A stretch of DNA of 64,000 nt, taken from NCBI RefSeq assembly GCF_014279835.1, contig NZ_CP047942.1, forward strand, positions 124,001-188,000, written 5' to 3'. This DNA comes from Synechococcus sp. MVIR-18-1 (GTDB taxonomy: Bacteria > Cyanobacteriota > Cyanobacteriia > PCC-6307 > Cyanobiaceae). Position 1 is the stretch's first letter; each line of letters starts with the position of its first letter. A program made the position numbers and the translations under genes. A model generated the notes under the pieces. It was not told where the DNA came from. It saw nothing but the letters and a program-made list of their open reading frames with translations, and did no database searches. This document shows positions 1-64,000 of the stretch, piece by piece.

Positions 1-2
1 AG

Positions 3-1151
3 GTGATTGATCGCTGGGACGCTGACCATCCCGATGCACCAGTGCGTTGGACCGATTTGCCTTGGGGCTCGGTGGAGCGGAAGCTCCTGGCTGCAGTGTT
101 TGCGCGAACCGCTCCGGATGTGGTGAATCTCAATCCCCCCTTTGCGGCCAACTTGGCAAGCAAGGGTGGGTTGACGGATCTCAGGCCGCTGTTGCCGCCC
201 GATGCCGCTCAGCGCTATTTGCCTTCGGTGTGGCGTGCGGCAGGCGATCCAAAGGCAGGCCAGATTGCCGTTCCTTGGTATCTCACGGTGCGCCTCAGCT
301 TGGTGAACCAGCAGTTGCTTCAACAGGCTGGCGTCAGCTCGCCCCCCCGTCGTTGGGAGGATGTGCCTGCCTTTGCCCGTCAAGTGCGAGAGCGAACAGG
401 GCGTTATGGCTTGTTTGTTACGGCCGTGCCCGACGATTCCGCCGAATTGCTGGAGTCGATGGTGCAGATGGGGGTCGTGTTGCTGGATGACAAACAGCGA
501 GCGGGTTTCGATTCGCCCGAGGGGCGCAAGGCGTTTGCGTTTTGGACCGATTTGTATCGGGAGGGGCTTCTCCCTCGAGAAGTGGTCAGTCAGGGGCAAC
601 GCCGGGCGATTGAGCTCTACCAAAGCGGTGAGCTCGCCCTGCTGGCCAGTGGGGCTGAATTTTTACGCAGTATCCAGACCAATGCCCCTGGAGTGGCGTC
701 CGTGACCTCCCCGCAACCGCCGCTCACCGGCGGCGATGGCACCGCCAACGTGGCTTTGATGACGCTCGCAGTCCCTCGCCAGAGTGAGCGACCGCGAGAA
801 GCGTTGTCGTTTGCACTGGATCTCACGAACGGGCCGAACCAGGCGCGCTTTGCGCGCGAGGCCAGGGTGTTGCCCTCCTCCTTGGAGGCTCTCAGGCAGG
901 TGCGCGCTGAGCTTGAAGCCGAGCGACCTGCAACCTCCGAGCAAGCTCAAATTCGAGAGGCAAGACTCCTCTCTGCCAAGACGCTTGAGCGGGCGAGGGT
1001 GCTTGTGCCTGCAACGCCCGGGGTGAAGCGTCTTCAAAGCATCGTGTACACCCAACTTCAGCGGGCGATGTTGGGTCAGATCAGCAGTGAGGAGGCGGTG
1101 CGTACGGCGGCTGAGCAATGGAACCGTTATTCAGAGGCGCGATGGCCCTAA
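3..1151 (+). CDS. Carbohydrate ABC transporter substrate-binding protein, 5' truncated
   Basis: This resembles family 1 extracellular solute-binding proteins (MalE/UgpB type), which capture sugars or glycosides in the periplasm and hand them to an ABC permease. The visible 382 residues have the expected alternating hydrophobic and surface segments and end in a helical stretch (WNRYSEARWP). There is no signal peptide or lipobox at the visible N terminus, and the frame is open to the edge of the window, so the GTG at 3 is not a credible start and the gene begins upstream. No permease or ATPase gene lies downstream. The ligand cannot be told from sequence; glucosylglycerol, sucrose or trehalose uptake is known for related cyanobacterial systems. 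Confidence 0.7.
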   Translation: MIDRWDADHPDAPVRWTDLPWGSVERKLLAAVFARTAPDVVNLNPPFAANLASKGGLTDLRPLLPPDAAQRYLPSVWRAAGDPKAGQIAVPWYLTVRLSLVNQQLLQQAGVSSPPRRWEDVPAFARQVRERTGRYGLFVTAVPDDSAELLESMVQMGVVLLDDKQRAGFDSPEGRKAFAFWTDLYREGLLPREVVSQGQRRAIELYQSGELALLASGAEFLRSIQTNAPGVASVTSPQPPLTGGDGTANVALMTLAVPRQSERPREALSFALDLTNGPNQARFAREARVLPSSLEALRQVRAELEAERPATSEQAQIREARLLSAKTLERARVLVPATPGVKRLQSIVYTQLQRAMLGQISSEEAVRTAAEQWNRYSEARWP

Positions 1152-1288
1152 GCAGCCAATCACGGCGTTTATGACTCGCGTTGAAGTGAAAACATAAAAA
1201 CAATCGAAAGCCTGAGTTCTTAGCTTTTAGTTGCTCACGAACTGTTCACGCTGACCGGTAGAGTTGTTTCTCTTCACAATGTGTTGCG

Positions 1289-2056
1289 ATGCCCACAGAT
1301 GGGCCTTCTGTAAAAGGAACCATTCTTGTGGTGGACGACGAGCCAGCAGTTAGGCGGGTTCTGTTGATGCGTCTGCAATTAGCTGGTTACAACGTCGTCT
1401 CCGCTGAAGATGGCGAGGAAGCGCTGGAAAAATTTCACAGCGAATCACCGGATCTCGTCGTTCTCGACGTGATGCTTCCAAAGATGGATGGTTTTGCTGT
1501 CTGCCGGCGCTTACGCGCAGAATCTTGCGTTCCAATCATTTTTCTTTCGGCCCTGGAGTCCATCTCTGAGCGGGTGGCTGGCCTTGACCTGGGGGCTGAC
1601 GACTATCTTCCGAAGCCCTTTAGCCCGAAGGAGCTTGAAGCCCGCATTTCCACGATCCTGAGACGGGTTGGGTCCGGTGCTGCCACTGTTGAGCCCCGCG
1701 AAATTCCCAGTGGCCAAGGGGTGATGCGGGTTGGAGATTTAGTGGTGGATACCAATCGCCGACAGGTGAATCGTGGGACGGAGCGGATCGCCCTTACTTA
1801 CACAGAATTCAGCCTTCTTGAATTGCTATTTCGCGATCCAGGACATGTGGTCCCGAGGGCCGAAATCCTTGAGCAGCTATGGGGTTATCCGCCTCGGCGT
1901 GCGGCTGATCTGAGGGTTGTTGATGTGTACGTTGCCCGCCTTAGAGGCAAGCTCGAGCCTGACCCCCGTAACCCTGAGCTGATTCTCACGGTGAGAGGCA
2001 TTGGCTACGCGTCCCAACGCATGGGCGAGCCCGCAGGAACACCTGCAGCGGTTTGA
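1289..2056 (+). CDS. OmpR/PhoB-family response regulator (RpaB/Ycf27-like)
   Basis: This is a DNA-binding two-component response regulator of 255 residues. The receiver domain covers about residues 10-125, with acidic pocket D16/D17, phospho-acceptor D60 (in VVLDVMLPKMDG), S87 and K109. The winged-helix DNA-binding domain covers about 145-245 and ends in the usual VRGIGY hairpin. The receiver end (KPFSPKELEARI) is typical of the cyanobacterial RpaB/Ycf27 group, which controls light-responsive genes; RpaA is less similar. Picocyanobacteria carry more than one related regulator, so I give no symbol. No histidine kinase is next to it. It lies 137 nt after the transporter gene, in its own transcription unit or upstream of lysS, which follows closely on the same strand. 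Confidence 0.85.
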   Translation: MPTDGPSVKGTILVVDDEPAVRRVLLMRLQLAGYNVVSAEDGEEALEKFHSESPDLVVLDVMLPKMDGFAVCRRLRAESCVPIIFLSALESISERVAGLDLGADDYLPKPFSPKELEARISTILRRVGSGAATVEPREIPSGQGVMRVGDLVVDTNRRQVNRGTERIALTYTEFSLLELLFRDPGHVVPRAEILEQLWGYPPRRAADLRVVDVYVARLRGKLEPDPRNPELILTVRGIGYASQRMGEPAGTPAAV

Positions 2057-2127
2057 TGAATCTCTGGTGATCTGTGCGCTCTCGTGCCCTCCGCGGGGCA
2101 GGATGGCGCCCGACTGCTTCTTCTCTC

Positions 2128-3597
2128 TTGTCTGAACTTCGTGAGACCCGCTTGGAGAAGGCGAATGCTCTCAAGGAGCAGGGCCAAGAACCATACGCGT
2201 TGCGTTTTGATCTCAGCGATCGCATGGCTCGCTTGCAAGCCGATCATGCTGATCTTGCGAACGGCACCGAGCGAGACCTGAAGGTTTCGGTTGCTGGTCG
2301 GGTGATGACGCGGCGGGTGATGGGCAAGCTTGCCTTTTTCACGCTGGCGGACGAAACGGGAACGATCCAGTTGTTCCTCGAGAAAGCAACGCTGGGAGAC
2401 AGCTTTGCTCAACTCAGTTCCTTGGTGGATGCAGGCGACCTCATCGGGGTTCATGGCATCTTGCGTCGCACCGATCGGGGTGAATTGTCTGTGAAGGTGA
2501 GCGAATGGCAGATGCTCACCAAATCACTGCAGCCTCTCCCAGATAAATGGCATGGCCTGGCGGATGTGGAGAAGCGCTACCGCCAGCGCTATCTCGATTT
2601 GATCGTCACACCGCAGTCGCGTGAAACGTTCCGGCGTCGGGCGATGGCCGTGAGTGCGATCCGCCGTTGGTTGGATGAACGCGACTTTCTAGAGATCGAA
2701 ACACCGGTCCTGCAGTCCGAAGCCGGTGGTGCTGAGGCGCGACCGTTCATCACGCATCACAACACCCTCGATCTGCCTCTCTACTTGCGGATTGCCACAG
2801 AGCTCCATCTCAAACGGCTCGTGGTGGGTGGATTTGAACGGGTGTATGAGCTCGGGCGGATTTTTCGCAACGAAGGGGTGAGCACGCGCCACAACCCTGA
2901 ATTCACGTCGGTGGAGGTGTATCAGGCCTATGCCGATTACAACGACATGATGACGCTCACCGAACAGCTGATCGCTTCGGTGTGTGAGCAGGTGTGCGGC
3001 ACAACCCGCATCAGCTATCAGGGCGTGGATGTGGACCTGACGCCGTCCTGGAGGCGCGCCACGATGCATGAACTCGTGCAGGAGTCCACTGGCCTTGATT
3101 TCAGCTCGTTCCAGACCCGTGAGGCGGCTGTGGAGGCGATGCGAGCCGCCAATCTGCCAACACCGGATAAGGCCGACACCGTTGGTCGGCTCTTGAACGA
3201 AGCGTTTGAGCATGCTGTGGAACCGAATCTGATCCAGCCCACCTTTGTGCTCGATTACCCGCAGGAAATTTCACCCCTGGCCCGTAAACATCGCAGCAAG
3301 CCAGGGCTTGTGGAGCGGTTTGAGTTGTTCATCGTGGGCCGTGAAACGGCCAATGCCTTTAGTGAGCTCACCGATCCCTTGGATCAACGAGGCCGCATGG
3401 AGCTTCAGCAGGAACGTCGTGCTGCTGGAGATGTGGAAGCCAGCGGAGTGGATGAGGATTTCATTCAGGCCCTAGAAGTGGGGATGCCCCCCACTGGTGG
3501 CCTGGGAATCGGGATTGACCGCTTGGTGATGTTGCTCACCGATAGCCCCTCCATTCGCGATGTCATTGCCTTTCCATTGATGCGACCAGAGGGGTGA
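2128..3597 (+). CDS. lysS: Lysyl-tRNA synthetase, class II
   Basis: It charges tRNA-Lys with lysine. The N-terminal OB-fold anticodon-binding domain covers about residues 1-150, and the class II catalytic core follows with motif 1 (RQRYLDLIV region), motif 2 ([14 protein letters not shown]) and motif 3 ([13 protein letters not shown]). The frame is open from a GTG at 2074, but the family starts with [12 protein letters not shown], and a TTG at 2128 gives exactly that start and a normal length of 489 residues. I therefore chose TTG 2128; the 18 extra codons are unlike any LysRS N terminus. It follows the response regulator by about 70 nt and could be cotranscribed with it. Confidence 0.95.
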
Positions 3598-3642
3598 CCT
3601 GTCAGCATGGATAATTAAACCCAGTGGCAGGGTCCAATTCCC

Positions 3643-3906
3643 ATGAGTGGTGAGCGCGTAGGTTTCCGCTTCAAACACGCCGATGCGGTGGTCAAGCGCA
3701 ATCCGCAGGGACGTTCCCGTCGCGGATGGGTGATGGAGCCCGTGGAGCAGACCACGAGCCGAGGCACCAAGATGCCCGCCTATCGCATCCGCTGGCGTGA
3801 CAGTGAGCGTCCTGAGATTGTGCTTCAGCACATGCTGATCGCTGATCCAGACCCCACCCCTCCGCCTGAAAATGTGAGCCTCGAGCCACCCGCACCGAAG
3901 GCTTGA
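3643..3906 (+). CDS. Conserved small hypothetical protein (87 aa)
   Basis: This basic, soluble 87-residue protein has no signal peptide or membrane segment. The N-terminal part (about 1-65) looks like a small beta-rich domain with many Arg and Lys residues, and the last 20 residues are proline-rich and probably disordered. I believe similar proteins occur next to lysS in marine picocyanobacteria, but I do not recognise a domain and assign no function. It begins 45 nt after lysS on the same strand and may be in that transcript. GC content and codon use match the surrounding core genes, which supports a real gene. Confidence 0.7.
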   Translation: MSGERVGFRFKHADAVVKRNPQGRSRRGWVMEPVEQTTSRGTKMPAYRIRWRDSERPEIVLQHMLIADPDPTPPPENVSLEPPAPKA

Positions 3907-3928
3907 TCGAGAGCGATCTCAAGCTTGA

Positions 3929-4414
3929 TTAGCTGAGGCCTTTGTCGCGTCGCAGCTCTTCCAACTCTTGTTGTGCTTCAAATAGGGCCCAATCCTCATC
4001 AAGGCTTCGCCTGGATGAGGATTGCTGCTCTTGCGTTTTAAGGCTGTTGAGCTGCTCTTCGAGTTCGGCGAACTGAAGACCGAGGGCTTCGAACTCCTCC
4101 CAGAGTTTGCGACCTTGCTGCATCAGACCAGCAACATGCTGATCCGCCCGTTGCGCCAGTTCAAGGGCACCAGCCCTACGTGCTTTCTCGCCCCGTTTTG
4201 TCCAGGCCTGGACCTGTTCGGCGAGCGTGAGCAGTTGGCGGCGTAATTCCCTCGCTTGAAGTTGCTGCTGCCCGCGACGAGTGTGAAGATCCCTTTGGCG
4301 GTCTTGAAGATGCTGTTCCCGCAGCAGTTGATCTTGGCTGGGATTGCTGCTTAAAAACTGTTCAAGCCGTTCTTCCAGGCTGCGTTCGAGGTTGTCCAGC
4401 CAGGTGGGGCTCAT
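3929..4414 (-). CDS. Coiled-coil hypothetical protein (161 aa)
   Basis: The 161-residue protein is almost entirely helical, with a strong heptad pattern and many Gln, Glu, Arg and Leu residues, so a long coiled coil is likely. There is no signal peptide or membrane segment. Its start overlaps the stop of the 77-residue gene upstream by 4 nt (ATGA), which indicates translational coupling. It is the last gene of the minus-strand run egtB-egtD-77 aa-161 aa. I do not recognise a family function. The operon position may only reflect shared transcription with the ergothioneine genes; nothing in the sequence links it to that pathway. Confidence 0.7.
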   Translation of the reverse strand: MSPTWLDNLERSLEERLEQFLSSNPSQDQLLREQHLQDRQRDLHTRRGQQQLQARELRRQLLTLAEQVQAWTKRGEKARRAGALELAQRADQHVAGLMQQGRKLWEEFEALGLQFAELEEQLNSLKTQEQQSSSRRSLDEDWALFEAQQELEELRRDKGLS

Positions 4415-4644
4415 GGGATTGGATCCGGTGCGCGTGTGATTAATGGAGCTTCGATTTCTTGCTCGAGCGGATTGATGGCACCTTCCCGTGAACGGAGCAA
4501 CAGTTGGGTGAGACGAGCCACTGATCCCTCTCCGAGCTCAAGGGCACCCAAGCGATCGAAGGCGTTGCGGTACACCGTTTCCAGCTCTTCGATCAGGGTT
4601 TCTCGTTGTAGGCGGACGGTGGCCCGTTGCTCGTCGCGACTCAT
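4411..4644 (-). CDS. Small hypothetical protein (77 aa), egt operon
   Basis: This 77-residue soluble protein is mostly helical in residues 1-55, with a proline-rich tail. It is similar in style to short conserved proteins of picocyanobacteria but has no motif that I can name. It starts 27 nt after the end of egtD and its stop overlaps the start of the next gene by 4 nt, so it is very likely translated as part of the same mRNA. The coding strand is supported by these tight junctions and by normal codon use. Function unknown. Confidence 0.65.
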   Translation of the reverse strand: MSRDEQRATVRLQRETLIEELETVYRNAFDRLGALELGEGSVARLTQLLLRSREGAINPLEQEIEAPLITRAPDPIP

Positions 4645-4671
4645 GGCTCAGCGGGGTTGAAGGTCTGGATC

Positions 4672-5664
4672 TCAGTCTGTGGGCTCTAAGAGATGCAAGG
4701 AGAGATCATCCTCTGGATCATGCCAGCGACGCAGCCAGCGCCACCCGGCCCGTTGCGCTAACGCAACAGCGCGTTCAGGGCTGTACTTGAGGCTGTATTC
4801 GGTGATCAGTGGCTCATCGCACTTGAAGGTCCAACGGTTATCCGCGATTCTGACCACTTGGTCGCAGCTGCTGATCAAGGCCATCTGCACCCGCTGTTGT
4901 TCGTCTTGCCAACGCGCTTGGTATTGAAAGCATTGGGGGTCAAAATTCGCTCCCAAATCGGCATTGAGGCGATGCAGCAAGTTGCGTGCAAAGGCAGCTG
5001 AGATGCCAGCGGCATCGTTGTAGGCCGCTTCGAGGCGGACCTTGCTCTTGGGTTGGTCCAGACCAAGAAGCAGAGGTCCTCCCTTCAGCAACTGCTTGAA
5101 CTGGCGCAGCACGCGGACGGCATCGTCCTGTTCAAAATTGCCGAGCGAGCTGCCAGGAAAGAAACCGATGCGGCGTTGGTTGCTCAGCAATGGGTGCTCA
5201 GGCACTGTCGTCAGTGTGCTGTGATCGCAGCAAATCCCAAGCATCGGCACCTCCGGATGGCGTTGCTGCAGAGCTGCGGTGGCCTTGCCTAGATGCTCCG
5301 CACTGATGTCGAGGGCTACGTAGGCGGCGGGATGGATCGCGTTGAGAAGGGGCCCTACTTTTTGGGCGCTGCCAGCCCCGAATTCAACGATCACACCTCC
5401 ACCGATGGCTGACGCAATCTCGGGGGCAGCCAACTCGAGCAGAGCAATTTCGGTGCGCGTGAGGCTGTATTCGGGTTGCTCACAGATGCGATCGAACAGG
5501 CGTGAGCCCTCCTCGTCATAGAGAAACCAAGCCGGGAGTTGGCGGGGACAACGGTTGAGCCCGATCCGCACGAGCTGCTCCATATCCGCTGCTGGCGGAT
5601 GGAGGTCGATCAGTTCGGGTTTTTGATCGGTCTGGTGAAAGGTCTGTTGAGAGGTGGTGGTCAT
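4672..5664 (-). CDS. egtD: L-histidine N(alpha)-methyltransferase
   Basis: It should methylate the alpha-amino group of histidine three times with SAM to give hercynine, the first step of ergothioneine synthesis. The 330 residues match the family length (about 320). The SAM-binding Rossmann core is visible near residues 90-130 (IVEFGAGSAQKVGPLL), as is the family hallmark FFPGSSLGNF (about 168-177). The start overlaps the egtB stop by 4 nt (ATGA), so the two enzymes are translationally coupled. The N-terminal LYDEEGSRLFDRICEQPEY stretch is also characteristic. Together with EgtB this gives the two core enzymes of the pathway. Confidence 0.93.
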   Translation of the reverse strand: MTTTSQQTFHQTDQKPELIDLHPPAADMEQLVRIGLNRCPRQLPAWFLYDEEGSRLFDRICEQPEYSLTRTEIALLELAAPEIASAIGGGVIVEFGAGSAQKVGPLLNAIHPAAYVALDISAEHLGKATAALQQRHPEVPMLGICCDHSTLTTVPEHPLLSNQRRIGFFPGSSLGNFEQDDAVRVLRQFKQLLKGGPLLLGLDQPKSKVRLEAAYNDAAGISAAFARNLLHRLNADLGANFDPQCFQYQARWQDEQQRVQMALISSCDQVVRIADNRWTFKCDEPLITEYSLKYSPERAVALAQRAGWRWLRRWHDPEDDLSLHLLEPTD

Positions 5665-6887
5665 CGGGCCAAGCGCAGGCCAGCCGCCATCCAGCGGCTA
5701 GAGGGAGCAAAAAAATTGCGGTAGGTGTTGCGGGCATGTCCCTCTGGAGTGAGGTGGCTGCTGCCCCGCAACACGAATTGGGAGGTCATGAACTTGCCGT
5801 TGTACTCGCCAACGGCTCCTTGGGCAGGCTGAAATCCGGGATAAGGCCGGTAGGGACTGGCGGTCCATTGCCAAAGCTCAGCATGACTTTGCTTGAGCTG
5901 CAGCCCCTGCTCCTGGGCGGCCATCTCCCATTCGGCCTCCGTTGGTAAGCGGGCTTCAGCCCAGCGTGCATAGGCATCGGCTTCAAACCAGCTGAGATGA
6001 CGCACCGGGCGATGGTCGTCTAACGGGCAGCGTCCGGCAAGGGTGAACTCCCAAGCCCAAGCTTGCTGTTCACCACTCTGTGCTTGGCGCCAGTAACGCG
6101 GGGCTTTCCACTGCCGCTCTGTGCGCATGGCCCAGCCTTCACTCATCCAAAGTTCGGGGCGCGCGTATCCGCCGTTCTCGATAAAAGCTCTGTAGTCGCC
6201 GTTGCTCACCAAGCGATCGGCCAGGGCATAGGATTCGAGCCACACGCGATGCCGTGGTTCCTCATTGTCGAAATGGAAGGGATGGGTGTGGTTGGTGCCG
6301 CCGTGCTGTTGCGTGTCTTGGCCGATCTCCACCAGGCCTCCCGCACACGGCAGCCAAACTGGAGGTGTCCCGTCATGGGAAGCCGCTTCGGGCTCCTGCC
6401 AATCCGTTCGATACGCCGGTTCCAAGGGCTGACGGCTGAAGGCATCGAGGAGATCCATCAACATCAACTCCTGATGCTGTTGCTCGTGCTGAAGACCCAG
6501 TTCCACGAGTTCCACCCAGGGGGATTCGCCATTGCCTTGGAGCAGGTCTGCCAGGGCCTGGGTCACCTTGTGCCGCCAAGCGATCACCTCCGCTATCGAT
6601 GGCCTGCTCAGTAAGCCCCGTTGCGGTCTGGGTTGCCGCGGGCCAACCGCGTCGTAATAGGAGTTGAACAGATAGGTCCAACGGGGATCCGCCCCTTCGT
6701 AACCAGGGCAATGGGGGATCAGAACAAAGGTTTCAAAAAACCAGGTGGTATGGGCGAGATGCCATTTAGGGGGGCTCGCATCAGCCATGCCCTGGAGGCA
6801 GAGATCTTCGGCTTCCAGCGGCTCAATTAAAACTTCGCTGCGGCGGCGCACGTCCATCAGCCGGCTGAGCAGCGTGCCGGAGTCCAT
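5661..6887 (-). CDS. egtB: Ergothioneine sulfoxide synthase (hercynine oxygenase)
   Basis: This non-heme iron enzyme joins hercynine to a thiol donor through a C-S bond and forms the sulfoxide. It has an N-terminal DinB-like domain and a C-terminal formylglycine-generating-enzyme-like (FGE) domain (about 180-405). The likely iron ligands are H46 (in HLAHTTWFFE) and H134/H138 (in HEQQHQE), the spacing known from mycobacterial EgtB. The length of 408 residues is normal. It is the first gene of a minus-strand operon with egtD. No egtA (gamma-glutamylcysteine supply) or egtC (glutamate removal) is nearby; some cyanobacterial EgtB enzymes use free cysteine, which would make both unnecessary, but this is inference here. 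Confidence 0.92.
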   Translation of the reverse strand: MDSGTLLSRLMDVRRRSEVLIEPLEAEDLCLQGMADASPPKWHLAHTTWFFETFVLIPHCPGYEGADPRWTYLFNSYYDAVGPRQPRPQRGLLSRPSIAEVIAWRHKVTQALADLLQGNGESPWVELVELGLQHEQQHQELMLMDLLDAFSRQPLEPAYRTDWQEPEAASHDGTPPVWLPCAGGLVEIGQDTQQHGGTNHTHPFHFDNEEPRHRVWLESYALADRLVSNGDYRAFIENGGYARPELWMSEGWAMRTERQWKAPRYWRQAQSGEQQAWAWEFTLAGRCPLDDHRPVRHLSWFEADAYARWAEARLPTEAEWEMAAQEQGLQLKQSHAELWQWTASPYRPYPGFQPAQGAVGEYNGKFMTSQFVLRGSSHLTPEGHARNTYRNFFAPSSRWMAAGLRLAR

Positions 6888-6984
6888 GGAAGGTTGAAGC
6901 TCGGGACAGTGACCTTAGTGAGGCCAAGCTGTAGGTGCTTTCCAACAAGTCCCCCTAGCATCAGCCCATTTAGGCAATGCCCTT

Positions 6985-9033
6985 GTGATCGGCACGCTGC
7001 TGGCTGAGCGCTACCGCTTGGATCAATGTCTGACGGCAGACACCTCCGCACCCCAGGGGCAGCTTTGGCGTGGCACCGATGTGTTGGCCTCCGATGCGCC
7101 AGTGGCACTGCGGCAGCTTCAAGATCCTGAGGCGCAAGAGCGGTTTCGCCAGCTGTGGCCGGCGATGCAATCGGTGCTTCACCCGCTGATCCCACGCTTC
7201 GGAGGCCTGCTGGAGGAATTGGATTCGCTTTGGCTGGTGAGGGAGTGGCAGGAAGGATCCAGCTTTGGGCAGATTCAGCAGCAGCGGCGCGAGCGTCAGC
7301 TGGTGTTTGGTGGCGGCGAAGTGCTGCTGTTGTTGCGTCAGCTCCTCCCCGTGTTGGGCGTTCTCCATGGCAAGGGACTGGTCCATGGCGATATCAACCC
7401 GAGCAATCTTCTGCGCCGTGATCAGGATGGATTGCCGGTTTTGCTGGATTTTGGCCTGCTGCAAAAACTCGGCACCGCCCCGCTCCTCGGAGCCACGGCT
7501 AGTTATGCCCCGAGGGGACAAGGCCGGGGCGAGATGGCCGCGCCATGGATGGATTTGCATGCTCTGGGTGTGACGGCCTTGACATTGCTGAGCGGACGGG
7601 CACCGGAGGCCTTGCTGCCGGCCGATGCCAGCGAATGGCCATGTCCCTCAGGCCTCGAGATCCATGAAGGCTTCCGCGAGGTGCTGGAACGCTTGCTCAG
7701 TGAGCTTCCAGGTCGCCGTTTTGAGCAGGCCGGGGAGGTTTTGCAGGCCTTGAAAGCGGTTCCCATGCCTGAATCGACCGGACCGATGCCGAGTTCAGAG
7801 CGCACGGTCGTGCTCGCGCCTGCCGTGCTGGCCTCCGCTGAACTCCCTGCCGCCCTTCCGCAGGCTGTTGTCTCGCCTTCCCCTCAGCCTCGCCGGCGTC
7901 AGCGCGCCGATGAGCGCCAAGTGGCGGCGGAAGGCCGGTTATGGCCCGTGGCGATTGCCCTGTTGTTATCAGCGGTCGTAGGTACGGCGATTGGCTGGTT
8001 CCTGCTCAGCCGCGGCAATGCTCCAGCTGGTGTGCCTTCCACGGATCGAGATGTGGTGGGTCGCTCGCCGACGGCCAGCCTTCCGCCCGCAGAGGTGGAT
8101 CAGCGTCAACAACTGCTCAGTCGATTAAGGGCTCTGCAGGTCGACCGCAGCTGGTTCTTGGAGCTCGTGGATGCCAGCTTGTTGGCCCAATTCCCGGAGC
8201 GAAGTGGTCGTTTGCCCAGTGATTCCCTGGAGGATGCGCCCCTGCGCCAGGTTTGGAACGAGCTAGCCAATGAGTGGTTGGCAAGGGTGGAGCAGTTGCC
8301 TCCAGGCTTGCGTCGCCGACTGGGGTCACTGGATCCCAAGGATTGGCAGACCCAGCGTGAGGCCCTTGTCGGACAAGGGGTGAATGACAGGGTGGTGGAG
8401 CAGCTGGTCTCCGTGGCTGCCAACACCCTGTTGCCGGGGGTGGCCTCAGGAACCAAGCCACCCGAACCGTTCCGGCAGCTTTGGTTTGCGGCTGCCTTGC
8501 GCAGTCTGGAAGAGGTCAAGATTGAAAAAGTGAAGGCCGGAGCTGAGATGGCCACCGTGTTGTCCAGTCGGGTACCCGCCGATAGCGCCCGTTTGATTTC
8601 GATTCAGGTTCCGGCCAATCGCCGGTTGGTGCTCGGCATTAATGGAACGCCGTTAATGCAGATGACTGTCTACGCCGCTGACGGCTCCATTGCTGCCGAA
8701 CGGGGCCCTTTGCGAGTGGTCACCCTGGCGGCTGATGTGGGCACGCCTGTGCAGGTGCTCGTGACCAATGAAGGTGTCGCTTCCGGTTTGCTGACCCTGT
8801 CTTGTCGCGCTGACCTGCAGATCACCAATCCTGCACCAAAAGCACTGTCAAAACCGCTGCCAAGGGTGGATCGCAATCCGATTGCCGATCCGGCGACGGG
8901 AGCGCAGGGACCGGTGGAGGCGCTGCCAGAACCCCCTGGCCCGAAGCCAGCAGGCGTGAAAGAGGACGTCTCCCCGGAGCCAGCGGCCCAAGAGCCGTCC
9001 GCTGAGCCAGAAGCGGGTCTGCTGAATCAATAG
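6985..9033 (+). CDS. Membrane-anchored Ser/Thr kinase-like protein with degenerate motifs
   Basis: The 682-residue protein has an N-terminal kinase fold (about 1-255), one membrane segment at about 319-341 ([20 protein letters not shown]), and a long extracytoplasmic region ending in a Pro/Glu-rich tail. The kinase part keeps D136 and N141 of the catalytic loop and the DFG aspartate D155. The glycine loop is not recognisable, the beta-3 lysine is replaced by R43 (VALR), and the HRDxKPxN loop reads HGDINPSN, with the catalytic-loop lysine changed to Asn. It may be a pseudokinase or an atypical kinase. The start is GTG at 6985. It faces egtB divergently, and its 3' end overlaps smpB by 7 nt in convergent orientation. 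The function of the outer domain is unknown. Confidence 0.8.
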
Positions 9034-9521
9034 CGGGCGATCGCGTCCCGGGTTTCTTTTTTGACCTGCTTGTCTTTTGCAGCGGCCCGCTTGTCATGGA
9101 GCTTGCGTCCCTTGCCCAGGCCGATGGTCACCTTGATCCATGACCCCTGCAGGTGCAGGTTGAGGGGAATCAGGGTGAGCCCTTTTTGTTCCAGATGACC
9201 CCGTAATTTGTCGATTTCTCGGCGATGGGCGAGGAGCCGCCTCACTCGCAGTGGCTCGTGATTGAAATAGCGACTGGCGTGGGTGTGCGGGGAGATGTGA
9301 ACGTTGTGGAGGTGCAGTTCTCCGCGCCTGATCAGGCAGAAGCCATCGCGAAGATTGGCTTGCCCCGCGCGCACCGATTTCACCTCGGTCCCCAGGAGTT
9401 CGATTCCCGTTTCTAGGGTTTCAAGGATTTCGTACTGGTGTCTTGCCAGTCGATTGTCGGCCAGCAGGCGATTGGCCGCTGCTCTTGCCGCTGCACTCTT
9501 CTTGCCGCCTCCCTTGCCCAT
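9027..9521 (-). CDS. smpB: SsrA-binding protein SmpB
   Basis: It binds tmRNA and is needed for trans-translation, the rescue of stalled ribosomes. The 164 residues include the core beta-barrel with [19 protein letters not shown] and the family end KRAAAKDK followed by the basic C-terminal tail. The N-terminal extension ([16 protein letters not shown]) is basic and is seen in marine cyanobacterial homologs. The last 7 nt overlap the 3' end of the kinase-like gene on the other strand. It is divergent from ruvB, with 64 nt between the two start codons. Confidence 0.95.
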
Positions 9522-9585
9522 CTCGCGTCAGGCCCCACGGCCGATCGGTCTCCCGACCTTATCCAGCTATCGGTACCCTGCGACC

Positions 9586-10665
9586 ATGGCGATTGTCTCT
9601 TCCAACGCTGGATCCTCCAAGGGAGCTCCCCGACCGAAGCCGTCGCGGGTGGTGGATGCAACGCGTCAACAGGATGAATCCGCCGAGCTGAGCCCCACGA
9701 AGGAAGACGGTCTTAGGCCGCGGCGTCTCGACGATTACATCGGTCAGCGCGAACTCAAACAGGTGTTGGGGATTGCGATTCAGGCGGCGATGGGTCGGGG
9801 TGAGGCCCTCGACCATGTGTTGCTCTATGGCCCTCCCGGCCTGGGTAAAACCACCATGGCCATGGTGCTTGCTGAAGAATTAGGGGTCACCTGCCGGATC
9901 ACCAGCGCCCCGGCCCTGGAGCGCCCTCGCGACATTGTTGGCTTGCTCGTGAATTTGCAGCCCAAGGAGGTGCTTTTCATTGATGAGATTCATCGACTCA
10001 CCCGCGTTGCCGAAGAGCTGCTTTATCCGGCGATGGAAGACCGGCGCCTTGATCTCACCGTTGGCAAGGGCAGTACGGCGCGAACGCGAGCCCTGGAATT
10101 GCCGCCCTTCACCCTGGTGGGCGCCACCACAAGAGCCGGTGCACTGAGTTCTCCCCTGCGCGATCGCTTTGGATTGATTCAGCGCCTGGAGTTTTACGGC
10201 CAAGACGATCTACAAGCGATCGTGATGCGGGCGGCGGGTCTGCTGAAGCTGCAGCTTTCGCCTGAGGCATGCGCCGAGATTGCCCGCCGCTGTCGGGGCA
10301 CCCCCAGGATTGCCAATCGGCTGTTGCGCCGGGTGCGGGATGTGGCCTGCGTGCGTGAGGTTTCGGGCTGCATTGATGTGCAATTGGTGGATGAAGCACT
10401 CACGCTGCATCGTGTGGATGGCAAGGGCCTTGATGCCAGTGACCGTCGCCTGTTGGAGCTGTTGCTTCAGTCCCATGGAGGCGGTCCGGTTGGTCTCGAT
10501 ACGTTGGCCGCGGCGCTTGGCGAGGATCCCACCACCCTGGAAGCCGTGGTGGAGCCCTATTTGCTTCAGCTCGGGTTTCTGCAGCGCACCCCCCGTGGAC
10601 GGGTTGTTACCCCCGCTGGCCGAGGCCACCTGGGCTGGCCTGCGGATGAGGGAGATGCGGCATGA
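9586..10665 (+). CDS. ruvB: Holliday junction branch migration ATPase RuvB
   Basis: This is the hexameric AAA+ motor that drives Holliday junction branch migration with RuvA. Walker A (GPPGLGKTT) and Walker B (LFIDEIHRL) are clear, as are sensor 1 (VGATTRAG), the arginine finger region (LRDRFG), and the C-terminal winged helix. The frame is open from 9304, but that part is antisense to smpB; the ATG at 9586 gives 359 residues, starting [10 protein letters not shown], normal for cyanobacteria with their extended N terminus. Its stop overlaps the start of the TPR gene by 4 nt, so it leads a coupled plus-strand operon. Confidence 0.95.
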
Positions 10666-11471
10666 ACGTTGATTTCAAGCGTTGGTTCTCCGTCTTGTTG
10701 GTTGCCTTCGGGGTTGTGGTGTTGCTTGGGGCTGATCCAGCTTTTGCTGAATCGCTTCCCAAGGATCAGCACCGTCAATTGTTTGAACAGGCCCTGCGCT
10801 TCAGCCGTCAGGGCGACCCGCAGCAGGCCCTCGAGGGATGGGATCAGGTGCTGGAGCTGGCTCCCGATGATGCGGCGGCCTGGAGCAACCGCGGCAATGT
10901 GCGTTTGGTCTTAGGCGATACCGAGGGGGCGATCGCCGATCAAACCAAGGCGATTGAGCTCGCTCCAGAGGAAGCTGATCCCCACCTCAATCGGGGTACG
11001 GCTGAGGAGGCCTTGCAGGATTGGACGGCAGCCGAGCAGGATTACAACTGGATTTTGAAGCGGGATCCACAAGATGCTTCGGCGCTCTACAACCTCGGCA
11101 ACGTGCGCGGTTCGGAAGGTGATTGGGAATCCGCTGAAGCCCTCTATGGGCGCGCTTCTGAAGCCCGTCCTGGGTTTGCAATGGCGCGCTCCAGCCGGGC
11201 TTTGGCCCTTTACCAACTCGAAGCTTTTGACGAAGCTGAGCGGGAGATGCGCAACTTGATCCGTCGTTATCCGATGTTTGCTGATGCGCGGGCTGGATTA
11301 AGTGCTTTGCTTTGGATCCGCGGTTCTAAGGGCGAGGCCGAAAGCAACTGGGCCGCGGCTTCTGGTTTGGATCCCAGTTATCGCGAAGCGGATTGGTTGC
11401 TCCAGGTGCGTCGCTGGCCGCCCCGCCCTGTGGCTGATTTACAGCGTTTGCTGGCTCTGGAGAGCTCATGA
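10662..11471 (+). CDS. Exported TPR-repeat protein
   Basis: The 269-residue protein has a signal peptide (hydrophobic core at about 10-23, likely cleavage after A29 in PAFA) and then a row of tetratricopeptide repeats from about 40 to 230, with motifs such as [15 protein letters not shown] and [19 protein letters not shown] arrays bind partner proteins; a periplasmic or lumenal scaffold role is likely, but no partner is evident. Start and stop both overlap neighbours by 4 nt (ruvB before, the M20 hydrolase after), showing coupled translation. Similar genes lie after ruvB in marine Synechococcus as far as I recall. Confidence 0.85.
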
Positions 11472-12643
11472 CCACCACCACTCCCTCTCTTCAGCAGCGG
11501 CTTGAGGCGATCTTGCCCGAGTTGATCGAGCTTCGTCGCCATCTTCATGCCCATCCGGAACTGAGTGGGGAAGAGCACCAGACCGCGGCCCTGATTTCCG
11601 GAGAGTTGCGTCAGTGCGGCTGGCGTGTTCGTGAAGGGGTGGGGCGCACCGGAGTGATGGCGGAGCTTGGGCCTCAGAGCGGGCCCCAGGTGGGGCTGCG
11701 CGTGGATATGGATGCGTTACCGGTGGAGGAGCGCACGGGTTTGCCCTATGCCTCCCTGCGCCAAGGGGTGATGCACGCCTGCGGCCACGACTTGCACAGT
11801 TGTATCGGCTTGGGGGTGGCGCGCTTGTTGGCGCAGGAGCCGTCCTTGCCAGTGGGGATGCGCCTGCTGTTTCAGCCTGCTGAGGAGCTTGCCCAAGGTG
11901 CCCGCTGGATGCGTGCTGACGGCGCCACCGATGGTCTCAGCGCTCTATTTGGCGTGCATGTGTTTCCTTCGTTGCCGGTGGGCACGATCGGGGTGCGCAG
12001 CGGCAGTTTGACGGCTGCTGCTGGTGAATTGGAAATCGAAGTGATCGGTGAAGGCGGTCATGGCGCGCGGCCCCATCAATCTGTTGATGCGATTTGGATT
12101 GCAGCCCGGGTGGTGTCGGGATTGCAGGAGGCGATTAGTCGTCGCTTGGATGCCCTGCATCCGGTGGTGGTGAGCTTTGGAAAAATCGAAGGGGGCAAGG
12201 CTTTCAACGTGATTGCCGATCGGGTCACCTTGCTGGGCACGGTTCGCTGCCTCTGCGCCGACCTCCATGAACGCTTGCCAGCTTGGATTGAGGAGACGGT
12301 GCAAGCCATTTGCGGGAGCTTTGGTGCCAGCGCCCGGGTTCGCTATCGCTGCATTGCACCTCCCGTTCGCAATGATCCCGCCCTTACCGCCTTGCTAGAG
12401 CGCAGTGCCGTTGAACAACTTGGGGCAGATCAAGTGCAACGCCTAGAGCAGCCCTCGCTTGGTGCTGAGGATTTTGCTGAACTGTTGCAGGACGTTCCAG
12501 GCAGCATGTTCCGCCTGGGGGTGGCCGGTGCTGATGGATGTGCAGCGCTTCACAACGGTCATTTCAACCCTGAGGAAGGGGCTTTGGGTGTGGGCGTGCA
12601 GGTCTTGACGGCTGCGATGTTGGCTTGGAGTCAAACGCCATGA
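11468..12643 (+). CDS. M20-family amidohydrolase (N-acyl amino acid hydrolase type)
   Basis: This is a zinc-dependent amidohydrolase of the M20D group (hippurate/IAA-amino acid hydrolase-like), which removes acyl groups from N-acyl amino acids. The family start LRRHLHAHPELSGEE is present, followed by the RVDMDALPVEE stretch, the metal-binding ACGHDLH motif (H at about 105), and the EE catalytic pair in FQPAEELAQGA. The dimerisation domain lies at about 180-290. Length 391 is typical. It lacks a signal peptide and should be cytosolic. The start overlaps the TPR gene stop by 4 nt. The natural substrate cannot be told; these enzymes are widely misannotated as auxin hydrolases. Confidence 0.88.
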   Translation: MTTTTPSLQQRLEAILPELIELRRHLHAHPELSGEEHQTAALISGELRQCGWRVREGVGRTGVMAELGPQSGPQVGLRVDMDALPVEERTGLPYASLRQGVMHACGHDLHSCIGLGVARLLAQEPSLPVGMRLLFQPAEELAQGARWMRADGATDGLSALFGVHVFPSLPVGTIGVRSGSLTAAAGELEIEVIGEGGHGARPHQSVDAIWIAARVVSGLQEAISRRLDALHPVVVSFGKIEGGKAFNVIADRVTLLGTVRCLCADLHERLPAWIEETVQAICGSFGASARVRYRCIAPPVRNDPALTALLERSAVEQLGADQVQRLEQPSLGAEDFAELLQDVPGSMFRLGVAGADGCAALHNGHFNPEEGALGVGVQVLTAAMLAWSQTP

Positions 12644-12870
12644 GCCGTCAAACCCGCACCAGGATCCATATTGTGTTGTCTCTGGCGGCACCGCTGATGG
12701 TGCTGCTCGGGGTGTCGGCGATGCTGCAGCGCGAAGGGCCCGACCGCTGGCAAGCTCTTCCTGCCATCCTTGTGGGATCTGGATTGGTGGTCCATGCCGT
12801 GGTGGGCCGTCGTCATCGCCGCCATCAGCTGTTGATCGCCTTGCGCACCACCCGTTCTCAGGAGGATTGA
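12640..12870 (+). CDS. Small two-span membrane protein (76 aa)
   Basis: This 76-residue protein has two predicted membrane helices (about 8-27 and 40-58), followed by a very basic tail (GRRHRRHQ). The ATG at 12640 overlaps the stop of the hydrolase gene (ATGA), which fixes the start; an earlier in-frame TTG at 12625 is less likely. The next gene begins 1 nt after its stop. I do not recognise a family; conserved position in the operon suggests a real gene. The positive C-terminal end should face the cytoplasm. Confidence 0.7.
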   Translation: MSRQTRTRIHIVLSLAAPLMVLLGVSAMLQREGPDRWQALPAILVGSGLVVHAVVGRRHRRHQLLIALRTTRSQED

Positions 12871-12871
12871 G

Positions 12872-13498
12872 ATGGCCAGCACCCCCGAACAGACCGCACC
12901 CAACCCTGAGGAGCTGCGCGCAGCGATCGCGTCGGGTGACCCGGTGCAAGCGATGCCAGCGCTTGCCAAATTGCGAGCGCTGCCCGATTCAGACAACGAC
13001 AGTGTGGTGATTCCCCTGCTGATCCTGGGCAGTAATCAACAGGCGTTTTTAGTGCGCTCCCTGAGCTGCAGTGGCCTGGGATACCGGCGCAATGAACAGG
13101 CTTGGCAGGTGCTGACGCGTCTGGTCTCGACAGACGACGATCCCAATGTGCGCGCTGAAGCGGCGAATGCTCTAGCGAGCTACGGGGTGGAGCGGGCCTG
13201 GCCCCTGTTGCGTGAAAGCTTCGCGAAGGATGGCGCTTGGCTGGTGCGTTGCAGCATTCTTTCCGCTCTCGCAGAGCAGCCCGATATCAACCCGGAGTGG
13301 TTGCTGGATCTCGGCAGGCAAGCGATCGCCGATGCAGACGGCACCGTGCGGGTGAGTGGAGCGGAAATCTTGGCCCGGGTTGTGCGTGAGCAGTCCGGAG
13401 ATGCAAATGGATCAGAAGCCAGGGCGTTGCTTCAGCCGTTGCAGCAGGACGCGGATCACCGTGTGGTGGCGGCTGCCTTGAATGGCTTGCAGCCCTAA
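12872..13498 (+). CDS. HEAT-repeat protein (phycobilisome lyase-like repeat fold)
   Basis: The 208 residues form helical HEAT or PBS-lyase-like repeats, with recurring DPNVRAEAANALASYG and DGTVRVSGAEILARV motifs. Such repeats bind proteins; some cyanobacterial members are bilin lyases (CpcE/F, NblB) but many others are general scaffolds. No phycobiliprotein gene is nearby, so I do not call it a lyase. It ends the coupled run ruvB-TPR-M20-membrane protein-HEAT. The stop is followed at short distance by the TPP riboswitch of thiC. Confidence 0.8.
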   Translation: MASTPEQTAPNPEELRAAIASGDPVQAMPALAKLRALPDSDNDSVVIPLLILGSNQQAFLVRSLSCSGLGYRRNEQAWQVLTRLVSTDDDPNVRAEAANALASYGVERAWPLLRESFAKDGAWLVRCSILSALAEQPDINPEWLLDLGRQAIADADGTVRVSGAEILARVVREQSGDANGSEARALLQPLQQDADHRVVAAALNGLQP

Positions 13499-13544
13499 AT
13501 GCAGATGTGGGTCAGACCGGAAAAGCGTTGCTAGCTTTCAAAGA

Positions 13545-13636
13545 CCACTAGGGGTGCCCCGGCTTTCTTTGCGATCGCTGGGGCTGAGATCACACCCTCT
13601 GAACTTGATCCGGGTCATGCCGGCGCAGGGAAGTGA
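13545..13636 (+). promoter_or_regulatory. TPP riboswitch (THI element)
   Basis: The conserved parts of the thiamine pyrophosphate aptamer are easy to read: CTAGGGGTGCCC, then GGGCTGAGATC, ACCCTCTGAACTTGATC, CGGGTCATGCCGGCG and CAGGGAAGTG, with a CACT/AGTG closing stem. It sits about 57 nt upstream of the thiC ATG, so it should reduce ThiC synthesis when TPP is abundant. Whether it acts on translation or termination is not clear; no strong hairpin with a T run follows it. Confidence 0.95.
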
Positions 13637-13693
13637 ATGATGTGATCTTCGGCTGTTTGGCTGGCTCCTGGCAATTCCGCTGCTGCCAAGACC

Positions 13694-15097
13694 ATGCGTA
13701 CTGAATGGGTTTCCGCTCGTAAGGGCCAGGCCAATGTGTCTCAGATGCATTACGCCCGTAAGGGTGTGGTGACGGAGGAGATGGCCTATGTGGCCACGAT
13801 CGAGAACCTTCCGGAATCGCTTGTGATGGAAGAGGTGGCGCGGGGTCGGATGATCATTCCCGCCAATGTGAATCACACCAATCTGGAGCCGATGGCGATT
13901 GGCATCGCCAGCAAATGCAAGGTGAACGCCAACATTGGTGCGTCTCCCAATGCATCGGATGCAGCGGAGGAGGTGAACAAGCTGAAGTTGGCCGTGAAAT
14001 ATGGCGCTGACACCGTGATGGATTTGTCCACTGGTGGCGTGAACCTGGATGAGGTAAGGACGTCGATTATTGGTGCCTCATCGGTTCCGATTGGCACGGT
14101 GCCTGTGTATCAGGCCTTGGAAAGTGTGCATGGCTCGATCGAGAAACTCGATGAAGATGACTTCCTGCACATCATCGAGAAGCATTGCCAACAGGGCGTT
14201 GATTACCAGACGATTCACGCTGGCCTGTTGATTGAACATCTCCCCAAAGTGAAGGGACGTCTCACTGGAATTGTGAGCCGCGGCGGCGGGATTTTGGCCC
14301 AGTGGATGTTGTATCACCACCGTCAAAATCCTTTGTTCACGCGTTTTGACGATATTTGCGAGATTTTTAAGCGCTACGACTGCACCTTCTCCCTAGGAGA
14401 TTCCCTGCGTCCCGGCTGTCAGCACGATGCCTCCGATGCGGCCCAGCTTGCTGAACTGAAAACGCTTGGAGAACTCACCCGCCGGGCTTGGAAGCATGAC
14501 GTGCAAGTGATGGTGGAGGGTCCAGGCCATGTGCCGCTGGATCAAATTGAATTCAACGTGAAAAAGCAGATGGAAGAGTGCAATGAGGCGCCCTTCTATG
14601 TGCTCGGCCCGTTGGTGACCGATATTGCTCCTGGCTATGACCACATCACTTCAGCAATTGGTGCGGCAATGGCCGGTTGGCACGGCACAGCGATGCTTTG
14701 CTACGTGACGCCAAAAGAGCACCTGGGTCTTCCCAATGCAGAGGATGTGCGCGAAGGGCTGATTGCATACAAGATTGCAGCCCACGCTGCTGATATTGCC
14801 CGTCATCGTCCTGGTGCCCGTGACCGTGATGATGAGTTGAGTAAGGCTCGTTACAACTTCGACTGGAACAAGCAGTTTGAATTGTCCTTAGACCCTGAGC
14901 GTGCGAAGGAGTATCACGATGAAACCCTGCCAGCAGATATCTATAAGCAAGCTGAGTTCTGTTCGATGTGTGGTCCCAAGCATTGCCCGATGCAAACCAA
15001 GATCACGGATGAGGATCTTGCTGGCCTTGAGGACGTTCTCAAGGCCAAAGGTGGTGCAGGTGAACTGGCTGGAGTGAAGTTGGATAAAGAGTTTTGA
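13694..15097 (+). CDS. thiC: Phosphomethylpyrimidine synthase ThiC
   Basis: This radical-SAM enzyme converts aminoimidazole ribotide to HMP-phosphate, the pyrimidine half of thiamine. The 467 residues include the C-terminal 4Fe-4S motif C423-x2-C426-x4-C431 (CSMCGPKHC) and the conserved [15 protein letters not shown] and GYDHIT blocks. Length fits the short cyanobacterial form. Regulated by the upstream TPP riboswitch. It is the last core gene before an AT-rich surface-sugar region; tkt, which I believe is its neighbour in related genomes, is 14.5 kb away here. Confidence 0.97.
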
Positions 15098-15560
15098 ACA
15101 ACTATGACTGAAACTAAGCGGCGATTCGTTTCAATATTTAATTTTATATGAGGCTTCTGTTGGGATTATGTGTAGAAAGCAAGCTTGAGCAGTTCTCTTG
15201 TGAGAATTGCAGAGGGCTTTCGTTTAATAATTGTAATTTGATTTGCTCTTTTCGGATCAAAGAGCTCATTGCCTCTTCAGCTCTAAGGGTTAGAGGCGTT
15301 CTTATATTGATTGAAAAATTTCCTTTAATATGTCCGAAATGCCTCTAGCCTTCGAAAAGATGAGCTGACCAGTGGCAGGATGAAATCTGGCTCAAACAAC
15401 AGATTGAATGGTTACTAGGCCCAAAACTGGCTTATGAGTATAGTAACTACTGGTAAAGCAAAAAGATGTTTTTGTTTTGGGGTAGGGGGTTGAAGGCTCT
15501 ATCGTCTTGGCTCAGGCCTGATGGCCTGCGTCTTGACAGCAAACAAATTCACGTGTGTAG
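15098..15560. other. AT-rich spacer at the island border
   Basis: No convincing gene is visible in these 463 bases. Base composition drops sharply compared with thiC. A 66-residue open frame (15148-15348, plus) has no recognisable motif and I do not call it. At about 15368-15455 a plus-strand frame reads as the tail of a protein (ending YEYSNYW, then TAA) without a start and right after a stop, which may be the remains of a deleted gene. A 10-base palindrome TCAGGCCTGA lies close to 15513. A promoter for the rfbF operon should lie in the last 100 bases, but I cannot fix it. Confidence 0.5.
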
Positions 15561-16331
15561 ATGAAAGCAGTAATTCTTGCGGGAGGTCTTGGCACTCGTA
15601 TTAGCGAGGAGACAAGCATTAAGCCAAAGCCAATGGTTGAAATTGGTGGTCGCCCAATACTATGGCATATTTTAAAAATATTCAGTTCGTATGGTATTAA
15701 TGAATTTATTATTTGTTGTGGCTACAAGGGGTATGTGATTAAAGAGTACTTTGCAAATTATTTTCTGCATATGAGTGATGTAACCATAGATATGCGAGTA
15801 AATTCCATGAAAGTTCATCATAGAAAAGCAGAGCCCTGGGAGGTGACACTTGTTGATACAGGTGACCAAAGTATGACGGGTGGAAGATTGAAGCGTGTAA
15901 GAGACTATGTATTGGGCGAAACATTTTGCTTTACTTATGGGGATGGAGTGGCAGATGTAGATATCACTTCTCTTGTTACTTTTCACAAATCACAGCACCG
16001 ACAGGCCACTGTTACAGCTGTTCAACCACCAGGTAGGTTTGGTGTTTTGCAGATCGAAGCAAATAACTCTGTTAGTGGATTTCAGGAAAAGCCAGTTGGT
16101 GAAGGGGGCTGGATTAATGGTGGATTTTTTGTTCTCGAACCTGAAGTTATTAATCTCATCGAGGGAGACTCCACTGTTTGGGAAAAGGAGCCATTGCGCC
16201 ACCTAGCTGAAGCAGGCCAATTGAGTGCATACCATCACAATGGTTTTTGGCAGCCAATGGATACTCTCAGGGATAAAAATTATCTCGAGCATTTATGGGC
16301 CCAATCAAATGCTCCGTGGAAGATTTGGTGA
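15561..16331 (+). CDS. rfbF: Glucose-1-phosphate cytidylyltransferase
   Basis: It makes CDP-glucose from CTP and glucose 1-phosphate, the entry to CDP-3,6-dideoxyhexoses. The nucleotide-binding signature GGLGTRISEETSIKPKPM (about 8-25) is specific for the family, and the later YGDGVADVD carries the metal-binding aspartates. Length 256 is normal (about 257). It is followed by rfbG with TGATG overlap of stop and start. Codon use is AT-rich, unlike the host core genes, as throughout this locus. Confidence 0.96.
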   Translation: MKAVILAGGLGTRISEETSIKPKPMVEIGGRPILWHILKIFSSYGINEFIICCGYKGYVIKEYFANYFLHMSDVTIDMRVNSMKVHHRKAEPWEVTLVDTGDQSMTGGRLKRVRDYVLGETFCFTYGDGVADVDITSLVTFHKSQHRQATVTAVQPPGRFGVLQIEANNSVSGFQEKPVGEGGWINGGFFVLEPEVINLIEGDSTVWEKEPLRHLAEAGQLSAYHHNGFWQPMDTLRDKNYLEHLWAQSNAPWKIW

Positions 16332-17410
16332 TGTTGAATAACGAGTTCTGGCGAGGCAGGCGCGTCCTGATTACAGGCCATACTGGTTTCAAAGGCAGTT
16401 GGCTTTTGCTATGGTTGCATCATCTTGGTGCTGAAGTGTGGGGATATTCATTGGCTCCTAAATCAGATCCGAATCTATTTAATCAACTGGCTAAGGACAT
16501 TTTTCCCGGAAATAGATGGCACCATTGTATTGGAGATGTAGCTGATTTGGATGCCCTAAATAAGCTAATTAAAGACGCTCAGCCTGAGGTGGTTTTTCAT
16601 TTAGCAGCTCAACCATTGGTTCGTGAGAGTTATTTAGATCCAATTGGAACATGGTCGACTAATGTTATTGGTAGTTTGCATCTGTTGGAATCGCTTCGCC
16701 AGCTACAGCACAAATGTGCAGTTGTAATGGTGACGACAGATAAAGTTTATGAAAATCGAGAATGGTCATATGGTTATCGCGAGACTGATAATTTAGGTGG
16801 CCATGATCCTTACAGCTCGAGTAAAGCTGCTGCTGAGATTGGAATAGCCAGCTGGCGTTCAAGCTTTTGTGGGCCTCACCAGCATCAAACCCCATATCTA
16901 CTAATTGCTACCGCGAGAGCCGGTAATGTTATAGGTGGGGGTGATTGGGCTGCTGACAGAATATTTCCTGATGCAATGCGGTCACTATCCAATCATCAAC
17001 CGATTCCTATTCGCAATGCTCTTGCTACGAGGCCTTGGCAGCATGTTATCGAGCCATTATCTGGATATCTGCGATTAGCCGAGGAGTTAATGCTTTCGCT
17101 AAATCCACCATGCGAAGCATTTAATTTTGGCCCAACGTTGTCTAGTAATCGCACTGTTGGCGAATTAGTTAGCACAATACTTGATCATTGGCCAGGTACT
17201 TGGATTGATAATACTGATCCGAGTGCACCGCACGAAGCAACCCTGCTTCATTTACAGATTGATAAAGCCTATCGTCTTTTAGGATGGTCCCCTCGCTGGA
17301 GCTACACAACTACAGTAAAACGTACAGTAGATTGGTACCGATCTAATCATGATGGAAGAAGCGCTTTTGAATGTTGCCATGAAGACTTAAGTGCTTTCTC
17401 TCAAAATTAG
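16331..17410 (+). CDS. rfbG: CDP-glucose 4,6-dehydratase
   Basis: This NAD-dependent SDR turns CDP-glucose into CDP-4-keto-6-deoxyglucose. The Rossmann motif GHTGFKGSW near the N terminus is diagnostic of RfbG, and the VTTDKVYENREW and DPYSSSKAAAE blocks carry the active-site TDK and YxxxK. With the ATG at 16331 the protein has 359 residues, the usual length; an earlier in-frame start at 16295 would lie inside rfbF and is rejected. The start overlaps the rfbF stop by one base, and rfbH follows after 25 nt. Confidence 0.95.
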   Translation: MLNNEFWRGRRVLITGHTGFKGSWLLLWLHHLGAEVWGYSLAPKSDPNLFNQLAKDIFPGNRWHHCIGDVADLDALNKLIKDAQPEVVFHLAAQPLVRESYLDPIGTWSTNVIGSLHLLESLRQLQHKCAVVMVTTDKVYENREWSYGYRETDNLGGHDPYSSSKAAAEIGIASWRSSFCGPHQHQTPYLLIATARAGNVIGGGDWAADRIFPDAMRSLSNHQPIPIRNALATRPWQHVIEPLSGYLRLAEELMLSLNPPCEAFNFGPTLSSNRTVGELVSTILDHWPGTWIDNTDPSAPHEATLLHLQIDKAYRLLGWSPRWSYTTTVKRTVDWYRSNHDGRSAFECCHEDLSAFSQN

Positions 17411-17435
17411 GAATTTTTTTATTTGAAATCATGCC

Positions 17436-18938
17436 ATGAGTGACATTAAAGCCCTAAAGGATGAAATATTGAGACTTACTCGTGAGTACTCAAGGCAAGT
17501 CCATTCTTGCTTCAGGCCTGCGGACGACCCCATTCGTGAACCTTGGAAGTCGGGTTCTCCTATTCCATATGCTGGGCGCGTTTTTACAGAAGATGAGGTT
17601 GCAGCAGCAGTAGGAAGTACGCTTGATTTTTGGTTGACATTGGGGAATGAAGGTGAATCTTTCCAGAATGAGTTAGCGGAATTCATGGGAGTTCGCAAAT
17701 CCCTCCTCGTCAACTCTGGCTCTAGTGCCAATTTGGTTGCTATTTCAGCGCTCACTTCTTATAAGCTTCCAGAAAATCGAAGAATCAAGCCTGGAGACGA
17801 AGTGATTACTGTGGCAGCTGGTTTCCCAACCACAGTCGCTCCTATTGTTCAGATTGGCGCAGTCCCAGTCTTTATTGATGCTGATCCGATTACTGGTAAT
17901 GCACAATGTGACCAACTGCAATCTGCGTATACGCCTGGCGTGACCAAAGCAGTAATGATGGCCCATGCCTTAGGTAATCCTTTTGATTTGGCAACTACAT
18001 TATCCTTCTGTCGTAAGTATGATCTTTGGCTGATTGAGGATAATTGTGATGCATTAGGTTGCAGCTATTCGATGCCACGACCGCAAGCAGAAAGCTTGGG
18101 CTTTTCTCAAAATAGTCCAGGTTTAGATGAAGGACCTGATAGAGTTATTAGATGGACGGGTACATGGGGTGATATAAGTACGCAAAGTTTTTATCCTCCT
18201 CATCATCTAACGATGGGAGAGGGCGGTGCTGTGAATATAGTTTCTGATCAAAAGCTCAAAGTTATTGCTGAAAGTTTTAGAGACTGGGGACGTGATTGTT
18301 GGTGCCCAAGCGGAATAGACAATACCTGCAATAAGAGATTTGATTGGCAACTTGGCGAACTTCCGGCTGGTTATGATCATAAGTATACATATAGTCACCT
18401 TGGGTATAACCTTAAGCCGCTTGATCCGCAGGCTGCAATTGGTCGTATTCAGTTAAATCGTCTTCCTGAATTCATAGAAGCCAGAAAGAAAAATTGGGAA
18501 ACTCTCCGTAAAGGTTTGTCTGGGAGTAGTGAATTCATTGAATTTTCTTTGCCTACTCATGCAACTGACTGGAGCGAAAGTTGTGGGTTCTCGTGGGATA
18601 AAAGTGGTTGTCGTACTGATTGCTCTTGGTTTGGATTTAAAATTGCAGTCAGAGAATCTGCAGATTTTAGTCGTACTGATTTAGCCCGTGAACTTGACGA
18701 GCACAAAATTGGGAATAGGATGCTGTTTGGGGGCAACTTATTGCGGCAACCGGCATTTGTTCAGCTTCGTAGCGATCGTCCTGAGTCAATTCGTGTTGTT
18801 GGAGATATGTGCGGCTCAGATGAAATCATGAACACTACCTTGTTTCTTGGTACTTTCCCAGGGCTTACATCTACTCAGCTTAAATTTGAGATTGATGTTA
18901 TTAACAACTTTATTTCGGAGAGGAGGATTGAGAAATGA
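17436..18938 (+). CDS. rfbH: CDP-6-deoxy-4-keto-glucose 3-dehydrase (E1), enlarged
   Basis: This PMP-dependent iron-sulfur enzyme removes the C3 hydroxyl group on the way to 3,6-dideoxyhexoses. In place of the PLP-binding lysine of ordinary aminotransferases it has histidine (H256/H257 in YPPHHLTMGEGG), as in Yersinia E1. The 2Fe-2S cysteines are seen as C204 and C288-x-C290-x7-C298. The family spacing between the first two is 57 residues; here it is 83, because about 26 extra residues (around 210-235) lie before TGTWGD. Total length is 500 against about 437. The electron-supplying reductase (E3) is not in this cluster. The stop overlaps the next start by 4 nt. Confidence 0.93.
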   Translation: MSDIKALKDEILRLTREYSRQVHSCFRPADDPIREPWKSGSPIPYAGRVFTEDEVAAAVGSTLDFWLTLGNEGESFQNELAEFMGVRKSLLVNSGSSANLVAISALTSYKLPENRRIKPGDEVITVAAGFPTTVAPIVQIGAVPVFIDADPITGNAQCDQLQSAYTPGVTKAVMMAHALGNPFDLATTLSFCRKYDLWLIEDNCDALGCSYSMPRPQAESLGFSQNSPGLDEGPDRVIRWTGTWGDISTQSFYPPHHLTMGEGGAVNIVSDQKLKVIAESFRDWGRDCWCPSGIDNTCNKRFDWQLGELPAGYDHKYTYSHLGYNLKPLDPQAAIGRIQLNRLPEFIEARKKNWETLRKGLSGSSEFIEFSLPTHATDWSESCGFSWDKSGCRTDCSWFGFKIAVRESADFSRTDLARELDEHKIGNRMLFGGNLLRQPAFVQLRSDRPESIRVVGDMCGSDEIMNTTLFLGTFPGLTSTQLKFEIDVINNFISERRIEK

Positions 18939-19783
18939 AGAAAGTGGCAATACTGGGCTCTGGAAATATTGGTTGTGATTTACTGGTTAAGTGCCAAGAA
19001 GCAAAAGGACTCGAAGTCGTGTCCTTCGCTGGTCGGCACCCATATTCTAAGGGTCTAGAGTTTGCTAGAAATCGTGGGGTCTTTATCACCGATAGAAGCA
19101 TTGAGGGAGTTCTGGAACATCCGGAAAAACCAGACATTTTGATAGATTGTACAAGTGCTTCACATCATCATTACAACTATTCACTTTGTAAGAAAAATAA
19201 TATTCGTGTTATTGATATGACTCCTGCAATGCTTGGAGTTGCCTGTTGTCCTGTTGTTAACCTAGACCACTGTCTTGATTCAGATAATATAAATATGATC
19301 TCCTGTGGAGGGCAAGCATCTATGCCCATATGTTTCGCATTAAAAGAAGCAAATCCTGAGATTAAATACCTTGAGATTGTCTCTACGATATCCTCAGCAT
19401 CAGCTGGTCCCGGCACACGTAAAAATATTTCTCAATACATCAGCACAACGCAAAAGTCAATTAGTGATATGCTTGACATAGAGAAAGTTAAAGTAATTAT
19501 CAACATTACACCTGCCGTACCGCCTATTCACATGAAAACTTCAGTATTAATCCAGTCTGACCATATCAAAAACTTTTCTGATACTCAAGAAACCATTCGT
19601 AAGATTGTATCGATGACTTCTTGCTATGTGCCAGGCTATTGCTTGTCTGTAGATCTTAAGCAGCTTGGGGCTAAATCAATGTGTCAAGTGCAAGTGACTG
19701 GAAGTGGCCATTATCTTCCCCCTTTCGCTGGTAATCTTGATATCATAAATTGTGCCGCACTTGAAGTTGTTAAGCGACTATGA
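18935..19783 (+). CDS. Acylating acetaldehyde dehydrogenase (MhpF/DmpF-like)
   Basis: The family interconverts acetaldehyde plus CoA and acetyl-CoA with NAD, and normally channels the aldehyde to or from a partner aldolase (MhpE/DmpG). The N-terminal Rossmann motif is ILGSGNIG (6-13), the catalytic cysteine is C124 in SCGGQASMP, and the SASAGPGTRKNIS and GSGHYLPPFAGNLDI blocks are characteristic. Length 282 is slightly short (about 300). It overlaps rfbH and the aldolase gene by 4 nt each. The usual aromatic-degradation genes (mhpABCD type) are absent, so its job here is likely in sugar synthesis; the acyl group used is unknown. Confidence 0.88.
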   Translation: MKKVAILGSGNIGCDLLVKCQEAKGLEVVSFAGRHPYSKGLEFARNRGVFITDRSIEGVLEHPEKPDILIDCTSASHHHYNYSLCKKNNIRVIDMTPAMLGVACCPVVNLDHCLDSDNINMISCGGQASMPICFALKEANPEIKYLEIVSTISSASAGPGTRKNISQYISTTQKSISDMLDIEKVKVIINITPAVPPIHMKTSVLIQSDHIKNFSDTQETIRKIVSMTSCYVPGYCLSVDLKQLGAKSMCQVQVTGSGHYLPPFAGNLDIINCAALEVVKRL

Positions 19784-20793
19784 CACATCCTCTTGTTTAT
19801 GACGTCACACTTAGGGACGGCTCTCATGCAAATAAGCATTCATTTTCTTCAGGTTTTTGTGCTAGTTATATAGATCAAGCGTATCAATCAGGATTGCGTC
19901 ATATTGAGATTGGTCACGGAAATGGTTTAGGTGGAAGCAGCTTACACATTGGTCTATTAGATGAGCCTAATCTTCTGGATGTTGCTTACGAAAAACTTAC
20001 CATATACAAAGACCTGAAGATAGGTGTTCATGTTATTCCCGGTTTGGCCACTTTTGGCGATGTCGATTATGCCGTTCATAGGGGAGTTTCTATTTTTCGT
20101 GTTGCCAGTCATTGTACTGAGGCAGATACAACAGAGACTTATATTAATCATGTGGCACAATCTGGACGAGATGTATGGGGTCTTCTAATGATGTGTCATA
20201 TGGTAAAACCTGATTACTTGGCACGTGAAGCAAAGAAAATGGAAAGTTATGGGGCATCTCGTATTGTTTTTCTGGATTCAGCGGGTGCATTGACTCCGAC
20301 AATGGTTAGTTCTATCACGCAGGAACTTCGAGCTGTTGTTGATTTACCAATTGGTTTTCATGCACATAATAATCTTCATGCAGCTATAGCTAATTCTCTT
20401 GCGGCACTTTCATCTGGTTGTGATTCAGTCGATGCTTGTACCAGAGGTTATGGTGCTGGTGCTGGCAACCTATCACTAGAGTCTCTTGTTGCATTGTTAG
20501 AAAGAGATCACAATCATACTGGGCTTAATTTGGATAAACTGATTTCACTTTCTCAGTTTGTAGAGTCAAATTTCTCAAACAGTCTCCCTATAGTTGACAG
20601 CCTTTCTACAGCAACTGGTTTTTATGGTGTATTCTCAGGTTTCAAACCAAAGATTTTAGAAGCTGCACGAATCTTTGATGTTGATCCTCAGGATATAATC
20701 AAGGAATTAGGCAGAATGCAAGTGATTGCTGGGCAAGAAGATCAAATAATCGCAACCGCTTCTTCTCTTTCATGCAATGGTGTTTCTAAGTGA
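19780..20793 (+). CDS. 4-hydroxy-2-oxovalerate aldolase (MhpE/DmpG-like)
   Basis: This is a class II, HMGL-like TIM-barrel aldolase that joins or splits pyruvate and a short aldehyde. The metal and substrate site DVTLRDGSH (8-16), the IGHGNGLGGSS block, FHAHNNLHAA with its two metal histidines, and RGYGAGAGN are all intact, and the 337 residues include the C-terminal communication domain that docks with the dehydrogenase. It is therefore probably active together with the preceding gene. Overlaps by 4 nt on both sides. In this sugar cluster it could run in the condensing direction and supply a 4-hydroxy-2-oxoacid; that is inference. Confidence 0.9.
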   Translation: MTHPLVYDVTLRDGSHANKHSFSSGFCASYIDQAYQSGLRHIEIGHGNGLGGSSLHIGLLDEPNLLDVAYEKLTIYKDLKIGVHVIPGLATFGDVDYAVHRGVSIFRVASHCTEADTTETYINHVAQSGRDVWGLLMMCHMVKPDYLAREAKKMESYGASRIVFLDSAGALTPTMVSSITQELRAVVDLPIGFHAHNNLHAAIANSLAALSSGCDSVDACTRGYGAGAGNLSLESLVALLERDHNHTGLNLDKLISLSQFVESNFSNSLPIVDSLSTATGFYGVFSGFKPKILEAARIFDVDPQDIIKELGRMQVIAGQEDQIIATASSLSCNGVSK

Positions 20794-21755
20794 TGAAAAT
20801 TGTATTGCATCTATTAGGTGGTGCTGGACGAATTGGAACCGCCCTTATTCAATCACTAGTTGATAATCCGATTAGTAATTTGGATTCAATATATGTCTAT
20901 TGCGATTCTACGAAGGCTAACGGGGTGGAACGGCTTTATGCTAATACCAAGGCTCCTTTTGTAAGGGCTTTGGGTTACTCGGGCTTTGTTGAGTTTTTCG
21001 GGTCTGAAGAGCATAGTATTTTTTCTAGTGAAAATACTCGACATGTAGTCTTTAATTTGCGGGGAATTAATAAGAAGCAACAATGGTTGAATCAACCACT
21101 TGATTCTATGGGAGTGCAGATTAATTCGTGTAGGACTATTGTTGATGCAAATCTATGGCTCCAATCGAATGTTGAAATCATTCATTTTAGCTCTCTGCTT
21201 TGTGATTTAATCGAGAGCTCCCTTTCTTTGGATCAAATCTGTGAAGGACAGGAAAGTTATCGTCGTCCATATATGGTCAGTAGGCTTCATCAAGAAACAA
21301 TGCTTGCTGCTAATGCATTTCAGCATTCTATTTCTACCTGCTTTCTTAGGCTCCCGGCAGTTTATGGTTTTTCCGATGACGCCCAGAGTCCTTGGGTCCT
21401 AAATGTTTTTTGTAAGTGCCGCAAGAAAAAAGAACTTGTTTTATCACGCAATCCATTTCAAAAAGTTTATCTTACTCATTGTGCTTTTTTAATCCAAGCT
21501 CTTCGCTTGCTTATCTCTTCAAATTATGATGTGCGATCTAGCAAAACAGTTAGTTATATGCGTCCACCAATGTTAGGCATGCCAGTTGGTGCACTCGCTA
21601 ATATTGTCGAGAACTATCCCATTGATAGCGCTGACATGCAATGGAGTGATCTTGGAATTGAATTTTTAGATGAATCTAACCTCGGGCGCGGTGATAATAT
21701 TGATGCTCATATGCTGCAGCTATTGTCTGCGATCGATACCCTCATTAAGCCATGA
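20793..21755 (+). CDS. Atypical NAD(P)-binding SDR (YxxxR active site)
   Basis: The N terminus (LLGGAGRIGTALI, about 6-18) is an extended-SDR Rossmann motif, and a serine-rich HFSSLL segment takes the place of the usual catalytic Ser region. Where epimerases and dehydratases have YxxxK, this protein reads YMVSR, with Arg for the catalytic Lys. It has 320 residues. Start is ATG 20793, or GTG 20790, both overlapping the aldolase stop. A reductase or epimerase acting on a keto-sugar or on the branched side chain is plausible from the context, but the family assignment is only at the superfamily level. The stop overlaps the ThDP gene start by 4 nt. Confidence 0.7.
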   Translation: MKIVLHLLGGAGRIGTALIQSLVDNPISNLDSIYVYCDSTKANGVERLYANTKAPFVRALGYSGFVEFFGSEEHSIFSSENTRHVVFNLRGINKKQQWLNQPLDSMGVQINSCRTIVDANLWLQSNVEIIHFSSLLCDLIESSLSLDQICEGQESYRRPYMVSRLHQETMLAANAFQHSISTCFLRLPAVYGFSDDAQSPWVLNVFCKCRKKKELVLSRNPFQKVYLTHCAFLIQALRLLISSNYDVRSSKTVSYMRPPMLGMPVGALANIVENYPIDSADMQWSDLGIEFLDESNLGRGDNIDAHMLQLLSAIDTLIKP

Positions 21756-23611
21756 GTAAGTTGAAGCTTTCTGTCGCCATTGCCAATTTACTTGCTTCGC
21801 AAGGAATACGCCAAGTATTTGGGATTATCGGTTCAGCTAATGCGCACTTGTTTGATGCTGTTTATCAACACCCTGAAATTCAGTTAACCTGCTTGCATCA
21901 TGAGCAAGCTTGTGTAATGGCTGCTCACGGGTATTACATGCAATCTGGCCAAATAGCAGCCGTATTTGTTACCGCTGGAGCTGGAATTACGAATGCTCTT
22001 ACAGGTGTTGTGGGTGCATGGGCAGATAGTGTACCTGTTTTAATTCTTAGTGGTCAGGAGGCTACTAAGCAGTTCGCTAGTAATAATCTTTCTCGTATGA
22101 TCGGGATTCAAGGTGTTTATACAGAGTCGATTTATGAATCCTGTACAAAAAGTGTTGTCACATGCAAGGATTCAGAGAGCGTTGTAATTGCTATTGCTAG
22201 TGCTGTGAGACTAGCCAGGGAAGGTCGTCCGGGTCCTTGCATTGTGGATATACCAATTGATTTACAATCTAACGAAATGGAAATTAATAAAATTAATGCA
22301 TTGATAAATGAGAATCTTGTAATAAAGGGGTTTCAAAGCTTTGGTCTGTCAGATCAGGATTTATCTCATTTATTAATTTCGCTTAAGTCTGCAAATGCAC
22401 CATTGCTATGGTTAGGCAATGGATTAAGAAAATATAGCTCTTCAGTGATTTCCTCGATTGTTCGTGATCTTGGTATTCCTTATCTTACGTCTTGGACAGC
22501 AACGGATCTGTTTGAGCCTATTGATGATCTTTATGCTGGACATGCTGGTACTTACGGCGGAAGAGCTGGCAATTTAATATTGCAATCTTGCGATGTGCTT
22601 TTAACTTTAGGCACTCGCTTGGCGATACCTCAAAAGGGTTATGTCGATCATCAACTGGCTAGGCGAGCAAAAATATTTGTGATTGATTGTGATCAGATCG
22701 AGCTAGATAAATTAAGCGAACGTTTTGATAATAAATACTTGGCAGATGCTTCTGTTGCGCTTTCGCAAATACATCAATCGTTGGGAAATACACTGCATTC
22801 TAGTATGAATGAATGGCTTAGCCATGTAGGTCTTATTCGTAATGAATTCTCGCTTGTAGAACCTTGTCATCTTAAAAAAGATGCAGTTGACTCATATCAA
22901 TTTATTTCCGATCTCGGTAAGTTGTCGTCCTCTAATACTACTTTTGTGACTGATATGGGGACAGCTCTGATTAGTGGTTTTCAAGTTCTTGAACCGAAAA
23001 ATGGTCAACGTTTATTCACTAGTCAAGGGCTTGGTGAAATGGGTTATGGACTTCCTGGCGCCATTGGTGCTTGGTTCGCAGATCCGACTCGGCAGGTGAT
23101 CTGTTTAAATTGCGATGGTGGCTTGATGATGAATTTGCAGGATCTTCATTCTGTAATTAGCCATCAAATCCCCCTTAAACTAGTGATATTTAATAATGAT
23201 GGATATTTAATGATTAAGCACACTCAAAATGCAATTGTTGGTGGAAGACGTGCCGGTACTGATAGAGCTAGCGGTTTGACTTGCCCTGAGTATAAACCAC
23301 TTGTAAAAGCCCTAGGCTTTGACTATTTTTCCCTTTCATATCTTGATCAGCAAGATCAGGTTATTACAGAATTTCTTGAACATGACGGAGCTTCTGTATT
23401 GGAGGTCTTTATGGCTGCTGATCAATTGTTAGTTCCTAAGCTTTCAGTTAGTGTTTCCGCAGATGGAACGTTGGTTTCTCCCCCTCTTGAAGATCTCAGC
23501 CCATTAATACCCCTAGAGCAAATAGAACGGCTTATGCTTGTGGATGTTCATCCGAATTCTATTTCATTGGAAAGGGATGAAGTCGTTGCTAAGGGTGATG
23601 CTATTTATTGA
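21752..23611 (+). CDS. ThDP-dependent enzyme, acetolactate synthase-like (YerE-type candidate)
   Basis: The 619-residue protein has the three domains of the acetohydroxyacid synthase/pyruvate oxidase family. The catalytic glutamate is E51 in LHHEQACVMAAHGY, and the ThDP-Mg motif near residue 454 reads CDGG followed 27-30 residues later by NND. Length is above the usual 560-590. Such enzymes decarboxylate 2-oxoacids and transfer the acyl anion. In yersiniose synthesis the relative YerE adds an acetyl unit from pyruvate to CDP-4-keto-3,6-dideoxyglucose, the product of the rfbFGH route found here, so a sugar-branching role fits the position well. It overlaps the SDR before it by 4 nt; the next ATG is 6 nt after its stop. 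Confidence 0.85.
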   Translation: MSKLKLSVAIANLLASQGIRQVFGIIGSANAHLFDAVYQHPEIQLTCLHHEQACVMAAHGYYMQSGQIAAVFVTAGAGITNALTGVVGAWADSVPVLILSGQEATKQFASNNLSRMIGIQGVYTESIYESCTKSVVTCKDSESVVIAIASAVRLAREGRPGPCIVDIPIDLQSNEMEINKINALINENLVIKGFQSFGLSDQDLSHLLISLKSANAPLLWLGNGLRKYSSSVISSIVRDLGIPYLTSWTATDLFEPIDDLYAGHAGTYGGRAGNLILQSCDVLLTLGTRLAIPQKGYVDHQLARRAKIFVIDCDQIELDKLSERFDNKYLADASVALSQIHQSLGNTLHSSMNEWLSHVGLIRNEFSLVEPCHLKKDAVDSYQFISDLGKLSSSNTTFVTDMGTALISGFQVLEPKNGQRLFTSQGLGEMGYGLPGAIGAWFADPTRQVICLNCDGGLMMNLQDLHSVISHQIPLKLVIFNNDGYLMIKHTQNAIVGGRRAGTDRASGLTCPEYKPLVKALGFDYFSLSYLDQQDQVITEFLEHDGASVLEVFMAADQLLVPKLSVSVSADGTLVSPPLEDLSPLIPLEQIERLMLVDVHPNSISLERDEVVAKGDAIY

Positions 23612-23616
23612 TTCCA

Positions 23617-24693
23617 ATGGCTCAAACAATCTTTTTTGAAAATCAGATTTTTCTTGATGATATTAGTTCGTTGGTTTCGACATTCAAGGATTGGGAGTTT
23701 TTTAGAGATCAATCGGTCTTAGTGACTGGTGGTGCGGGCTTAGTCCCTTCTTATCTTGTGAATACCCTTTTGTATGCCAACCATGTGTTAAGCCTGAACC
23801 TGAATATTACCTGCTTAGTACGCTCGGAACAAAGCAATTTATTTCGTCTTGCTTCATGGATAAATAACAGCTCACTCCATTTAATCTATGGAACTGCTGA
23901 GGAATATCCATACTCTTTACTTGAGCCACACTCAATTATTGTGCATGCTGCTAGTGCAGCCAGTCCTAAAATTTATGCTCAGGATCCTGTTGGCGTTATT
24001 TTGCCAAATAGCACAGGAACGATGCGGCTTTGTGATCAAGGTCGTTTATGGCAGATCAAACGTCTATTATATTTTAGTACAGGTGAAGTATATGGTATTA
24101 ATAGCAAGGAATACTTCAATGAACTTGATTTTGGTTATTTAGATCCTAATTCTCTCAGAAGCTGTTACGCTGAAAGCAAAAGAGTTGGAGAATCGATTTG
24201 TAAGGCGTATTCGCATCAATATTCCTTGCCAGCCACCAGTGCACGAATATTCCATACATATGGTCCACAAATGTTGCTTGATGATGGGAGAGTCTTTGCT
24301 GATTTTGTAAGAGATGCTCTTAATCGGAAGCCCATTGTGCTTGCAAGCTCTGGTAGCGCACGTCGTTGTTTTTGCTATTTGAAGGATGCTACAAGTGCTT
24401 TCCTTACCCTTTTGGTTAATGGTCTCAGTGGAGAGGCTTATAATTTAGCCAATCCAAATGCCGAAATCTCCATTCTTGAACTTGCTCACCTGGTGGCAAA
24501 TCTAGTAGATCCTAAACTCGAGGTTAGTATTCAAGACTCATTCGCTAAGAAGCCTGGTTATGTTCCCAGCGCTGTTCCGCGATCTTTGCCCTCTGTGTTA
24601 AAGTTGGAGGCTTTGGGCTGGAGAGCTAGTATAGGGCTAGAGGAAGGCTTTTCTAGGACCTTACTTTCTTATTCTAATTTTCACCATGCATAA
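23617..24693 (+). CDS. NAD-dependent nucleotide-sugar epimerase/dehydratase
   Basis: This is an extended SDR of 358 residues, nearest in style to UDP-glucuronate decarboxylases and dTDP-glucose dehydratases. The N-terminal extension is followed by VTGGAGLVPSYL (about 35-46). The catalytic residues appear as STGEVYG and Y-A-E-S-K (YxxxK), and SARIFHTYGPQM is present. It probably acts on a CDP-sugar in the same pathway, for example reducing the 4-keto group or epimerising. The ATG at 23617 is preferred over an in-frame TTG at 23608 that overlaps the ThDP gene. The 3' end overlaps the FkbM methyltransferase gene by 8 nt. Confidence 0.82.
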   Translation: MAQTIFFENQIFLDDISSLVSTFKDWEFFRDQSVLVTGGAGLVPSYLVNTLLYANHVLSLNLNITCLVRSEQSNLFRLASWINNSSLHLIYGTAEEYPYSLLEPHSIIVHAASAASPKIYAQDPVGVILPNSTGTMRLCDQGRLWQIKRLLYFSTGEVYGINSKEYFNELDFGYLDPNSLRSCYAESKRVGESICKAYSHQYSLPATSARIFHTYGPQMLLDDGRVFADFVRDALNRKPIVLASSGSARRCFCYLKDATSAFLTLLVNGLSGEAYNLANPNAEISILELAHLVANLVDPKLEVSIQDSFAKKPGYVPSAVPRSLPSVLKLEALGWRASIGLEEGFSRTLLSYSNFHHA

Positions 24694-25624
24694 CCGTCTA
24701 GAACACCTTAAACAGGATTTTACTTCTGGAAATGTTAGCAAGCATGACTTTATAAATCGAGCCCACGCAGAATTCCACTCTGTCTTACATGAGTTTTCTT
24801 CTACACTGTCAAATACAGATATTTCAAAAATAGAAATTCTTGATAATAAGGTCTTAATGACGAATAAGTCCGATGGGATTGTTGTTGAAGTTGATTCCTG
24901 TGATGAACGAACTGCACCTGTAGAAGCTTTCAACTTCGGTTCTTACGAACCAGGCGAATCTTCAGTTATTAGAAAGCTCGCAGCATCTATTGATACAATG
25001 TTGGATATTGGTTCTAATATTGGTTGGTATTCACTTGTGGTAGCCAAGCTTAATCCTTCAGCAAAAATTCTTGCTTTTGAGCCAATTCCGCAAACTTTTG
25101 CTAAATTGAAAAATAATTGCAAACTCAATCGTCTTTCTAATATAGATTATAGGAATTATGCTCTATCTGATTCTGAGGGTTCCTTTCCTTTTTATTTTTA
25201 TCCCGAAGGCAGTGGAAATGCTTCTATGAAAAATTTAGCACTAAGAGATGATGTACTTGAGATTGAATGTCATCTTCGTACTTTAGATAGTCATGAGGAT
25301 GAGATCTTAGACTCTCAAACAATAGATTTCGTTAAAATTGATGTTGAAGGCGCAGAACTTTTTTCTGTGAGGGGTGGAATTAATTTACTTCAAAAGCATA
25401 AGCCAATATTGTTAGTCGAATTGCTCAGAAAGTGGTCTGCACCATTTGGTTATCATCCCAATGAAGTCATTGAGATACTTGCCTCTATAGGGTATGTAGC
25501 TTATACGCTCTCAAATGAGTATAAGCTTTCAAGATTCACCCTCATTGATAGTGAAACTGTGGACACTAACTTCTTCTTTGTCCATCCTAATTCTCGGCTA
25601 TTTTCTGAACTTACATTTCATTAA
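24686..25624 (+). CDS. FkbM-family methyltransferase
   Basis: This is a SAM-dependent O-methyltransferase of the FkbM type, with the SAM motif DIGSNIGWYSLVVAKLNP (about 109-126), the acidic loop AFEPIPQTF and the IDFVKIDVEGAE block. The FkbM core covers about 95-270, with an N-terminal part of about 90 residues of unknown role. FkbM proteins are common in surface-polysaccharide islands and often methylate sugar hydroxyls. The acceptor is unknown. It starts inside the 3' end of the SDR gene (8 nt overlap) and ends 4 nt before the GT2 gene, so the chain of coupled genes continues. Confidence 0.88.
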   Translation: MHNRLEHLKQDFTSGNVSKHDFINRAHAEFHSVLHEFSSTLSNTDISKIEILDNKVLMTNKSDGIVVEVDSCDERTAPVEAFNFGSYEPGESSVIRKLAASIDTMLDIGSNIGWYSLVVAKLNPSAKILAFEPIPQTFAKLKNNCKLNRLSNIDYRNYALSDSEGSFPFYFYPEGSGNASMKNLALRDDVLEIECHLRTLDSHEDEILDSQTIDFVKIDVEGAELFSVRGGINLLQKHKPILLVELLRKWSAPFGYHPNEVIEILASIGYVAYTLSNEYKLSRFTLIDSETVDTNFFFVHPNSRLFSELTFH

Positions 25625-25628
25625 GTAC

Positions 25629-26588
25629 ATGATTATTGATATTCTTGTCCCTGCTTATAACGAAGCAGCTTCTCTGCCAGAGCTGATTGATAGAATAATA
25701 GTTTCAATATCTTTAGCTCAATCTGATTCTGGGATTTTAGATAAATCGCTAGATTTTGATTATAAGATTTACATAGGTGACAACTATAGCTCTGATAACA
25801 CCTTGGAAGTTGTTCAGATGCTTCAATCAAAATATCCTGGCAAAATATATCTTGTTCAGAATCATAGAAACTATGGTTACGAACATTCCGCCTGGAATCT
25901 TTTTAGGTTATCTAGAGGTAATGCTGCTGTTCATATTCTGTCTGATCTTGAGGATCCTCCAGAGCTTGTTGGTGAGCTTATTGTTGGTTGGTTACTCCGT
26001 GATGTCTCAATAGATTCAATCTTTGCATCTAAACTGACTAATAAAACTGAATTGTATTTTTATCAATTCTTTAGACGACTTTTCTATCTGCTTTCTCGAA
26101 TATTTTTACGTATTAAGTTACCTGTCGGTTATCATGGCGTTGGTATTTATAGTGATTTTGTGATTAAGGATGCTGTTTGGCTTTTTAGTCGTTCCTCACT
26201 TAATATTAGATCTTGCTTAGTAAGCTGTTCGGATTCTTTTGCTTCTATACATTATAAGAAAATGCTAAGAAAGCATGGTAAATCATCTTTGAACTTTCGA
26301 CGAAATGCAGCAATCGCAGTTGAAAGTATTTTCAAGCAAGATCGCTCTTATCATACTTTAATTGCCATTATGTGCATCTTTAGCTTTATCTTTTTCCTTT
26401 TTTGTACAATTTTCGCACTCTTCAACCAAATATTATTTAAGGTCTACCCAAGTGGTACTTTGACGCTATCTACTATCATTGGTGCATTTGCGATTACCAC
26501 AAGTCTTTCAATTTATTTGTTGTCTTCTCAGATTTCTTCTATACCTAAAACAAGGAGAACACTTAAAGTCCGTTACACTATTAAATAA
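25629..26588 (+). CDS. GT2 glycosyltransferase, GtrB/DPM1-like
   Basis: The N-terminal domain (1-230) has the GT2 start ILVPAYNEAASLPELI and the variant metal motif LSDLEDPPE in place of DADLQDPPE. Two hydrophobic helices follow at about 240-262 and 275-298, the layout of GtrB and polyprenyl-phosphate glycosyltransferases, which load a sugar on undecaprenyl phosphate at the inner face of the membrane. The frame is open from 25515, but ATG 25629 gives the proper family start. The next gene is GtrA-like, the usual partner, so a lipid-linked sugar is probably made and flipped for addition to a glycan. Confidence 0.85.
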   Translation: MIIDILVPAYNEAASLPELIDRIIVSISLAQSDSGILDKSLDFDYKIYIGDNYSSDNTLEVVQMLQSKYPGKIYLVQNHRNYGYEHSAWNLFRLSRGNAAVHILSDLEDPPELVGELIVGWLLRDVSIDSIFASKLTNKTELYFYQFFRRLFYLLSRIFLRIKLPVGYHGVGIYSDFVIKDAVWLFSRSSLNIRSCLVSCSDSFASIHYKKMLRKHGKSSLNFRRNAAIAVESIFKQDRSYHTLIAIMCIFSFIFFLFCTIFALFNQILFKVYPSGTLTLSTIIGAFAITTSLSIYLLSSQISSIPKTRRTLKVRYTIK

Positions 26589-26602
26589 CAATATTTTTTA
26601 TT

Positions 26603-26995
26603 ATGCCCTTTTCATTCTTTAAGTCTGCAGGGAGACGTCTTACTCTGCCTGTTGTCTACGCTTTGTCGGGTGTTTTTTTCACTCTTTTTGGTGCGACGAT
26701 ATATTGGACTCTTTACCCCCTTGGTCCATTTCTATCGATCTTAATTACTGAAGCTACAGTTCATACAGTTAGATATCTTACTTTTAGATATCTAGTTTTT
26801 ACTAGTTATAGAGGCTTTGTTGTGAATCCATTTAGATATATTATTGTGGTTATGCCTGCATCTTTGGTAGCTTTTATTTCTGTAATTCTTTTTTCGCCTC
26901 TTCTTGGAAGAGCTGCATCTACTGTTTTTGTTGTATCTATTTCTTTTGTTGTTGGATTTTTCTGGGGCAAAAGAGTGTTTACTGATAGCCAATAA
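26603..26995 (+). CDS. GtrA-like membrane protein (putative flippase)
   Basis: The 130 residues contain four hydrophobic helices (about 14-34, 38-58, 77-97 and 100-122) and the FRYLVFTSY segment seen after helix 2 in GtrA proteins. GtrA proteins are thought to flip undecaprenyl-phosphate-linked sugar across the membrane in O-antigen modification. The gene follows the GtrB-like transferase by 14 nt. It is the last gene of the plus-strand sugar operon. The RNA end is not obvious; the next gene is convergent. Confidence 0.8.
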   Translation: MPFSFFKSAGRRLTLPVVYALSGVFFTLFGATIYWTLYPLGPFLSILITEATVHTVRYLTFRYLVFTSYRGFVVNPFRYIIVVMPASLVAFISVILFSPLLGRAASTVFVVSISFVVGFFWGKRVFTDSQ

Positions 26996-27380
26996 ATAGT
27001 ACCTTCCCTTCCATCTCGGACATGCTTTTATGTTGTATTGGTTGGTTCCCACTACTTCTATATTGGATGCACTTTTAATGCTTATATCCTCATGTTACCT
27101 AGCAGTAGTTTCCTTAGTATTTATACCTTGATTATTCTCTGGTTGTCTTGTTTTTTATTTTGTTCGATCAAAAACTTTTTCTTTCTATTTCATAGAGGCA
27201 TCTTGGTTGATTGCATTCTGTGACTATGTGGTGAATTTCTCTTATGGGTAAGAAGTATTGATTTCAGAGTCCCTTATATTTGCTTATGAAATTTTCAAAG
27301 TTTTAACAGGTTTTACTACTGCTCTATTATCTTAAATTGTTTGTTTCTGACTTGTTATGTCCTGGAATCTATATACTGAG
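26996..27380. other. AT-rich convergent spacer
   Basis: This spacer of 385 bases lies between the GtrA-like gene and the convergent membrane-protein gene. It is very AT-rich with many T runs. A 61-residue hydrophobic open frame (27038-27223, plus) is what one expects by chance in T-rich sequence, and I do not call it. No clear intrinsic terminator, repeat or RNA gene is visible. Confidence 0.5.
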
Positions 27381-29510
27381 TTATCGTTTGTCTCTGTCTC
27401 CTGATTTGCTCCTACTCTTCCAAGTTGCAACTTTTCCATTGATGTTTCCCTTTGATTCACTTAATACATAAATTGCTATCTTTTGGCTTTCTTGATTGTT
27501 GCTACCTGGTGTTTCGTCGTTAATTAATATTCTATATTTTTTTCCCGATTTGAGCCTGCCTAGTCCCTTTATTTGAATTGTCTTTATTGTGTTGTCTTTA
27601 ATATTTTCTTTTGCTATCTTGCCTGAACAATATCTTTTGTTTTCTTTGATAATACATATTTGAATGTTACCTTTATTCTCTCTATTATAAGTGGCTAATG
27701 TTACCGATATGCTGTCCAAGTCGCTTTCTTCCTTTGTCTGAATTGTTGAGGTTGTTCTTTTATTAGTTCGTATTGGTAATGGCTTGAGATCGTCGCTTTT
27801 TATGGCTAAACCTTTGTTCCAATTCTCTTTCACGGTCAGGTGAGTGTATTCCTGTTTTGAACTTACTTGCATTACTTCTTTGATATGCTCCTTTAACACG
27901 TATATTCCTGATACTGGATTTAAATACTTTTTGTTTTGTTTTTCTATCAAGCATTGTCCATAGATGTTGGAATCTGTGCCTGCTATGATCCATCTTCTAT
28001 ATAAGATTATGTCTGGATCCTTTATATTTGGATTGTTGCATATATGATACTTCTTTAAATTTTCATCTTTTTCGACTGCCTCCATGTACCAAATATATCC
28101 AGTCACTGGATATGAAGATGTTCTGTTATGCCAGGTATTCTTGAATGGTAAAAATGGCCAAACAAATAGTTCTACCTTTCTTCCATTCTTTGTCTCTATG
28201 TTTCTTATCAGATCTTCAGTAAACGTATCAACATCTGAGCTGTTTTGCCCAAGAAATTTTGAGACCGTTAAATGAAGCTCTTTATTTACCTTAATTCCAA
28301 TCTTTCCAGCAGTTCTTGTTTGTTGCACTATTATGCCCGGCGCAATTGCAAGTATTGCTGCAGAAGTTCCTAGCGCAATACGCATAATTTTGCTTACTTT
28401 TTTGTCAGAAAGTACTACTTTCGCGTAATCCGTGCTGGAGACAATGCATAAGAGGCAGGCTGGTATTATGTAAGGTAATGAATGAAAATCGTTTAGTGAG
28501 GTGAGTCCTGTTCGGTATCCAAGGCTCAAAACTGACGCTGACATTGTTAAGCTTGCGCATGCATTTCTCCAGCTATATAGTCCTTTTTGATGCATTAGTG
28601 TTAATGGCATAATGATTACTCCCGCTGCAAGTAATAAATTTATTACTTGATAAGTATTCCCTGGTTTGCTTAATACTGTAATGCCACCTTTCATACCTCC
28701 AAATATCTCTAAGTTGAAGTAGATATGGCCTAGGTAAATTGCTTCTATTGTTATTACTCCTGCCAATGCGGAAAGTGCTAAAAGCACCACTGGTGAAATG
28801 GCTACTGTTTCAGCCACATATCTATAGAAACTCGTTTTTTTTTGGTTTCCCAGTTCGCTTTTTATGATTTTTCCTTTCTGGTCATTCTTTGTGTTTGTTG
28901 ACGTTATTAGCCAGGAAGCTGCTGATAATATGATGAATGGTACAAATGTTGCTGATGTTGTCAAAAGTAGCCCTGATAGGCATACAAGTGTTATTAGTGA
29001 CCTGTTCCGTGCTTTTTCGCCTGAGATTCGTGGATATGTTATTGCGAATATAATTATGCTTGAGACTAATCCGCCTACCCCATGATAAATCCCCATCCTT
29101 ATGGTTCCGTCGGACCAGATAGTTGCTATAAATATGCTTGCTGCTAAAGCTTGTACTGAATTTAATGGTTTCTCTCTGTTATCGCTCAGATTTTGTATGC
29201 ACCAGATTAGAGTCAATGCGCATAGCAAAGGAGTAATTCTGAGCGCTATAAAGCTCGTAAAAGTTCCGTTAATTGCGTAGCCAGCTATGGCTATAAAGTA
29301 CATTAATGGTCCATGATTTACTAATACGTCCTTGTATGGCAGCATGCCCTGGCTTGAAAAAATAGCCGCTGTTATTTTTTCTTCTTCGTCTACAAAATGT
29401 CCATAAGGTAGATGCGATACTAAGATGACCCCAAGTATGCATATCATTATTATATCTAATAGCTTCCGATTGCCTAAACGGGTTTGTATTATGGATTTAA
29501 GCCTGTTCAT
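27381..29510 (-). CDS. Large polytopic membrane protein, GT39/ArnT-like candidate
   Basis: The 709-residue protein begins with a membrane helix and the segment DEEEKITAAIFSSQGMLPYKDVLVNHGPLM in outline: an acidic first loop, then PYxD and HGPL, as in lipid-linked-sugar transferases of the PMT/ArnT/GT39 type. About ten helices follow up to residue 410. The last 300 residues form a soluble, probably periplasmic, domain. I would expect transfer of a lipid-linked sugar to a glycan or protein at the outer face of the membrane, but the family call is by layout only. It is alone on the minus strand and convergent with the sugar operon. Base composition is the same AT-rich type. Confidence 0.6.
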   Translation of the reverse strand: MNRLKSIIQTRLGNRKLLDIIMICILGVILVSHLPYGHFVDEEEKITAAIFSSQGMLPYKDVLVNHGPLMYFIAIAGYAINGTFTSFIALRITPLLCALTLIWCIQNLSDNREKPLNSVQALAASIFIATIWSDGTIRMGIYHGVGGLVSSIIIFAITYPRISGEKARNRSLITLVCLSGLLLTTSATFVPFIILSAASWLITSTNTKNDQKGKIIKSELGNQKKTSFYRYVAETVAISPVVLLALSALAGVITIEAIYLGHIYFNLEIFGGMKGGITVLSKPGNTYQVINLLLAAGVIIMPLTLMHQKGLYSWRNACASLTMSASVLSLGYRTGLTSLNDFHSLPYIIPACLLCIVSSTDYAKVVLSDKKVSKIMRIALGTSAAILAIAPGIIVQQTRTAGKIGIKVNKELHLTVSKFLGQNSSDVDTFTEDLIRNIETKNGRKVELFVWPFLPFKNTWHNRTSSYPVTGYIWYMEAVEKDENLKKYHICNNPNIKDPDIILYRRWIIAGTDSNIYGQCLIEKQNKKYLNPVSGIYVLKEHIKEVMQVSSKQEYTHLTVKENWNKGLAIKSDDLKPLPIRTNKRTTSTIQTKEESDLDSISVTLATYNRENKGNIQICIIKENKRYCSGKIAKENIKDNTIKTIQIKGLGRLKSGKKYRILINDETPGSNNQESQKIAIYVLSESKGNINGKVATWKSRSKSGDRDKR

Positions 29511-29550
29511 CTTTTTTGATTTGGAATAATAGCTTTATATTTTATTTGCC

Positions 29551-29575
29551 CCATAGACGTTTGTAGTGTCTATGG
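29551..29575 (-). terminator. Hairpin after tkt, possible terminator
   Basis: A perfect 8-base stem (CCATAGAC/GTCTATGG) with a 9-base loop lies 19 nt beyond the tkt stop, between tkt and the next minus-strand gene. No T run follows in the tkt direction, so it may be a weak or processed end. Confidence 0.4.
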
Positions 29576-29593
29576 AGGCTTCTTGCTTTTTAT

Positions 29594-31606
29594 TCAGCCT
29601 AGTAAGATGGCTCTGGATTTTTTTATAACATTTTCAACCGTAAAGCCAAATTTCTCCATACAGGTTCCGCCTGGAGCTGATGCTCCGAAGCGATTCATGG
29701 TGATGCTGTCGCCATCGAGACCAATGAAACGGTGCCAACCGAATGTTTCAGCGGCTTCCACCACGATGCGTTTGCGAACAGCGTTCGGAAGCACCTCTTC
29801 TTTGTAAGCATCACTCTGCTCGTCGAACAGTTCAACGCAAGGCATCGACACCACTCGCACTTTTTTACCCTCTGAGGTCAGCTGTTTGGCAGCTTGAACG
29901 CAGAGATCAAGTTCGGTGCCAGTCCCGATCAGAATCAGATCGGGCGTACCAGCACAATCGTCTAATACGTAACCGCCAAAGGCGACTTTGTTGATCGAGG
30001 AGTTGGCCTGATTTGCCATTCCCTGGCGGCTGAGGCACATGGCGCTTGGGCGGTTGCGATTCTCGATCGCAACTTTGTAGGCACCACTGGTTTCGTTGCC
30101 GTCACCAGGGCGGAACACCAGCATCCCTGGCATGGCGCGCAGTGAGGGGATGGTTTCGATCGGTTGGTGGGTGGGGCCGTCTTCACCGACGCCGATCGAA
30201 TCGTGAGTCAGCACGTAAATCACACCAAGCATGCTCAGTGCTGACAAGCGCATGGAACCACGCATGTAATCGGCAAACACCAGGAAGGTGCCGCCGTAGG
30301 GGATCAAGCCGCTGTTGTGATAAGCGATGCCATTGAGCACGGCCGCCATCGCGTGCTCGCGCACACCAAAGTGCAAGTAGCGCTTTTCTGGAGTTTCAGG
30401 CTGGTAGGAGCCTGTTTCTCCGGCGATGTCGGTGTAGTTGGAGTGGGTCAGGTCAGCGGAGCCGCCAATCAATTCGGGAATGGTGGCGCCCAGGGCTCCG
30501 AGACAAATCTGGGAATGCTTGCGTGTGGCCAGACCTTTGTCGTCTGCGGTGTAGGTGGGCAGGTTCTTGTCCCAGCCCTGGGGAAGCTCGCCGCGCAGCA
30601 TGCGCTCGAATTCAGCGGCTTCTGTGGGGTACTTGCTGCGGTAGGTCGCCAAAGCCTGATTCCACTCAGCTTCCTGTGAAGCGCCACGTTCCACCGCTTG
30701 GCGGTACTGGTCGTAGGCCTCTTGAGGGATTTCGAATGGCCCATGGGTCCAGCCCAGCTGTTTGCGTGTGAGCTCAGCTTCCTCTTCGCCAAGAGGGGCG
30801 CCATGGACACCGGCTGTATCACTCTTGTTGGGTGAGCCGTAACCAATGGTGGTGGTCACCTTGATGATCGAGGGCTTGTTGGTGACGGCTTTCGCCGCCT
30901 CAATCGCCTTGGCGATCGCGTTCACATCGGTGTCGCCCTCGGCAACGTGCTGCACGTGCCAGCCATAGGCTTCGTAACGCTTGAGAACGTCCTCGGTGAA
31001 GGACACATCTGTGCGTCCATCAATCGTGATGTGATTGTCGTCGTAGAGGGCAATCAATTTGCCCAGCTTGAGGTGACCAGCCAGGGAGGCAGCTTCTGAA
31101 GCCACGCCCTCCTGATTGCAGCCATCACCCATGATCACGTAGGTGAAGTGGTCCACAACCTTGGCGTCAGCCTTGTTGAATTTGGCGCCTAGGTGGGATT
31201 CGGCGATCGCGAGGCCCACGGCATTCGAGATGCCTGCTCCAAGCGGGCCGGTGGTGACTTCAATGCCAGGGGTTTCAAATGTTTCCGGGTGGCCTGGCGT
31301 TTTCGAGCCCCACTGACGGAATTGCTTGATGTCGTCGATGGTCACCGAGTCGTAGCCGGTGAGGTGCAGGAGGGCGTACTGCAGCATGCAGCCATGACCG
31401 GCCGAAAGTACAAACCGATCGCGGTTAAACCACTTGGGGTTTTTGGGGTTGTGCTTTAGAAACTTGTCCCACAACGCATACCCCATCGGTGCGCAGCCCA
31501 TGGGCAAACCGGGGTGACCGCTATTGGATTTATTGACGGCATCAACGGCCAGCATGCGGATGCTGTTGACGCAGAGCGTGTCGAGAGAAGCGGTTGCGGC
31601 AGCCAT
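29594..31606 (-). CDS. tkt: Transketolase
   Basis: This ThDP enzyme moves two-carbon units in the Calvin cycle and pentose phosphate pathway. The 670 residues carry SGHPGLPMG, the GPLGAG and GDGCNQEG ThDP-binding blocks, the catalytic glutamate region HFGVREHAM, and the C-terminal SMPCVELFD. Length is normal. It is the last of a minus-strand series acpP-fabF-tkt (48 nt after fabF). GC content and codons are those of the host core, and the change to AT-rich sequence happens right after its stop. Confidence 0.97.
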
Positions 31607-31654
31607 GGAGTGAAGAAGAGGGGGGAGGAGTTAGGGATTGGACTGAGCTTGGAC

Positions 31655-32902
31655 TTAGCTCATGCGTCGGAAGGCGAGGCAGACGTTGTGACCGCCGAAG
31701 CCGAAGGAATTGGAGAGCACTGTTCCCAGTGTTAGTTCACGAGCCGTGTTCGGCACAACATCTAGATCACATTCTGGGTCCGGATTGTTGTAGTTAATTG
31801 TCGGTGGCACTACACCGTTGCGCAGTGCGAGCACACAGGCCACAGCTTCGATGCCGCCTGAGCCCCCGAGCAGGTGGCCCGTCATCGACTTCGTTGAGCT
31901 CACCGGAATGTCGCTGGCATGACTGCCTAGAGCACTCTTAATGGCTGCGGTTTCGTTGCTGTCGTTGGCTGGAGTGCTGGTGCCGTGGGCGTTGACGTAG
32001 TCCACGCTGTCAGCGGCGATTCCGCCATCTTCGAGGGCCAGGCGCATCGCAGCAGCGCCACCGACGCCGCCTGGCGTTGGAGAGGTGATGTGGTGGGCAT
32101 CGCAGGTGGTGCCGTAACCCACGATTTCGGCCAAAATCGTGGCGCCTCGGGCTTCGGCGTGGGCAAGGGTTTCAAGGACCAAAATCCCTGAGCCTTCTCC
32201 AATCACGAATCCATCTCTGGTTTTGTCGAAAGGTCGACTCGCCGTGGAGGGATCGTCGTTGCGGAACGAGAGCGCCTTGGCACTGGCGAATCCGGCAACC
32301 CCCAGGGGCGTGATCGCTGACTCGGCACCGCCGCAAATCATGGCGTCGGCTTTACCCAGCTGCAGAAGCTGGAAGGCATCACCGATGGCATTGGAGCCTG
32401 CGGCACAGGCGGTGGCCACAGCGGAGCTTGGACCTTTGGCGCCCAGGGCGATCGCGGCCAGCCCGGTGGCCATATTCGGAATCATCATCGGCACCGTGAA
32501 GGGACTGACGCGACCCGGGGCCTTGTCTTTCAAGACATGGGCCTGGGTTTCCATGGTGAGCAGCCCGCCCACACCCGATCCGATGCTCACGCCAATGCGA
32601 TGGGCATTGTCTGGGGTGATCGTGAGGCCGGAGTCGGCGAGAGCTTGCTTGGCAGCCACCACACCGAATTTGCAGAAGCGATCCCAGCGTTTGGCGTCTT
32701 TGGGCTCAATGAAGCCACTGGGATCAAAATTCTTGACTTCAGCAGCGAAGCGACAGGCGTGCTGCGCTGCATCAAACAAGGTGATCGCTTCGACGCCGTT
32801 CTTTGCGGAGGTCAAGCCCTCCCAATAGTCAGCGACGGTATTGCCGATCGGTGTAACAGCACCGAGGCCCGTGACCACGACGCGCTGGAGACCCTCCACC
32901 AT
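31655..32902 (-). CDS. fabF: 3-oxoacyl-ACP synthase II
   Basis: This is the condensing enzyme of fatty acid elongation. The catalytic Cys lies in ATACAAGSNAIGDA, and the two active-site histidines in NAHGTSTPAND and TKSMTGHLLGGSGG; the chain ends with SNSFGFGGHN. The 415 residues are of normal length. It follows acpP by 8 nt, the usual pairing of carrier protein and condensing enzyme. The genes should share a transcript with tkt. Confidence 0.97.
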   Translation of the reverse strand: MVEGLQRVVVTGLGAVTPIGNTVADYWEGLTSAKNGVEAITLFDAAQHACRFAAEVKNFDPSGFIEPKDAKRWDRFCKFGVVAAKQALADSGLTITPDNAHRIGVSIGSGVGGLLTMETQAHVLKDKAPGRVSPFTVPMMIPNMATGLAAIALGAKGPSSAVATACAAGSNAIGDAFQLLQLGKADAMICGGAESAITPLGVAGFASAKALSFRNDDPSTASRPFDKTRDGFVIGEGSGILVLETLAHAEARGATILAEIVGYGTTCDAHHITSPTPGGVGGAAAMRLALEDGGIAADSVDYVNAHGTSTPANDSNETAAIKSALGSHASDIPVSSTKSMTGHLLGGSGGIEAVACVLALRNGVVPPTINYNNPDPECDLDVVPNTARELTLGTVLSNSFGFGGHNVCLAFRRMS

Positions 32903-32910
32903 GCAGATCC

Positions 32911-33153
32911 TCAGGCTTGCTTGTCTTCGATGTATTTGACGGCATCGCCAACCGTGGCAATCCCTTCGGCGGCTTCATCGGGAATTTCGATGTCGAAGGC
33001 TTCCTCAAGAGCCATCACCAACTCGACGGTGTCGAGTGAGTCAGCTCCCAGATCGTTCTGAAAGTTGGACTCAGGTTTGACTTCGCCGGCATCGACGCTG
33101 AGCTGCTCCGTGACGATCGAACGGACTTTTTCGAGGATCGATTCCTGGGACAT
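32911..33153 (-). CDS. acpP: Acyl carrier protein
   Basis: This 80-residue acidic four-helix protein carries growing acyl chains on phosphopantetheine attached to the serine in [16 protein letters not shown]. The frame is open far upstream, but ATG 33153 gives the standard [14 protein letters not shown] start and length. It is the first gene of the acpP-fabF-tkt run and is divergent from psaC, with 150 nt between them that must hold both promoters. Confidence 0.97.
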
Positions 33154-33273
33154 GGCCGTGCAGACGTGACGCCGCATCTTACGGGCTTGGCCCATGCGCC
33201 ACCCCGTGGCGTTAACAACGGTGACGGCAGGCCGGCATGAATGGCTCAGTGGCGCCGGCGACGGGTACCTTGA

Positions 33274-33549
<276 letters not shown>

Positions 33550-33575
33550 ATTTGGTTCAATACCCATACGACCAG

Positions 33576-33597
33576 CCCGGCTAAGCCGGGTTTTTTT
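33576..33597 (+). terminator. Intrinsic terminator of psaC
   Basis: A 6-base GC stem CCCGGC/GCCGGG with a TAA loop is followed directly by seven T. This is a classic rho-independent terminator. The glmS start codon begins only 3 bases after the T run. Confidence 0.92.
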
Positions 33598-33599
33598 AT

Positions 33600-35486
33600 A
33601 TGTGCGGCATCGTTGCGGTGATTGGTTCGCGAGACGCGGCACCGCTGCTGCTTGAAGGACTTCGCCAGCTGGAGTACCGCGGCTATGACTCCGCCGGCAT
33701 CGCCACGCTGCAGGGCAAGGATTTGCACTGCCTGCGCGCCAAAGGCAAGCTCAACAATCTCATCGTTCGTGTGGACCGTGACGGTGCGCCAGGGCTTTGC
33801 GGGATCGGCCATACCCGCTGGGCAACCCATGGCAAGCCGGAAGAGCACAACGCTCACCCCCACCGTGACGGCAGCGGCAGGGTGGCGGTGGTTCAGAATG
33901 GGATCATCGAAAATCACCGGGCCTTGCGCGAGGAGCTCACGGCCGCTGGTGTGAGCTTTCAGTCGGAAACCGACACTGAGGTGATTCCCCATCTGATTGC
34001 CGCGCAATTGCAGTTGATGGGGGTTGGTGAGGGAGCTGGAAACGGCCAAATTCTTCTAGAAGCTGTGCAGGCGGTGTTGCCCCGGCTGCAAGGGGCTTAT
34101 GCCTTGGCGGTGTTGTGGGCCGATGCACCCGGTGCCCTGGTGGTGGCACGCAAAGCGGCACCGCTGCTGATTGGGCTTGGGGAAGGGGAGTTCCTGTGTG
34201 CCAGTGATACGCCAGCTTTGGCGGGTTTCACGCGCACGATTCTTCCGATGGAAGACGGCGAGGTGGCGCTGCTGAGTCCACTGGGGATCGAGCTGTATGA
34301 CGCAGAAGGTGCGCGGCAACAGCGCACACCAACCATGCTCAGTGGGTCGGATCACATTGCCGACAAGCGCCATTTCCGCCACTTCATGTTGAAGGAAATC
34401 CACGAGCAGCCTGAAACGGCTCGGCTCTGGGTGGACCGGCATCTTCCGGTGGGGCTGCCCGCCAGCAATCCGGTGGCGCTTCCTTTTGATGAATTCTTCT
34501 ACGAAGGCGTGGAACGCATCCAAATTCTGGCGTGTGGCACAAGTCGCCACGCCGCTTTGGTGGGGGCGTATTTGCTTGAGCAATTCGCCGGACTGCCCAC
34601 CACGGTGTTTTATGCCAGTGAGTTTCGTTATGCCCCACCACCGCTGGCGCCCCACACCCTCACGATTGGGGTGACGCAATCTGGAGAAACGGCAGACACC
34701 CTTGCCGCTCTCAGCATGGATGCCAAGCGTCGGCAGGCCTATGGCCAGCCCGACTACGCACCAAAGCAGCTGGGCGTGACCAATCGCACGGAGAGCTCAT
34801 TGGCCCGGCAGGTGCCTTACATCCTGGATATTGGTGCTGGGATTGAGGTGGGTGTTGCTGCCACCAAAACCTTCCTTGGACAGTTGTTGGCTTTCTATGC
34901 CCTTGCGGTTGCTTTCGCGGCAAGGCGGGGACATCGCTCGGAGGCTGAGATCAGCGGCTTACTGGAAGAACTGCGAGCCTTGCCGGAGCAGTTAGAGCGC
35001 CTGGTGGAACATCACGACAAGGGTTCAGAAGCCTTGGCTCCCCGCTTTGCTGAAACCCAGGATGTGATTTTCCTAGGCCGAGGGATCAACTATCCGATTG
35101 CCCTTGAGGGCGCTCTCAAGCTCAAGGAAATCAGTTACATCCATGCTGAAGGCTATCCAGCTGGGGAGATGAAGCACGGGCCGATCGCCCTGCTCGATTC
35201 GCACGTGCCAGTTGTGTCGATTGCGATGCCTGGCCCGGTCTTCGAAAAGGTGTTGAGCAATGCCCAGGAGGCCAAAGCGCGCGACGCACAAATGATCGGT
35301 GTGGCGCCGGAAGGCCCAGACACCGAGTTGTTTGATGCGCTCTTGCCTGTGCCTGAAGTGAGCGAGTGGGTGAGCCCCTTGCTCACCGTGGTGCCGATGC
35401 AATTGCTCAGTTATCACATTGCGGCCTATCGCGGCCTCGATGTGGATCAGCCACGCAATTTGGCCAAGAGCGTGACTGTGGAGTGA
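33600..35486 (+). CDS. glmS: Glutamine--fructose-6-phosphate aminotransferase
   Basis: It makes glucosamine 6-phosphate, the first step to UDP-GlcNAc for peptidoglycan and for amino sugars such as those of the wbp genes further on. The N-terminal glutaminase starts MCGIVAVIGS, and the Cys must follow the initiator Met, which fixes the start at 33600. Two SIS sugar-binding domains follow (GTSRH and TQSGETADT in the first), and the end is the usual AKSVTVE. Length 628 is slightly above 610. The start is immediately after the psaC terminator, leaving no room for a normal ribosome site downstream of it, and no glmS ribozyme is seen. Confidence 0.97.
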   Translation: MCGIVAVIGSRDAAPLLLEGLRQLEYRGYDSAGIATLQGKDLHCLRAKGKLNNLIVRVDRDGAPGLCGIGHTRWATHGKPEEHNAHPHRDGSGRVAVVQNGIIENHRALREELTAAGVSFQSETDTEVIPHLIAAQLQLMGVGEGAGNGQILLEAVQAVLPRLQGAYALAVLWADAPGALVVARKAAPLLIGLGEGEFLCASDTPALAGFTRTILPMEDGEVALLSPLGIELYDAEGARQQRTPTMLSGSDHIADKRHFRHFMLKEIHEQPETARLWVDRHLPVGLPASNPVALPFDEFFYEGVERIQILACGTSRHAALVGAYLLEQFAGLPTTVFYASEFRYAPPPLAPHTLTIGVTQSGETADTLAALSMDAKRRQAYGQPDYAPKQLGVTNRTESSLARQVPYILDIGAGIEVGVAATKTFLGQLLAFYALAVAFAARRGHRSEAEISGLLEELRALPEQLERLVEHHDKGSEALAPRFAETQDVIFLGRGINYPIALEGALKLKEISYIHAEGYPAGEMKHGPIALLDSHVPVVSIAMPGPVFEKVLSNAQEAKARDAQMIGVAPEGPDTELFDALLPVPEVSEWVSPLLTVVPMQLLSYHIAAYRGLDVDQPRNLAKSVTVE

Positions 35487-35557
35487 TGGCTAAGAGTTTT
35501 TTTGACTCCATGCCTGGTAATGAGCGCTGGCATTAAAGACGAATGCGGCCAAAAGGT

Positions 35558-36505
35558 TCATGCCTCAAGCAGCAACTCCTTGAAGTAAGTAATCGTGGGC
35601 TCAAGCCCTTTATCAAGTGCTACCGATGGCGCCCATCCCAATTCCTTCTGGGCAAGATCAATGATGGGCTGCCGTTGCAGCGGATCATCTTGAGGCAACG
35701 GTTTGCAGACTAATTCCAATTCTGGATTGATCTTCTCCCGCACCAGATCTGCAAGCTGCCGGATCGTGAATTCCGTTGGGTTGCCGATGTTGATCGGCCC
35801 GGTGTGTGATCCGTTCATCAAGCGAATCATCCCCTCGATCAGATCATCCACAAAACAAAAGCTACGGGTCTGACTGCCATCGCCATACAGCGTGAGTGCT
35901 TCCCCTTTAAGGGCCTGAACAATGAAATTGCTCACCACCCGGCCGTCATCAGGAAGCATGCGCGGACCGTAGGTGTTGAAAATCCGCATCACCCGGATTT
36001 CCAGCTGATGCATGCGCTGGTAATCGAAGCAGAGCGTTTCCGCAATGCGCTTGCCTTCGTCGTAGCAGCTGCGGATGCCAATCGTATTCACGCAACCTCG
36101 GTAGCTCTCGGGTTGGGGATGCACCTCAGGATCGCCATACACCTCACTAGTGCTGGCCAGAAGCAGCCGTGCCCCAACCCGCCTGGCTAGGCCGAGCATG
36201 TTGTAGGTCCCGATAAAGCTCGTTTTCGCCGTTTTCACCGGGTTGAACTGGTAGTGCACTGGTGAGGCCGGGCAGGCCAAATGCCAGATTCGGTCCACCT
36301 CAAGCTTGATCGGCTCGGTCACGTCATGGCGGATTAACTCAAAGCGGGGATGGCCCATCCACTGCGCAATATTCGCCTTACGGCCCGTGAAGTAATTGTC
36401 AAGACAGATCACCTCTTCTCCGGCTTCCATCAAGCGATCGCAGAGATGGGAGCCCAGAAAACCAGCACCACCGGTCACCAAATTGCGAATGAGAGAAGCA
36501 GGCAT
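35558..36505 (-). CDS. uxs: UDP-glucuronate decarboxylase (UDP-xylose synthase)-like SDR
   Basis: This extended SDR of 315 residues closely matches the bacterial and plant UXS family. It has [16 protein letters not shown] (about 10-25), the [12 protein letters not shown] block specific to this family, the [13 protein letters not shown] serine/threonine site, Y-D-E-G-K as YxxxK, and [10 protein letters not shown]. It would convert UDP-glucuronate to UDP-xylose. It is a single minus-strand gene convergent with glmS, and its GC content is host-like. UDP-glucuronate must come from a dehydrogenase outside the window. Confidence 0.9.
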
Positions 36506-36668
36506 CAGCTAGTTAGAAACCGAAGAAAGCAGAGCCATGAGATGGTTCGAATTGGTTTTGTTAAAGCTATGCACTGGAATGAATGACCTCTTTGAAAAAT
36601 TTACTGACGCAGATTAGTGAGAGTGTGTAAATCTTTTTGGGCTAGGTAAGCGATCGCAAGGCTCTGCT

Positions 36669-38108
36669 TTACACATCGCTGCGCCCGTAGCGGTCCTCAA
36701 AGCGCACAATGTCGTCTTCCCCGAGGTACTCGCCGCTCTGAACCTCGATCATGACCACTGGGATTCTGCCGGGGTTGCTGAGTCGGTGCTTGCAGCCAAT
36801 GGGGATGTAAGTGCTCTGGTTTTCGCCGATCAGTTGCTCTTCGCCATCACGCTCTACGAGGGCGGTTCCGTGCACCACCACCCAGTGTTCGGCTCTGTGA
36901 TGGTGCATCTGCAGCGACAGGCTGGCGCCAGGTTTGACGGAGATGCGCTTGACCTGCCAGCGCGTTCCTTCCACTACGCCGGTGTAAGCACCCCACGGGC
37001 GGTAAATCTTGCGATGGGCTTTGCCTTCGGGGCTGCCTTCTGCTTCCAGCTGCTTCACTACCGTTTTGACGTTTTGCGCTTGGCTGCGATCAGCGATCAG
37101 CACGGCGTCATCGGTTTCAACCACCACCAGATTTTCCACACCAAGGCCCACCACTAGCCTGTGCTCGCTGCGTAAATAACAGTTTTTGCTGCCTTCGCTG
37201 ATCACCCGCCCGCGCAACACATTGCCGTTTTCATCGCGATCAGCGGTGTCCCAGAGGGCGCTCCAGCTGCCCACATCACTCCAGCCGGCATCGAGCGGAA
37301 GCACGGTGCCGAGCTTGGTTTGCTCCATCACGGCCACATCAATCGCCACGTTGGGGCATTTGGCAAAGGCGTCTTGATCCAGGCGGAGAAAGTCGAGGTC
37401 TGCCATGTCTTGCTCGAGGGCCGCGCGGCAGCAGCTCACCACTTCAGGGGCGAGTCGCTCGAGTTCAGCGAGCATTGCGCTTGCTTTAAACAGGAACATG
37501 CCGCTGTTCCAGGTGAAGCGCCCACTAGCGAGGAATTGTTCGGCTGTGGCTTGATCGGGCTTCTCCACAAAGCGGGCGATCGGCACAGGCGTCAGTGCTC
37601 CAGGCTGAAGAGGTTCAGCGGCTTCGATGTAGCCGTAGCCCGTTTCAGGCGCGGTGGGCACGATCCCAAAAGCCACCAGGCGGCCGGCTTCGGCTTCTTT
37701 GCGCCCAGCTGCAATGGCCGCTTGAAAATGTTTCCCATCGCGAATCACGTGGTCTGCTGCCAAAACGAGCAACAGGGGGTCGTCGCCTTTGGCTGTTGCT
37801 TGAAGTGCAGCGACGGCAACTGCAGGTGCGGTGTTGCGACCCATCGGCTCCAGCAGGATCGCGCCAGGTTCCACATCGATCTGGCGCATCTGTTCCGCCA
37901 CGATGAAGCGGTGATCCTCATTGCAGATCAGTAGTGGCTTCCCAAGCGCTTCAATTCCGTTTAATCGCTTCTGGGTTTGTTGCAGCAAAGTGTCATCGCC
38001 GCTGCCTCCGAGGGGCCAATACTGCTTGGGATAGCTTGCCCGAGAAAGAGGCCAGAGGCGTGTGCCAGTGCCACCGCACAGGATCACAGGTAGAAGCGGG
38101 GTGATCAC
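36669..38108 (-). CDS. manC: Mannose-1-phosphate guanylyltransferase / mannose-6-phosphate isomerase
   Basis: This bifunctional type II enzyme of 479 residues makes GDP-mannose. The N-terminal pyrophosphorylase has GGTGTRLWPLSRASYPKQ, and the substrate block FVEKPDQ; the C-terminal cupin domain (about 360-470) has the metal-binding HHHRAEHW and the PHRL-like KHRLSNPG end. GDP-mannose is the substrate of Gmd, whose decayed gene lies at 47.5 kb. The gene stands alone, with 163 nt to the UXS-like gene. Confidence 0.95.
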   Translation of the reverse strand: MITPLLPVILCGGTGTRLWPLSRASYPKQYWPLGGSGDDTLLQQTQKRLNGIEALGKPLLICNEDHRFIVAEQMRQIDVEPGAILLEPMGRNTAPAVAVAALQATAKGDDPLLLVLAADHVIRDGKHFQAAIAAGRKEAEAGRLVAFGIVPTAPETGYGYIEAAEPLQPGALTPVPIARFVEKPDQATAEQFLASGRFTWNSGMFLFKASAMLAELERLAPEVVSCCRAALEQDMADLDFLRLDQDAFAKCPNVAIDVAVMEQTKLGTVLPLDAGWSDVGSWSALWDTADRDENGNVLRGRVISEGSKNCYLRSEHRLVVGLGVENLVVVETDDAVLIADRSQAQNVKTVVKQLEAEGSPEGKAHRKIYRPWGAYTGVVEGTRWQVKRISVKPGASLSLQMHHHRAEHWVVVHGTALVERDGEEQLIGENQSTYIPIGCKHRLSNPGRIPVVMIEVQSGEYLGEDDIVRFEDRYGRSDV

Positions 38109-38163
38109 TGGAGCGCTGTTATCAATGCCTTTCAGTCTCGCGCAGCCTGGGAGTGTGATTCAA

Positions 38164-38187
38164 GGGTTATGGGTTATGGGTTATGGG
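38164..38187 (+). repeat. Short tandem repeat GGGTTAT
   Basis: Three exact copies of GGGTTAT plus a further GGG lie in the spacer between the divergent manC and the Wzz-like gene. Slippage in such an array could vary in length between strains. No function is suggested. Confidence 0.85.
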
Positions 38188-38352
38188 CCAAGCCCAGATG
38201 ACGTTCGCATTGGCTTTTTGTTTTTGACTTGAGTGTTGCGCCTCTTGTGAAAGCTACTGCGCTGCAGTGCTTTTATTAGGCCTCCCGGGTTGTTGGATTG
38301 AAGTTGTGGATTTACAAAAAAAAAGTCTGTAGGGCAAAATACTTCCAGTGCT

Positions 38353-39498
38353 ATGGAACGGATGACAATTAACAACCCCGAAGTGAGTTCTCTGTTGCCT
38401 GATGATGAAATTGATCTAAGGGAGGTGCTGGCAGCTTTTCGGCGTCGCTGGATTTGGGTTGCAAGTGGAGGATTGCTAGGGCTAGGGATTGCTGCCGGAG
38501 TTTCAATTTCAAGGCCTGCTGAAGAGCCTTCTAAGACAATTAGAATGGTAATCGATACCACCCAAAGTCCTTGCGCTTGGACGCAACGAAAATTTCAAAA
38601 ACTTGAGCCAGGCGAGATTCTTAATATTCAATGCACAGGCGAGTTTTTGACCACTCGTAAAGTTCTAACTACTCTCGCTTTAGATGCGTTTGGATCTGAT
38701 CAGCAGTTTTTAGCAAGGGTCCGCCCTTTGACATTTGGGACTAAAAAAGACAAAGATTTTGCTCAAAGCAATACTCAGCTTGAGTTAGCAATTGAGGCAA
38801 GCCCAGATAAGCTTGATGGCGTAAAAGCTAGTCTTGAAAATATTAAAAATGTGCTTACAAAAAGGGAAATAGATAAGATAGAGATGTTGTCGCCTGATGT
38901 GCAAGTTGGCGAAGACTGGATTTCTATTGAGGAGGTATCTAATAACGAAAAAGAGCCTGAATCTAATTCTTCAAGTAGATCCTTAGCTCTCGGCTTGCTA
39001 GGAGGTTTGGTTGCTGGAAGCGGTGCTGCGTTGATTGCGGATCGCAGGTCTAATCGGGTGTTTAGTCGTTCAAAGCTTCTGGGGCAGCTTGGTTATCCCC
39101 TATGGCTTGCTTTGCCGACGCTCCCTTGGTCTGATCAAGTAGCAGGTTCTCTGGTCGGTCAGCTGGCCGCCCGGCTTGATCGCTCTCTTGATTGGCGCGT
39201 ATTAAGTATTGCTCGGGAGCATGAGGCGGTTGGGTCTTTGGCGCAAGCCCTAAGTCGTCAGAACGAGCCTGAATTGAGTTGCAAAGCTGTTGCGCCGCTG
39301 CTGAATTCGATCATCCGGCTTGGCTCTAATTCTCGTCCTATTGGCTTGCTGGTCGTAGTGGAGTCAGGCTTTAACTCTTCTCAGGCTCTTGATGATGCGC
39401 GTTTGCTTTTAAGTCAATTGTCCTGTGTGCAGTCGATTGGGGTTGTATTGGCTGGCGTGCCTCTTCCGAGTGAGCTAACAGAGGCGGAAAAGGCTTGA
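38353..39498 (+). CDS. Wzz-like polysaccharide chain-length protein
   Basis: The 381-residue protein has the two-helix layout of polysaccharide co-polymerases: EIDLREVLAAFRRRWIW leading into a first membrane helix (about 34-52), a periplasmic part with coiled-coil character, and a second helix (about 208-228). After that comes a cytoplasmic domain of 150 residues that resembles the tail of tyrosine autokinases but lacks a Walker A motif, so it should not bind ATP in the usual way. It probably sets glycan chain length. Start ATG 38353, with another in-frame ATG at 38362. The two cysteines in the periplasmic loop may form a disulfide. Confidence 0.7.
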   Translation: MERMTINNPEVSSLLPDDEIDLREVLAAFRRRWIWVASGGLLGLGIAAGVSISRPAEEPSKTIRMVIDTTQSPCAWTQRKFQKLEPGEILNIQCTGEFLTTRKVLTTLALDAFGSDQQFLARVRPLTFGTKKDKDFAQSNTQLELAIEASPDKLDGVKASLENIKNVLTKREIDKIEMLSPDVQVGEDWISIEEVSNNEKEPESNSSSRSLALGLLGGLVAGSGAALIADRRSNRVFSRSKLLGQLGYPLWLALPTLPWSDQVAGSLVGQLAARLDRSLDWRVLSIAREHEAVGSLAQALSRQNEPELSCKAVAPLLNSIIRLGSNSRPIGLLVVVESGFNSSQALDDARLLLSQLSCVQSIGVVLAGVPLPSELTEAEKA

Positions 39499-39696
39499 TC
39501 GTGAGCGCCACTTTCTCTTTGCAAGATTTTAAAGTAAAGCGTTGGTATTCAGTTTTTGGCTTTGCTTGAAATTGAGATTTGATCGTTTATATATTTTATC
39601 TATAAATCAATGTCTAGCAATAAAGTCTTTTGCTTTGCCTGCATTTTGCGACGGTAGCTTTGGTAGTTACAGCGGATGCCGCCTGGTAATAAATAG

Positions 39697-39870
39697 CGCC
39701 TTGCGTTTGACAAGCGAGCTTTGGAGCAATTGGACGCTTTGTTGACGACTGAGCTCAATGGGCGGGAGCGGGAAGGCCTGATGAAGGCATTTGAGTTCAG
39801 CTTCGAATTGGCTTGGCACACACTTGATGCCTTCGCTGCGTGGCGCCGATGCCTTGCACCTGGCTTATGA
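39697..39870 (+). pseudogene. Remnant of an HI0074-type nucleotidyltransferase substrate-binding gene
   Basis: This frame reads RALEQLDALL, then NGREREGLMKAFEFSFELAWHTL, clearly the same protein as the intact gene at 43573 (RALEQLERFF and NEREQQGLIKAFEYTFELAWNTL). It begins right after a TAG at the place where the intact protein has Gln, has no start, and diverges before a TGA at 39868. The partner nucleotidyltransferase gene is missing. It lies in the 420-base gap 39499-39918; the first 190 bases of that gap are AT-rich and show nothing else. Confidence 0.85.
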
Positions 39871-39918
39871 GGGATCCCATGCCTCGTGCTTTGAAAAGAC
39901 TGCGCTGACGACGTTTCG

Positions 39919-40689
39919 ATGACTTATCTGCTCAGCAAGCTTCTCCCCCTGGCCCTGTTGCCTCTTGGCCTCTCTCTGATCCTGTTACTAGTGGGGTTGA
40001 TCGGTCGTTGGCGATGGCCTGTGATTGCAGCGCTTGTGCTGCTCTGGGTTTGTTCGCTGGGGCTGGTGAGCCATACCCTGTGGCGCTGGCTGGAAGCACC
40101 CTGGCAACGCACCAGTGCTGCTGAAGCTCCTTCTGCTGAAGCGATCGTGGTGCTCAGCGGCGGTCGTCACCCCGCTCCCGGTGCGGCTCGAGTGAGCGAG
40201 TGGCATGACCCAGACCGCTTTCTGGCTGGCCTCGATCTTTATCGCGCCGGCAAGGCCCCGCGGTTGCTGTTTACCGGTGGGGCGAGTCCGTTCCGGCCTG
40301 GCCAACCTCCCGAGGGGCAGCGCTACCTAAGGGAAGCGCAACAGCTTGGAATCCCCGCTGGTGTCATGGCGAGCACCCCCCCTGTGGTGAACACCGCAGA
40401 AGAAGCGGTTGCGATTCGTCGATTTCTGGAGGCATCTGGGAATGGATCAGTTCCATCCCCTCGCATCCTGCTAGTCACCAGTGCCTTTCATATGCGCCGT
40501 GCGCAGCGCCTGTTTGAGCGCCAGGGTCTCGTGGTGGAACCATTCCCCGTTGATTTTCAGGCCCGCGGCGCTTGGGCGGGTCCTCTGTGGCGTGACCCAA
40601 CCCAGTGGTTTCCTTCTGCGGCGGCTCTAGATGGCAGCTCCCGTGCCTTACGCGAGCTATTGGGTCGCTTGATCTATCGGGCTTGGTGA
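39919..40689 (+). CDS. YdcF/SanA-family (DUF218) membrane protein
   Basis: The 256-residue protein has two N-terminal membrane helices (about 5-27 and 31-50) and then a DUF218 domain with IVVLSGG, LFTGGASPF, NTAEEAV and VTSAFHMRRAQ, the family landmarks. Members such as ElyC and SanA affect envelope glycan assembly in other bacteria, possibly through undecaprenyl carriers; the exact reaction is unknown. The 3' end runs directly into a broken antitoxin copy that starts at its stop codon. Confidence 0.88.
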   Translation: MTYLLSKLLPLALLPLGLSLILLLVGLIGRWRWPVIAALVLLWVCSLGLVSHTLWRWLEAPWQRTSAAEAPSAEAIVVLSGGRHPAPGAARVSEWHDPDRFLAGLDLYRAGKAPRLLFTGGASPFRPGQPPEGQRYLREAQQLGIPAGVMASTPPVVNTAEEAVAIRRFLEASGNGSVPSPRILLVTSAFHMRRAQRLFERQGLVVEPFPVDFQARGAWAGPLWRDPTQWFPSAAALDGSSRALRELLGRLIYRAW

Positions 40690-40864
40690 GCGCTTTGGCT
40701 TAGTCCCGTTTCAACACTTGGAGTGGCTTGTGGACGATGACGGTTCGATTCGAGTGGTGCCTCTGGTGGCATCTCCCATGCAGGCCTTTCGCGGACTGGG
40801 CCATAGGGGTGGAGCAACGGCGAGGCTTATGGCGGAAGGCATTAGCGACGCGTGTGTGCAGTGA
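40685..40864 (+). pseudogene. Truncated copy of an AbrB-type antitoxin gene
   Basis: The frame reads ERFGLVPFQHLEWLVDDDGS, then IRVVPLVASPMQAFRG and GGATARLMAE, and matches the intact AbrB-like antitoxin at 44544 almost residue for residue from its position 21. The DNA is also highly similar over about 170 bases. The first 20 codons, including the swapped-hairpin core TSRGQTVIPAAIR, are missing, and the copy is joined to the end of the YdcF-family gene. No toxin follows in the same orientation. It cannot be a functional antitoxin. Confidence 0.88.
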
Positions 40865-40871
40865 GCGCGTC

Positions 40872-41216
40872 TTAATAAAGAGCCAGCCAGTCTCTGAGCG
40901 CCAGATCAAGCTCTGCCATCGCTGTTGTCTCCAGGCAGCCAATCGAGCTGCCGATGTCGCCGGTTGGAACCGTGAAGAGCTTGTCGACCATCAGCTGGGA
41001 TCGTTTGCGTAGCCCATTGATGGCGCTGGGCTCAACAATGATTCGCACTAGAGGTGCCTCGATAAGGGTGCTGGTGAGTGGACACAGCGTGATGCTGGGA
41101 TGGGCCCCTAGCCAACGATTCGCCTGCACAACAACAGCTGGTCTGGGTTTGCCGGAGTGCGCACCAGGGCTGGCGACAGTGATGACTTGGCCTCTTTGGA
41201 TCTGGAGAGAACTCAT
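40872..41216 (-). CDS. MazF/PemK-like toxin
   Basis: This 114-residue protein of the MazF/PemK endoribonuclease fold starts with RGQVITVASPGAHSGKPRPAVVVQ, where the basic and aromatic loop residues and the PRPAVVVQ strand are family landmarks. It also has the LCPLTSTL block and RKRSQLMVDKLFTVP. An earlier in-frame ATG (41255) is inside the antitoxin gene; ATG 41216 overlaps the antitoxin stop by 4 nt, the normal arrangement. It would cut mRNA when free of its antitoxin. All family positions look intact. Confidence 0.88.
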   Translation of the reverse strand: MSSLQIQRGQVITVASPGAHSGKPRPAVVVQANRWLGAHPSITLCPLTSTLIEAPLVRIIVEPSAINGLRKRSQLMVDKLFTVPTGDIGSSIGCLETTAMAELDLALRDWLALY

Positions 41217-41437
41217 GCTGTCCAGTCGTCCCAGTCGGGGAGTGGTTCGCTCCAAGGCTGAGTGCTGCTGGCTGCGATCAAGCTGGATTGGCGCTTTGCC
41301 TCTTCGTCTCCATCAAAGCGCGCTAAATAATTGGCAATGGCCTCCCTCACGCAAGCGCTGCGCGTTTTGCCCAGGCTTTGCGCCAGGCGATCAAGCTGCT
41401 TTTCGAGTTCTGGCTCCAGCCGTATACCAATCGCCAT
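41213..41437 (-). CDS. Ribbon-helix-helix antitoxin
   Basis: The 74-residue protein begins AIGIRLEPELEKQLDRLAQS, an RHH (CopG/MetJ) DNA-binding domain, and ends in an acidic, Trp-rich tail (PWSEPLPDWDDWTA) that should wrap round the toxin. It is the first gene of the pair with the MazF-like toxin (4 nt overlap). An inverted repeat just upstream of the start is a probable operator for autorepression. Confidence 0.85.
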   Translation of the reverse strand: MAIGIRLEPELEKQLDRLAQSLGKTRSACVREAIANYLARFDGDEEAKRQSSLIAASSTQPWSEPLPDWDDWTA

Positions 41438-41446
41438 ACCAAAAGA

Positions 41447-41467
41447 TGTTGAACGATTTGTTTAACA
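41447..41467. promoter_or_regulatory. Imperfect palindrome, probable operator
   Basis: TGTTGAAC and GTTTAACA are arms of 8 bases with one mismatch, separated by 5 bases, and lie 10 bases upstream of the RHH antitoxin start. RHH antitoxins bind such sites to repress their own operon. Confidence 0.55.
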
Positions 41468-41558
41468 GCTTAGTGGTTAGGTGTTGGGTTGACGCATTGA
41501 AAGGCTTGAGATTCCAGGCTTAGTTGATCTCCTGATGTGGTGGCGGTTGGCTTGCTGC

Positions 41559-41650
41559 TCATGGCTCGATCAGGTCAAAGAGCTCTGGGTTGTTTGTGGT
41601 GCTGGAATAAAAGCAAAGGCAGCCCTCAACCTTTGGAAGTTGGCTGGTGG
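41559..41650 (-). pseudogene. 3' fragment of an RHH antitoxin gene (copy of 45610-45852)
   Basis: About 90 bases match the last part of the intact minus-strand antitoxin gene at 45610, including the TCA stop, GCAGGTCAAAGAG-like and GTGGTGCTGGAAT blocks, with several small deletions that break the frame. The rest of that gene and its PIN toxin are absent. It lies in the 367-base gap 41438-41804, in which only this fragment and operator-like repeats are seen. Confidence 0.75.
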
Positions 41651-41772
41651 ATCGAAATGGTCCTGCGGTTTCCTGTAGTGGCTTTCTCTCGCGAAGGCTT
41701 CCAAGTCCCTCATCTCATCGATCGACTCGGGTTGATCAGTATCAGCGCTCACCGCGCAGAAGCGTTGGGGGT

Positions 41773-41786
41773 CTTACGATAGTAAG
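41773..41786. promoter_or_regulatory. Inverted repeat CTTAC-GATA-GTAAG, probable operator
   Basis: A perfect 5-base inverted repeat is followed by two more GTAAG or TAAGG units and a strong AAGGAGG ribosome site before the AbrB-like antitoxin at 41805. The repeated GTAAG pattern suggests binding by the antitoxin. Confidence 0.45.
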
Positions 41787-41804
41787 GAGGTAAGGAAGTA
41801 AGCG

Positions 41805-42029
41805 ATGGACTTGGCGACGTTGACGGCAAAGGGGCAAGTCACGATCCCCAAGGGTGTAAGGGACGCTCTCGGGCTGAAGCGTGGCGATCTTGTGAGTTGG
41901 GAGCTTGAGGGCGAGTCGGTTCGTCTCAGGGTGGTGTCTCCGATCGACCTGGGCTATTTGCGGGGAGTTCAGGCTGGGCTAACGGAATGGGGCAGTGATG
42001 AGGATGAAGTTGCCTTTGCAGACCTGTGA
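41805..42029 (+). CDS. AbrB/MazE-like antitoxin
   Basis: The 74-residue protein has the swapped-hairpin AbrB domain, TLTAKGQVTIPKGVRDALGLKRGD (about 5-28), followed by a short acidic C-terminal part ending DEDEVAFADL that should bind the toxin. It starts behind a good ribosome site and overlaps the toxin start by 4 nt. Confidence 0.9.
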   Translation: MDLATLTAKGQVTIPKGVRDALGLKRGDLVSWELEGESVRLRVVSPIDLGYLRGVQAGLTEWGSDEDEVAFADL

Positions 42030-42385
42030 CAGCGTTTCCACCGTTCGCTTTGGTACGGGTTCCGTTTCCATTCACAGAGCGTCAGGCCATCAAGCGGAGG
42101 CCCGCGTTGGTTCTCTCTAAGCCTGCATTTCAAGAGCAAAGTGGTCATCTCCTGTTGGCGATGGTGACCAGTGCTCGCAACAGCCAATGGCCAACGGATT
42201 GGCAGATCAAGGATCTCCAAGCTGCTGGATTACTTCAGCCTTGTGTTGTTCGCTTCAAGGTGTTCACCCTGGATAAGAGTTTGTTGATTGGTTCCTTTGG
42301 GGCGTTGTCAGAAGCAGATCGGCGAGGTGTCCAGAGCAGATGGATTGAAGTGGTAGCCCTCAGCCCTGCTGATCCAAAGCCTTGA
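42026..42385 (+). CDS. PemK/MazF-like toxin
   Basis: The 119-residue protein has the PemK fold landmarks: VPFPFTERQAIKRRPALVLSK near the N terminus, LLLAMVTSAR, and CVVRFKVFTLDKSLLIGSFGAL. The start is GTG 42026, overlapping the antitoxin stop (GTGA). Its 3' end overlaps the HEPN gene on the other strand by 26 nt. A second MazF-type toxin only 1 kb away (40872) is different in sequence, so these are not recent duplicates. Confidence 0.88.
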   Translation: MTAFPPFALVRVPFPFTERQAIKRRPALVLSKPAFQEQSGHLLLAMVTSARNSQWPTDWQIKDLQAAGLLQPCVVRFKVFTLDKSLLIGSFGALSEADRRGVQSRWIEVVALSPADPKP

Positions 42386-42755
42386 GGATGCTCAACACCT
42401 CACGGGCCGTTGCTATGGCTTGATCGGTTTCGTCTGAGTCGAACAGCTCAGAAGGCGGGGTGGCATCCACGGGGTAGCGGGATTGGATCGCCATCCGGCT
42501 GAGGCTGCGCAGAGGTAGTGCCTCTAAATCCTTGGTCTCCAAGCCTGTTTCCTTCAGCCGCCTTGTTAAATCGTTGAGCACATGCGGGTGCGGAGGCTCA
42601 AGTCCCAATTCCAGAAGTGCGCTTTTCAAACCCTTTTCGGCTGCTTGTGAGGCGTAAAAGCAGGCTTGCGCCAAGTAGCCGTTGTCTCGTGCCAGTTGAG
42701 CGAGCTCGAGGTCGTTGTGGGCTTGGCGTAGCCACGCATCCGGCCGAGCATTCAT
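42360..42755 (-). CDS. HEPN-domain protein (HEPN/MNT toxin candidate)
   Basis: The 131-residue all-helical HEPN protein starts ARPDAWLRQAHNDLELAQLA and has QACFYASQAAEKGLKSALLE, the core of the family. HEPN proteins paired with a minimal nucleotidyltransferase act as RNases in several studied systems. The Rx4-6H RNase motif is not clear to me here. ATG 42755 overlaps the stop of the MNT gene by 4 nt and is preferred over the in-frame 42803. Confidence 0.88.
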   Translation of the reverse strand: MNARPDAWLRQAHNDLELAQLARDNGYLAQACFYASQAAEKGLKSALLELGLEPPHPHVLNDLTRRLKETGLETKDLEALPLRSLSRMAIQSRYPVDATPPSELFDSDETDQAIATAREVLSILKALDQQG

Positions 42756-43123
42756 GGCCTCTCCGCCAGTAACGGAATAGCGACTTTGGCAGCGTTGCGC
42801 CAAACCACTGAGTTGCTCTGTGGCAAGTGAGCCCAGGCCTCACGGTCGAGTGCGATCACATCCTCAGCGAGGCCGGAATCGAGCACTTGATCGGCCCATG
42901 TGTCGGCCAGATGTTTGTTGGCTGCCACCACGAGTAGATCAGTATCTGAAAGACCGTCCCAATCGCCACGAGCACGGGAGCCAAACAGATAGATCTGGTC
43001 TGGTCGTTCCAGATTGGACTCCACCAAGTCTTGTAGCGAAAGGCGTAGTGCGAGCAACCATTGGGCGTGACGTTGGGTGCGTAGGTCCGCCAGGCTGGTA
43101 GTGGTTGGTGATGGCCTGTTCAC
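42752..43123 (-). CDS. MNT-type nucleotidyltransferase (antitoxin candidate)
   Basis: The 123-residue protein has the polymerase-beta-like site FGSRARGDWDGLSDTDLLVV, with GSx10 and the paired aspartates intact. In HEPN/MNT pairs the MNT protein neutralises HEPN, in some cases by AMPylating it. It is the first gene of the pair. A second MNT/substrate-binding pair lies 450 bases further on, in the other orientation. Confidence 0.9.
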   Translation of the reverse strand: MNRPSPTTTSLADLRTQRHAQWLLALRLSLQDLVESNLERPDQIYLFGSRARGDWDGLSDTDLLVVAANKHLADTWADQVLDSGLAEDVIALDREAWAHLPQSNSVVWRNAAKVAIPLLAERP

Positions 43124-43266
43124 GTACTTTGGCGGGTCAACAAGGCTGGCTTGAACTCTCCTTCTCTTAAATCTAGCTAAGGAGTTTTGGCTCGATTCTT
43201 AAGCCATTGCTCATGAGCCGGGCCGTTTTGACCGATTGAAAGTGATGAGCAGATGCGTAATGCTTG

Positions 43267-43392
43267 ATGCACACCACTCTCCAGCTCGATGGTGGCGCGC
43301 TGCGCTCCGGATTGCCGCAATTGCCCGTGAAGGCCTCTGGTGGCGTTGTTGATCTGGAGCTTGTGAATCAGCTGCGCGACGAAGAGGCTTGA
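43267..43392 (+). pseudogene. Internally deleted RHH-type antitoxin (41 codons)
   Basis: This small frame reads MHTTLQLD at the start, the beginning of an RHH antitoxin, and jumps directly to RSGLPQLPVKASGGVVDLEL and VNQLRDEEA, the toxin-binding end of such antitoxins. The DNA-binding helices between them are missing. No PIN toxin follows. The C-terminal part occurs again at 47023-47064, also broken. It lies in the 449-base gap 43124-43572, where I see nothing else definite. Confidence 0.6.
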
Positions 43393-43572
43393 TGGAGAAA
43401 TGGATGCCTTCATGCTAGCTGAGCCAGGCGGCCTCCGGATTTGCGTTCTCTCTGCTCTCCAGTTTTGAGCCCTGATACAGAGGATGCCTGCCGCCATCGC
43501 TTGCATGGCTTCCCATGCGTTGATGGTTTTCCGAAATGATCCCGATACTCTTAAGTCAGGCGCTCCAATGAT

Positions 43573-43986
43573 TTGGCAGCTGATATCCGCTGGCAGCAGC
43601 GCTTTGCGAATTACACGCGAGCCTTGGAGCAGCTCGAGCGTTTTTTTGAGCCGCCTGCGCTGAATGAGCGGGAGCAGCAAGGTTTGATCAAGGCCTTTGA
43701 ATACACCTTTGAATTGGCCTGGAACACGCTCCGTGATCTGTTGCGCAGTCAAGGCAACGAAAGCTTGCTCGGATCCCGCGACACCTTGCGAGAAGCCTTC
43801 CGCCTTGAATTACTTCAAGACGGTGAGTCTTGGATGCTGATGATTCAAGACCGCAATCTCACCAGCCACACCTACAACCGCGCAACCGCAGATGCGATTG
43901 CCGCCAATATTCAGCAGCACTACCTCAGTTGTTTTCAGAGCTTGCGCACTCGCCTGCAGATCCGCTTAGAGAAAGAGGCACGCTGA
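43573..43986 (+). CDS. Nucleotidyltransferase substrate-binding protein (HI0074 type)
   Basis: The 137-residue helical protein belongs to the HI0074 group, related to HEPN. It reads DIRWQQRFANYTRALEQLERFF, then FEYTFELAWNTLRDLL and LGSRDTLREAFR, and the MLMIQDRNLTSHTYN end that carries the conserved His. TTG 43573 gives the family start two residues before DIRW. The stop overlaps the start of the nucleotidyltransferase gene (TGATG). It acts as a pair with that gene, as HI0073/HI0074 do; a toxin-antitoxin role is likely but not proved for this subgroup. Confidence 0.9.
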   Translation: MAADIRWQQRFANYTRALEQLERFFEPPALNEREQQGLIKAFEYTFELAWNTLRDLLRSQGNESLLGSRDTLREAFRLELLQDGESWMLMIQDRNLTSHTYNRATADAIAANIQQHYLSCFQSLRTRLQIRLEKEAR

Positions 43987-44327
43987 TGGATTCCACGAGC
44001 AGTGAGATGGCCCAAACCGTCGTCATCCCAGGAATTTCCGGGCCTCAGCAACAGAGGTTGTTGGATGTATTGATCCAACAAGCCGATGTGGATGCCATCT
44101 GGTTGTTTGGTTCGCGGGCGATGGGCAGAGAAGGCCCTGGATCAGATATTGATTTGTGCGTCGATGCTGCTCGTCTAAGTCATCAGGAACGGCTGCGGCT
44201 CATGGCTGCTATTGATGATTTGTTGCTGCCCTGGACGGTGGATTTGGCGTTACGCCATGAGCTGCCCCCTGATCTTCTTTCCCACGTGCAGCGGGTGGGG
44301 CGCTGTCTCTGGACGAGGACGAAGTGA
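43986..44327 (+). CDS. MNT-type nucleotidyltransferase (HI0073 type)
   Basis: The 113-residue protein has IWLFGSRAMGREGPGSDIDLCVD, the complete minimal nucleotidyltransferase site, and a C-terminal WTVDLALRHELPPDLLSHVQRVG segment. It is the partner of the HI0074-type gene (TGATG junction). The last 70 bases of the gene are found again, with changes, at 47067-47138. A fragment of a Phd-type antitoxin starts inside its end. Confidence 0.9.
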   Translation: MDSTSSEMAQTVVIPGISGPQQQRLLDVLIQQADVDAIWLFGSRAMGREGPGSDIDLCVDAARLSHQERLRLMAAIDDLLLPWTVDLALRHELPPDLLSHVQRVGRCLWTRTK

Positions 44328-44443
44328 TCACTCGTAGGGGGAGGCCAGTGGCACGTTTGGTCGGTAAAGGCGCAACGTCTCAGGCCGTTGGCAAAGCCCA
44401 TTGGATGCAGCGCTTCCGATCTGGAGCGGCTTGGATTGCTTGA
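44315..44443 (+). pseudogene. Phd/YefM-type antitoxin fragment
   Basis: The frame reads EDEVITRRGRPVARLVGKG, the central block of Phd/YefM antitoxins (usually EEVVITRRGKPVARLVP), with no N-terminal part and no start; it ends at a TGA 23 residues later. No RelE, Doc or PIN toxin follows directly. It is fused to the 3' end of the nucleotidyltransferase gene. Confidence 0.7.
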
Positions 44444-44506
44444 ACGCTGCTCCCCAGACTTTGAGCAGGCCTGTGAGTGGGTGAAGGACAGCCGTTCGTC
44501 TTAGTC

Positions 44507-44539
44507 GTGAATTACATATAAGCTGATTTGGTAATTCAC
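44507..44539. promoter_or_regulatory. Perfect inverted repeat, probable antitoxin operator
   Basis: GTGAATTAC and GTAATTCAC are perfect 9-base arms 15 bases apart, ending 4 bases before the AbrB-like antitoxin start. The position and symmetry fit autorepression by the antitoxin dimer. Confidence 0.7.
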
Positions 44540-44543
44540 TGGT

Positions 44544-44783
44544 TTGTCTTTGAGAAGCACGATCACCTCGCGAGGCCAGACCGTGATCCCGGCTGCGATT
44601 CGCGAGCGGTTTGGCTTAGGCCCGTCGCAACGCTTGGAGTGGCTTGTGGAAGAAGACGGTTCGATTCGAGTGGTGCCTGTGGCGGCATCTCCTGTGCAGG
44701 CCTTTCGCGGACAGAGCCGCAAGGGTGGAGCAACAGCGAGGCTGTTGGCGGATCGGGAGCTCGATCGAAACGCTGAACGGTGA
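44544..44783 (+). CDS. AbrB-like antitoxin (VapB type)
   Basis: The 79-residue protein has the AbrB swapped-hairpin domain STITSRGQTVIPAAIRERFGLG (about 4-25) and a C-terminal part with VQAFRGQSRKGGATARLLADRE. TTG 44544 (or TTG 44550) is the start; no ATG is available, as upstream lies the operator. It overlaps the PIN toxin start. A truncated copy lies at 40685. Confidence 0.88.
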   Translation: MSLRSTITSRGQTVIPAAIRERFGLGPSQRLEWLVEEDGSIRVVPVAASPVQAFRGQSRKGGATARLLADRELDRNAER

Positions 44784-45169
44784 TGCCCGCTTTTTGCCTC
44801 GACACCTCAGCAATCCTGACCTTGCGAGACGACGAACCCGGTGCCGAGCGCGTCGCCATGCTGCTGGATGGACCTGATCCCTGTTTCGCCTGTTTCATCA
44901 CGGGAATGGAGGTTTTCTACCGGGTTTGGAAAGACGAAGGAGAGGGGAGTGGGCGTCTTGCCTATGAACAGTTGCAATCGCTGCCAATCGCATGGGTTGA
45001 TCAGACAGAACCCTTATTGCTGGAAGCCTCCCGGATCAAGGCGTTGCATCGGCTTTCCGTTGCTGATGCCTGGATCGCCGCAGCGGCTCGTCTCAGCCGA
45101 GCAACATTGCTGCATAAGGATCCGGAATTTGAGGCCATCACTGAGTTGGATCAGAGTTGGTTGGCCTGA
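44783..45169 (+). CDS. PIN-domain toxin (VapC type)
   Basis: The 128-residue PIN RNase has the first acidic residue in FCLDTSAILTL, a second in TGMEVFYRV, and the LSVADAWIAAAARLSRATLLHKDPEF block with the remaining acidic residues. ATG 44783 (or GTG 44780) overlaps the antitoxin stop. Its stop at 45169 directly abuts the end of the convergent PIN gene at 45170. Confidence 0.9.
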   Translation: MPAFCLDTSAILTLRDDEPGAERVAMLLDGPDPCFACFITGMEVFYRVWKDEGEGSGRLAYEQLQSLPIAWVDQTEPLLLEASRIKALHRLSVADAWIAAAARLSRATLLHKDPEFEAITELDQSWLA

Positions 45170-45613
45170 TTACCCACCTGAGCGGAGTGAGAGTCGCTGC
45201 AGATCGCCGAAACGTTCGAAGTCGCGATCAAAGCTCACCAGGCGCCAACCGTTGCTGATGGCCAGCGCTGCAAGGTAGGCGTCGGTGCAAAGGCGGGCTG
45301 AGAGATCTCCCTCGCGCATCAGCTGGTGGAACACATCCCAGCCATCGCTGGCTGGGATCGCGAGGCTTACCCCTGGTTGTTGGCACAAGGATTGAAGGAT
45401 TGCAGAAGCCTCATGCGTGGTTTTAACGTCTGGGCCCATCAGCTTGGGTTGGCTCAACAGGCGCACCAGGCCCAAGGCCGTGACCGTGCAGAAGTGCACT
45501 TGCTCAGCAGCCTGTTGCTCCCAGTAGTTCAGGGCTGGCTGATGATGAAAGTGATCCGGGGTTGCCAGTGCCAGCCACACATTGAGATCCGGAAGATCTG
45601 CGTTGCTGCTCAT
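45170..45613 (-). CDS. PIN-domain toxin (VapC type)
   Basis: The 147-residue protein belongs to the longer PIN subgroup, with LPDLNVWLALATPDHFHHQPA at the N terminus and LCTDAYLAALAISNGWRLVSFDRDF near the end, giving D9 and the later acidic residues of the active site. It overlaps its RHH antitoxin by 4 nt. It should be an RNase, often directed at tRNA in this family; the target is unknown. Confidence 0.9.
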   Translation of the reverse strand: MSSNADLPDLNVWLALATPDHFHHQPALNYWEQQAAEQVHFCTVTALGLVRLLSQPKLMGPDVKTTHEASAILQSLCQQPGVSLAIPASDGWDVFHQLMREGDLSARLCTDAYLAALAISNGWRLVSFDRDFERFGDLQRLSLRSGG

Positions 45614-45852
45614 GGTTCGAGCAGGTCAAAGAGGTCTGCGTTGCTGGTGGTGCTGGAATCAAAAGCAAGGTGGCCTTCAACCTTTGGGAGCTGGCTAGCA
45701 GAGCGCGTTGTTGGTCTCGCGCTGTGCGTTGGTGCCATGAGCCCTTGTTCCACGTAGCTCTGCAAGAGCTGTTTGAGCGTGATCTGTTCACTGGCGGCCC
45801 TGGCTTTGAGCCGCGCAAAAAGAGGGTCCGGTAGCTCCAGGGTGGTCCGCAT
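45610..45852 (-). CDS. Ribbon-helix-helix antitoxin (VapB type)
   Basis: The 80-residue protein starts MRTTLELPDPLFARLKARAASEQ in outline, the RHH domain (about 1-45), and has a C-terminal part with LPKVEGHLAFDSS and NADLFDLLEP, the usual toxin-binding tail. A very strong palindrome lies 12 bases upstream. A broken 3' copy is found at 41559. Confidence 0.9.
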   Translation of the reverse strand: MRTTLELPDPLFARLKARAASEQITLKQLLQSYVEQGLMAPTHSARPTTRSASQLPKVEGHLAFDSSTTSNADLFDLLEP

Positions 45853-45863
45853 TGCCCTTTGAA

Positions 45864-45895
45864 GTCTTGATGCGCATATTAATGCGCATCAAGAC
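45864..45895. promoter_or_regulatory. Perfect 14-base palindrome, operator between divergent antitoxin genes
   Basis: The arms GTCTTGATGCGCAT and ATGCGCATCAAGAC are perfectly complementary and 4 bases (ATTA) apart; each arm contains a smaller TGCGCA palindrome. It lies 12 bases upstream of the RHH antitoxin on the minus strand and 51 bases before the ParD-like frame on the plus strand, so it could control both. An RHH antitoxin is the expected ligand. Confidence 0.8.
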
Positions 45896-45945
45896 GATTC
45901 GCGGCAGTCCTCATCCTGCGTGCCGGAAGCGTTAAAAGTCTTTTG

Positions 45946-46119
45946 GTGGCAAAGAAGTCATTAGTGTCTCTCCGCGAAGATCAGCATGCTTTTACCAAGG
46001 CGTTGGTGGCCGCTGGTCGCTTCCCATTAGGGAGTGCTGCCCTGCAGGTCTTGCTGCAGCAGCGCGCCAACGGGTCCTTTATCTCTGGCGATCAACTGCG
46101 AGCCAGATTGGCTGCGTAG
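45946..46119 (+). CDS. Short ParD-like antitoxin without a toxin
   Basis: The 57-residue frame reads AKKSLVSLREDQHAFTKALV and AAGRFPLGSAALQVLLQQR, close to the start of ParD antitoxins (SVSLxxxxxxFixxxVxSGRYxSxSEVxRxxL). Usual ParD proteins have about 80 residues; this one stops at TAG 46117 just after the DNA-binding part, and no ParE toxin follows. GTG 45946 is the probable start, without a clear ribosome site. It may be an orphan repressor-like antitoxin or a remnant. It was not found by length-based gene calling because it is so short. Confidence 0.5.
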   Translation: MAKKSLVSLREDQHAFTKALVAAGRFPLGSAALQVLLQQRANGSFISGDQLRARLAA

Positions 46120-46215
46120 CCCCGATGAGCGAGGCGTCGGTGGCGCTGGGGGAACGCCGCCCGACGAATCACTCTTGGTCGATATTGACTGGTCGCGAAC
46201 AGGAGGTGAGGTCTG

Positions 46216-46773
46216 ATGCGCGCCAAGTTGTTTCGCAATGGCCGCAGTCAGGCGGTGCGCTTGCCTGCTACCTGTCGTTTTGAAGGGACGGAAGTGGAGG
46301 TCAAGCGTGACCCTGAGACCGGCATTGTCAGCCTGCACCCCTTGCGGTCGAGTCCTCTTGAGTGGTTGCGCCAGCGTGCAGAATTGCTCGACAGTGACTC
46401 TGATGCCTCGGCCGGTTTTGGTGAGCTTTTCGAGGGGGGCGAGCAGGATGCTCCGGCTCAGCAAAGGGATTGGCCGAGAAGCAGCGCTTCATGCTCGACA
46501 CCAATGCCGTTCGGGTGTTGTTGGAGCGTCGTTCGCCCCAGCTCGACCAATGGTTTGCCGAGGATCGCTGCAGTGTTTCGGCGATCGTGTCCGCTGAGAT
46601 CCGCTTTGGTTTGGAGCGTCGTCGACTCCCTGAACAGCGAGCTGCGTTGGTACAAAACCTTCTCGAGGTTTTGCCGGTTGAAGCTTTTGATGCACCTGTC
46701 TCCAATGTCTATGGCACTTTGCGCTTTCGGTTGCAACAGATTGGGATCACCGTGGCAGCCATGGATCTATTGA
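46216..46773 (+). CDS. VapB-type antitoxin whose frame reads through the toxin gene
   Basis: The first 85 residues are a good VapB antitoxin: [20 protein letters not shown] is the AbrB-like domain of the VapB/Vag group, and the family end APAQQRDW is at about 78-85. In homologs a stop follows there. Here the frame stays open for another 100 codons out of frame through the PIN toxin gene, giving a 185-residue product whose second half resembles nothing. Either the stop codon has been lost by mutation or a sequence error is present. The working antitoxin is probably residues 1-85. ATG 46216 has a good AGGAGG site 10 bases upstream. Confidence 0.75.
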
Positions 46774-46868
46774 TTGCCTCCCACGCTTTGGCTTTGGAGC
46801 GCTCATTGATCAGTGATGACCAGGTGTTTGCTCAGCTGCCCGGCTTGCATCTCGTGCAGGCGAGTTGA
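46470..46868 (+). CDS. PIN-domain toxin (VapC type)
   Basis: The 132-residue protein has [15 protein letters not shown] (first Asp), [16 protein letters not shown] (second acidic position), and [22 protein letters not shown] (the rest), all typical of the VapC group that pairs with Vag/VapB. Start TTG 46470 or the in-frame ATG 46491 at FMLDTN. The ATG gives the standard MLDTN start and would be the better choice. It lies wholly within the unusual read-through frame of the antitoxin. It is followed by broken fragments of other modules. Confidence 0.85.
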
Positions 46869-47022
46869 TCGCTGATCGCCGCCCGACGCTGATAAGACGC
46901 TCATCGTGCCGATTGCCTCGCCAGTGTTGCTGTTCTGTTGGTCATGTCATTAGCGCCCTAGCCCGGCAGGCCCTATCCAGGTCAGCAGACGGAGGGGCTC
47001 AGAACGTTTTGGAGCAACGCTC

Positions 47023-47138
47023 TGGATTGCCGCAATTGCCTGTGAAAGCTTCTGGTGGCGTTGTGTCATGAGCTGCCGCCTGATCTTCTTTCCCGCGTGC
47101 AGCGGGTAGGGAGCCGTCTCTGGACTAAGCTTAAGTGA
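47023..47138 (+). pseudogene. Chimera of an antitoxin fragment and a nucleotidyltransferase fragment
   Basis: Bases 47020-47064 repeat the end of the RHH-type antitoxin remnant at 43267 (RSGLPQLPVKASGGVV). At 47067 the sequence changes without a gap to the last 24 codons of the nucleotidyltransferase at 43986 (HELPPDLLS-VQRVG and stop). The two pieces are in different frames. It is a direct junction of two fragments that lie 900 bases apart in the intact order. Confidence 0.75.
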
Positions 47139-47503
47139 CCTTCTAGTCATCTAGGCATGCGCTCTGTCGGCCACTCGAGCGCTTACGCCTAAGGGTCGCG
47201 AACGCAGTCCTTGAATTGCTGGGCGAGGAAGTAGTTCAGCTAGTGGGAGATAACGATACGCAAACGTGTCTTTGCCGTAACGCAGGAGTTCCAATGCTGA
47301 TGATACGCCCCCCTTTTTTTTGAGTATTTAGGTGGCTGCGGAGATGATTCGAATCGTGCATTGCCACCAAAAATGTCCAGCTTTGCAGCAACGCCGTGGC
47401 AAACTCCTATCCATCACCTCACAGACGAGATGGTTGAGCTCTGCTCCTGTCCGTTGTGATCGCAGGCAGAAATGTTATGCCTGCACGACGTTCTTAAGAC
47501 TCA
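47139..47503. other. Spacer between toxin-antitoxin block and decayed gmd
   Basis: No gene is supported in these 365 bases. A perfect 7-base hairpin (GCAGGCA/TGCCTGC, 9-base loop, 47462-47484) lies 20 bases upstream of the gmd remnant start, and a C6T8 run is present near 47313. The hairpin could be a leftover leader structure or a terminator for sequence now lost. Confidence 0.4.
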
Positions 47504-48489
47504 ATGTCCTCCTCTATTACCTACACCAAAACCGCCCTGATTACGGGTATCACCGGCCAAGACGGCAGTTATTTGGCTGAGTTGTAACTGGAAAAGGGAT
47601 ATGAAGTGCATGGGATCAAAAGAAGAGCGAGCAGTTTCAATACGACACGAATTGATCATCTGTATCAGGATCACCATGAAGATGATAAGCGGCTGGTGCT
47701 GCACTACGGGGATTTAACGGATAGCAGCAATTTGATCCGGATTATTCAGCAGGTGCAGCCGGATGAGATTTATAACCTCGGAGCTCGGAGCAATCTGGCT
47801 GTTAGCTGCTGTTTTGCAGAAGCCTGTCGGCTACGCATCGCCTGAATACACCAGATATTCCGAAGCGTTTGGAACTCTGAAAATTATGGAGTCGGTACAT
47901 ATGCTGGGTCTCAAAATAAATACGTCACTGACGAAGCATTAATGATGGTTTATAGGGTTTGGTGGTGTTAAAATTGTTTTAAAAGCACTTTATCCCCCTT
48001 TTTATCCGCGCAGTCCCTAAGGCATAGCGGATCCCTACGCCTGCTGGATAATGATGAATTACTGCGAGGCCTATGGGATGTATGTCTGCAAGGGCATTCA
48101 GTTCAACTACGAGAGCCCGCGCTGCGGTGAAACCTTTGTAATCCTCAGTTTCCTAGCGCTCTTTCTCGGATCAACGTGTGCATTAAACAATGTATGTTCA
48201 TAGAAATCTCGATTCGCTGTTGACTGGGGCGACGTCCGTTACTAGGTAGAAATGCAGTGGCGCACACAGCACCAGCAGTTTCTCTAGACGACTTTGTGAT
48301 TTCCACGGGCTATCAATGCACGATCCATTGGGACCCCAGCAAACCCGACGGCATCTCGCAGAAGTAAGCTGGAATTGAAATGTCTGACCACCCTCGGCTG
48401 GCGTCCACATTCCCCTGACTGAATCCCTGGAGAGCCCGGTAAAACTTTTTCGGCACAATCTGGTGCAAGAGTTGCTTCAGTTGCCGTGA
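47504..48489 (+). pseudogene. gmd: Decayed gmd-fcl fusion (GDP-mannose dehydratase / GDP-fucose synthase)
   Basis: The start codes for the Gmd N terminus (TALITGITGQDGSYLAEL), then TAA at 47585, then [40 protein letters not shown] and [15 protein letters not shown] in the same frame. After that come shifts: [50 protein letters not shown] and WGDVRYYVEMQWR-like pieces in various frames. The last part, up to TGA 48487, matches the C terminus of GDP-fucose synthase (WDPSKPDG, TTLGWRPHIPLTESLES), so the end of gmd and most of fcl are deleted. GDP-fucose cannot come from this locus. Confidence 0.9.
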
Positions 48490-48580
48490 AAAAATCGATG
48501 TTTTACAAGCTGTCTTTGCGCTTCTAATAGTCCATTCAGAATGTTGTACCTTCCCTTCCTATAAAAGATTTTTTTATAAA

Positions 48581-49603
48581 GTGACTGTTCTCGTGACCGG
48601 CGCTGCCGGCTTTATCGGATTTCACCTGAGTCGCCGTTTGCTGGAGCAAGGAACCCCAGTAGTGGGGTTTGACAACGTCAACCCCTACTACGACCCCTCC
48701 TTGAAGCGAGCACGTATCGCTCAGCTGGAGGCCGTAGCTGCAGCAACGAGCAGCCCTTTCCAGCTGATCGAGGCTGACCTGGAAGATCGGGAAGCTGTGG
48801 AGGCCGCCTTCCAGCAGCACAACCCCCAGAAGGTGGTGAACTTGGCAGCCCAGGCGGGGGTGCGCTATTCGATCGAAAACCCAGCGGCCTACATCCAGAG
48901 CAACCTGGTGGGTTTTGGCCACATCCTTGAAGGTTGTCGCCACCACGGCGTAGAGCATCTGGTGTATGCGAGCAGCAGCTCTGTATATGGCGGTAACACG
49001 CGTATGCCCTTTTCGGAGCTCCACAGCGTGGATCACCCGGTGAGCCTCTATGCCGCTAGCAAGAAGGCAAATGAGCTAATGGCCCATACCTACAGCCATC
49101 TTTATGGCCTCGCGGCCACTGGCTTGCGCTTTTTCACTGTGTATGGCCCCTGGGGCCGGCCAGATATGGCGCTCTTTCTATTCACCAAGGCGATGCTGAG
49201 AGGTGAGCCGATTAATGTATTTAACAACGGCGAGATGGTGCGCGATTTCACTTATATCGACGACATTATCGAAAGCTTGGTTCGGTTACTCGAGAAGCCG
49301 GCGGCCCCAGATCTGGCCTTCGATCCTGCCAACCCCAACCCAGCCACCAGCTGGGCACCGAGCCGAGTATTCAACATCGGCAACAGCAACCCAACGCCGC
49401 TGATGGATTACATCGAAGCTGTGGAGAGTTCCCTAGGCATCAAAGCCGAGAAGCAATTCCTGCCAATGCAGCCGGGCGATGTGCCGGCAACTGCAGCTGA
49501 CACCTCAGCGCTGGAGGCCTGGGTTGATTTCAAGCCCAATACTCAAGTAAAAGATGGCGTTTCCCGGTTTGTCTCTTGGTATCGGGAGTTCTATGGCGAT
49601 TAA
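48581..49603 (+). CDS. UDP-glucuronate 4-epimerase-like SDR
   Basis: This extended SDR of 340 residues closely matches bacterial UDP-glucuronate/galacturonate 4-epimerases. It has VTGAAGFIGFHLSRRLLE (about 4-21), FDNVNPYYDPSLKRAR (the hallmark NxYYDxxLK), YASSSSVYGGNTRMPF, Y-A-A-S-K as YxxxK, and FFTVYGPWGRPDMALFLF. It would give UDP-galacturonate for an acidic glycan. Start GTG 48581. The codon use is GC-richer than in the genes after 57 kb. It is the first gene of the second sugar region and follows the gmd-fcl remnant. Confidence 0.9.
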   Translation: MTVLVTGAAGFIGFHLSRRLLEQGTPVVGFDNVNPYYDPSLKRARIAQLEAVAAATSSPFQLIEADLEDREAVEAAFQQHNPQKVVNLAAQAGVRYSIENPAAYIQSNLVGFGHILEGCRHHGVEHLVYASSSSVYGGNTRMPFSELHSVDHPVSLYAASKKANELMAHTYSHLYGLAATGLRFFTVYGPWGRPDMALFLFTKAMLRGEPINVFNNGEMVRDFTYIDDIIESLVRLLEKPAAPDLAFDPANPNPATSWAPSRVFNIGNSNPTPLMDYIEAVESSLGIKAEKQFLPMQPGDVPATAADTSALEAWVDFKPNTQVKDGVSRFVSWYREFYGD

Positions 49604-49687
49604 GTCAGTAGTCCCACCTCGCCCTTCACATTAAAAAGTGAAGTTTTCCAGCACACTTCCTAGCCCCCGTACCTCCGGTGGTTTTTT

Positions 49688-51085
49688 ATGAGCAGCACCA
49701 CCCAGTTCGTTCCAGACCCAATTGTTGCTCCTCTTCCATCCCTCGCTACCTGCACAGTGGCGATTATCGGCCTTGGCTATGTGGGGCTGCCACTTTCTGT
49801 TGCCTTCGCAACACCTGGTGCTTGCGTCCGTACCGGGACACCTCTAAGGCGCCGTGTAATCGGTTTCGACATCAATCAGCAGCGTCTGAGCGAGTTAAGC
49901 GCTGGTCATGACAGCACCCATGAGGTCAGCTCTGAGGAGCTGAAGGCAGCGACGATGCTCGAGTTCACATCTGATCCGGCCGAATTGGCCGTGGCAGATG
50001 TGTTTATCGTAACGGTGCCAACACCTATCGACACTGCCAAGAGGCCCGATCTCACCCCCTTGAAAAAGGCCAGTAATACTGTGGGCTTGGCCCTGAAGCA
50101 ACGCTTCGAACAGCAGCAGAGCCGTGGCGAAATATCTTGTTTACCACTGGTGATCTACGAGAGCACTGTCTATCCCGGCGCTACAGAAGAGGTCTGTGTG
50201 CCAATTCTGGAGAGGTCATCGGGTCTTATTAACAACAACGATTTCTTTTGCGGCTACAGCCCCGAAAGGATCAACCCTGGCGACACCGAGCACAGGCTTA
50301 CCACAATCACCAAGGTGACCAGCGGCAGCACCCCAGAGTCCGCATCCTGGGTGGATGGTTTCTACGGTTCAATTATCCAGGCCGGCACCCATCAGGGAGC
50401 AAGCATCAAAGTGGCGGAGGCTGCCAAAGTTATAGAAAATACTCAGCGTGATCTGAATATCGCCCTTGTAAATGAGCTGGCAATTATCTTTCGCGAGATG
50501 GGTATTGACACGCTCGATGTGCTGGAGGCAGCCGGCACAAAGTGGAATTTTTTGCCTTTTAGGCCCGGCTTGGTGGGCGGGCACTGTATCGGTGTGGATC
50601 CGTATTATTTGACTCACAAAGCTGAGCAGTTGGGTTACTACCCACAGGTGGTATTGGCGGGTCGGCGCATCAATGACGGCATGGGCCGTTGGCTGGTTGA
50701 ACAACTGGTTCTCGAGATGGCCCGAAGCGGCCAAGTCATCGCTGGTGCCCAAGTCTTGGTCTTGGGGCTGAGTTTCAAAGAAAACTGCCCAGACTTGCGT
50801 AACACCAGAGTGGTTGATGTGATTGACGCTATCCGGCGCTATGGAATGGAGCCTTTGGTTGTGGATCCGTGGGTCGATCCGGCGGAGGCCGAGCGTGAGT
50901 ATGGCCTGTCGGTGCTGGGCGAGATCCCCAGGGGTCGAAGCTGGAACTCCGTGGTTGCTGCGGTAGCCCACCGGGAATTTACTGCCCAGAGCGCCGAACA
51001 ATGGAGCCGGTTGCTGGAGCCGAACGGTGTGCTTGTAGATCTGAAATCAATAGTGCCTCGGGAGCTCGGAGCGATACGGCTCTAA
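49688..51085 (+). CDS. wbpA: UDP-N-acetyl-hexosamine 6-dehydrogenase (WbpA/WbpO/TviB type)
   Basis: This 465-residue NAD-dependent dehydrogenase carries out the two-step oxidation of UDP-GlcNAc to UDP-GlcNAcA. The N-terminal motif is IIGLGYVGLPLSVAFA (about 21-36), the catalytic lysine region is KVAEAAKVIENTQRDLNIA, and the catalytic Cys is in GGHCIGVDPYYLT. The C-terminal GLSFKENCPDLRNTRVVD is typical. With WbpD, WbpE and WbpB homologs directly downstream it is most likely the WbpA step; TviB-like use is the alternative. There is an N-terminal extension of about 20 residues. Confidence 0.9.
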   Translation: MSSTTQFVPDPIVAPLPSLATCTVAIIGLGYVGLPLSVAFATPGACVRTGTPLRRRVIGFDINQQRLSELSAGHDSTHEVSSEELKAATMLEFTSDPAELAVADVFIVTVPTPIDTAKRPDLTPLKKASNTVGLALKQRFEQQQSRGEISCLPLVIYESTVYPGATEEVCVPILERSSGLINNNDFFCGYSPERINPGDTEHRLTTITKVTSGSTPESASWVDGFYGSIIQAGTHQGASIKVAEAAKVIENTQRDLNIALVNELAIIFREMGIDTLDVLEAAGTKWNFLPFRPGLVGGHCIGVDPYYLTHKAEQLGYYPQVVLAGRRINDGMGRWLVEQLVLEMARSGQVIAGAQVLVLGLSFKENCPDLRNTRVVDVIDAIRRYGMEPLVVDPWVDPAEAEREYGLSVLGEIPRGRSWNSVVAAVAHREFTAQSAEQWSRLLEPNGVLVDLKSIVPRELGAIRL

Positions 51086-51127
51086 GCAGTCGATAATTTT
51101 TGACAACTTCTGATCTTGATTAGCTAA

Positions 51128-51736
51128 ATGAATTCTGAGACATATCTTGTTCACCCAACGGCTACTATTCATAATACAGCTCTAGTTGATGAAGGAGCCA
51201 AGATTGGTGCCGGCAGCAGGGTCTGGCATTGGGTTCACATCAGTTCAGGAGCTGTGATTGGTGATCGCTGCTCTTTCGGGCAGAACGTGTTTGTGGGCAA
51301 TCGCGTCAGGATAGGAAACAACGTCAAGATCCAGAACAATGTGTCGGTCTACGACAATGTGACCCTTGAAGACGATGTGTTCTGTGGGCCGAGCATGGTA
51401 TTTACCAATGTGTACAATCCTCGTTCAGCTATAAGCAGGAAGGATGATTACCGCAACACGGTTGTAGATCGGGGTGCAACTCTGGGCGCAAATTGTACGA
51501 TTGTTTGCGGAAATCGGATTGGGCACCATGCCTTTATTGGGGCTGGGTCCGTCGTGAACCGCGAAGTTAAGCCCTTTGCGCTGATGGTGGGGGTGCCGGC
51601 CACCCAAATTGGCTGGATGAGTGCCTACGGCGAGCGGGTCGATCTACCGCTTGAGGGCAGCGGGACCTGGACCTGCCCACATACCGGTGACACCTACCAA
51701 CTTCTCGATCACCATCTCACCCAAACACCCGCTTGA
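51128..51736 (+). CDS. wbpD: UDP-2-acetamido-3-amino-2,3-dideoxy-glucuronate N-acetyltransferase (WbpD type)
   Basis: This left-handed beta-helix acetyltransferase of 202 residues has clear hexapeptide repeats ([40 protein letters not shown]). The block [17 protein letters not shown] is specific to the WbpD/WlbB group. It would acetylate the 3-amino group set by WbpE. It starts 42 nt after wbpA and ends 3 nt before wbpE. The last 40 residues are a short C-terminal domain as in homologs. Confidence 0.9.
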
Positions 51737-51739
51737 GCG

Positions 51740-52894
51740 ATGCATTTCATTAATTTAGCAGAGCAGCAACGCCAGCAACTGCCGGATGGGCGAACCATCC
51801 GTGAAGCTGTAGATGCGCGAATTGCTGGGGTGCTCAACCATGGCCGTTACATCCTCGGCCCAGAGGTGGAGGAGCTGGAGCACACCCTGGCTGCCTATGT
51901 GGGTGCGAGGCACTGTATTGCTGTGGCCAGCGGTACCGATGCATTGTTGATCGCCCTTATGGCGTTGGGTGTGAAGGCTGGAGACGAGGTGATCACCACA
52001 CCATTTTCCTTCATCTCCACAGCAGAAACGATCGCCCTGTTGGGCGCCACACCGATATATGTGGATATCGATCCAGCCACTTACAACCTAGATTCCAACA
52101 AGCTGGAGCCCGCGATTAGCGAGCGCACCAAGGCGATCATTCCGGTGAGCTTGTATGGCCAGCCGGCTGATTTTGTTGCCATCAATGCGATTGCCGATCG
52201 GCATGGACTGCCGGTGATCGAAGACGGTGCACAGAGCTTTGGCAGCGAGCAGAACGGCCGGCGCAGTTGCGGGCTGAGCACCATCGGCACCACCAGCTTT
52301 TTCCCCTCCAAGCCTTTTGGTGGGTATGGCGATGGCGGTGCTTGCTTTACCAATGATGACGGCCTAGCTGATCGCATGAGGCGGGTGTCGCGCCACGGTC
52401 AAACAAAGCGTTATTTCCATACCGATATTGGCGTGAATGGCCGGATTGATACCCTCCAGGCTGCCATTTTGCTGGGCAAGTGGCCTAACTTTGCTCAAGA
52501 GGTTGAAGCGCGTGGCCGCATTGGCGCTTCATACAGCCAAAAGCTTCAGTCTGCCGGAATTGTCACTACTCCCCAGTTGAAAGCTGGCAATACGAGCGTC
52601 TACGCCCAATACACAGTGCAGGTGGATCAGCGTGCTGAAGTACAGGCTTCGCTCAAAGAAATGGGGATTCCTACTTCTGTGCACTATCCCACCCTCCTCA
52701 GCCAACAACCAGCTCTGCGTTGTGTGAATGGTCGTGCCACCAGTCAATGTTTGCAAACGCCCCTAGCTCAGGCAGCTAGTGAGCGAGTTTTAAGCCTGCC
52801 CATGCATCCCTGGCTTAGCGATGACGATCAAGGTCGTGTAGTGAATGCCCTGATGAATGCACTACAACAATCTTCTTTTGCTTCCGCTGCATGA
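51740..52894 (+). CDS. wbpE: PLP aminotransferase (WbpE type, DegT/DnrJ/EryC1 family)
   Basis: It transfers an amino group from glutamate to C3 of the keto-sugar produced by WbpB. The 384 residues include TPFSFISTAETI, the PLP aspartate in VIEDGAQSFGS, and the Schiff-base lysine in FFPSKPFGGYGDGGA. Length and motifs match WbpE/WlbC. The reaction gives 2-oxoglutarate as co-product, which WbpB-type enzymes are known to use for NAD recycling. A 32-codon frame starts at its stop codon (see next entry). Confidence 0.92.
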   Translation: MHFINLAEQQRQQLPDGRTIREAVDARIAGVLNHGRYILGPEVEELEHTLAAYVGARHCIAVASGTDALLIALMALGVKAGDEVITTPFSFISTAETIALLGATPIYVDIDPATYNLDSNKLEPAISERTKAIIPVSLYGQPADFVAINAIADRHGLPVIEDGAQSFGSEQNGRRSCGLSTIGTTSFFPSKPFGGYGDGGACFTNDDGLADRMRRVSRHGQTKRYFHTDIGVNGRIDTLQAAILLGKWPNFAQEVEARGRIGASYSQKLQSAGIVTTPQLKAGNTSVYAQYTVQVDQRAEVQASLKEMGIPTSVHYPTLLSQQPALRCVNGRATSQCLQTPLAQAASERVLSLPMHPWLSDDDQGRVVNALMNALQQSSFASAA

Positions 52895-52992
52895 TGCAAA
52901 TGTTTCCTAAGGACTCTTACTCTTTACAGACTCTTTTGCTAGAAAAATTGCACAGCCGCCAAGCCTCTATTGAATGCCTTCGAAAGATATGA
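52894..52992 (+). CDS. Possible 32-residue small protein
   Basis: ATG 52894 overlaps the wbpE stop by one base (TGATG), the same coupling used elsewhere in this region, and the frame runs 32 codons. No motif is recognised, and the remaining 70 bases to the wbpB start hold no other gene. It may be a real small protein, a remnant, or chance. Confidence 0.25.
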   Translation: MQMFPKDSYSLQTLLLEKLHSRQASIECLRKI

Positions 52993-53062
52993 TAAATACT
53001 TCGTGATTTTTTGCTAATGATTTCAGCTTTAATCCACGCTATCTATTGTTTAGGAGTCGATT

Positions 53063-54178
53063 ATGCTCCACTCTATTGCTCCAATTAATGGGCGTCGAAT
53101 ACGCATTGCTGTTGTCGGTTGTGGTCGTATTAGCCGCAATCACATCAAAGCCATCGCTATCCATCATGAGCGTGCAGAACTTGTGGCTATTTGTGATACT
53201 CAGCCAGAGCTTCTCAGCCACGCGCAACAGTACATAGATGAGGTTTCTGAAGAGAACTCTGGAACTCGATTTAATCCAGTTCAATTCACTAGTTATACCG
53301 ACCTTCTTTCCGCAACCGGCGCATCCGGTACTACTCCTGTCGACTTGGTGGTGCTGGCTACTCCAAGCGGTCTGCATTCAGAGCAGGTGATTGCAGCAGC
53401 TAAGGCAGGGCTGCATGTGTGCACGGAAAAGCCAATGGCCACTCGCTGGGCTGATGGCGTTGCAATGGTGAAGGCTTGTGATGAAGCTGGAGTCCGCCTT
53501 TTTGTTGTGAAGCAGAACCGCTTTAACAGCACCTTGCAACTGGTTAAACGACAGCTTCAGGCTGGGCGCTTTGGGCAGATGGCGATGGTGGCGGTGAATG
53601 TGTTTTGGCAGCGGCCACAAAGTTATTACGATCAGGCTCGCTGGCGCGGTACATGGGAATTCGATGGCGGTGCACTTATGAATCAGGCCAGCCATTATGT
53701 GGATTTGCTTAATTGGTTGGTCGGGCCAGTAGAGAGTGTTAGCGCTTCTATGGCTACGTTAGGTCGCACCATTGAAGTGGAAGACACAGCAGCCTTGCAG
53801 CTGCGTTGGCGTAATGGTGCACTAGGAACGATGGCAGTGACCATGCTGACTTATCCCAAAAATCTGGAGGGCTCGATCACTTTGCTGGGTGAAAAAGGTA
53901 CCGTGAAAATTGGTGGGCCGGCGGTAAACCAGATTGAGCATTGGGCCTTTGCCGATGAAAGTCCAGACGATGCTCTTATTGAGCAAGCCAGTTTTGAGAC
54001 GACAAGCGTGTATGGCTTTGGCCATCCGCTTTACTATTCAAATGTGATTGGTGCGTTGCAGGGCAAAGAAATGGCCTTATGCGATGGTCGCGAGGGTTTA
54101 CGTAGCCTTGAATTGCTAGTTGGTGCTTACCGATCGGCGAGGGACGGTCGCACGGTGCACTTGCCTTTGGAATACTGA
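53063..54178 (+). CDS. wbpB: UDP-GlcNAcA 3-dehydrogenase (WbpB type, Gfo/Idh family)
   Basis: This NAD-dependent oxidoreductase forms the 3-keto sugar on which WbpE acts. It has VVGCGRISRNHIKAI (about 15-29), the catalytic CTEKPMA block with its lysine, and the Gfo/Idh C-terminal domain with GGALMNQASHYVDLLNWLVG. The length of 371 is above the usual 315-350. WbpB/WlbA enzymes keep NAD tightly bound and recycle it with 2-oxoglutarate, making 2-hydroxyglutarate; the next gene encodes an enzyme for just that by-product. An AT-rich spacer of 168 nt separates it from wbpE. Confidence 0.88.
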   Translation: MLHSIAPINGRRIRIAVVGCGRISRNHIKAIAIHHERAELVAICDTQPELLSHAQQYIDEVSEENSGTRFNPVQFTSYTDLLSATGASGTTPVDLVVLATPSGLHSEQVIAAAKAGLHVCTEKPMATRWADGVAMVKACDEAGVRLFVVKQNRFNSTLQLVKRQLQAGRFGQMAMVAVNVFWQRPQSYYDQARWRGTWEFDGGALMNQASHYVDLLNWLVGPVESVSASMATLGRTIEVEDTAALQLRWRNGALGTMAVTMLTYPKNLEGSITLLGEKGTVKIGGPAVNQIEHWAFADESPDDALIEQASFETTSVYGFGHPLYYSNVIGALQGKEMALCDGREGLRSLELLVGAYRSARDGRTVHLPLEY

Positions 54179-54183
54179 ACAAT

Positions 54184-55413
54184 ATGTCTGAGATCACCAC
54201 AGACATCGTTGTCTTGGGCGGAGGCATGGTCGGTATGGCGTTGGCTTACCAGCTCAGCGAGCGTGATTCCGATCTCACAATCACAGTGATCGATAAGGAA
54301 CCCGAGATCGGTCGGCATAGTTCTGGTCGGAACAGCGGTGTTTTGCACGCAGGCATTTACTACCCTCCTGGCACCCTCAAAGCAAAAGTATGTGTGCAGG
54401 GGGCTCGTCGTTTGCGTGCTTGGTGTGAAAATGAGGGACTGCCTCTACTAGCTTGTGGAAAAGTCATTGCGCCTCAGACTTCTGAGCTAGACGGGCAATT
54501 GGAGTTGCTTTTGGAGCGTGGCCGAGCCAATGGAGCCGAGGTGCGGCTTATTAATCATCAAGAGTTTAAGCAGCGAGTGCCGGATGGCCGCACGGCCAGT
54601 GGCCGTGCCCTTTGGAGCCCGGGTACCTGTGTGGTGAAGCCCAAGCTTGTGATGCAACGCCTTGAGCAACGCTTGCGGGAGCGTGGTGTGAGCTTCGCTT
54701 TGGGTGCCACCGTTTGTGGTGTGTCTCCTGACAAACGGCAACTCAATCTGAAGCATTCTGGAGAAAGCAGCACCCTGTCCTACGGACATTTGTTCAATGC
54801 CACGGGGTTGCAGGCCGATCGGATCGCCAAGGTGTTTGGACTGGGTCATGACTGCACCCTTCTGCCGTTCAAAGGCCTTTACTGGCAACTAGATCCAAGA
54901 GCTCCCTTCAACTTCACCACGAACTTGTATCCAGTGCCCGATCTCAATGTGCCGTTTCTTGGGGTGCATGTCACCCCAAGCCCTGACGGCAGCATCAGCC
55001 TTGGGCCAACAGCCATTCCTGCCTTGGGGCGTGAGAATTACAGAGGGTTTGATGGAATTGAACCATTGATGGCGCTTGAATTTTTGGGTGACCTGGCAAG
55101 CCAGTGGTGGCGCAATGCTGGTGGATTTCGCCAATACGCCAGAGAGCAGGCTCTGCATGGGCTCAAGCCCTTGTTTTTAAAGGCAGCTCAGGCATTGGTG
55201 CCAGGCCTACGCAGTGATCATCTCATCCCAAGCCAGAAGGTGGGAATCCGTGCCCAGCTCTACGATCGTAGATCAGGCACATTGGTTCAGGATTTCCGTC
55301 TGGAGCATGGACCCGCAAGCACCCATGTGCTCAACGCAATCTCTCCTGCGTTTACCGCCAGTTTTGCTCTGGCGGATCTGATCATCAAAGAATCCTCCCT
55401 CGCTTCTCACTAA
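54184..55413 (+). CDS. lhgO: L-2-hydroxyglutarate oxidase/dehydrogenase
   Basis: This FAD enzyme of 409 residues oxidises L-2-hydroxyglutarate to 2-oxoglutarate, passing electrons to oxygen or the quinone pool. It starts with the dinucleotide motif VVLGGGMVGMALAYQLSE (9-26) and has the family-specific RHSSGRNSGVLHAGIYYPPG, where the last part is characteristic of LhgO. It lies 5 nt after wbpB, and its stop directly precedes the next start (no gap). The position suggests that it removes or recycles the 2-hydroxyglutarate formed by WbpB, a repair or recycling role within sugar synthesis. Confidence 0.9.
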   Translation: MSEITTDIVVLGGGMVGMALAYQLSERDSDLTITVIDKEPEIGRHSSGRNSGVLHAGIYYPPGTLKAKVCVQGARRLRAWCENEGLPLLACGKVIAPQTSELDGQLELLLERGRANGAEVRLINHQEFKQRVPDGRTASGRALWSPGTCVVKPKLVMQRLEQRLRERGVSFALGATVCGVSPDKRQLNLKHSGESSTLSYGHLFNATGLQADRIAKVFGLGHDCTLLPFKGLYWQLDPRAPFNFTTNLYPVPDLNVPFLGVHVTPSPDGSISLGPTAIPALGRENYRGFDGIEPLMALEFLGDLASQWWRNAGGFRQYAREQALHGLKPLFLKAAQALVPGLRSDHLIPSQKVGIRAQLYDRRSGTLVQDFRLEHGPASTHVLNAISPAFTASFALADLIIKESSLASH

Positions 55414-56415
55414 ATGGACATTCGCGGCAAAAAGCTTCTCATGATCGGTGGATCCGGTCTAATTGGATCACACACTGTTGATTCGCTTTTGCGCGAAGAC
55501 GTGGGCGAGGTGATCGTCTACGACAACTTTGTACGTGGGCGCATGGAGAATCTGGCTGCAGTCCGTCAGGATCCTCGCTTCAAGGTTTATGACATCGGGG
55601 GCGACATTCTGCAGACCGACATTCTGGAAGCCGCAATGAAGGGTGTCGATGGTGTTTTCCATTTTGCAGCGCTCTGGCTATTGCAGTGCCACGATTATCC
55701 GCGTTCGGCCTTTGATGTGAACGTGCGCGGCACTTTCAATGTTATGGAAGCCTGCGTAAAAGCAGGAGTGAATCGGTTGGTCTATTCGTCATCGGCATCT
55801 GTTTATGGCGATGCTCTGAGTGAACCAATGACTGAAGACCATCCCTTTAATAATAAGAACTTCTACGGCGCTACCAAGATTTGCGGAGAAGCGATGTTGC
55901 GATCATTTCATCATCGTTATGGATTGGACTACGTGGGTCTGCGCTACATGAATGTGTATGGACCAAGACAGGATTACCAGGGGGCCTACATCGCTGTGAT
56001 TATGAAGATGTTGGATGCCATTGATCGTGGCGAAAGTCCAACCATTCTTGGAGATGGTTCTGAAGCATTTGATTTTGTTGCTGTCGAAGATTGTGCTCAG
56101 GCCAATGTGTGCGCGATGAAAGCGAATGCAACAGATTCCTTTTACAATGTAGGAACTGGTATTCGAACTTCGCTTAAAGAATTAGCTGAAATACTTATTG
56201 AACTCACGGGTTCAAAAAATCCTATTAATTATGCACCGCGCAGTCAGGCAACTTTGGTGCGTAATCGCATTGGCTGCCCTGAGAAAGCCTCAAAAGAGAT
56301 CAGCTACACCGCGGCCATTGAACTGCGTGAGGGTTTGCAACGTTTGATCGATTGGCGAGCTTCTCACAAAGCTGAAGTTGAAGCCCGACGTGACGCACAG
56401 CGGGTGGTGGTATGA
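55414..56415 (+). CDS. Nucleotide-sugar 4-epimerase/dehydratase-like SDR
   Basis: This extended SDR of 333 residues has MIGGSGLIGSHTVDSLL (about 10-26), the YSSSASVYGDAL serine site, YGATK as YxxxK, and RYMNVYGPRQDYQGAY. It is close in style to UDP-sugar 4-epimerases found in O-antigen loci. The aminotransferase that follows overlaps by 4 nt, so a keto-sugar product for amination is likely; a 4-keto or 4-epimer intermediate cannot be told apart. It starts at the base after the lhgO stop. Confidence 0.82.
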   Translation: MDIRGKKLLMIGGSGLIGSHTVDSLLREDVGEVIVYDNFVRGRMENLAAVRQDPRFKVYDIGGDILQTDILEAAMKGVDGVFHFAALWLLQCHDYPRSAFDVNVRGTFNVMEACVKAGVNRLVYSSSASVYGDALSEPMTEDHPFNNKNFYGATKICGEAMLRSFHHRYGLDYVGLRYMNVYGPRQDYQGAYIAVIMKMLDAIDRGESPTILGDGSEAFDFVAVEDCAQANVCAMKANATDSFYNVGTGIRTSLKELAEILIELTGSKNPINYAPRSQATLVRNRIGCPEKASKEISYTAAIELREGLQRLIDWRASHKAEVEARRDAQRVVV

Positions 56416-57617
56416 CGACCCATCCATCAATGAAAGTGCCTATAGCCCGTACAGGGCTTACAGAGGATGAAATCCAGAGTGTGCTGGTGCCACTGCGCAG
56501 CGGTTGGCTGGTTCAGGGCCCCAAGGTGCGTGAGTTTGAACAGGCTTGGAGTTCATTCACGGGTGCTGACCACAGTATTGCAGTGACGAGCTGCACATCA
56601 GCCCTGCATATGTCTCTGGCCGCTTTGGGTTTTGGGCCCGGTGATGAGGCGATTGTTCCCGCCTTCACATGGATCTCTACAGCCAATGTGGTGGAACATT
56701 TGGGCGGTCGAGTTGTATTTGCCGATATCGATTTATCGACTTTTAATATTGATCCTGCAGGGATTGAATCGTTGATTACACCGCGCACGAAAGCGATACT
56801 GCCAGTTCATCTGTTTGGATTATCTGCTGATATGCACGTAATTAACGAAATCGCTCAAAAAAATAATCTTTGGGTGGTTGAAGACGCTGCCTGTGGTTTT
56901 GGCTCAACTTTTCATGGTCGGCACGTTGGAACTCTTGGTAATACCGGTTGCTTCAGTTTTCACCCCCGAAAGGCGATAACGACTGGTGAAGGCGGGATGA
57001 TTACCACTAATGATTCTCTGTTGGCTGAGAGTCTGCGTCGTCTTCGCGACCATGGTGCAGCTATGAGTGATCTGCAACGGCACTTGGGACCAAAGCCTTA
57101 TCTACTGGCAGACCACCCTGACGCCGGCTATAACCAGCGAATGACCGATTTGCAGGCAGCATTGGGTGTTGCCCAGATGCACCGTGCTGACGCAATTGTG
57201 GCTGAGCGACGTCAACTTGCTGAACGCTACGATTTAGCTTTCTCCGAGTTGAACTGGCTACAGACTCCGAAGGTGTCATTAGGTTGCAGTCATGGCTACC
57301 AGAGCTACCCGTGTTTGTTCGAACCTGAACTACTGAGCACAGCATTGAAGACTTCTGATCAAGCTTTGCTGGGGCAAATCAAGGAAAGGCGTAATGCCTG
57401 GATGGAAACATTGCAGCAAAAAGGAATATCTACTAGGCCAGCTACTCATGCTGTGCATATGTTGAGCTTTTATCGCGACAAGTACCATTTGAATCCTGAA
57501 CAATTTCCAGCGGCTCAAGCTGCAAACGATTGCAGTGTTTCATTGCCTCTTTTCCATGGCATGAGTAGTGAGGAGCAGACTTACGTAATTGATATTGTTC
57601 GAGGCAGTAAAGCCTGA
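56412..57617 (+). CDS. Second DegT/DnrJ/EryC1 aminotransferase
   Basis: This PLP sugar aminotransferase of 401 residues has PAFTWISTANVVEHLGG, the PLP aspartate in VVEDAACGFGS, and the Schiff-base lysine in FSFHPRKAITTGEGGMI. The FHPRKxxTTGEGG form is typical of enzymes making 4-amino sugars (perosamine-type), different from the WbpE above (FFPSKPFGGYGDGGA). It overlaps the SDR before by 4 nt and the amidotransferase after by one base (TGATG). GC content begins to fall near its end. Confidence 0.88.
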   Translation: MTTHPSMKVPIARTGLTEDEIQSVLVPLRSGWLVQGPKVREFEQAWSSFTGADHSIAVTSCTSALHMSLAALGFGPGDEAIVPAFTWISTANVVEHLGGRVVFADIDLSTFNIDPAGIESLITPRTKAILPVHLFGLSADMHVINEIAQKNNLWVVEDAACGFGSTFHGRHVGTLGNTGCFSFHPRKAITTGEGGMITTNDSLLAESLRRLRDHGAAMSDLQRHLGPKPYLLADHPDAGYNQRMTDLQAALGVAQMHRADAIVAERRQLAERYDLAFSELNWLQTPKVSLGCSHGYQSYPCLFEPELLSTALKTSDQALLGQIKERRNAWMETLQQKGISTRPATHAVHMLSFYRDKYHLNPEQFPAAQAANDCSVSLPLFHGMSSEEQTYVIDIVRGSKA

Positions 57618-59494
57618 TGTGTGGCATCACTGGGCTGATCAATCTCAATGGAGATTCGGTTTCTCCGGTCATTCTCAAAAAGATGACCGATGCCATTGTT
57701 CATCGCGGCCCTGATGGGGAAGGCCATTGGATTGATGAAAGTGTTGGACTCGGTCACCGGCGCCTCGCCATCATCGACTTGAGCCCTGCAGGACATCAGC
57801 CGATGATCAGTTCTGATCATCGCTATGTGCTTAGTTATAATGGCGAGATTTACAACTATCGCGAACTTCGCGCTGAATTAGAAGCTGAGGGCTTTTGGTT
57901 TCGCAGTCAGACAGATAGTGAAGTCGTTCTGAATGCTTTGGCTCACTGGGGCCATGATGCATTGCTGAAGTTCAATGGTATGTTTGCTCTTGCACTGTGG
58001 GACCGAAAAGAAAGCAGTCTTCTACTGGCTCGAGATAGATACGGTGTAAAGCCTCTTTATTATTCTTTTCAATCTGGGGTATTTGCTTTTGCTTCAGAGC
58101 AGAAAGCGATTACTGCACATCCAGATTTTTCATCGAGACTAAATAAATCAGCGCTTTTAGAATATTTTACTTTTCAGAATATATTCACTGATCAAACATT
58201 TTTGAAGAATATATATATGCTGCCCGCAGGTCATCATCTTACCTTCAATATGGAGGGTCATACTGAACCCAAAATAGAAAGATATTGGGATTATCGATTT
58301 CGCGAGCCTCAAACAACTGCTACTCGTCAAGAATATATTGAAGAACTTGATCGCTTATTTAGGCAGGCCGTTAATCGTCAGCTTGTCAGCGATGTTGAAC
58401 TCGGCGCTTATTTATCAGGCGGTATGGATTCTGGTTCAATTACGGCGATAGCAGCTCAAAGTTTTCCTAATCTCAAAACTTTCACTTGCGGTTTTGATTT
58501 GAGCTCTGCTTCTGGAATTGAGCTCGGTTTTGATGAACGCTCGAAAGCAGAGCTTATGTCAGCTAGGTTCAAAACTGAACACTACGAAATGGTATTAAAA
58601 GCAGGTGATATGGAGCGCTCTTTATCATTAGTATCAAAACATCTTGAGGAACCTAGGGTTGGTCAAAGCTATCCTAATTTTTATGCTGCAAAGTTAACGA
58701 GTAAATTTGTTAAAGTAGTCTTATCTGGTAGTGGAGGTGATGAACTTTTTGGTGGTTACCCTTGGCGCTATTATCGAGCTGCAAACGCACAAAGCTTTGA
58801 GGAGTACATTGATCAGTATTACTTTTATTGGCAAAGATTAGTTGATAATAATACACTGAAGAAAATGTTTTCGCCTATTTGGGGTGACGTAGGGCACATA
58901 TGGACTCGAGATATCTTTCGCGATGTTTTCAAAACTCACGATAATCAATTAGATCGACCGGAAGATTATATTAACCATTCTCTTTATTTTGAGGCAAAAA
59001 CATTTTTGCATGGTCTTCTTACTGTTGAAGACAAACTCTCAATGTCTCAAAGTTTGGAAAACAGAGTGCCATTTATGGATAATGATTTAGTTGAATTTGC
59101 TATGAACTGTCCTGTGAGCTTGAAGTTAAACAACTTGGCGGAAGTGATTAAAATCAATGAAAATGACCCAGGCGACAAGCAAAAGCAATTTTTTCAAAAA
59201 ACCAATGATGGGAAGCAAATTCTGCGTGATATGATGAAAAAATACATACCCGATGATATAGCACGTGCTACTAAACAAGGATTTTCTTCTCCTGACGCAA
59301 GTTGGTTTAAGGGAGAAAGTATTGACTTCGTACAAAGGACTTTGCTCCATGGCAACGCTCGCATTTATGATGTTCTTGATAGATCCACTGTAAGAACTCT
59401 TGTTGAACAACATCTTGATGGGAAGCAAAATCGACGTTTACTAATATGGTCACTTTTAAATGTAGAAACTCTGTTGAGTGATATAAACTTGTGA
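57617..59494 (+). CDS. Asparagine synthase-like glutamine amidotransferase
   Basis: The 625-residue protein has an N-terminal class II glutaminase (MCGITGLINL, Cys2 catalytic; YNGEIYNYRELR) and a C-terminal synthetase domain with the ATP PP-loop YLSGGMDSGSI and SGSGGDELFGGYPWR. AsnB-like proteins in O-antigen loci are thought to convert sugar uronic acids to uronamides; that fits the diacetamido-uronic acid made by the Wbp enzymes upstream. True asparagine synthesis is the alternative. The start is fixed by Cys2 and overlaps the aminotransferase stop. From here on the base composition is AT-rich. Confidence 0.88.
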   Translation: MCGITGLINLNGDSVSPVILKKMTDAIVHRGPDGEGHWIDESVGLGHRRLAIIDLSPAGHQPMISSDHRYVLSYNGEIYNYRELRAELEAEGFWFRSQTDSEVVLNALAHWGHDALLKFNGMFALALWDRKESSLLLARDRYGVKPLYYSFQSGVFAFASEQKAITAHPDFSSRLNKSALLEYFTFQNIFTDQTFLKNIYMLPAGHHLTFNMEGHTEPKIERYWDYRFREPQTTATRQEYIEELDRLFRQAVNRQLVSDVELGAYLSGGMDSGSITAIAAQSFPNLKTFTCGFDLSSASGIELGFDERSKAELMSARFKTEHYEMVLKAGDMERSLSLVSKHLEEPRVGQSYPNFYAAKLTSKFVKVVLSGSGGDELFGGYPWRYYRAANAQSFEEYIDQYYFYWQRLVDNNTLKKMFSPIWGDVGHIWTRDIFRDVFKTHDNQLDRPEDYINHSLYFEAKTFLHGLLTVEDKLSMSQSLENRVPFMDNDLVEFAMNCPVSLKLNNLAEVIKINENDPGDKQKQFFQKTNDGKQILRDMMKKYIPDDIARATKQGFSSPDASWFKGESIDFVQRTLLHGNARIYDVLDRSTVRTLVEQHLDGKQNRRLLIWSLLNVETLLSDINL

Positions 59495-60186
59495 TAGGTA
59501 TATTGTCAGATGCTCACGGAAATCAATCCGGCTTTAGAGCTGCTATTAAGCATCTACGCATTCTAGGCGCTAAAAAATATTATTTCTTAGGAGATGCCGT
59601 TGGCTATATTCCTTCCATATCAGTTGTTCAGGATTTGCTTCATATGGGGACGGATATAAAATGTATATTAGGTAATCATGAAATAATGCTACTTGAACAT
59701 AATGTAAACTCTGAGAAAGAAAGGGTTTATCAGTTTCAAACTGTCCGTCAAAATATCACTAGTTGCCTATCAAAATTCGTAAGGTCATGGCCTACCCACA
59801 GGAGAGAAACAATAAATCGAACTTCAGTATTATTTGTTCATGGGAGCCCAAATGATTTTACAAATGAATATGTGTACCCAGATACAGATTTGATGCAATT
59901 TAATCCTGGAGATTCCATAGTTTTTATGGGTCACACCCATCATCCTTTTATAAGATCTAACAACGGTACAACATTTGTAAATGTTGGAAGCTGTGGCTTG
60001 CCTCGTGATGATGGACGTTATGGTGCAGCATGTCTTTACAATCCAATTTCTCAAGATCTTAAAATCATACGTTTTCCAATTTATGAGCAAACAAAAACTT
60101 TATTAACTGCGTACCCAACAGTCAATAAATCAGTATACAATCTTTTAGAAAGAAGAAGTCATTCAATTTTTGGAGATCTACTATGA
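59491..60186 (+). CDS. Calcineurin-like metallophosphoesterase (YfcE type)
   Basis: This 231-residue protein has all family motifs: SDAHGN (Dx-H), LGDAVGY (GD), LGNHE, FVHGSP and MGHTHHP, so a two-metal phosphoesterase site is complete. Start GTG 59491 overlaps the amidotransferase stop, and its own stop overlaps the ATP-grasp start by 4 nt. It may cleave a sugar phosphate or a phosphodiester formed in the same pathway; the substrate is unknown. Such a gene is uncommon inside polysaccharide operons. Confidence 0.85.
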   Translation: MIGILSDAHGNQSGFRAAIKHLRILGAKKYYFLGDAVGYIPSISVVQDLLHMGTDIKCILGNHEIMLLEHNVNSEKERVYQFQTVRQNITSCLSKFVRSWPTHRRETINRTSVLFVHGSPNDFTNEYVYPDTDLMQFNPGDSIVFMGHTHHPFIRSNNGTTFVNVGSCGLPRDDGRYGAACLYNPISQDLKIIRFPIYEQTKTLLTAYPTVNKSVYNLLERRSHSIFGDLL

Positions 60187-61232
60187 CCAACGTTTTAATC
60201 ACAGCCATGGGTGGCGGAGGTCATGGCGAGCAGATTCTGAAAGCTCTCATGCTTTCAAGAAATCATTACAGAATTATTGGTGCAGATGCTAATGCTGATT
60301 GTCCTCAATTTAAATTGGTAGATAAAAGTGAAGTATTACCATTAGCCTCTTCGCCTGATTATATTGAAAACTTATTCCGACTTATTGAACGATATCAAAT
60401 TAAAGCTCTTTTTCATGGGTGCGAACCTGAGTTAAAGCTTTTTGCAAAGTTTCGCGAAAAGATCGAGAGCTTTGGTGTTTTCTTGCCAATTAATCCAACA
60501 TCTGTTATTGATCTGTGCATGGATAAGGAAAAGACTAACAAAAAGTTGTCAGAGCTAGGCTTTGAATCACCAAAATTCACTATTATTTCAAATAAGGATG
60601 ATTTTGCTAATATTGACTGGTATCCCGTTGTTGTTAAGCCATCAGTTGGTGGCGGTGGTTCGGCTAATGTATACATAGCCCAAGATCGTAGTGAGCTTTA
60701 TGGACTCGCTGAGTACTTAAATTTAGGTGAGCAAAAAACTAAATTTTTCGTACAGGAATACGTAGGAACTCCCGATAATGAGTTCACAGTAGGAGTACTA
60801 CATGATATGGATGGAAACTATATTAATTCAATTGCCGTAAAGAGAGCACTTACTGGTCAACTCAATATTAGAATGTCTGTCAATAATCATACCGACAAAC
60901 ATGAACTTGGATCAAAGCTAGTCATTAGTTCAGGAGTGAGTCAAGGTAAAATTGGTCGTTATCCTGAGGTAACATCTCAATGTAGCGCAATTGCAAAATC
61001 CATTGGAGCACGAGGCCCTGTTAATATTCAGTGCCGATTAGTTGATGGAATCGTAAAAGTCTTTGAGATAAATCCACGCTTTTCTGGGACTACTTCTCTT
61101 CGCGCTATGGTTGGCTATAATGAGCCAGATATCTTAATTCAAAAGCACATATATGGAGCTGATATAAAAACAAATTTTTCATACGAAGAGGGCAATATTA
61201 TTCGAAGTTTAGTCGAAACTAGACTGTCTTAA
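60183..61232 (+). CDS. ATP-grasp ligase (carbamoyl-phosphate-synthase-like)
   Basis: The 349-residue protein has a pre-ATP-grasp Rossmann-like part (VLITAMGGGGHGEQIL), then the ATP-grasp domain with VVKPSVGGGGSANVY (phosphate-binding loop) and the metal-binding end FEINPRFSGTTSLRA. ATP-grasp enzymes form an acyl phosphate and couple it to an amine or thiol. In this setting it might attach an amino acid or other acid to the amino group made by the aminotransferase, but the substrate is not visible in the sequence. Coupled on the 5' side (4 nt overlap). Confidence 0.85.
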   Translation: MTNVLITAMGGGGHGEQILKALMLSRNHYRIIGADANADCPQFKLVDKSEVLPLASSPDYIENLFRLIERYQIKALFHGCEPELKLFAKFREKIESFGVFLPINPTSVIDLCMDKEKTNKKLSELGFESPKFTIISNKDDFANIDWYPVVVKPSVGGGGSANVYIAQDRSELYGLAEYLNLGEQKTKFFVQEYVGTPDNEFTVGVLHDMDGNYINSIAVKRALTGQLNIRMSVNNHTDKHELGSKLVISSGVSQGKIGRYPEVTSQCSAIAKSIGARGPVNIQCRLVDGIVKVFEINPRFSGTTSLRAMVGYNEPDILIQKHIYGADIKTNFSYEEGNIIRSLVETRLS

Positions 61233-61241
61233 CTTACACAA

Positions 61242-62123
61242 ATGATTTTAATCACTGGGTCAGATGGGATTATTGGCAGACAGTTGTGTAACGAGTTGCT
61301 GTCTCAAAATATTCCATTTATGCCAATAACTCATCGCCGTAAGTGTCATACTTTGCATAACGCTTTGCAAGTCAATCTCGCAGATGATACTGGGCAACTT
61401 TTAAAGTATGCTTCAAATTTTTCTGCAATTGTCCATCTCGCAGCAGCTGTACCTCATAGTTTAAATTATCCGGACAATTCTTACTCTGCAGAGCTTACAA
61501 GAAGAATGGATCAACATATACTTAATATTCAATCACTTACCGGTGTCCCACTCATTTATGCTTCAACTTGCGGTCTCTATGATCGATTGCTTCAGGATAT
61601 CAAATTCGAAAAAGATCCTTCTCAGTTAAAAATTGCATCTCCGTACTTTGAAGCAAAGTTTGATGGAGAAAAGCTTTTTTTGAAGGATGGCCTCTCTACA
61701 ATCCTAAGACTTTCTGCTCCTATTGGTTCTGGATTAAAGTCTCGATTGGTATTAAGTCGATTTATTTGCAAAGCTCGCATAGGCGGTAAAATTGAAATTT
61801 GGGGCAGTGGCAATAGAGAGCAAGATTTTATAGATACTTCTGATATTGCCCAATTGATTATTAAAATTCTTCAGCAACCCAAATCAATGATTCTCAATGT
61901 TGCATCTGGCGTACCCATTACAATGGCATCACTTGCTGAAACAGTTGTCTCATCATTAGAATCTGGATCCATAGAACATACAGGTCAATCAGATCCTCGT
62001 GACGCTGAAACTGCACGTTATTCTATATCTCTTGCCAAACACCACTATAATTGGGAACCTCAATGTACACTTGATAAATCAGTCAAAAAGCTCATTCATG
62101 AAGATTTTGAGAGGAATTTCTAA
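61242..62123 (+). CDS. NAD-dependent epimerase/dehydratase-like SDR
   Basis: This extended SDR of 293 residues has ILITGSDGIIGRQLCNELL (about 2-20), IVHLAAAVPHSLNYPDN and the serine site YASTCGLYD. The YxxxK site appears as Y-F-E-A-K. It is short for the family. It probably acts on a deoxy- or amino-sugar nucleotide from the same operon; the reaction cannot be fixed. It starts 9 nt after the ATP-grasp gene, and its stop overlaps the next start by one base (TAATG). Confidence 0.8.
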   Translation: MILITGSDGIIGRQLCNELLSQNIPFMPITHRRKCHTLHNALQVNLADDTGQLLKYASNFSAIVHLAAAVPHSLNYPDNSYSAELTRRMDQHILNIQSLTGVPLIYASTCGLYDRLLQDIKFEKDPSQLKIASPYFEAKFDGEKLFLKDGLSTILRLSAPIGSGLKSRLVLSRFICKARIGGKIEIWGSGNREQDFIDTSDIAQLIIKILQQPKSMILNVASGVPITMASLAETVVSSLESGSIEHTGQSDPRDAETARYSISLAKHHYNWEPQCTLDKSVKKLIHEDFERNF

Positions 62124-63241
62124 TGAACTCAAGCTCTTTGTTGATTCCTAATTTGCCATTCTGTATTGGAGCTTCTTTAACATCCAACAATCCTTCCGGA
62201 TTGCCTAGCACATATCCTTTTCAATTAGAGTTAAATAGATCTCTTTGCAGATTAGAACAGTCTGTAAATAAAGAATTAGAATCTTTGCTAGAAAAGGCCT
62301 ATCTTGTTGGAAATGAGATGGGAACGCCCTCGGATGATACTAATCTTGGTAGACCGTATGTTGACGATTTCATATCCTTTGTTAGCAAATTTTCCTCCCA
62401 TTCTGGATCTTTACTTGAGATCGGTGCTGGTACTGGATTTTTAAGTAAACGATTAAGTGAAGAGGGTTGGACTGTAACTAGTATTGAGCCTGGAACGGGA
62501 TATCAGCCCCAATGGATCTCTAATGATGTAGATGTTATTAATGACTTTTTTCCATCAGCGGAAATTTCAGGTCAATTTGATGTAATTGTGTTCTATACAG
62601 TTCTAGAACATATTAAAGATACAAAGTCATTTCTTACTGATGTAAAAAATTATTTGAAGCCTAATGGTTATATATTTCTTGCAGTACCAGATTGCACACT
62701 TGAAATTTCTAATTGTGATGCAAGTATTTTGTTGCATGAACATTTTCACTATTTCACCAAGCACTCATTGCTAAATACTTTAATTGAATCGGGTTTAACA
62801 GGAAAAGTCTATCCTTCTGAGTATGGCCGTTGTCTATATGCAGTTGCCCAAATTTCTTTAGAGGTGCAAATCCCACAAGTATCTAATATACATTTGGTCG
62901 AATACTCAGACTATATTAGTGGCATACTCAAAGCGCAATCTAAGCTTTCGAGTATGTTTAACAATTGGCTTAATAAAGGACAGCTAGGGATATTTTGCCC
63001 AAGTCGTTTGTTGAATTTAATGTCACCAGATAATGATTTCTTATTTTACGATGATTCTCCAGCCTTGCATGGCAAATTTTATCCACCATTCTCTTCACAA
63101 GTACGAAGTCGCGCAGATTTATTCATTGATAAACCTGATAAGATTTTAATCGCGTCAAGAACTTTTGGTTCTAAAATAAAAACGGATCTTTTGAATTCCG
63201 GCTTGAATTCAGATATTATTTTGATAAGTGATTTGTTGTGA
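62123..63241 (+). CDS. Class I SAM-dependent methyltransferase (sugar C- or O-methylation candidate)
   Basis: The 372-residue protein has an N-terminal part of 80 residues, then the SAM motif LLEIGAGTGFLSKRLSEEGW (about 95-114), the acidic SIEPG strand, and FDVIVFYTVLEHIKD. The C-terminal 130 residues form a second domain with FYDDSPALHGKF, as in the C-methyltransferases that act on dTDP- or CDP-sugars (the NDP-sugar C-methyltransferase group has a similar C-terminal part). The usual Cys-rich zinc site of that group at the N terminus is not seen, so the comparison is loose. Overlaps the next gene by 4 nt. Confidence 0.78.
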   Translation: MNSSSLLIPNLPFCIGASLTSNNPSGLPSTYPFQLELNRSLCRLEQSVNKELESLLEKAYLVGNEMGTPSDDTNLGRPYVDDFISFVSKFSSHSGSLLEIGAGTGFLSKRLSEEGWTVTSIEPGTGYQPQWISNDVDVINDFFPSAEISGQFDVIVFYTVLEHIKDTKSFLTDVKNYLKPNGYIFLAVPDCTLEISNCDASILLHEHFHYFTKHSLLNTLIESGLTGKVYPSEYGRCLYAVAQISLEVQIPQVSNIHLVEYSDYISGILKAQSKLSSMFNNWLNKGQLGIFCPSRLLNLMSPDNDFLFYDDSPALHGKFYPPFSSQVRSRADLFIDKPDKILIASRTFGSKIKTDLLNSGLNSDIILISDLL

Positions 63242-63987
63242 ACAAGCAAATATCAAAACATAATAATGTAACTCGATGGTCGACAATTTCTAGATGTCTT
63301 CCGCAATTTCATTTTGAAGATGTGTCTTCTTTAACCTTCGACATCGATTGGGCCTGTGATGAGATATTAGCTGACTGCATTAACTTGGTTGAAAGTTATA
63401 ACATCCCTGCCACATGGTTTGTTACTCATGACACACCTTTATTGTCTAGGTTGCGTGATAATAATAATTTTGAACTTGGTATTCATCCAAATTTTAATAA
63501 TTTGCTCAACGGTCCTTGTAATACACAATCTATCGACAAAATTATCGATGACCTTTTGAATCTTGTCCCTGAAGCGGTATCAGTACGCAGCCATTCTATG
63601 GTTCAAAGTTCCAGACTGCAGGATGTTTTTTCAAAGAAAGGACTTATATTTGATTGTAATCATTTTATTCCTGAGCAATCTAAAATTGTATTAAAGCCTT
63701 GGTCTCTCTGGAATGGCTTGATAAAAGTTCCCCATTTTTGGGAGGATGATGTTTTTTGTTTATATCCTAAGGGCACTGAGCCAGATCTTTTGTTATCGCG
63801 AGAAGGGCTTAAAGTATTTGATTTTCATCCAATTCATGTTTTTCTAAATACAGAATCTATCGAACGCTATGAAAATTCGAGGAATGTACATCATGATGCT
63901 TCCCAATTAATTGATTATCGTTTTCCGGGACACGGTGTTCGTAATCAGCTTTTAAACTTAATTAAAACCCATGACAATGATAAATAA
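63238..63987 (+). CDS. Polysaccharide deacetylase-like protein
   Basis: The 249-residue protein has a NodB-like metal site start SLTFDIDWACDEI (TFDxD), the IHPN segment at about 80 where deacetylases have the two metal histidines (usually HTHxH-like), and VRSHSM. It resembles the WbmS-type proteins of O-antigen loci. Only part of the usual His pattern can be recognised, so activity is uncertain. Start GTG 63238, overlapping the methyltransferase stop by 4 nt. It would remove an acetyl group from a sugar nucleotide or lipid-linked sugar. Confidence 0.75.
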   Translation: MNKQISKHNNVTRWSTISRCLPQFHFEDVSSLTFDIDWACDEILADCINLVESYNIPATWFVTHDTPLLSRLRDNNNFELGIHPNFNNLLNGPCNTQSIDKIIDDLLNLVPEAVSVRSHSMVQSSRLQDVFSKKGLIFDCNHFIPEQSKIVLKPWSLWNGLIKVPHFWEDDVFCLYPKGTEPDLLLSREGLKVFDFHPIHVFLNTESIERYENSRNVHHDASQLIDYRFPGHGVRNQLLNLIKTHDNDK

Positions 63988-64000
63988 GAATATTATATGC
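63977..64000 (+). CDS. Possible start of the next gene, cut by the window edge
   Basis: ATG 63977 begins a frame (MINKNIIC) that overlaps the end of the deacetylase-like gene by 11 nt and is open to the edge of the window. Overlapping starts are the rule in this operon, so it may be the next gene, but only eight codons are visible. Confidence 0.3.

Follow-up and report, generated by a model that had tools for sequence, protein, structure and literature searches.

Why does a gene for L-2-hydroxyglutarate oxidase (LhgO) lie in an operon of sugar biosynthesis, and which enzyme would supply its substrate? The question is raised by a window of 64,000 nt (the whole stretch of DNA analysed here) from Synechococcus sp. 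MVIR-18-1. The preliminary description of this locus had reported an LhgO with full motifs 5 nt past wbpB, within a wbpA-D-E-B set, and had proposed that WbpB reduces 2-oxoglutarate to 2-hydroxyglutarate (2-HG), which LhgO would return to 2-oxoglutarate. The ORF calls confirm both genes in this arrangement: wbpB (53063-54178, +) encodes 371 aa and the LhgO gene (54184-55413, +) 409 aa, with 5 nt from the stop of the one to the start of the other. The genes wbpA, wbpD and wbpE all lie upstream of wbpB, with a gap of 168 nt between wbpE and wbpB. Immediately downstream, the SDR gene at 55414-56415 abuts LhgO (0 nt gap), its ATG standing straight after the LhgO stop. The genes of the island that matter here are the following.

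49688..51085, + strand: wbpA-like UDP-sugar 6-dehydrogenase (TIGR03026 at 332 bits, above its cut-off of 189.8; NF011729 at 507.9 bits, below its cut-off of 592)
51128..51736, + strand: wbpD-like hexapeptide-repeat acetyltransferase (PF00132, 2e-18; the WbpD name comes from context)
51740..52894, + strand: wbpE-like DegT aminotransferase (PF01041, 377.7 bits; the WbpE name comes from context)
53063..54178, + strand: wbpB/wlbA Gfo/Idh/MocA UDP-sugar 3-dehydrogenase (PDB matches 3q2k at 2e-145, 3q2i at 3e-140 and 3o9z at 2e-9)
54184..55413, + strand: LhgO, FAD-dependent L-2-hydroxyglutarate oxidase/dehydrogenase (NF008726, above cut-off)
55414..56415, + strand: SDR of the NAD-dependent epimerase/dehydratase family (PF01370, 1.1e-50), the proposed source of L-2-HG
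56412..57617, + strand: second DegT aminotransferase (PF01041, 4.8e-112), overlapping the SDR gene by 4 nt
57617..59494, + strand: AsnB-like amidotransferase (PF00733, 2e-88; PF13522, 2.8e-47)

The last three of these genes, i.e., the SDR after LhgO, the overlapping DegT aminotransferase and the AsnB-like amidotransferase, went unmentioned in the preliminary description. Between 52600 and 56500 we found no excess over shuffled sequences of promoter-like sites (5 vs 3.4 +/- 1.9) or of terminator-like sites (2 vs 4.0 +/- 2.3).

The identification of LhgO agrees with the motifs described earlier, as the protein passes the family cut-off and keeps six substrate or catalytic residues. It lies narrowly above the equivalog cut-off of the NCBIfam model NF008726, L-2-hydroxyglutarate oxidase (305.4 vs 299 bits), and carries a DAO domain (PF01266, 8.7e-52). 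Its nearest solved structure in a PDB search is 8w75 (FI05204p, 3e-54), presumably the Drosophila L2HGDH described in PMC10726252. The excerpts of that paper available to us name S88, H92, Y289, L299, H302 and R393 as contacts of 2-oxoglutarate, touching its C1 carboxylate, C2 oxygen and C5 carboxylate. All six are kept in the window LhgO as S51, H55, Y249, L259, H262 and R356, with equivalences read by eye from alignments. Three of the codons are located as follows.

54346..54348, + strand: His55 codon of LhgO, equivalent of the catalytic-base His92 of Drosophila L2HGDH
54967..54969, + strand: His262 codon of LhgO, equivalent of the C1-carboxylate ligand His302 of Drosophila L2HGDH
55249..55251, + strand: Arg356 codon of LhgO, equivalent of the C5-carboxylate ligand Arg393 of Drosophila L2HGDH

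None of the six residues varies across the 96 alignment rows. Since 80 of these rows were fetched by peptide patterns covering S51/H55 or L259/H262, four of the residues are partly preselected; this selection does not touch Y249 and R356 in any row, nor any of the six residues in the remaining 16. The window genome has a single LhgO match at E<=1e-3, namely the gene at 54184-55413, and a single match to PF02913 (FAD-oxidase_C), which lies outside the window and which we take to be the domain of D-2-HG-type oxidases. Judging from its sequence, the window LhgO is probably an L-2-HG oxidase that serves the sugar island, and we infer that it acts on L-2-HG there. In E. coli, LhgO functions in glutarate catabolism together with CsiD. 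The same is described for LhgO of P. putida (PMC5974017). The enzymes of glutarate catabolism belong to the same protein family and presumably catalyse the same reaction, but the window gene lies in a glycan operon, and csiD was not found among the LhgO neighbours scanned.

In the genus sample, LhgO is an island gene. Of 31 genomes from the genus, counting G000, 4 have a match at E<=1e-40 (7 of the 31 are less than 90% complete), and all four copies sit in glycan clusters. This bears on the possibility that LhgO is a general repair enzyme for stray L-2-HG, produced for example by malate dehydrogenase, and that it lies in the island by chance. In a broader set of 80 named loci, taken as the best of 592 LhgO relatives (those at contig ends give fewer genes to count), 57 have no searched sugar family recognised within five genes, so that LhgO is common outside glycan clusters, as a repair role would have it. 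Within the genus, however, 27 of the 31 genomes have no match at that threshold and the four carriers all have the gene in glycan clusters; housekeeping repair was thus rejected for the genus, and we regard chance placement of a repair enzyme in the window as quite unlikely. LhgO might instead be an LhgO-like protein with a new substrate, such as a sugar acid or another 2-hydroxy acid, acting directly on a glycan precursor. The variety of its surroundings would suit this reading, since LhgO occurs in glycan clusters of heptose type, NTP-transferase/SDR type and wbp type. Against it stands the conservation in every row of the six residues that contact 2-oxoglutarate, with the preselection of four of them in 80 rows noted above, and we consider it unlikely.

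If the substrate is L-2-HG, the source named in the preliminary description has to be weighed. The pairing with WbpB has in its favour the 5-nt spacing, the same gene order, with wbpB immediately before LhgO, in G011 and in Prochlorococcus L033, and a report of D-2-HG recycling for the WbpB of P. aeruginosa (PMC8651671, excerpts). The class of the window WbpB argues against it. Its nearest solved relatives are 3q2k and 3q2i, and the PDB entry named wbpB, 3o9z, is a far weaker match (E-values above). We take 3q2k and 3q2i to be the sequential WlbA enzymes of B. pertussis and C. violaceum and 3o9z to be the ping-pong WbpB of T. thermophilus; on this assignment of the entries, the window WbpB falls with the WlbA class and outside the sequence class of the ping-pong enzymes. 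According to excerpts of PMC10622841, P. aeruginosa WbpB follows a ping-pong mechanism with 2-oxoglutarate, whereas a sequential mechanism without it is given for the enzymes of B. pertussis and C. violaceum, so that no 2-HG is expected from the WlbA class. The isomer does not fit either. P. aeruginosa WbpB yields D-2-HG, and loss of the D-2-HG dehydrogenase PA0317 reduces O-antigen (PMC8651671, excerpts), whereas Drosophila L2HGDH does not oxidise the D form (PMC10726252, excerpts). An L-specific LhgO is therefore mismatched with WbpB, whose product, where known, is D-2-HG. Each of the two outcomes that the preliminary description would have counted against its proposal is seen in homologues of the window enzymes. 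Recycling of the D isomer has already been published, for P. aeruginosa. The PAO1 system resembles the one proposed here in that a flavoprotein returns the 2-HG of a nucleotide-sugar dehydrogenase to 2-oxoglutarate; it differs in the isomer and in the class of its WbpB (PMC8651671, excerpts), and its D-2-HG dehydrogenase belongs to another flavoprotein family, with a PCMH-type FAD domain (PMC10726252, excerpts).

Counts of wbpB-lhgO neighbours do not support the pairing. WbpB was found in 10 of the 386 genomes of our phylum sample; of these 10 WbpB genes, 2 have LhgO on the same strand at up to 1 kb, 3 have it at up to 5 kb and 4 at up to 10 kb (these searches scored the best 4-5 candidates per genome, so that phylum copy numbers are lower bounds). 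Nine genomes with WbpB have no LhgO match, namely G003, G013, G036 and G056 at E<=1e-30 (G003 and G036 being about 80% complete) and G253, G283, G341, G412 and G441 at E<=1e-45; in seven of them (all except G283 and G412) the window-type SDR is also absent from the roughly 19.5 kb around wbpB. Among 99 relatives including G000, LhgO is present in 21 (E<=1e-40) and WbpB in 7 (E<=1e-60), and only G000, G011 and G016 hold both; in G016 an ABC-transporter gene splits the pair. Of the 80 named LhgO loci, 4 have a Gfo/Idh/MocA gene no more than five genes away and 1 has it immediately upstream; an SDR lies no more than five genes away in 19 and is a direct same-strand neighbour in 10. On enzyme class, isomer and neighbour counts we rejected WbpB as the source of L-2-HG, a role that we regard as quite unlikely. 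What fits the data in the earlier proposal is the recycling of a by-product by LhgO inside a sugar operon; WbpB as its source does not, and the substrate of LhgO more likely comes from an SDR.

In other genomes, the LhgO of glycan islands goes together with SDRs. Four SDRs of such clusters, two cyanobacterial (G023, G084), one from Nitrospira (L085) and one from Paenibacillus (L080), have 6vo6/6vo8 as best PDB match by a wide margin (respectively, 4e-34, 6.5e-24, 3.8e-24 and 7.6e-28, with next-best matches at 6e-25, 9e-18, 7e-15 and 1e-17). We take these entries to be C. jejuni Cj1427, a GDP-heptose C4-dehydrogenase. In Cj1427, tightly held NADH is reoxidised by 2-oxoglutarate with formation of L-2-HG, the isomer on which LhgO acts (PMC10680097 for Cj1427), and the excerpts of this paper available to us hold no mention of an LhgO partner. 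With the G084 SDR as query (E<=1e-70) and LhgO called at E<=1e-45, the 386 phylum genomes contain 54 copies of a Cj1427-like SDR in 49 genomes. Of the 54 copies, 49 have LhgO at a distance of up to 10 kb, 46 at up to 5 kb and 34 on the same strand at up to 1 kb; at the genome level, LhgO is present in 46 of the 49 SDR carriers vs 34 of the 337 others. The copies lacking LhgO nearby are those of G176 (551 nt from a contig end), the second copy of G211, two in G243 and one in G410. Taking LhgO as the starting point, a Cj1427-like SDR is present within 10 kb for 48 of the 83 copies in the phylum sample, and WbpB and/or the window-type SDR for a further 5. The remaining 30 copies lack all three query genes over that distance; among them are heptose-type clusters whose SDR the query missed. 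For a comparison glycan SDR, 43-45% identical to the window SDR, none of the 14 copies has LhgO in the surrounding 10 kb or so, and yet LhgO is present elsewhere in all 13 host genomes, in many cases on a different contig.

The Fisher p-values for the association with LhgO (6e-34 for the Cj1427-like SDR, 0.23 for WbpB) are not to be read as probabilities, since they come from related genomes and the phylum counts are dominated by a single family, f30, so that rows are not independent. Moreover, SDRs are common in glycan islands, and adjacency by itself is thus a weak argument. In the 96-row LhgO tree, the label of a Cj1427-like SDR nearby (8 named loci) implies 6 or more gains or losses on starred branches; in most loci this label means the best BLAST match in a small reference set of our own, and it was checked against the PDB in 2 of the 8. 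Close relatives of the window genome, in its own family f1, have LhgO in clusters of a heptose type. These comprise a HAD phosphatase, LhgO, an NTP-transferase, GmhA-like and HldE-like proteins and two SDRs, with no WbpB recognised. Clusters of this type with LhgO were found in G023, G040, G041, G050, G051, G328, G345 and G347, and less complete ones in G292, G330 and G390; in the sequence read around LhgO in G292 and G390, no clear Cj1427-like SDR was recognised. More remote cyanobacterial LhgOs are in several cases preceded by a gene of NTP-transferase size and followed by an SDR (checked with Pfam in one).

The SDR of the window itself is not specifically Cj1427-like. Its best solved relatives are 6dnt, 10ke, 4zrm (UDP-glucose 4-epimerase), WbgU and WbpP, of which we take the last two to be 4-epimerases, and 6vo6 (Cj1427) is not among the best 60 of the 172 PDB matches listed. 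Being closer to 4-epimerases than to Cj1427, it could be an epimerase. The island also encodes, further downstream, a WbmS-like deacetylase domain (PF22537), which brings to mind the Bordetella O-antigen locus, where 4-epimerases act. A role as a dehydrogenase is favoured by the overlapping DegT gene at 56412, which encodes a second transaminase in need of a keto sugar. A DegT gene also follows 13 of the 14 copies of the SDR that is 43-45% identical, and this recurrence suggests that these SDRs and that of the window are keto-sugar producers. No model of a 4,6-dehydratase lies above cut-off among the eight genes scanned between 48581 and 57617. From this context, we infer that the window SDR would be a 2-oxoglutarate-using dehydrogenase and not an epimerase.

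The link of this SDR with LhgO is close in some clusters and missing in others. LhgO lies directly upstream of a window-type SDR in 8 of the 8 clusters read that hold both (G000, G011, G016, G065, G294, L033, L035 and L037, with G141 apparently the same genome as L035). The 3-dehydrogenase varies across these clusters, the Gfo/Idh/MocA proteins of G065 and L035 sharing no more than 23-26% identity with the window WbpB in the region that aligns. The named LhgO rows nearest to the window LhgO are from Prochlorococcus, and its 15-row clade (97/90) mixes 8 rows with the window-type SDR, 6 with a Cj1427-like SDR and one, L036, with neither. In the phylum sample, the window SDR has nine orthologues with an identity of at least 58%, and five of them (G113, G114, G351, G411, G417) have no LhgO in their cluster, so that LhgO is at best facultative for this type of SDR. 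Three of these genomes (G113, G411, G417) have LhgO elsewhere, and G114 and G351 have no match genome-wide at E<=1e-30.

We give an even chance to the reading in which LhgO recycles the L-2-HG of its own glycan pathway, the likeliest source being a 2-oxoglutarate-using SDR, here the product of 55414-56415. The SDR would act as a nucleotide-sugar dehydrogenase with tightly held NAD(H) and would use 2-oxoglutarate as oxidant, as Cj1427 does, releasing L-2-HG and providing a keto sugar for the DegT aminotransferase at 56412-57617. LhgO would convert L-2-HG back to 2-oxoglutarate and pass the electrons through its FAD to an acceptor, putatively quinone or oxygen, while 2-oxoglutarate would cycle among the SDR, LhgO and the transaminase. 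A broader version, in which LhgO is a dedicated helper, repeatedly recruited across phyla by nucleotide-sugar dehydrogenases that have 2-oxoglutarate as oxidant, the window SDR representing a second, epimerase-derived group, is more tentative and we lean somewhat against it. The general link between LhgO and 2-oxoglutarate-using SDRs is the most useful result of this analysis. Our literature search, which covered open-licence papers, returned no paper linking LhgO to such SDRs or to nucleotide-sugar clusters. If the link is real, many genes annotated as L-2-hydroxyglutarate oxidase in glycan islands would be parts of the pathways around them, the presence of LhgO would mark adjacent SDRs that now carry an epimerase annotation as dehydrogenases consuming 2-oxoglutarate, and bacterial L-2-HG would gain a source and a purpose.

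The arrangement in G424 also favours an SDR over WbpB as the partner: there an LhgO 32% identical to that of the window abuts an SDR whose best match is the Cj1427-like reference (31%), and wbpB lies 7.5 kb from LhgO on the opposite strand.

In five wbp-type clusters (loci L137, L138, L139, L028, and L035), the place of wbpB is taken by another class of Gfo/Idh/MocA protein. These proteins are 314-342 aa long and share 23-27% identity with the WbpB of the window across the aligned part. Only two of the five, those of L137 and L028, were compared with solved structures, and their nearest relatives there are 3c1a and 7bvj.

An LhgO homologue (34%) that adjoins a DegT aminotransferase and is surrounded by Wzc/Wzy and sugar genes occurs in a database entry submitted under the name Aphanizomenon phage Yong-DA (L193; ON073792.1, 19458-28576). 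The entry has less the look of a typical phage than of a mobile island or a glycan cluster from a bacterium. In genome G292 (locus L197), the heptose-type cluster with LhgO adjoins a frame that stays open for 2495 aa or more (12017-19501), within which lies an HldE-like stretch. The LhgO of genome G033 (locus L029, 8405-9651) is split between two reading frames, none of the glycan genes of our own reference set was recognised around it, and it looks like a decaying copy.

Near the end of the window lies a polysaccharide deacetylase of the WbmS-like family, a name known from the Bordetella O-antigen locus:

63238-63987, polysaccharide deacetylase, WbmS-like family (PF22537, 4.4e-74)

Upstream of the glycan genes, the stretch 43830-46868 carries a nucleotidyltransferase ORF, an ORF at 46216 with a weak match to MazE-type antitoxins (25.5 bits for a cut-off of 24.7), and three PIN-domain ORFs:

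44780-45169, + strand, PIN-domain ORF
45170-45613, - strand, PIN-domain ORF
46470-46868, + strand, PIN-domain ORF
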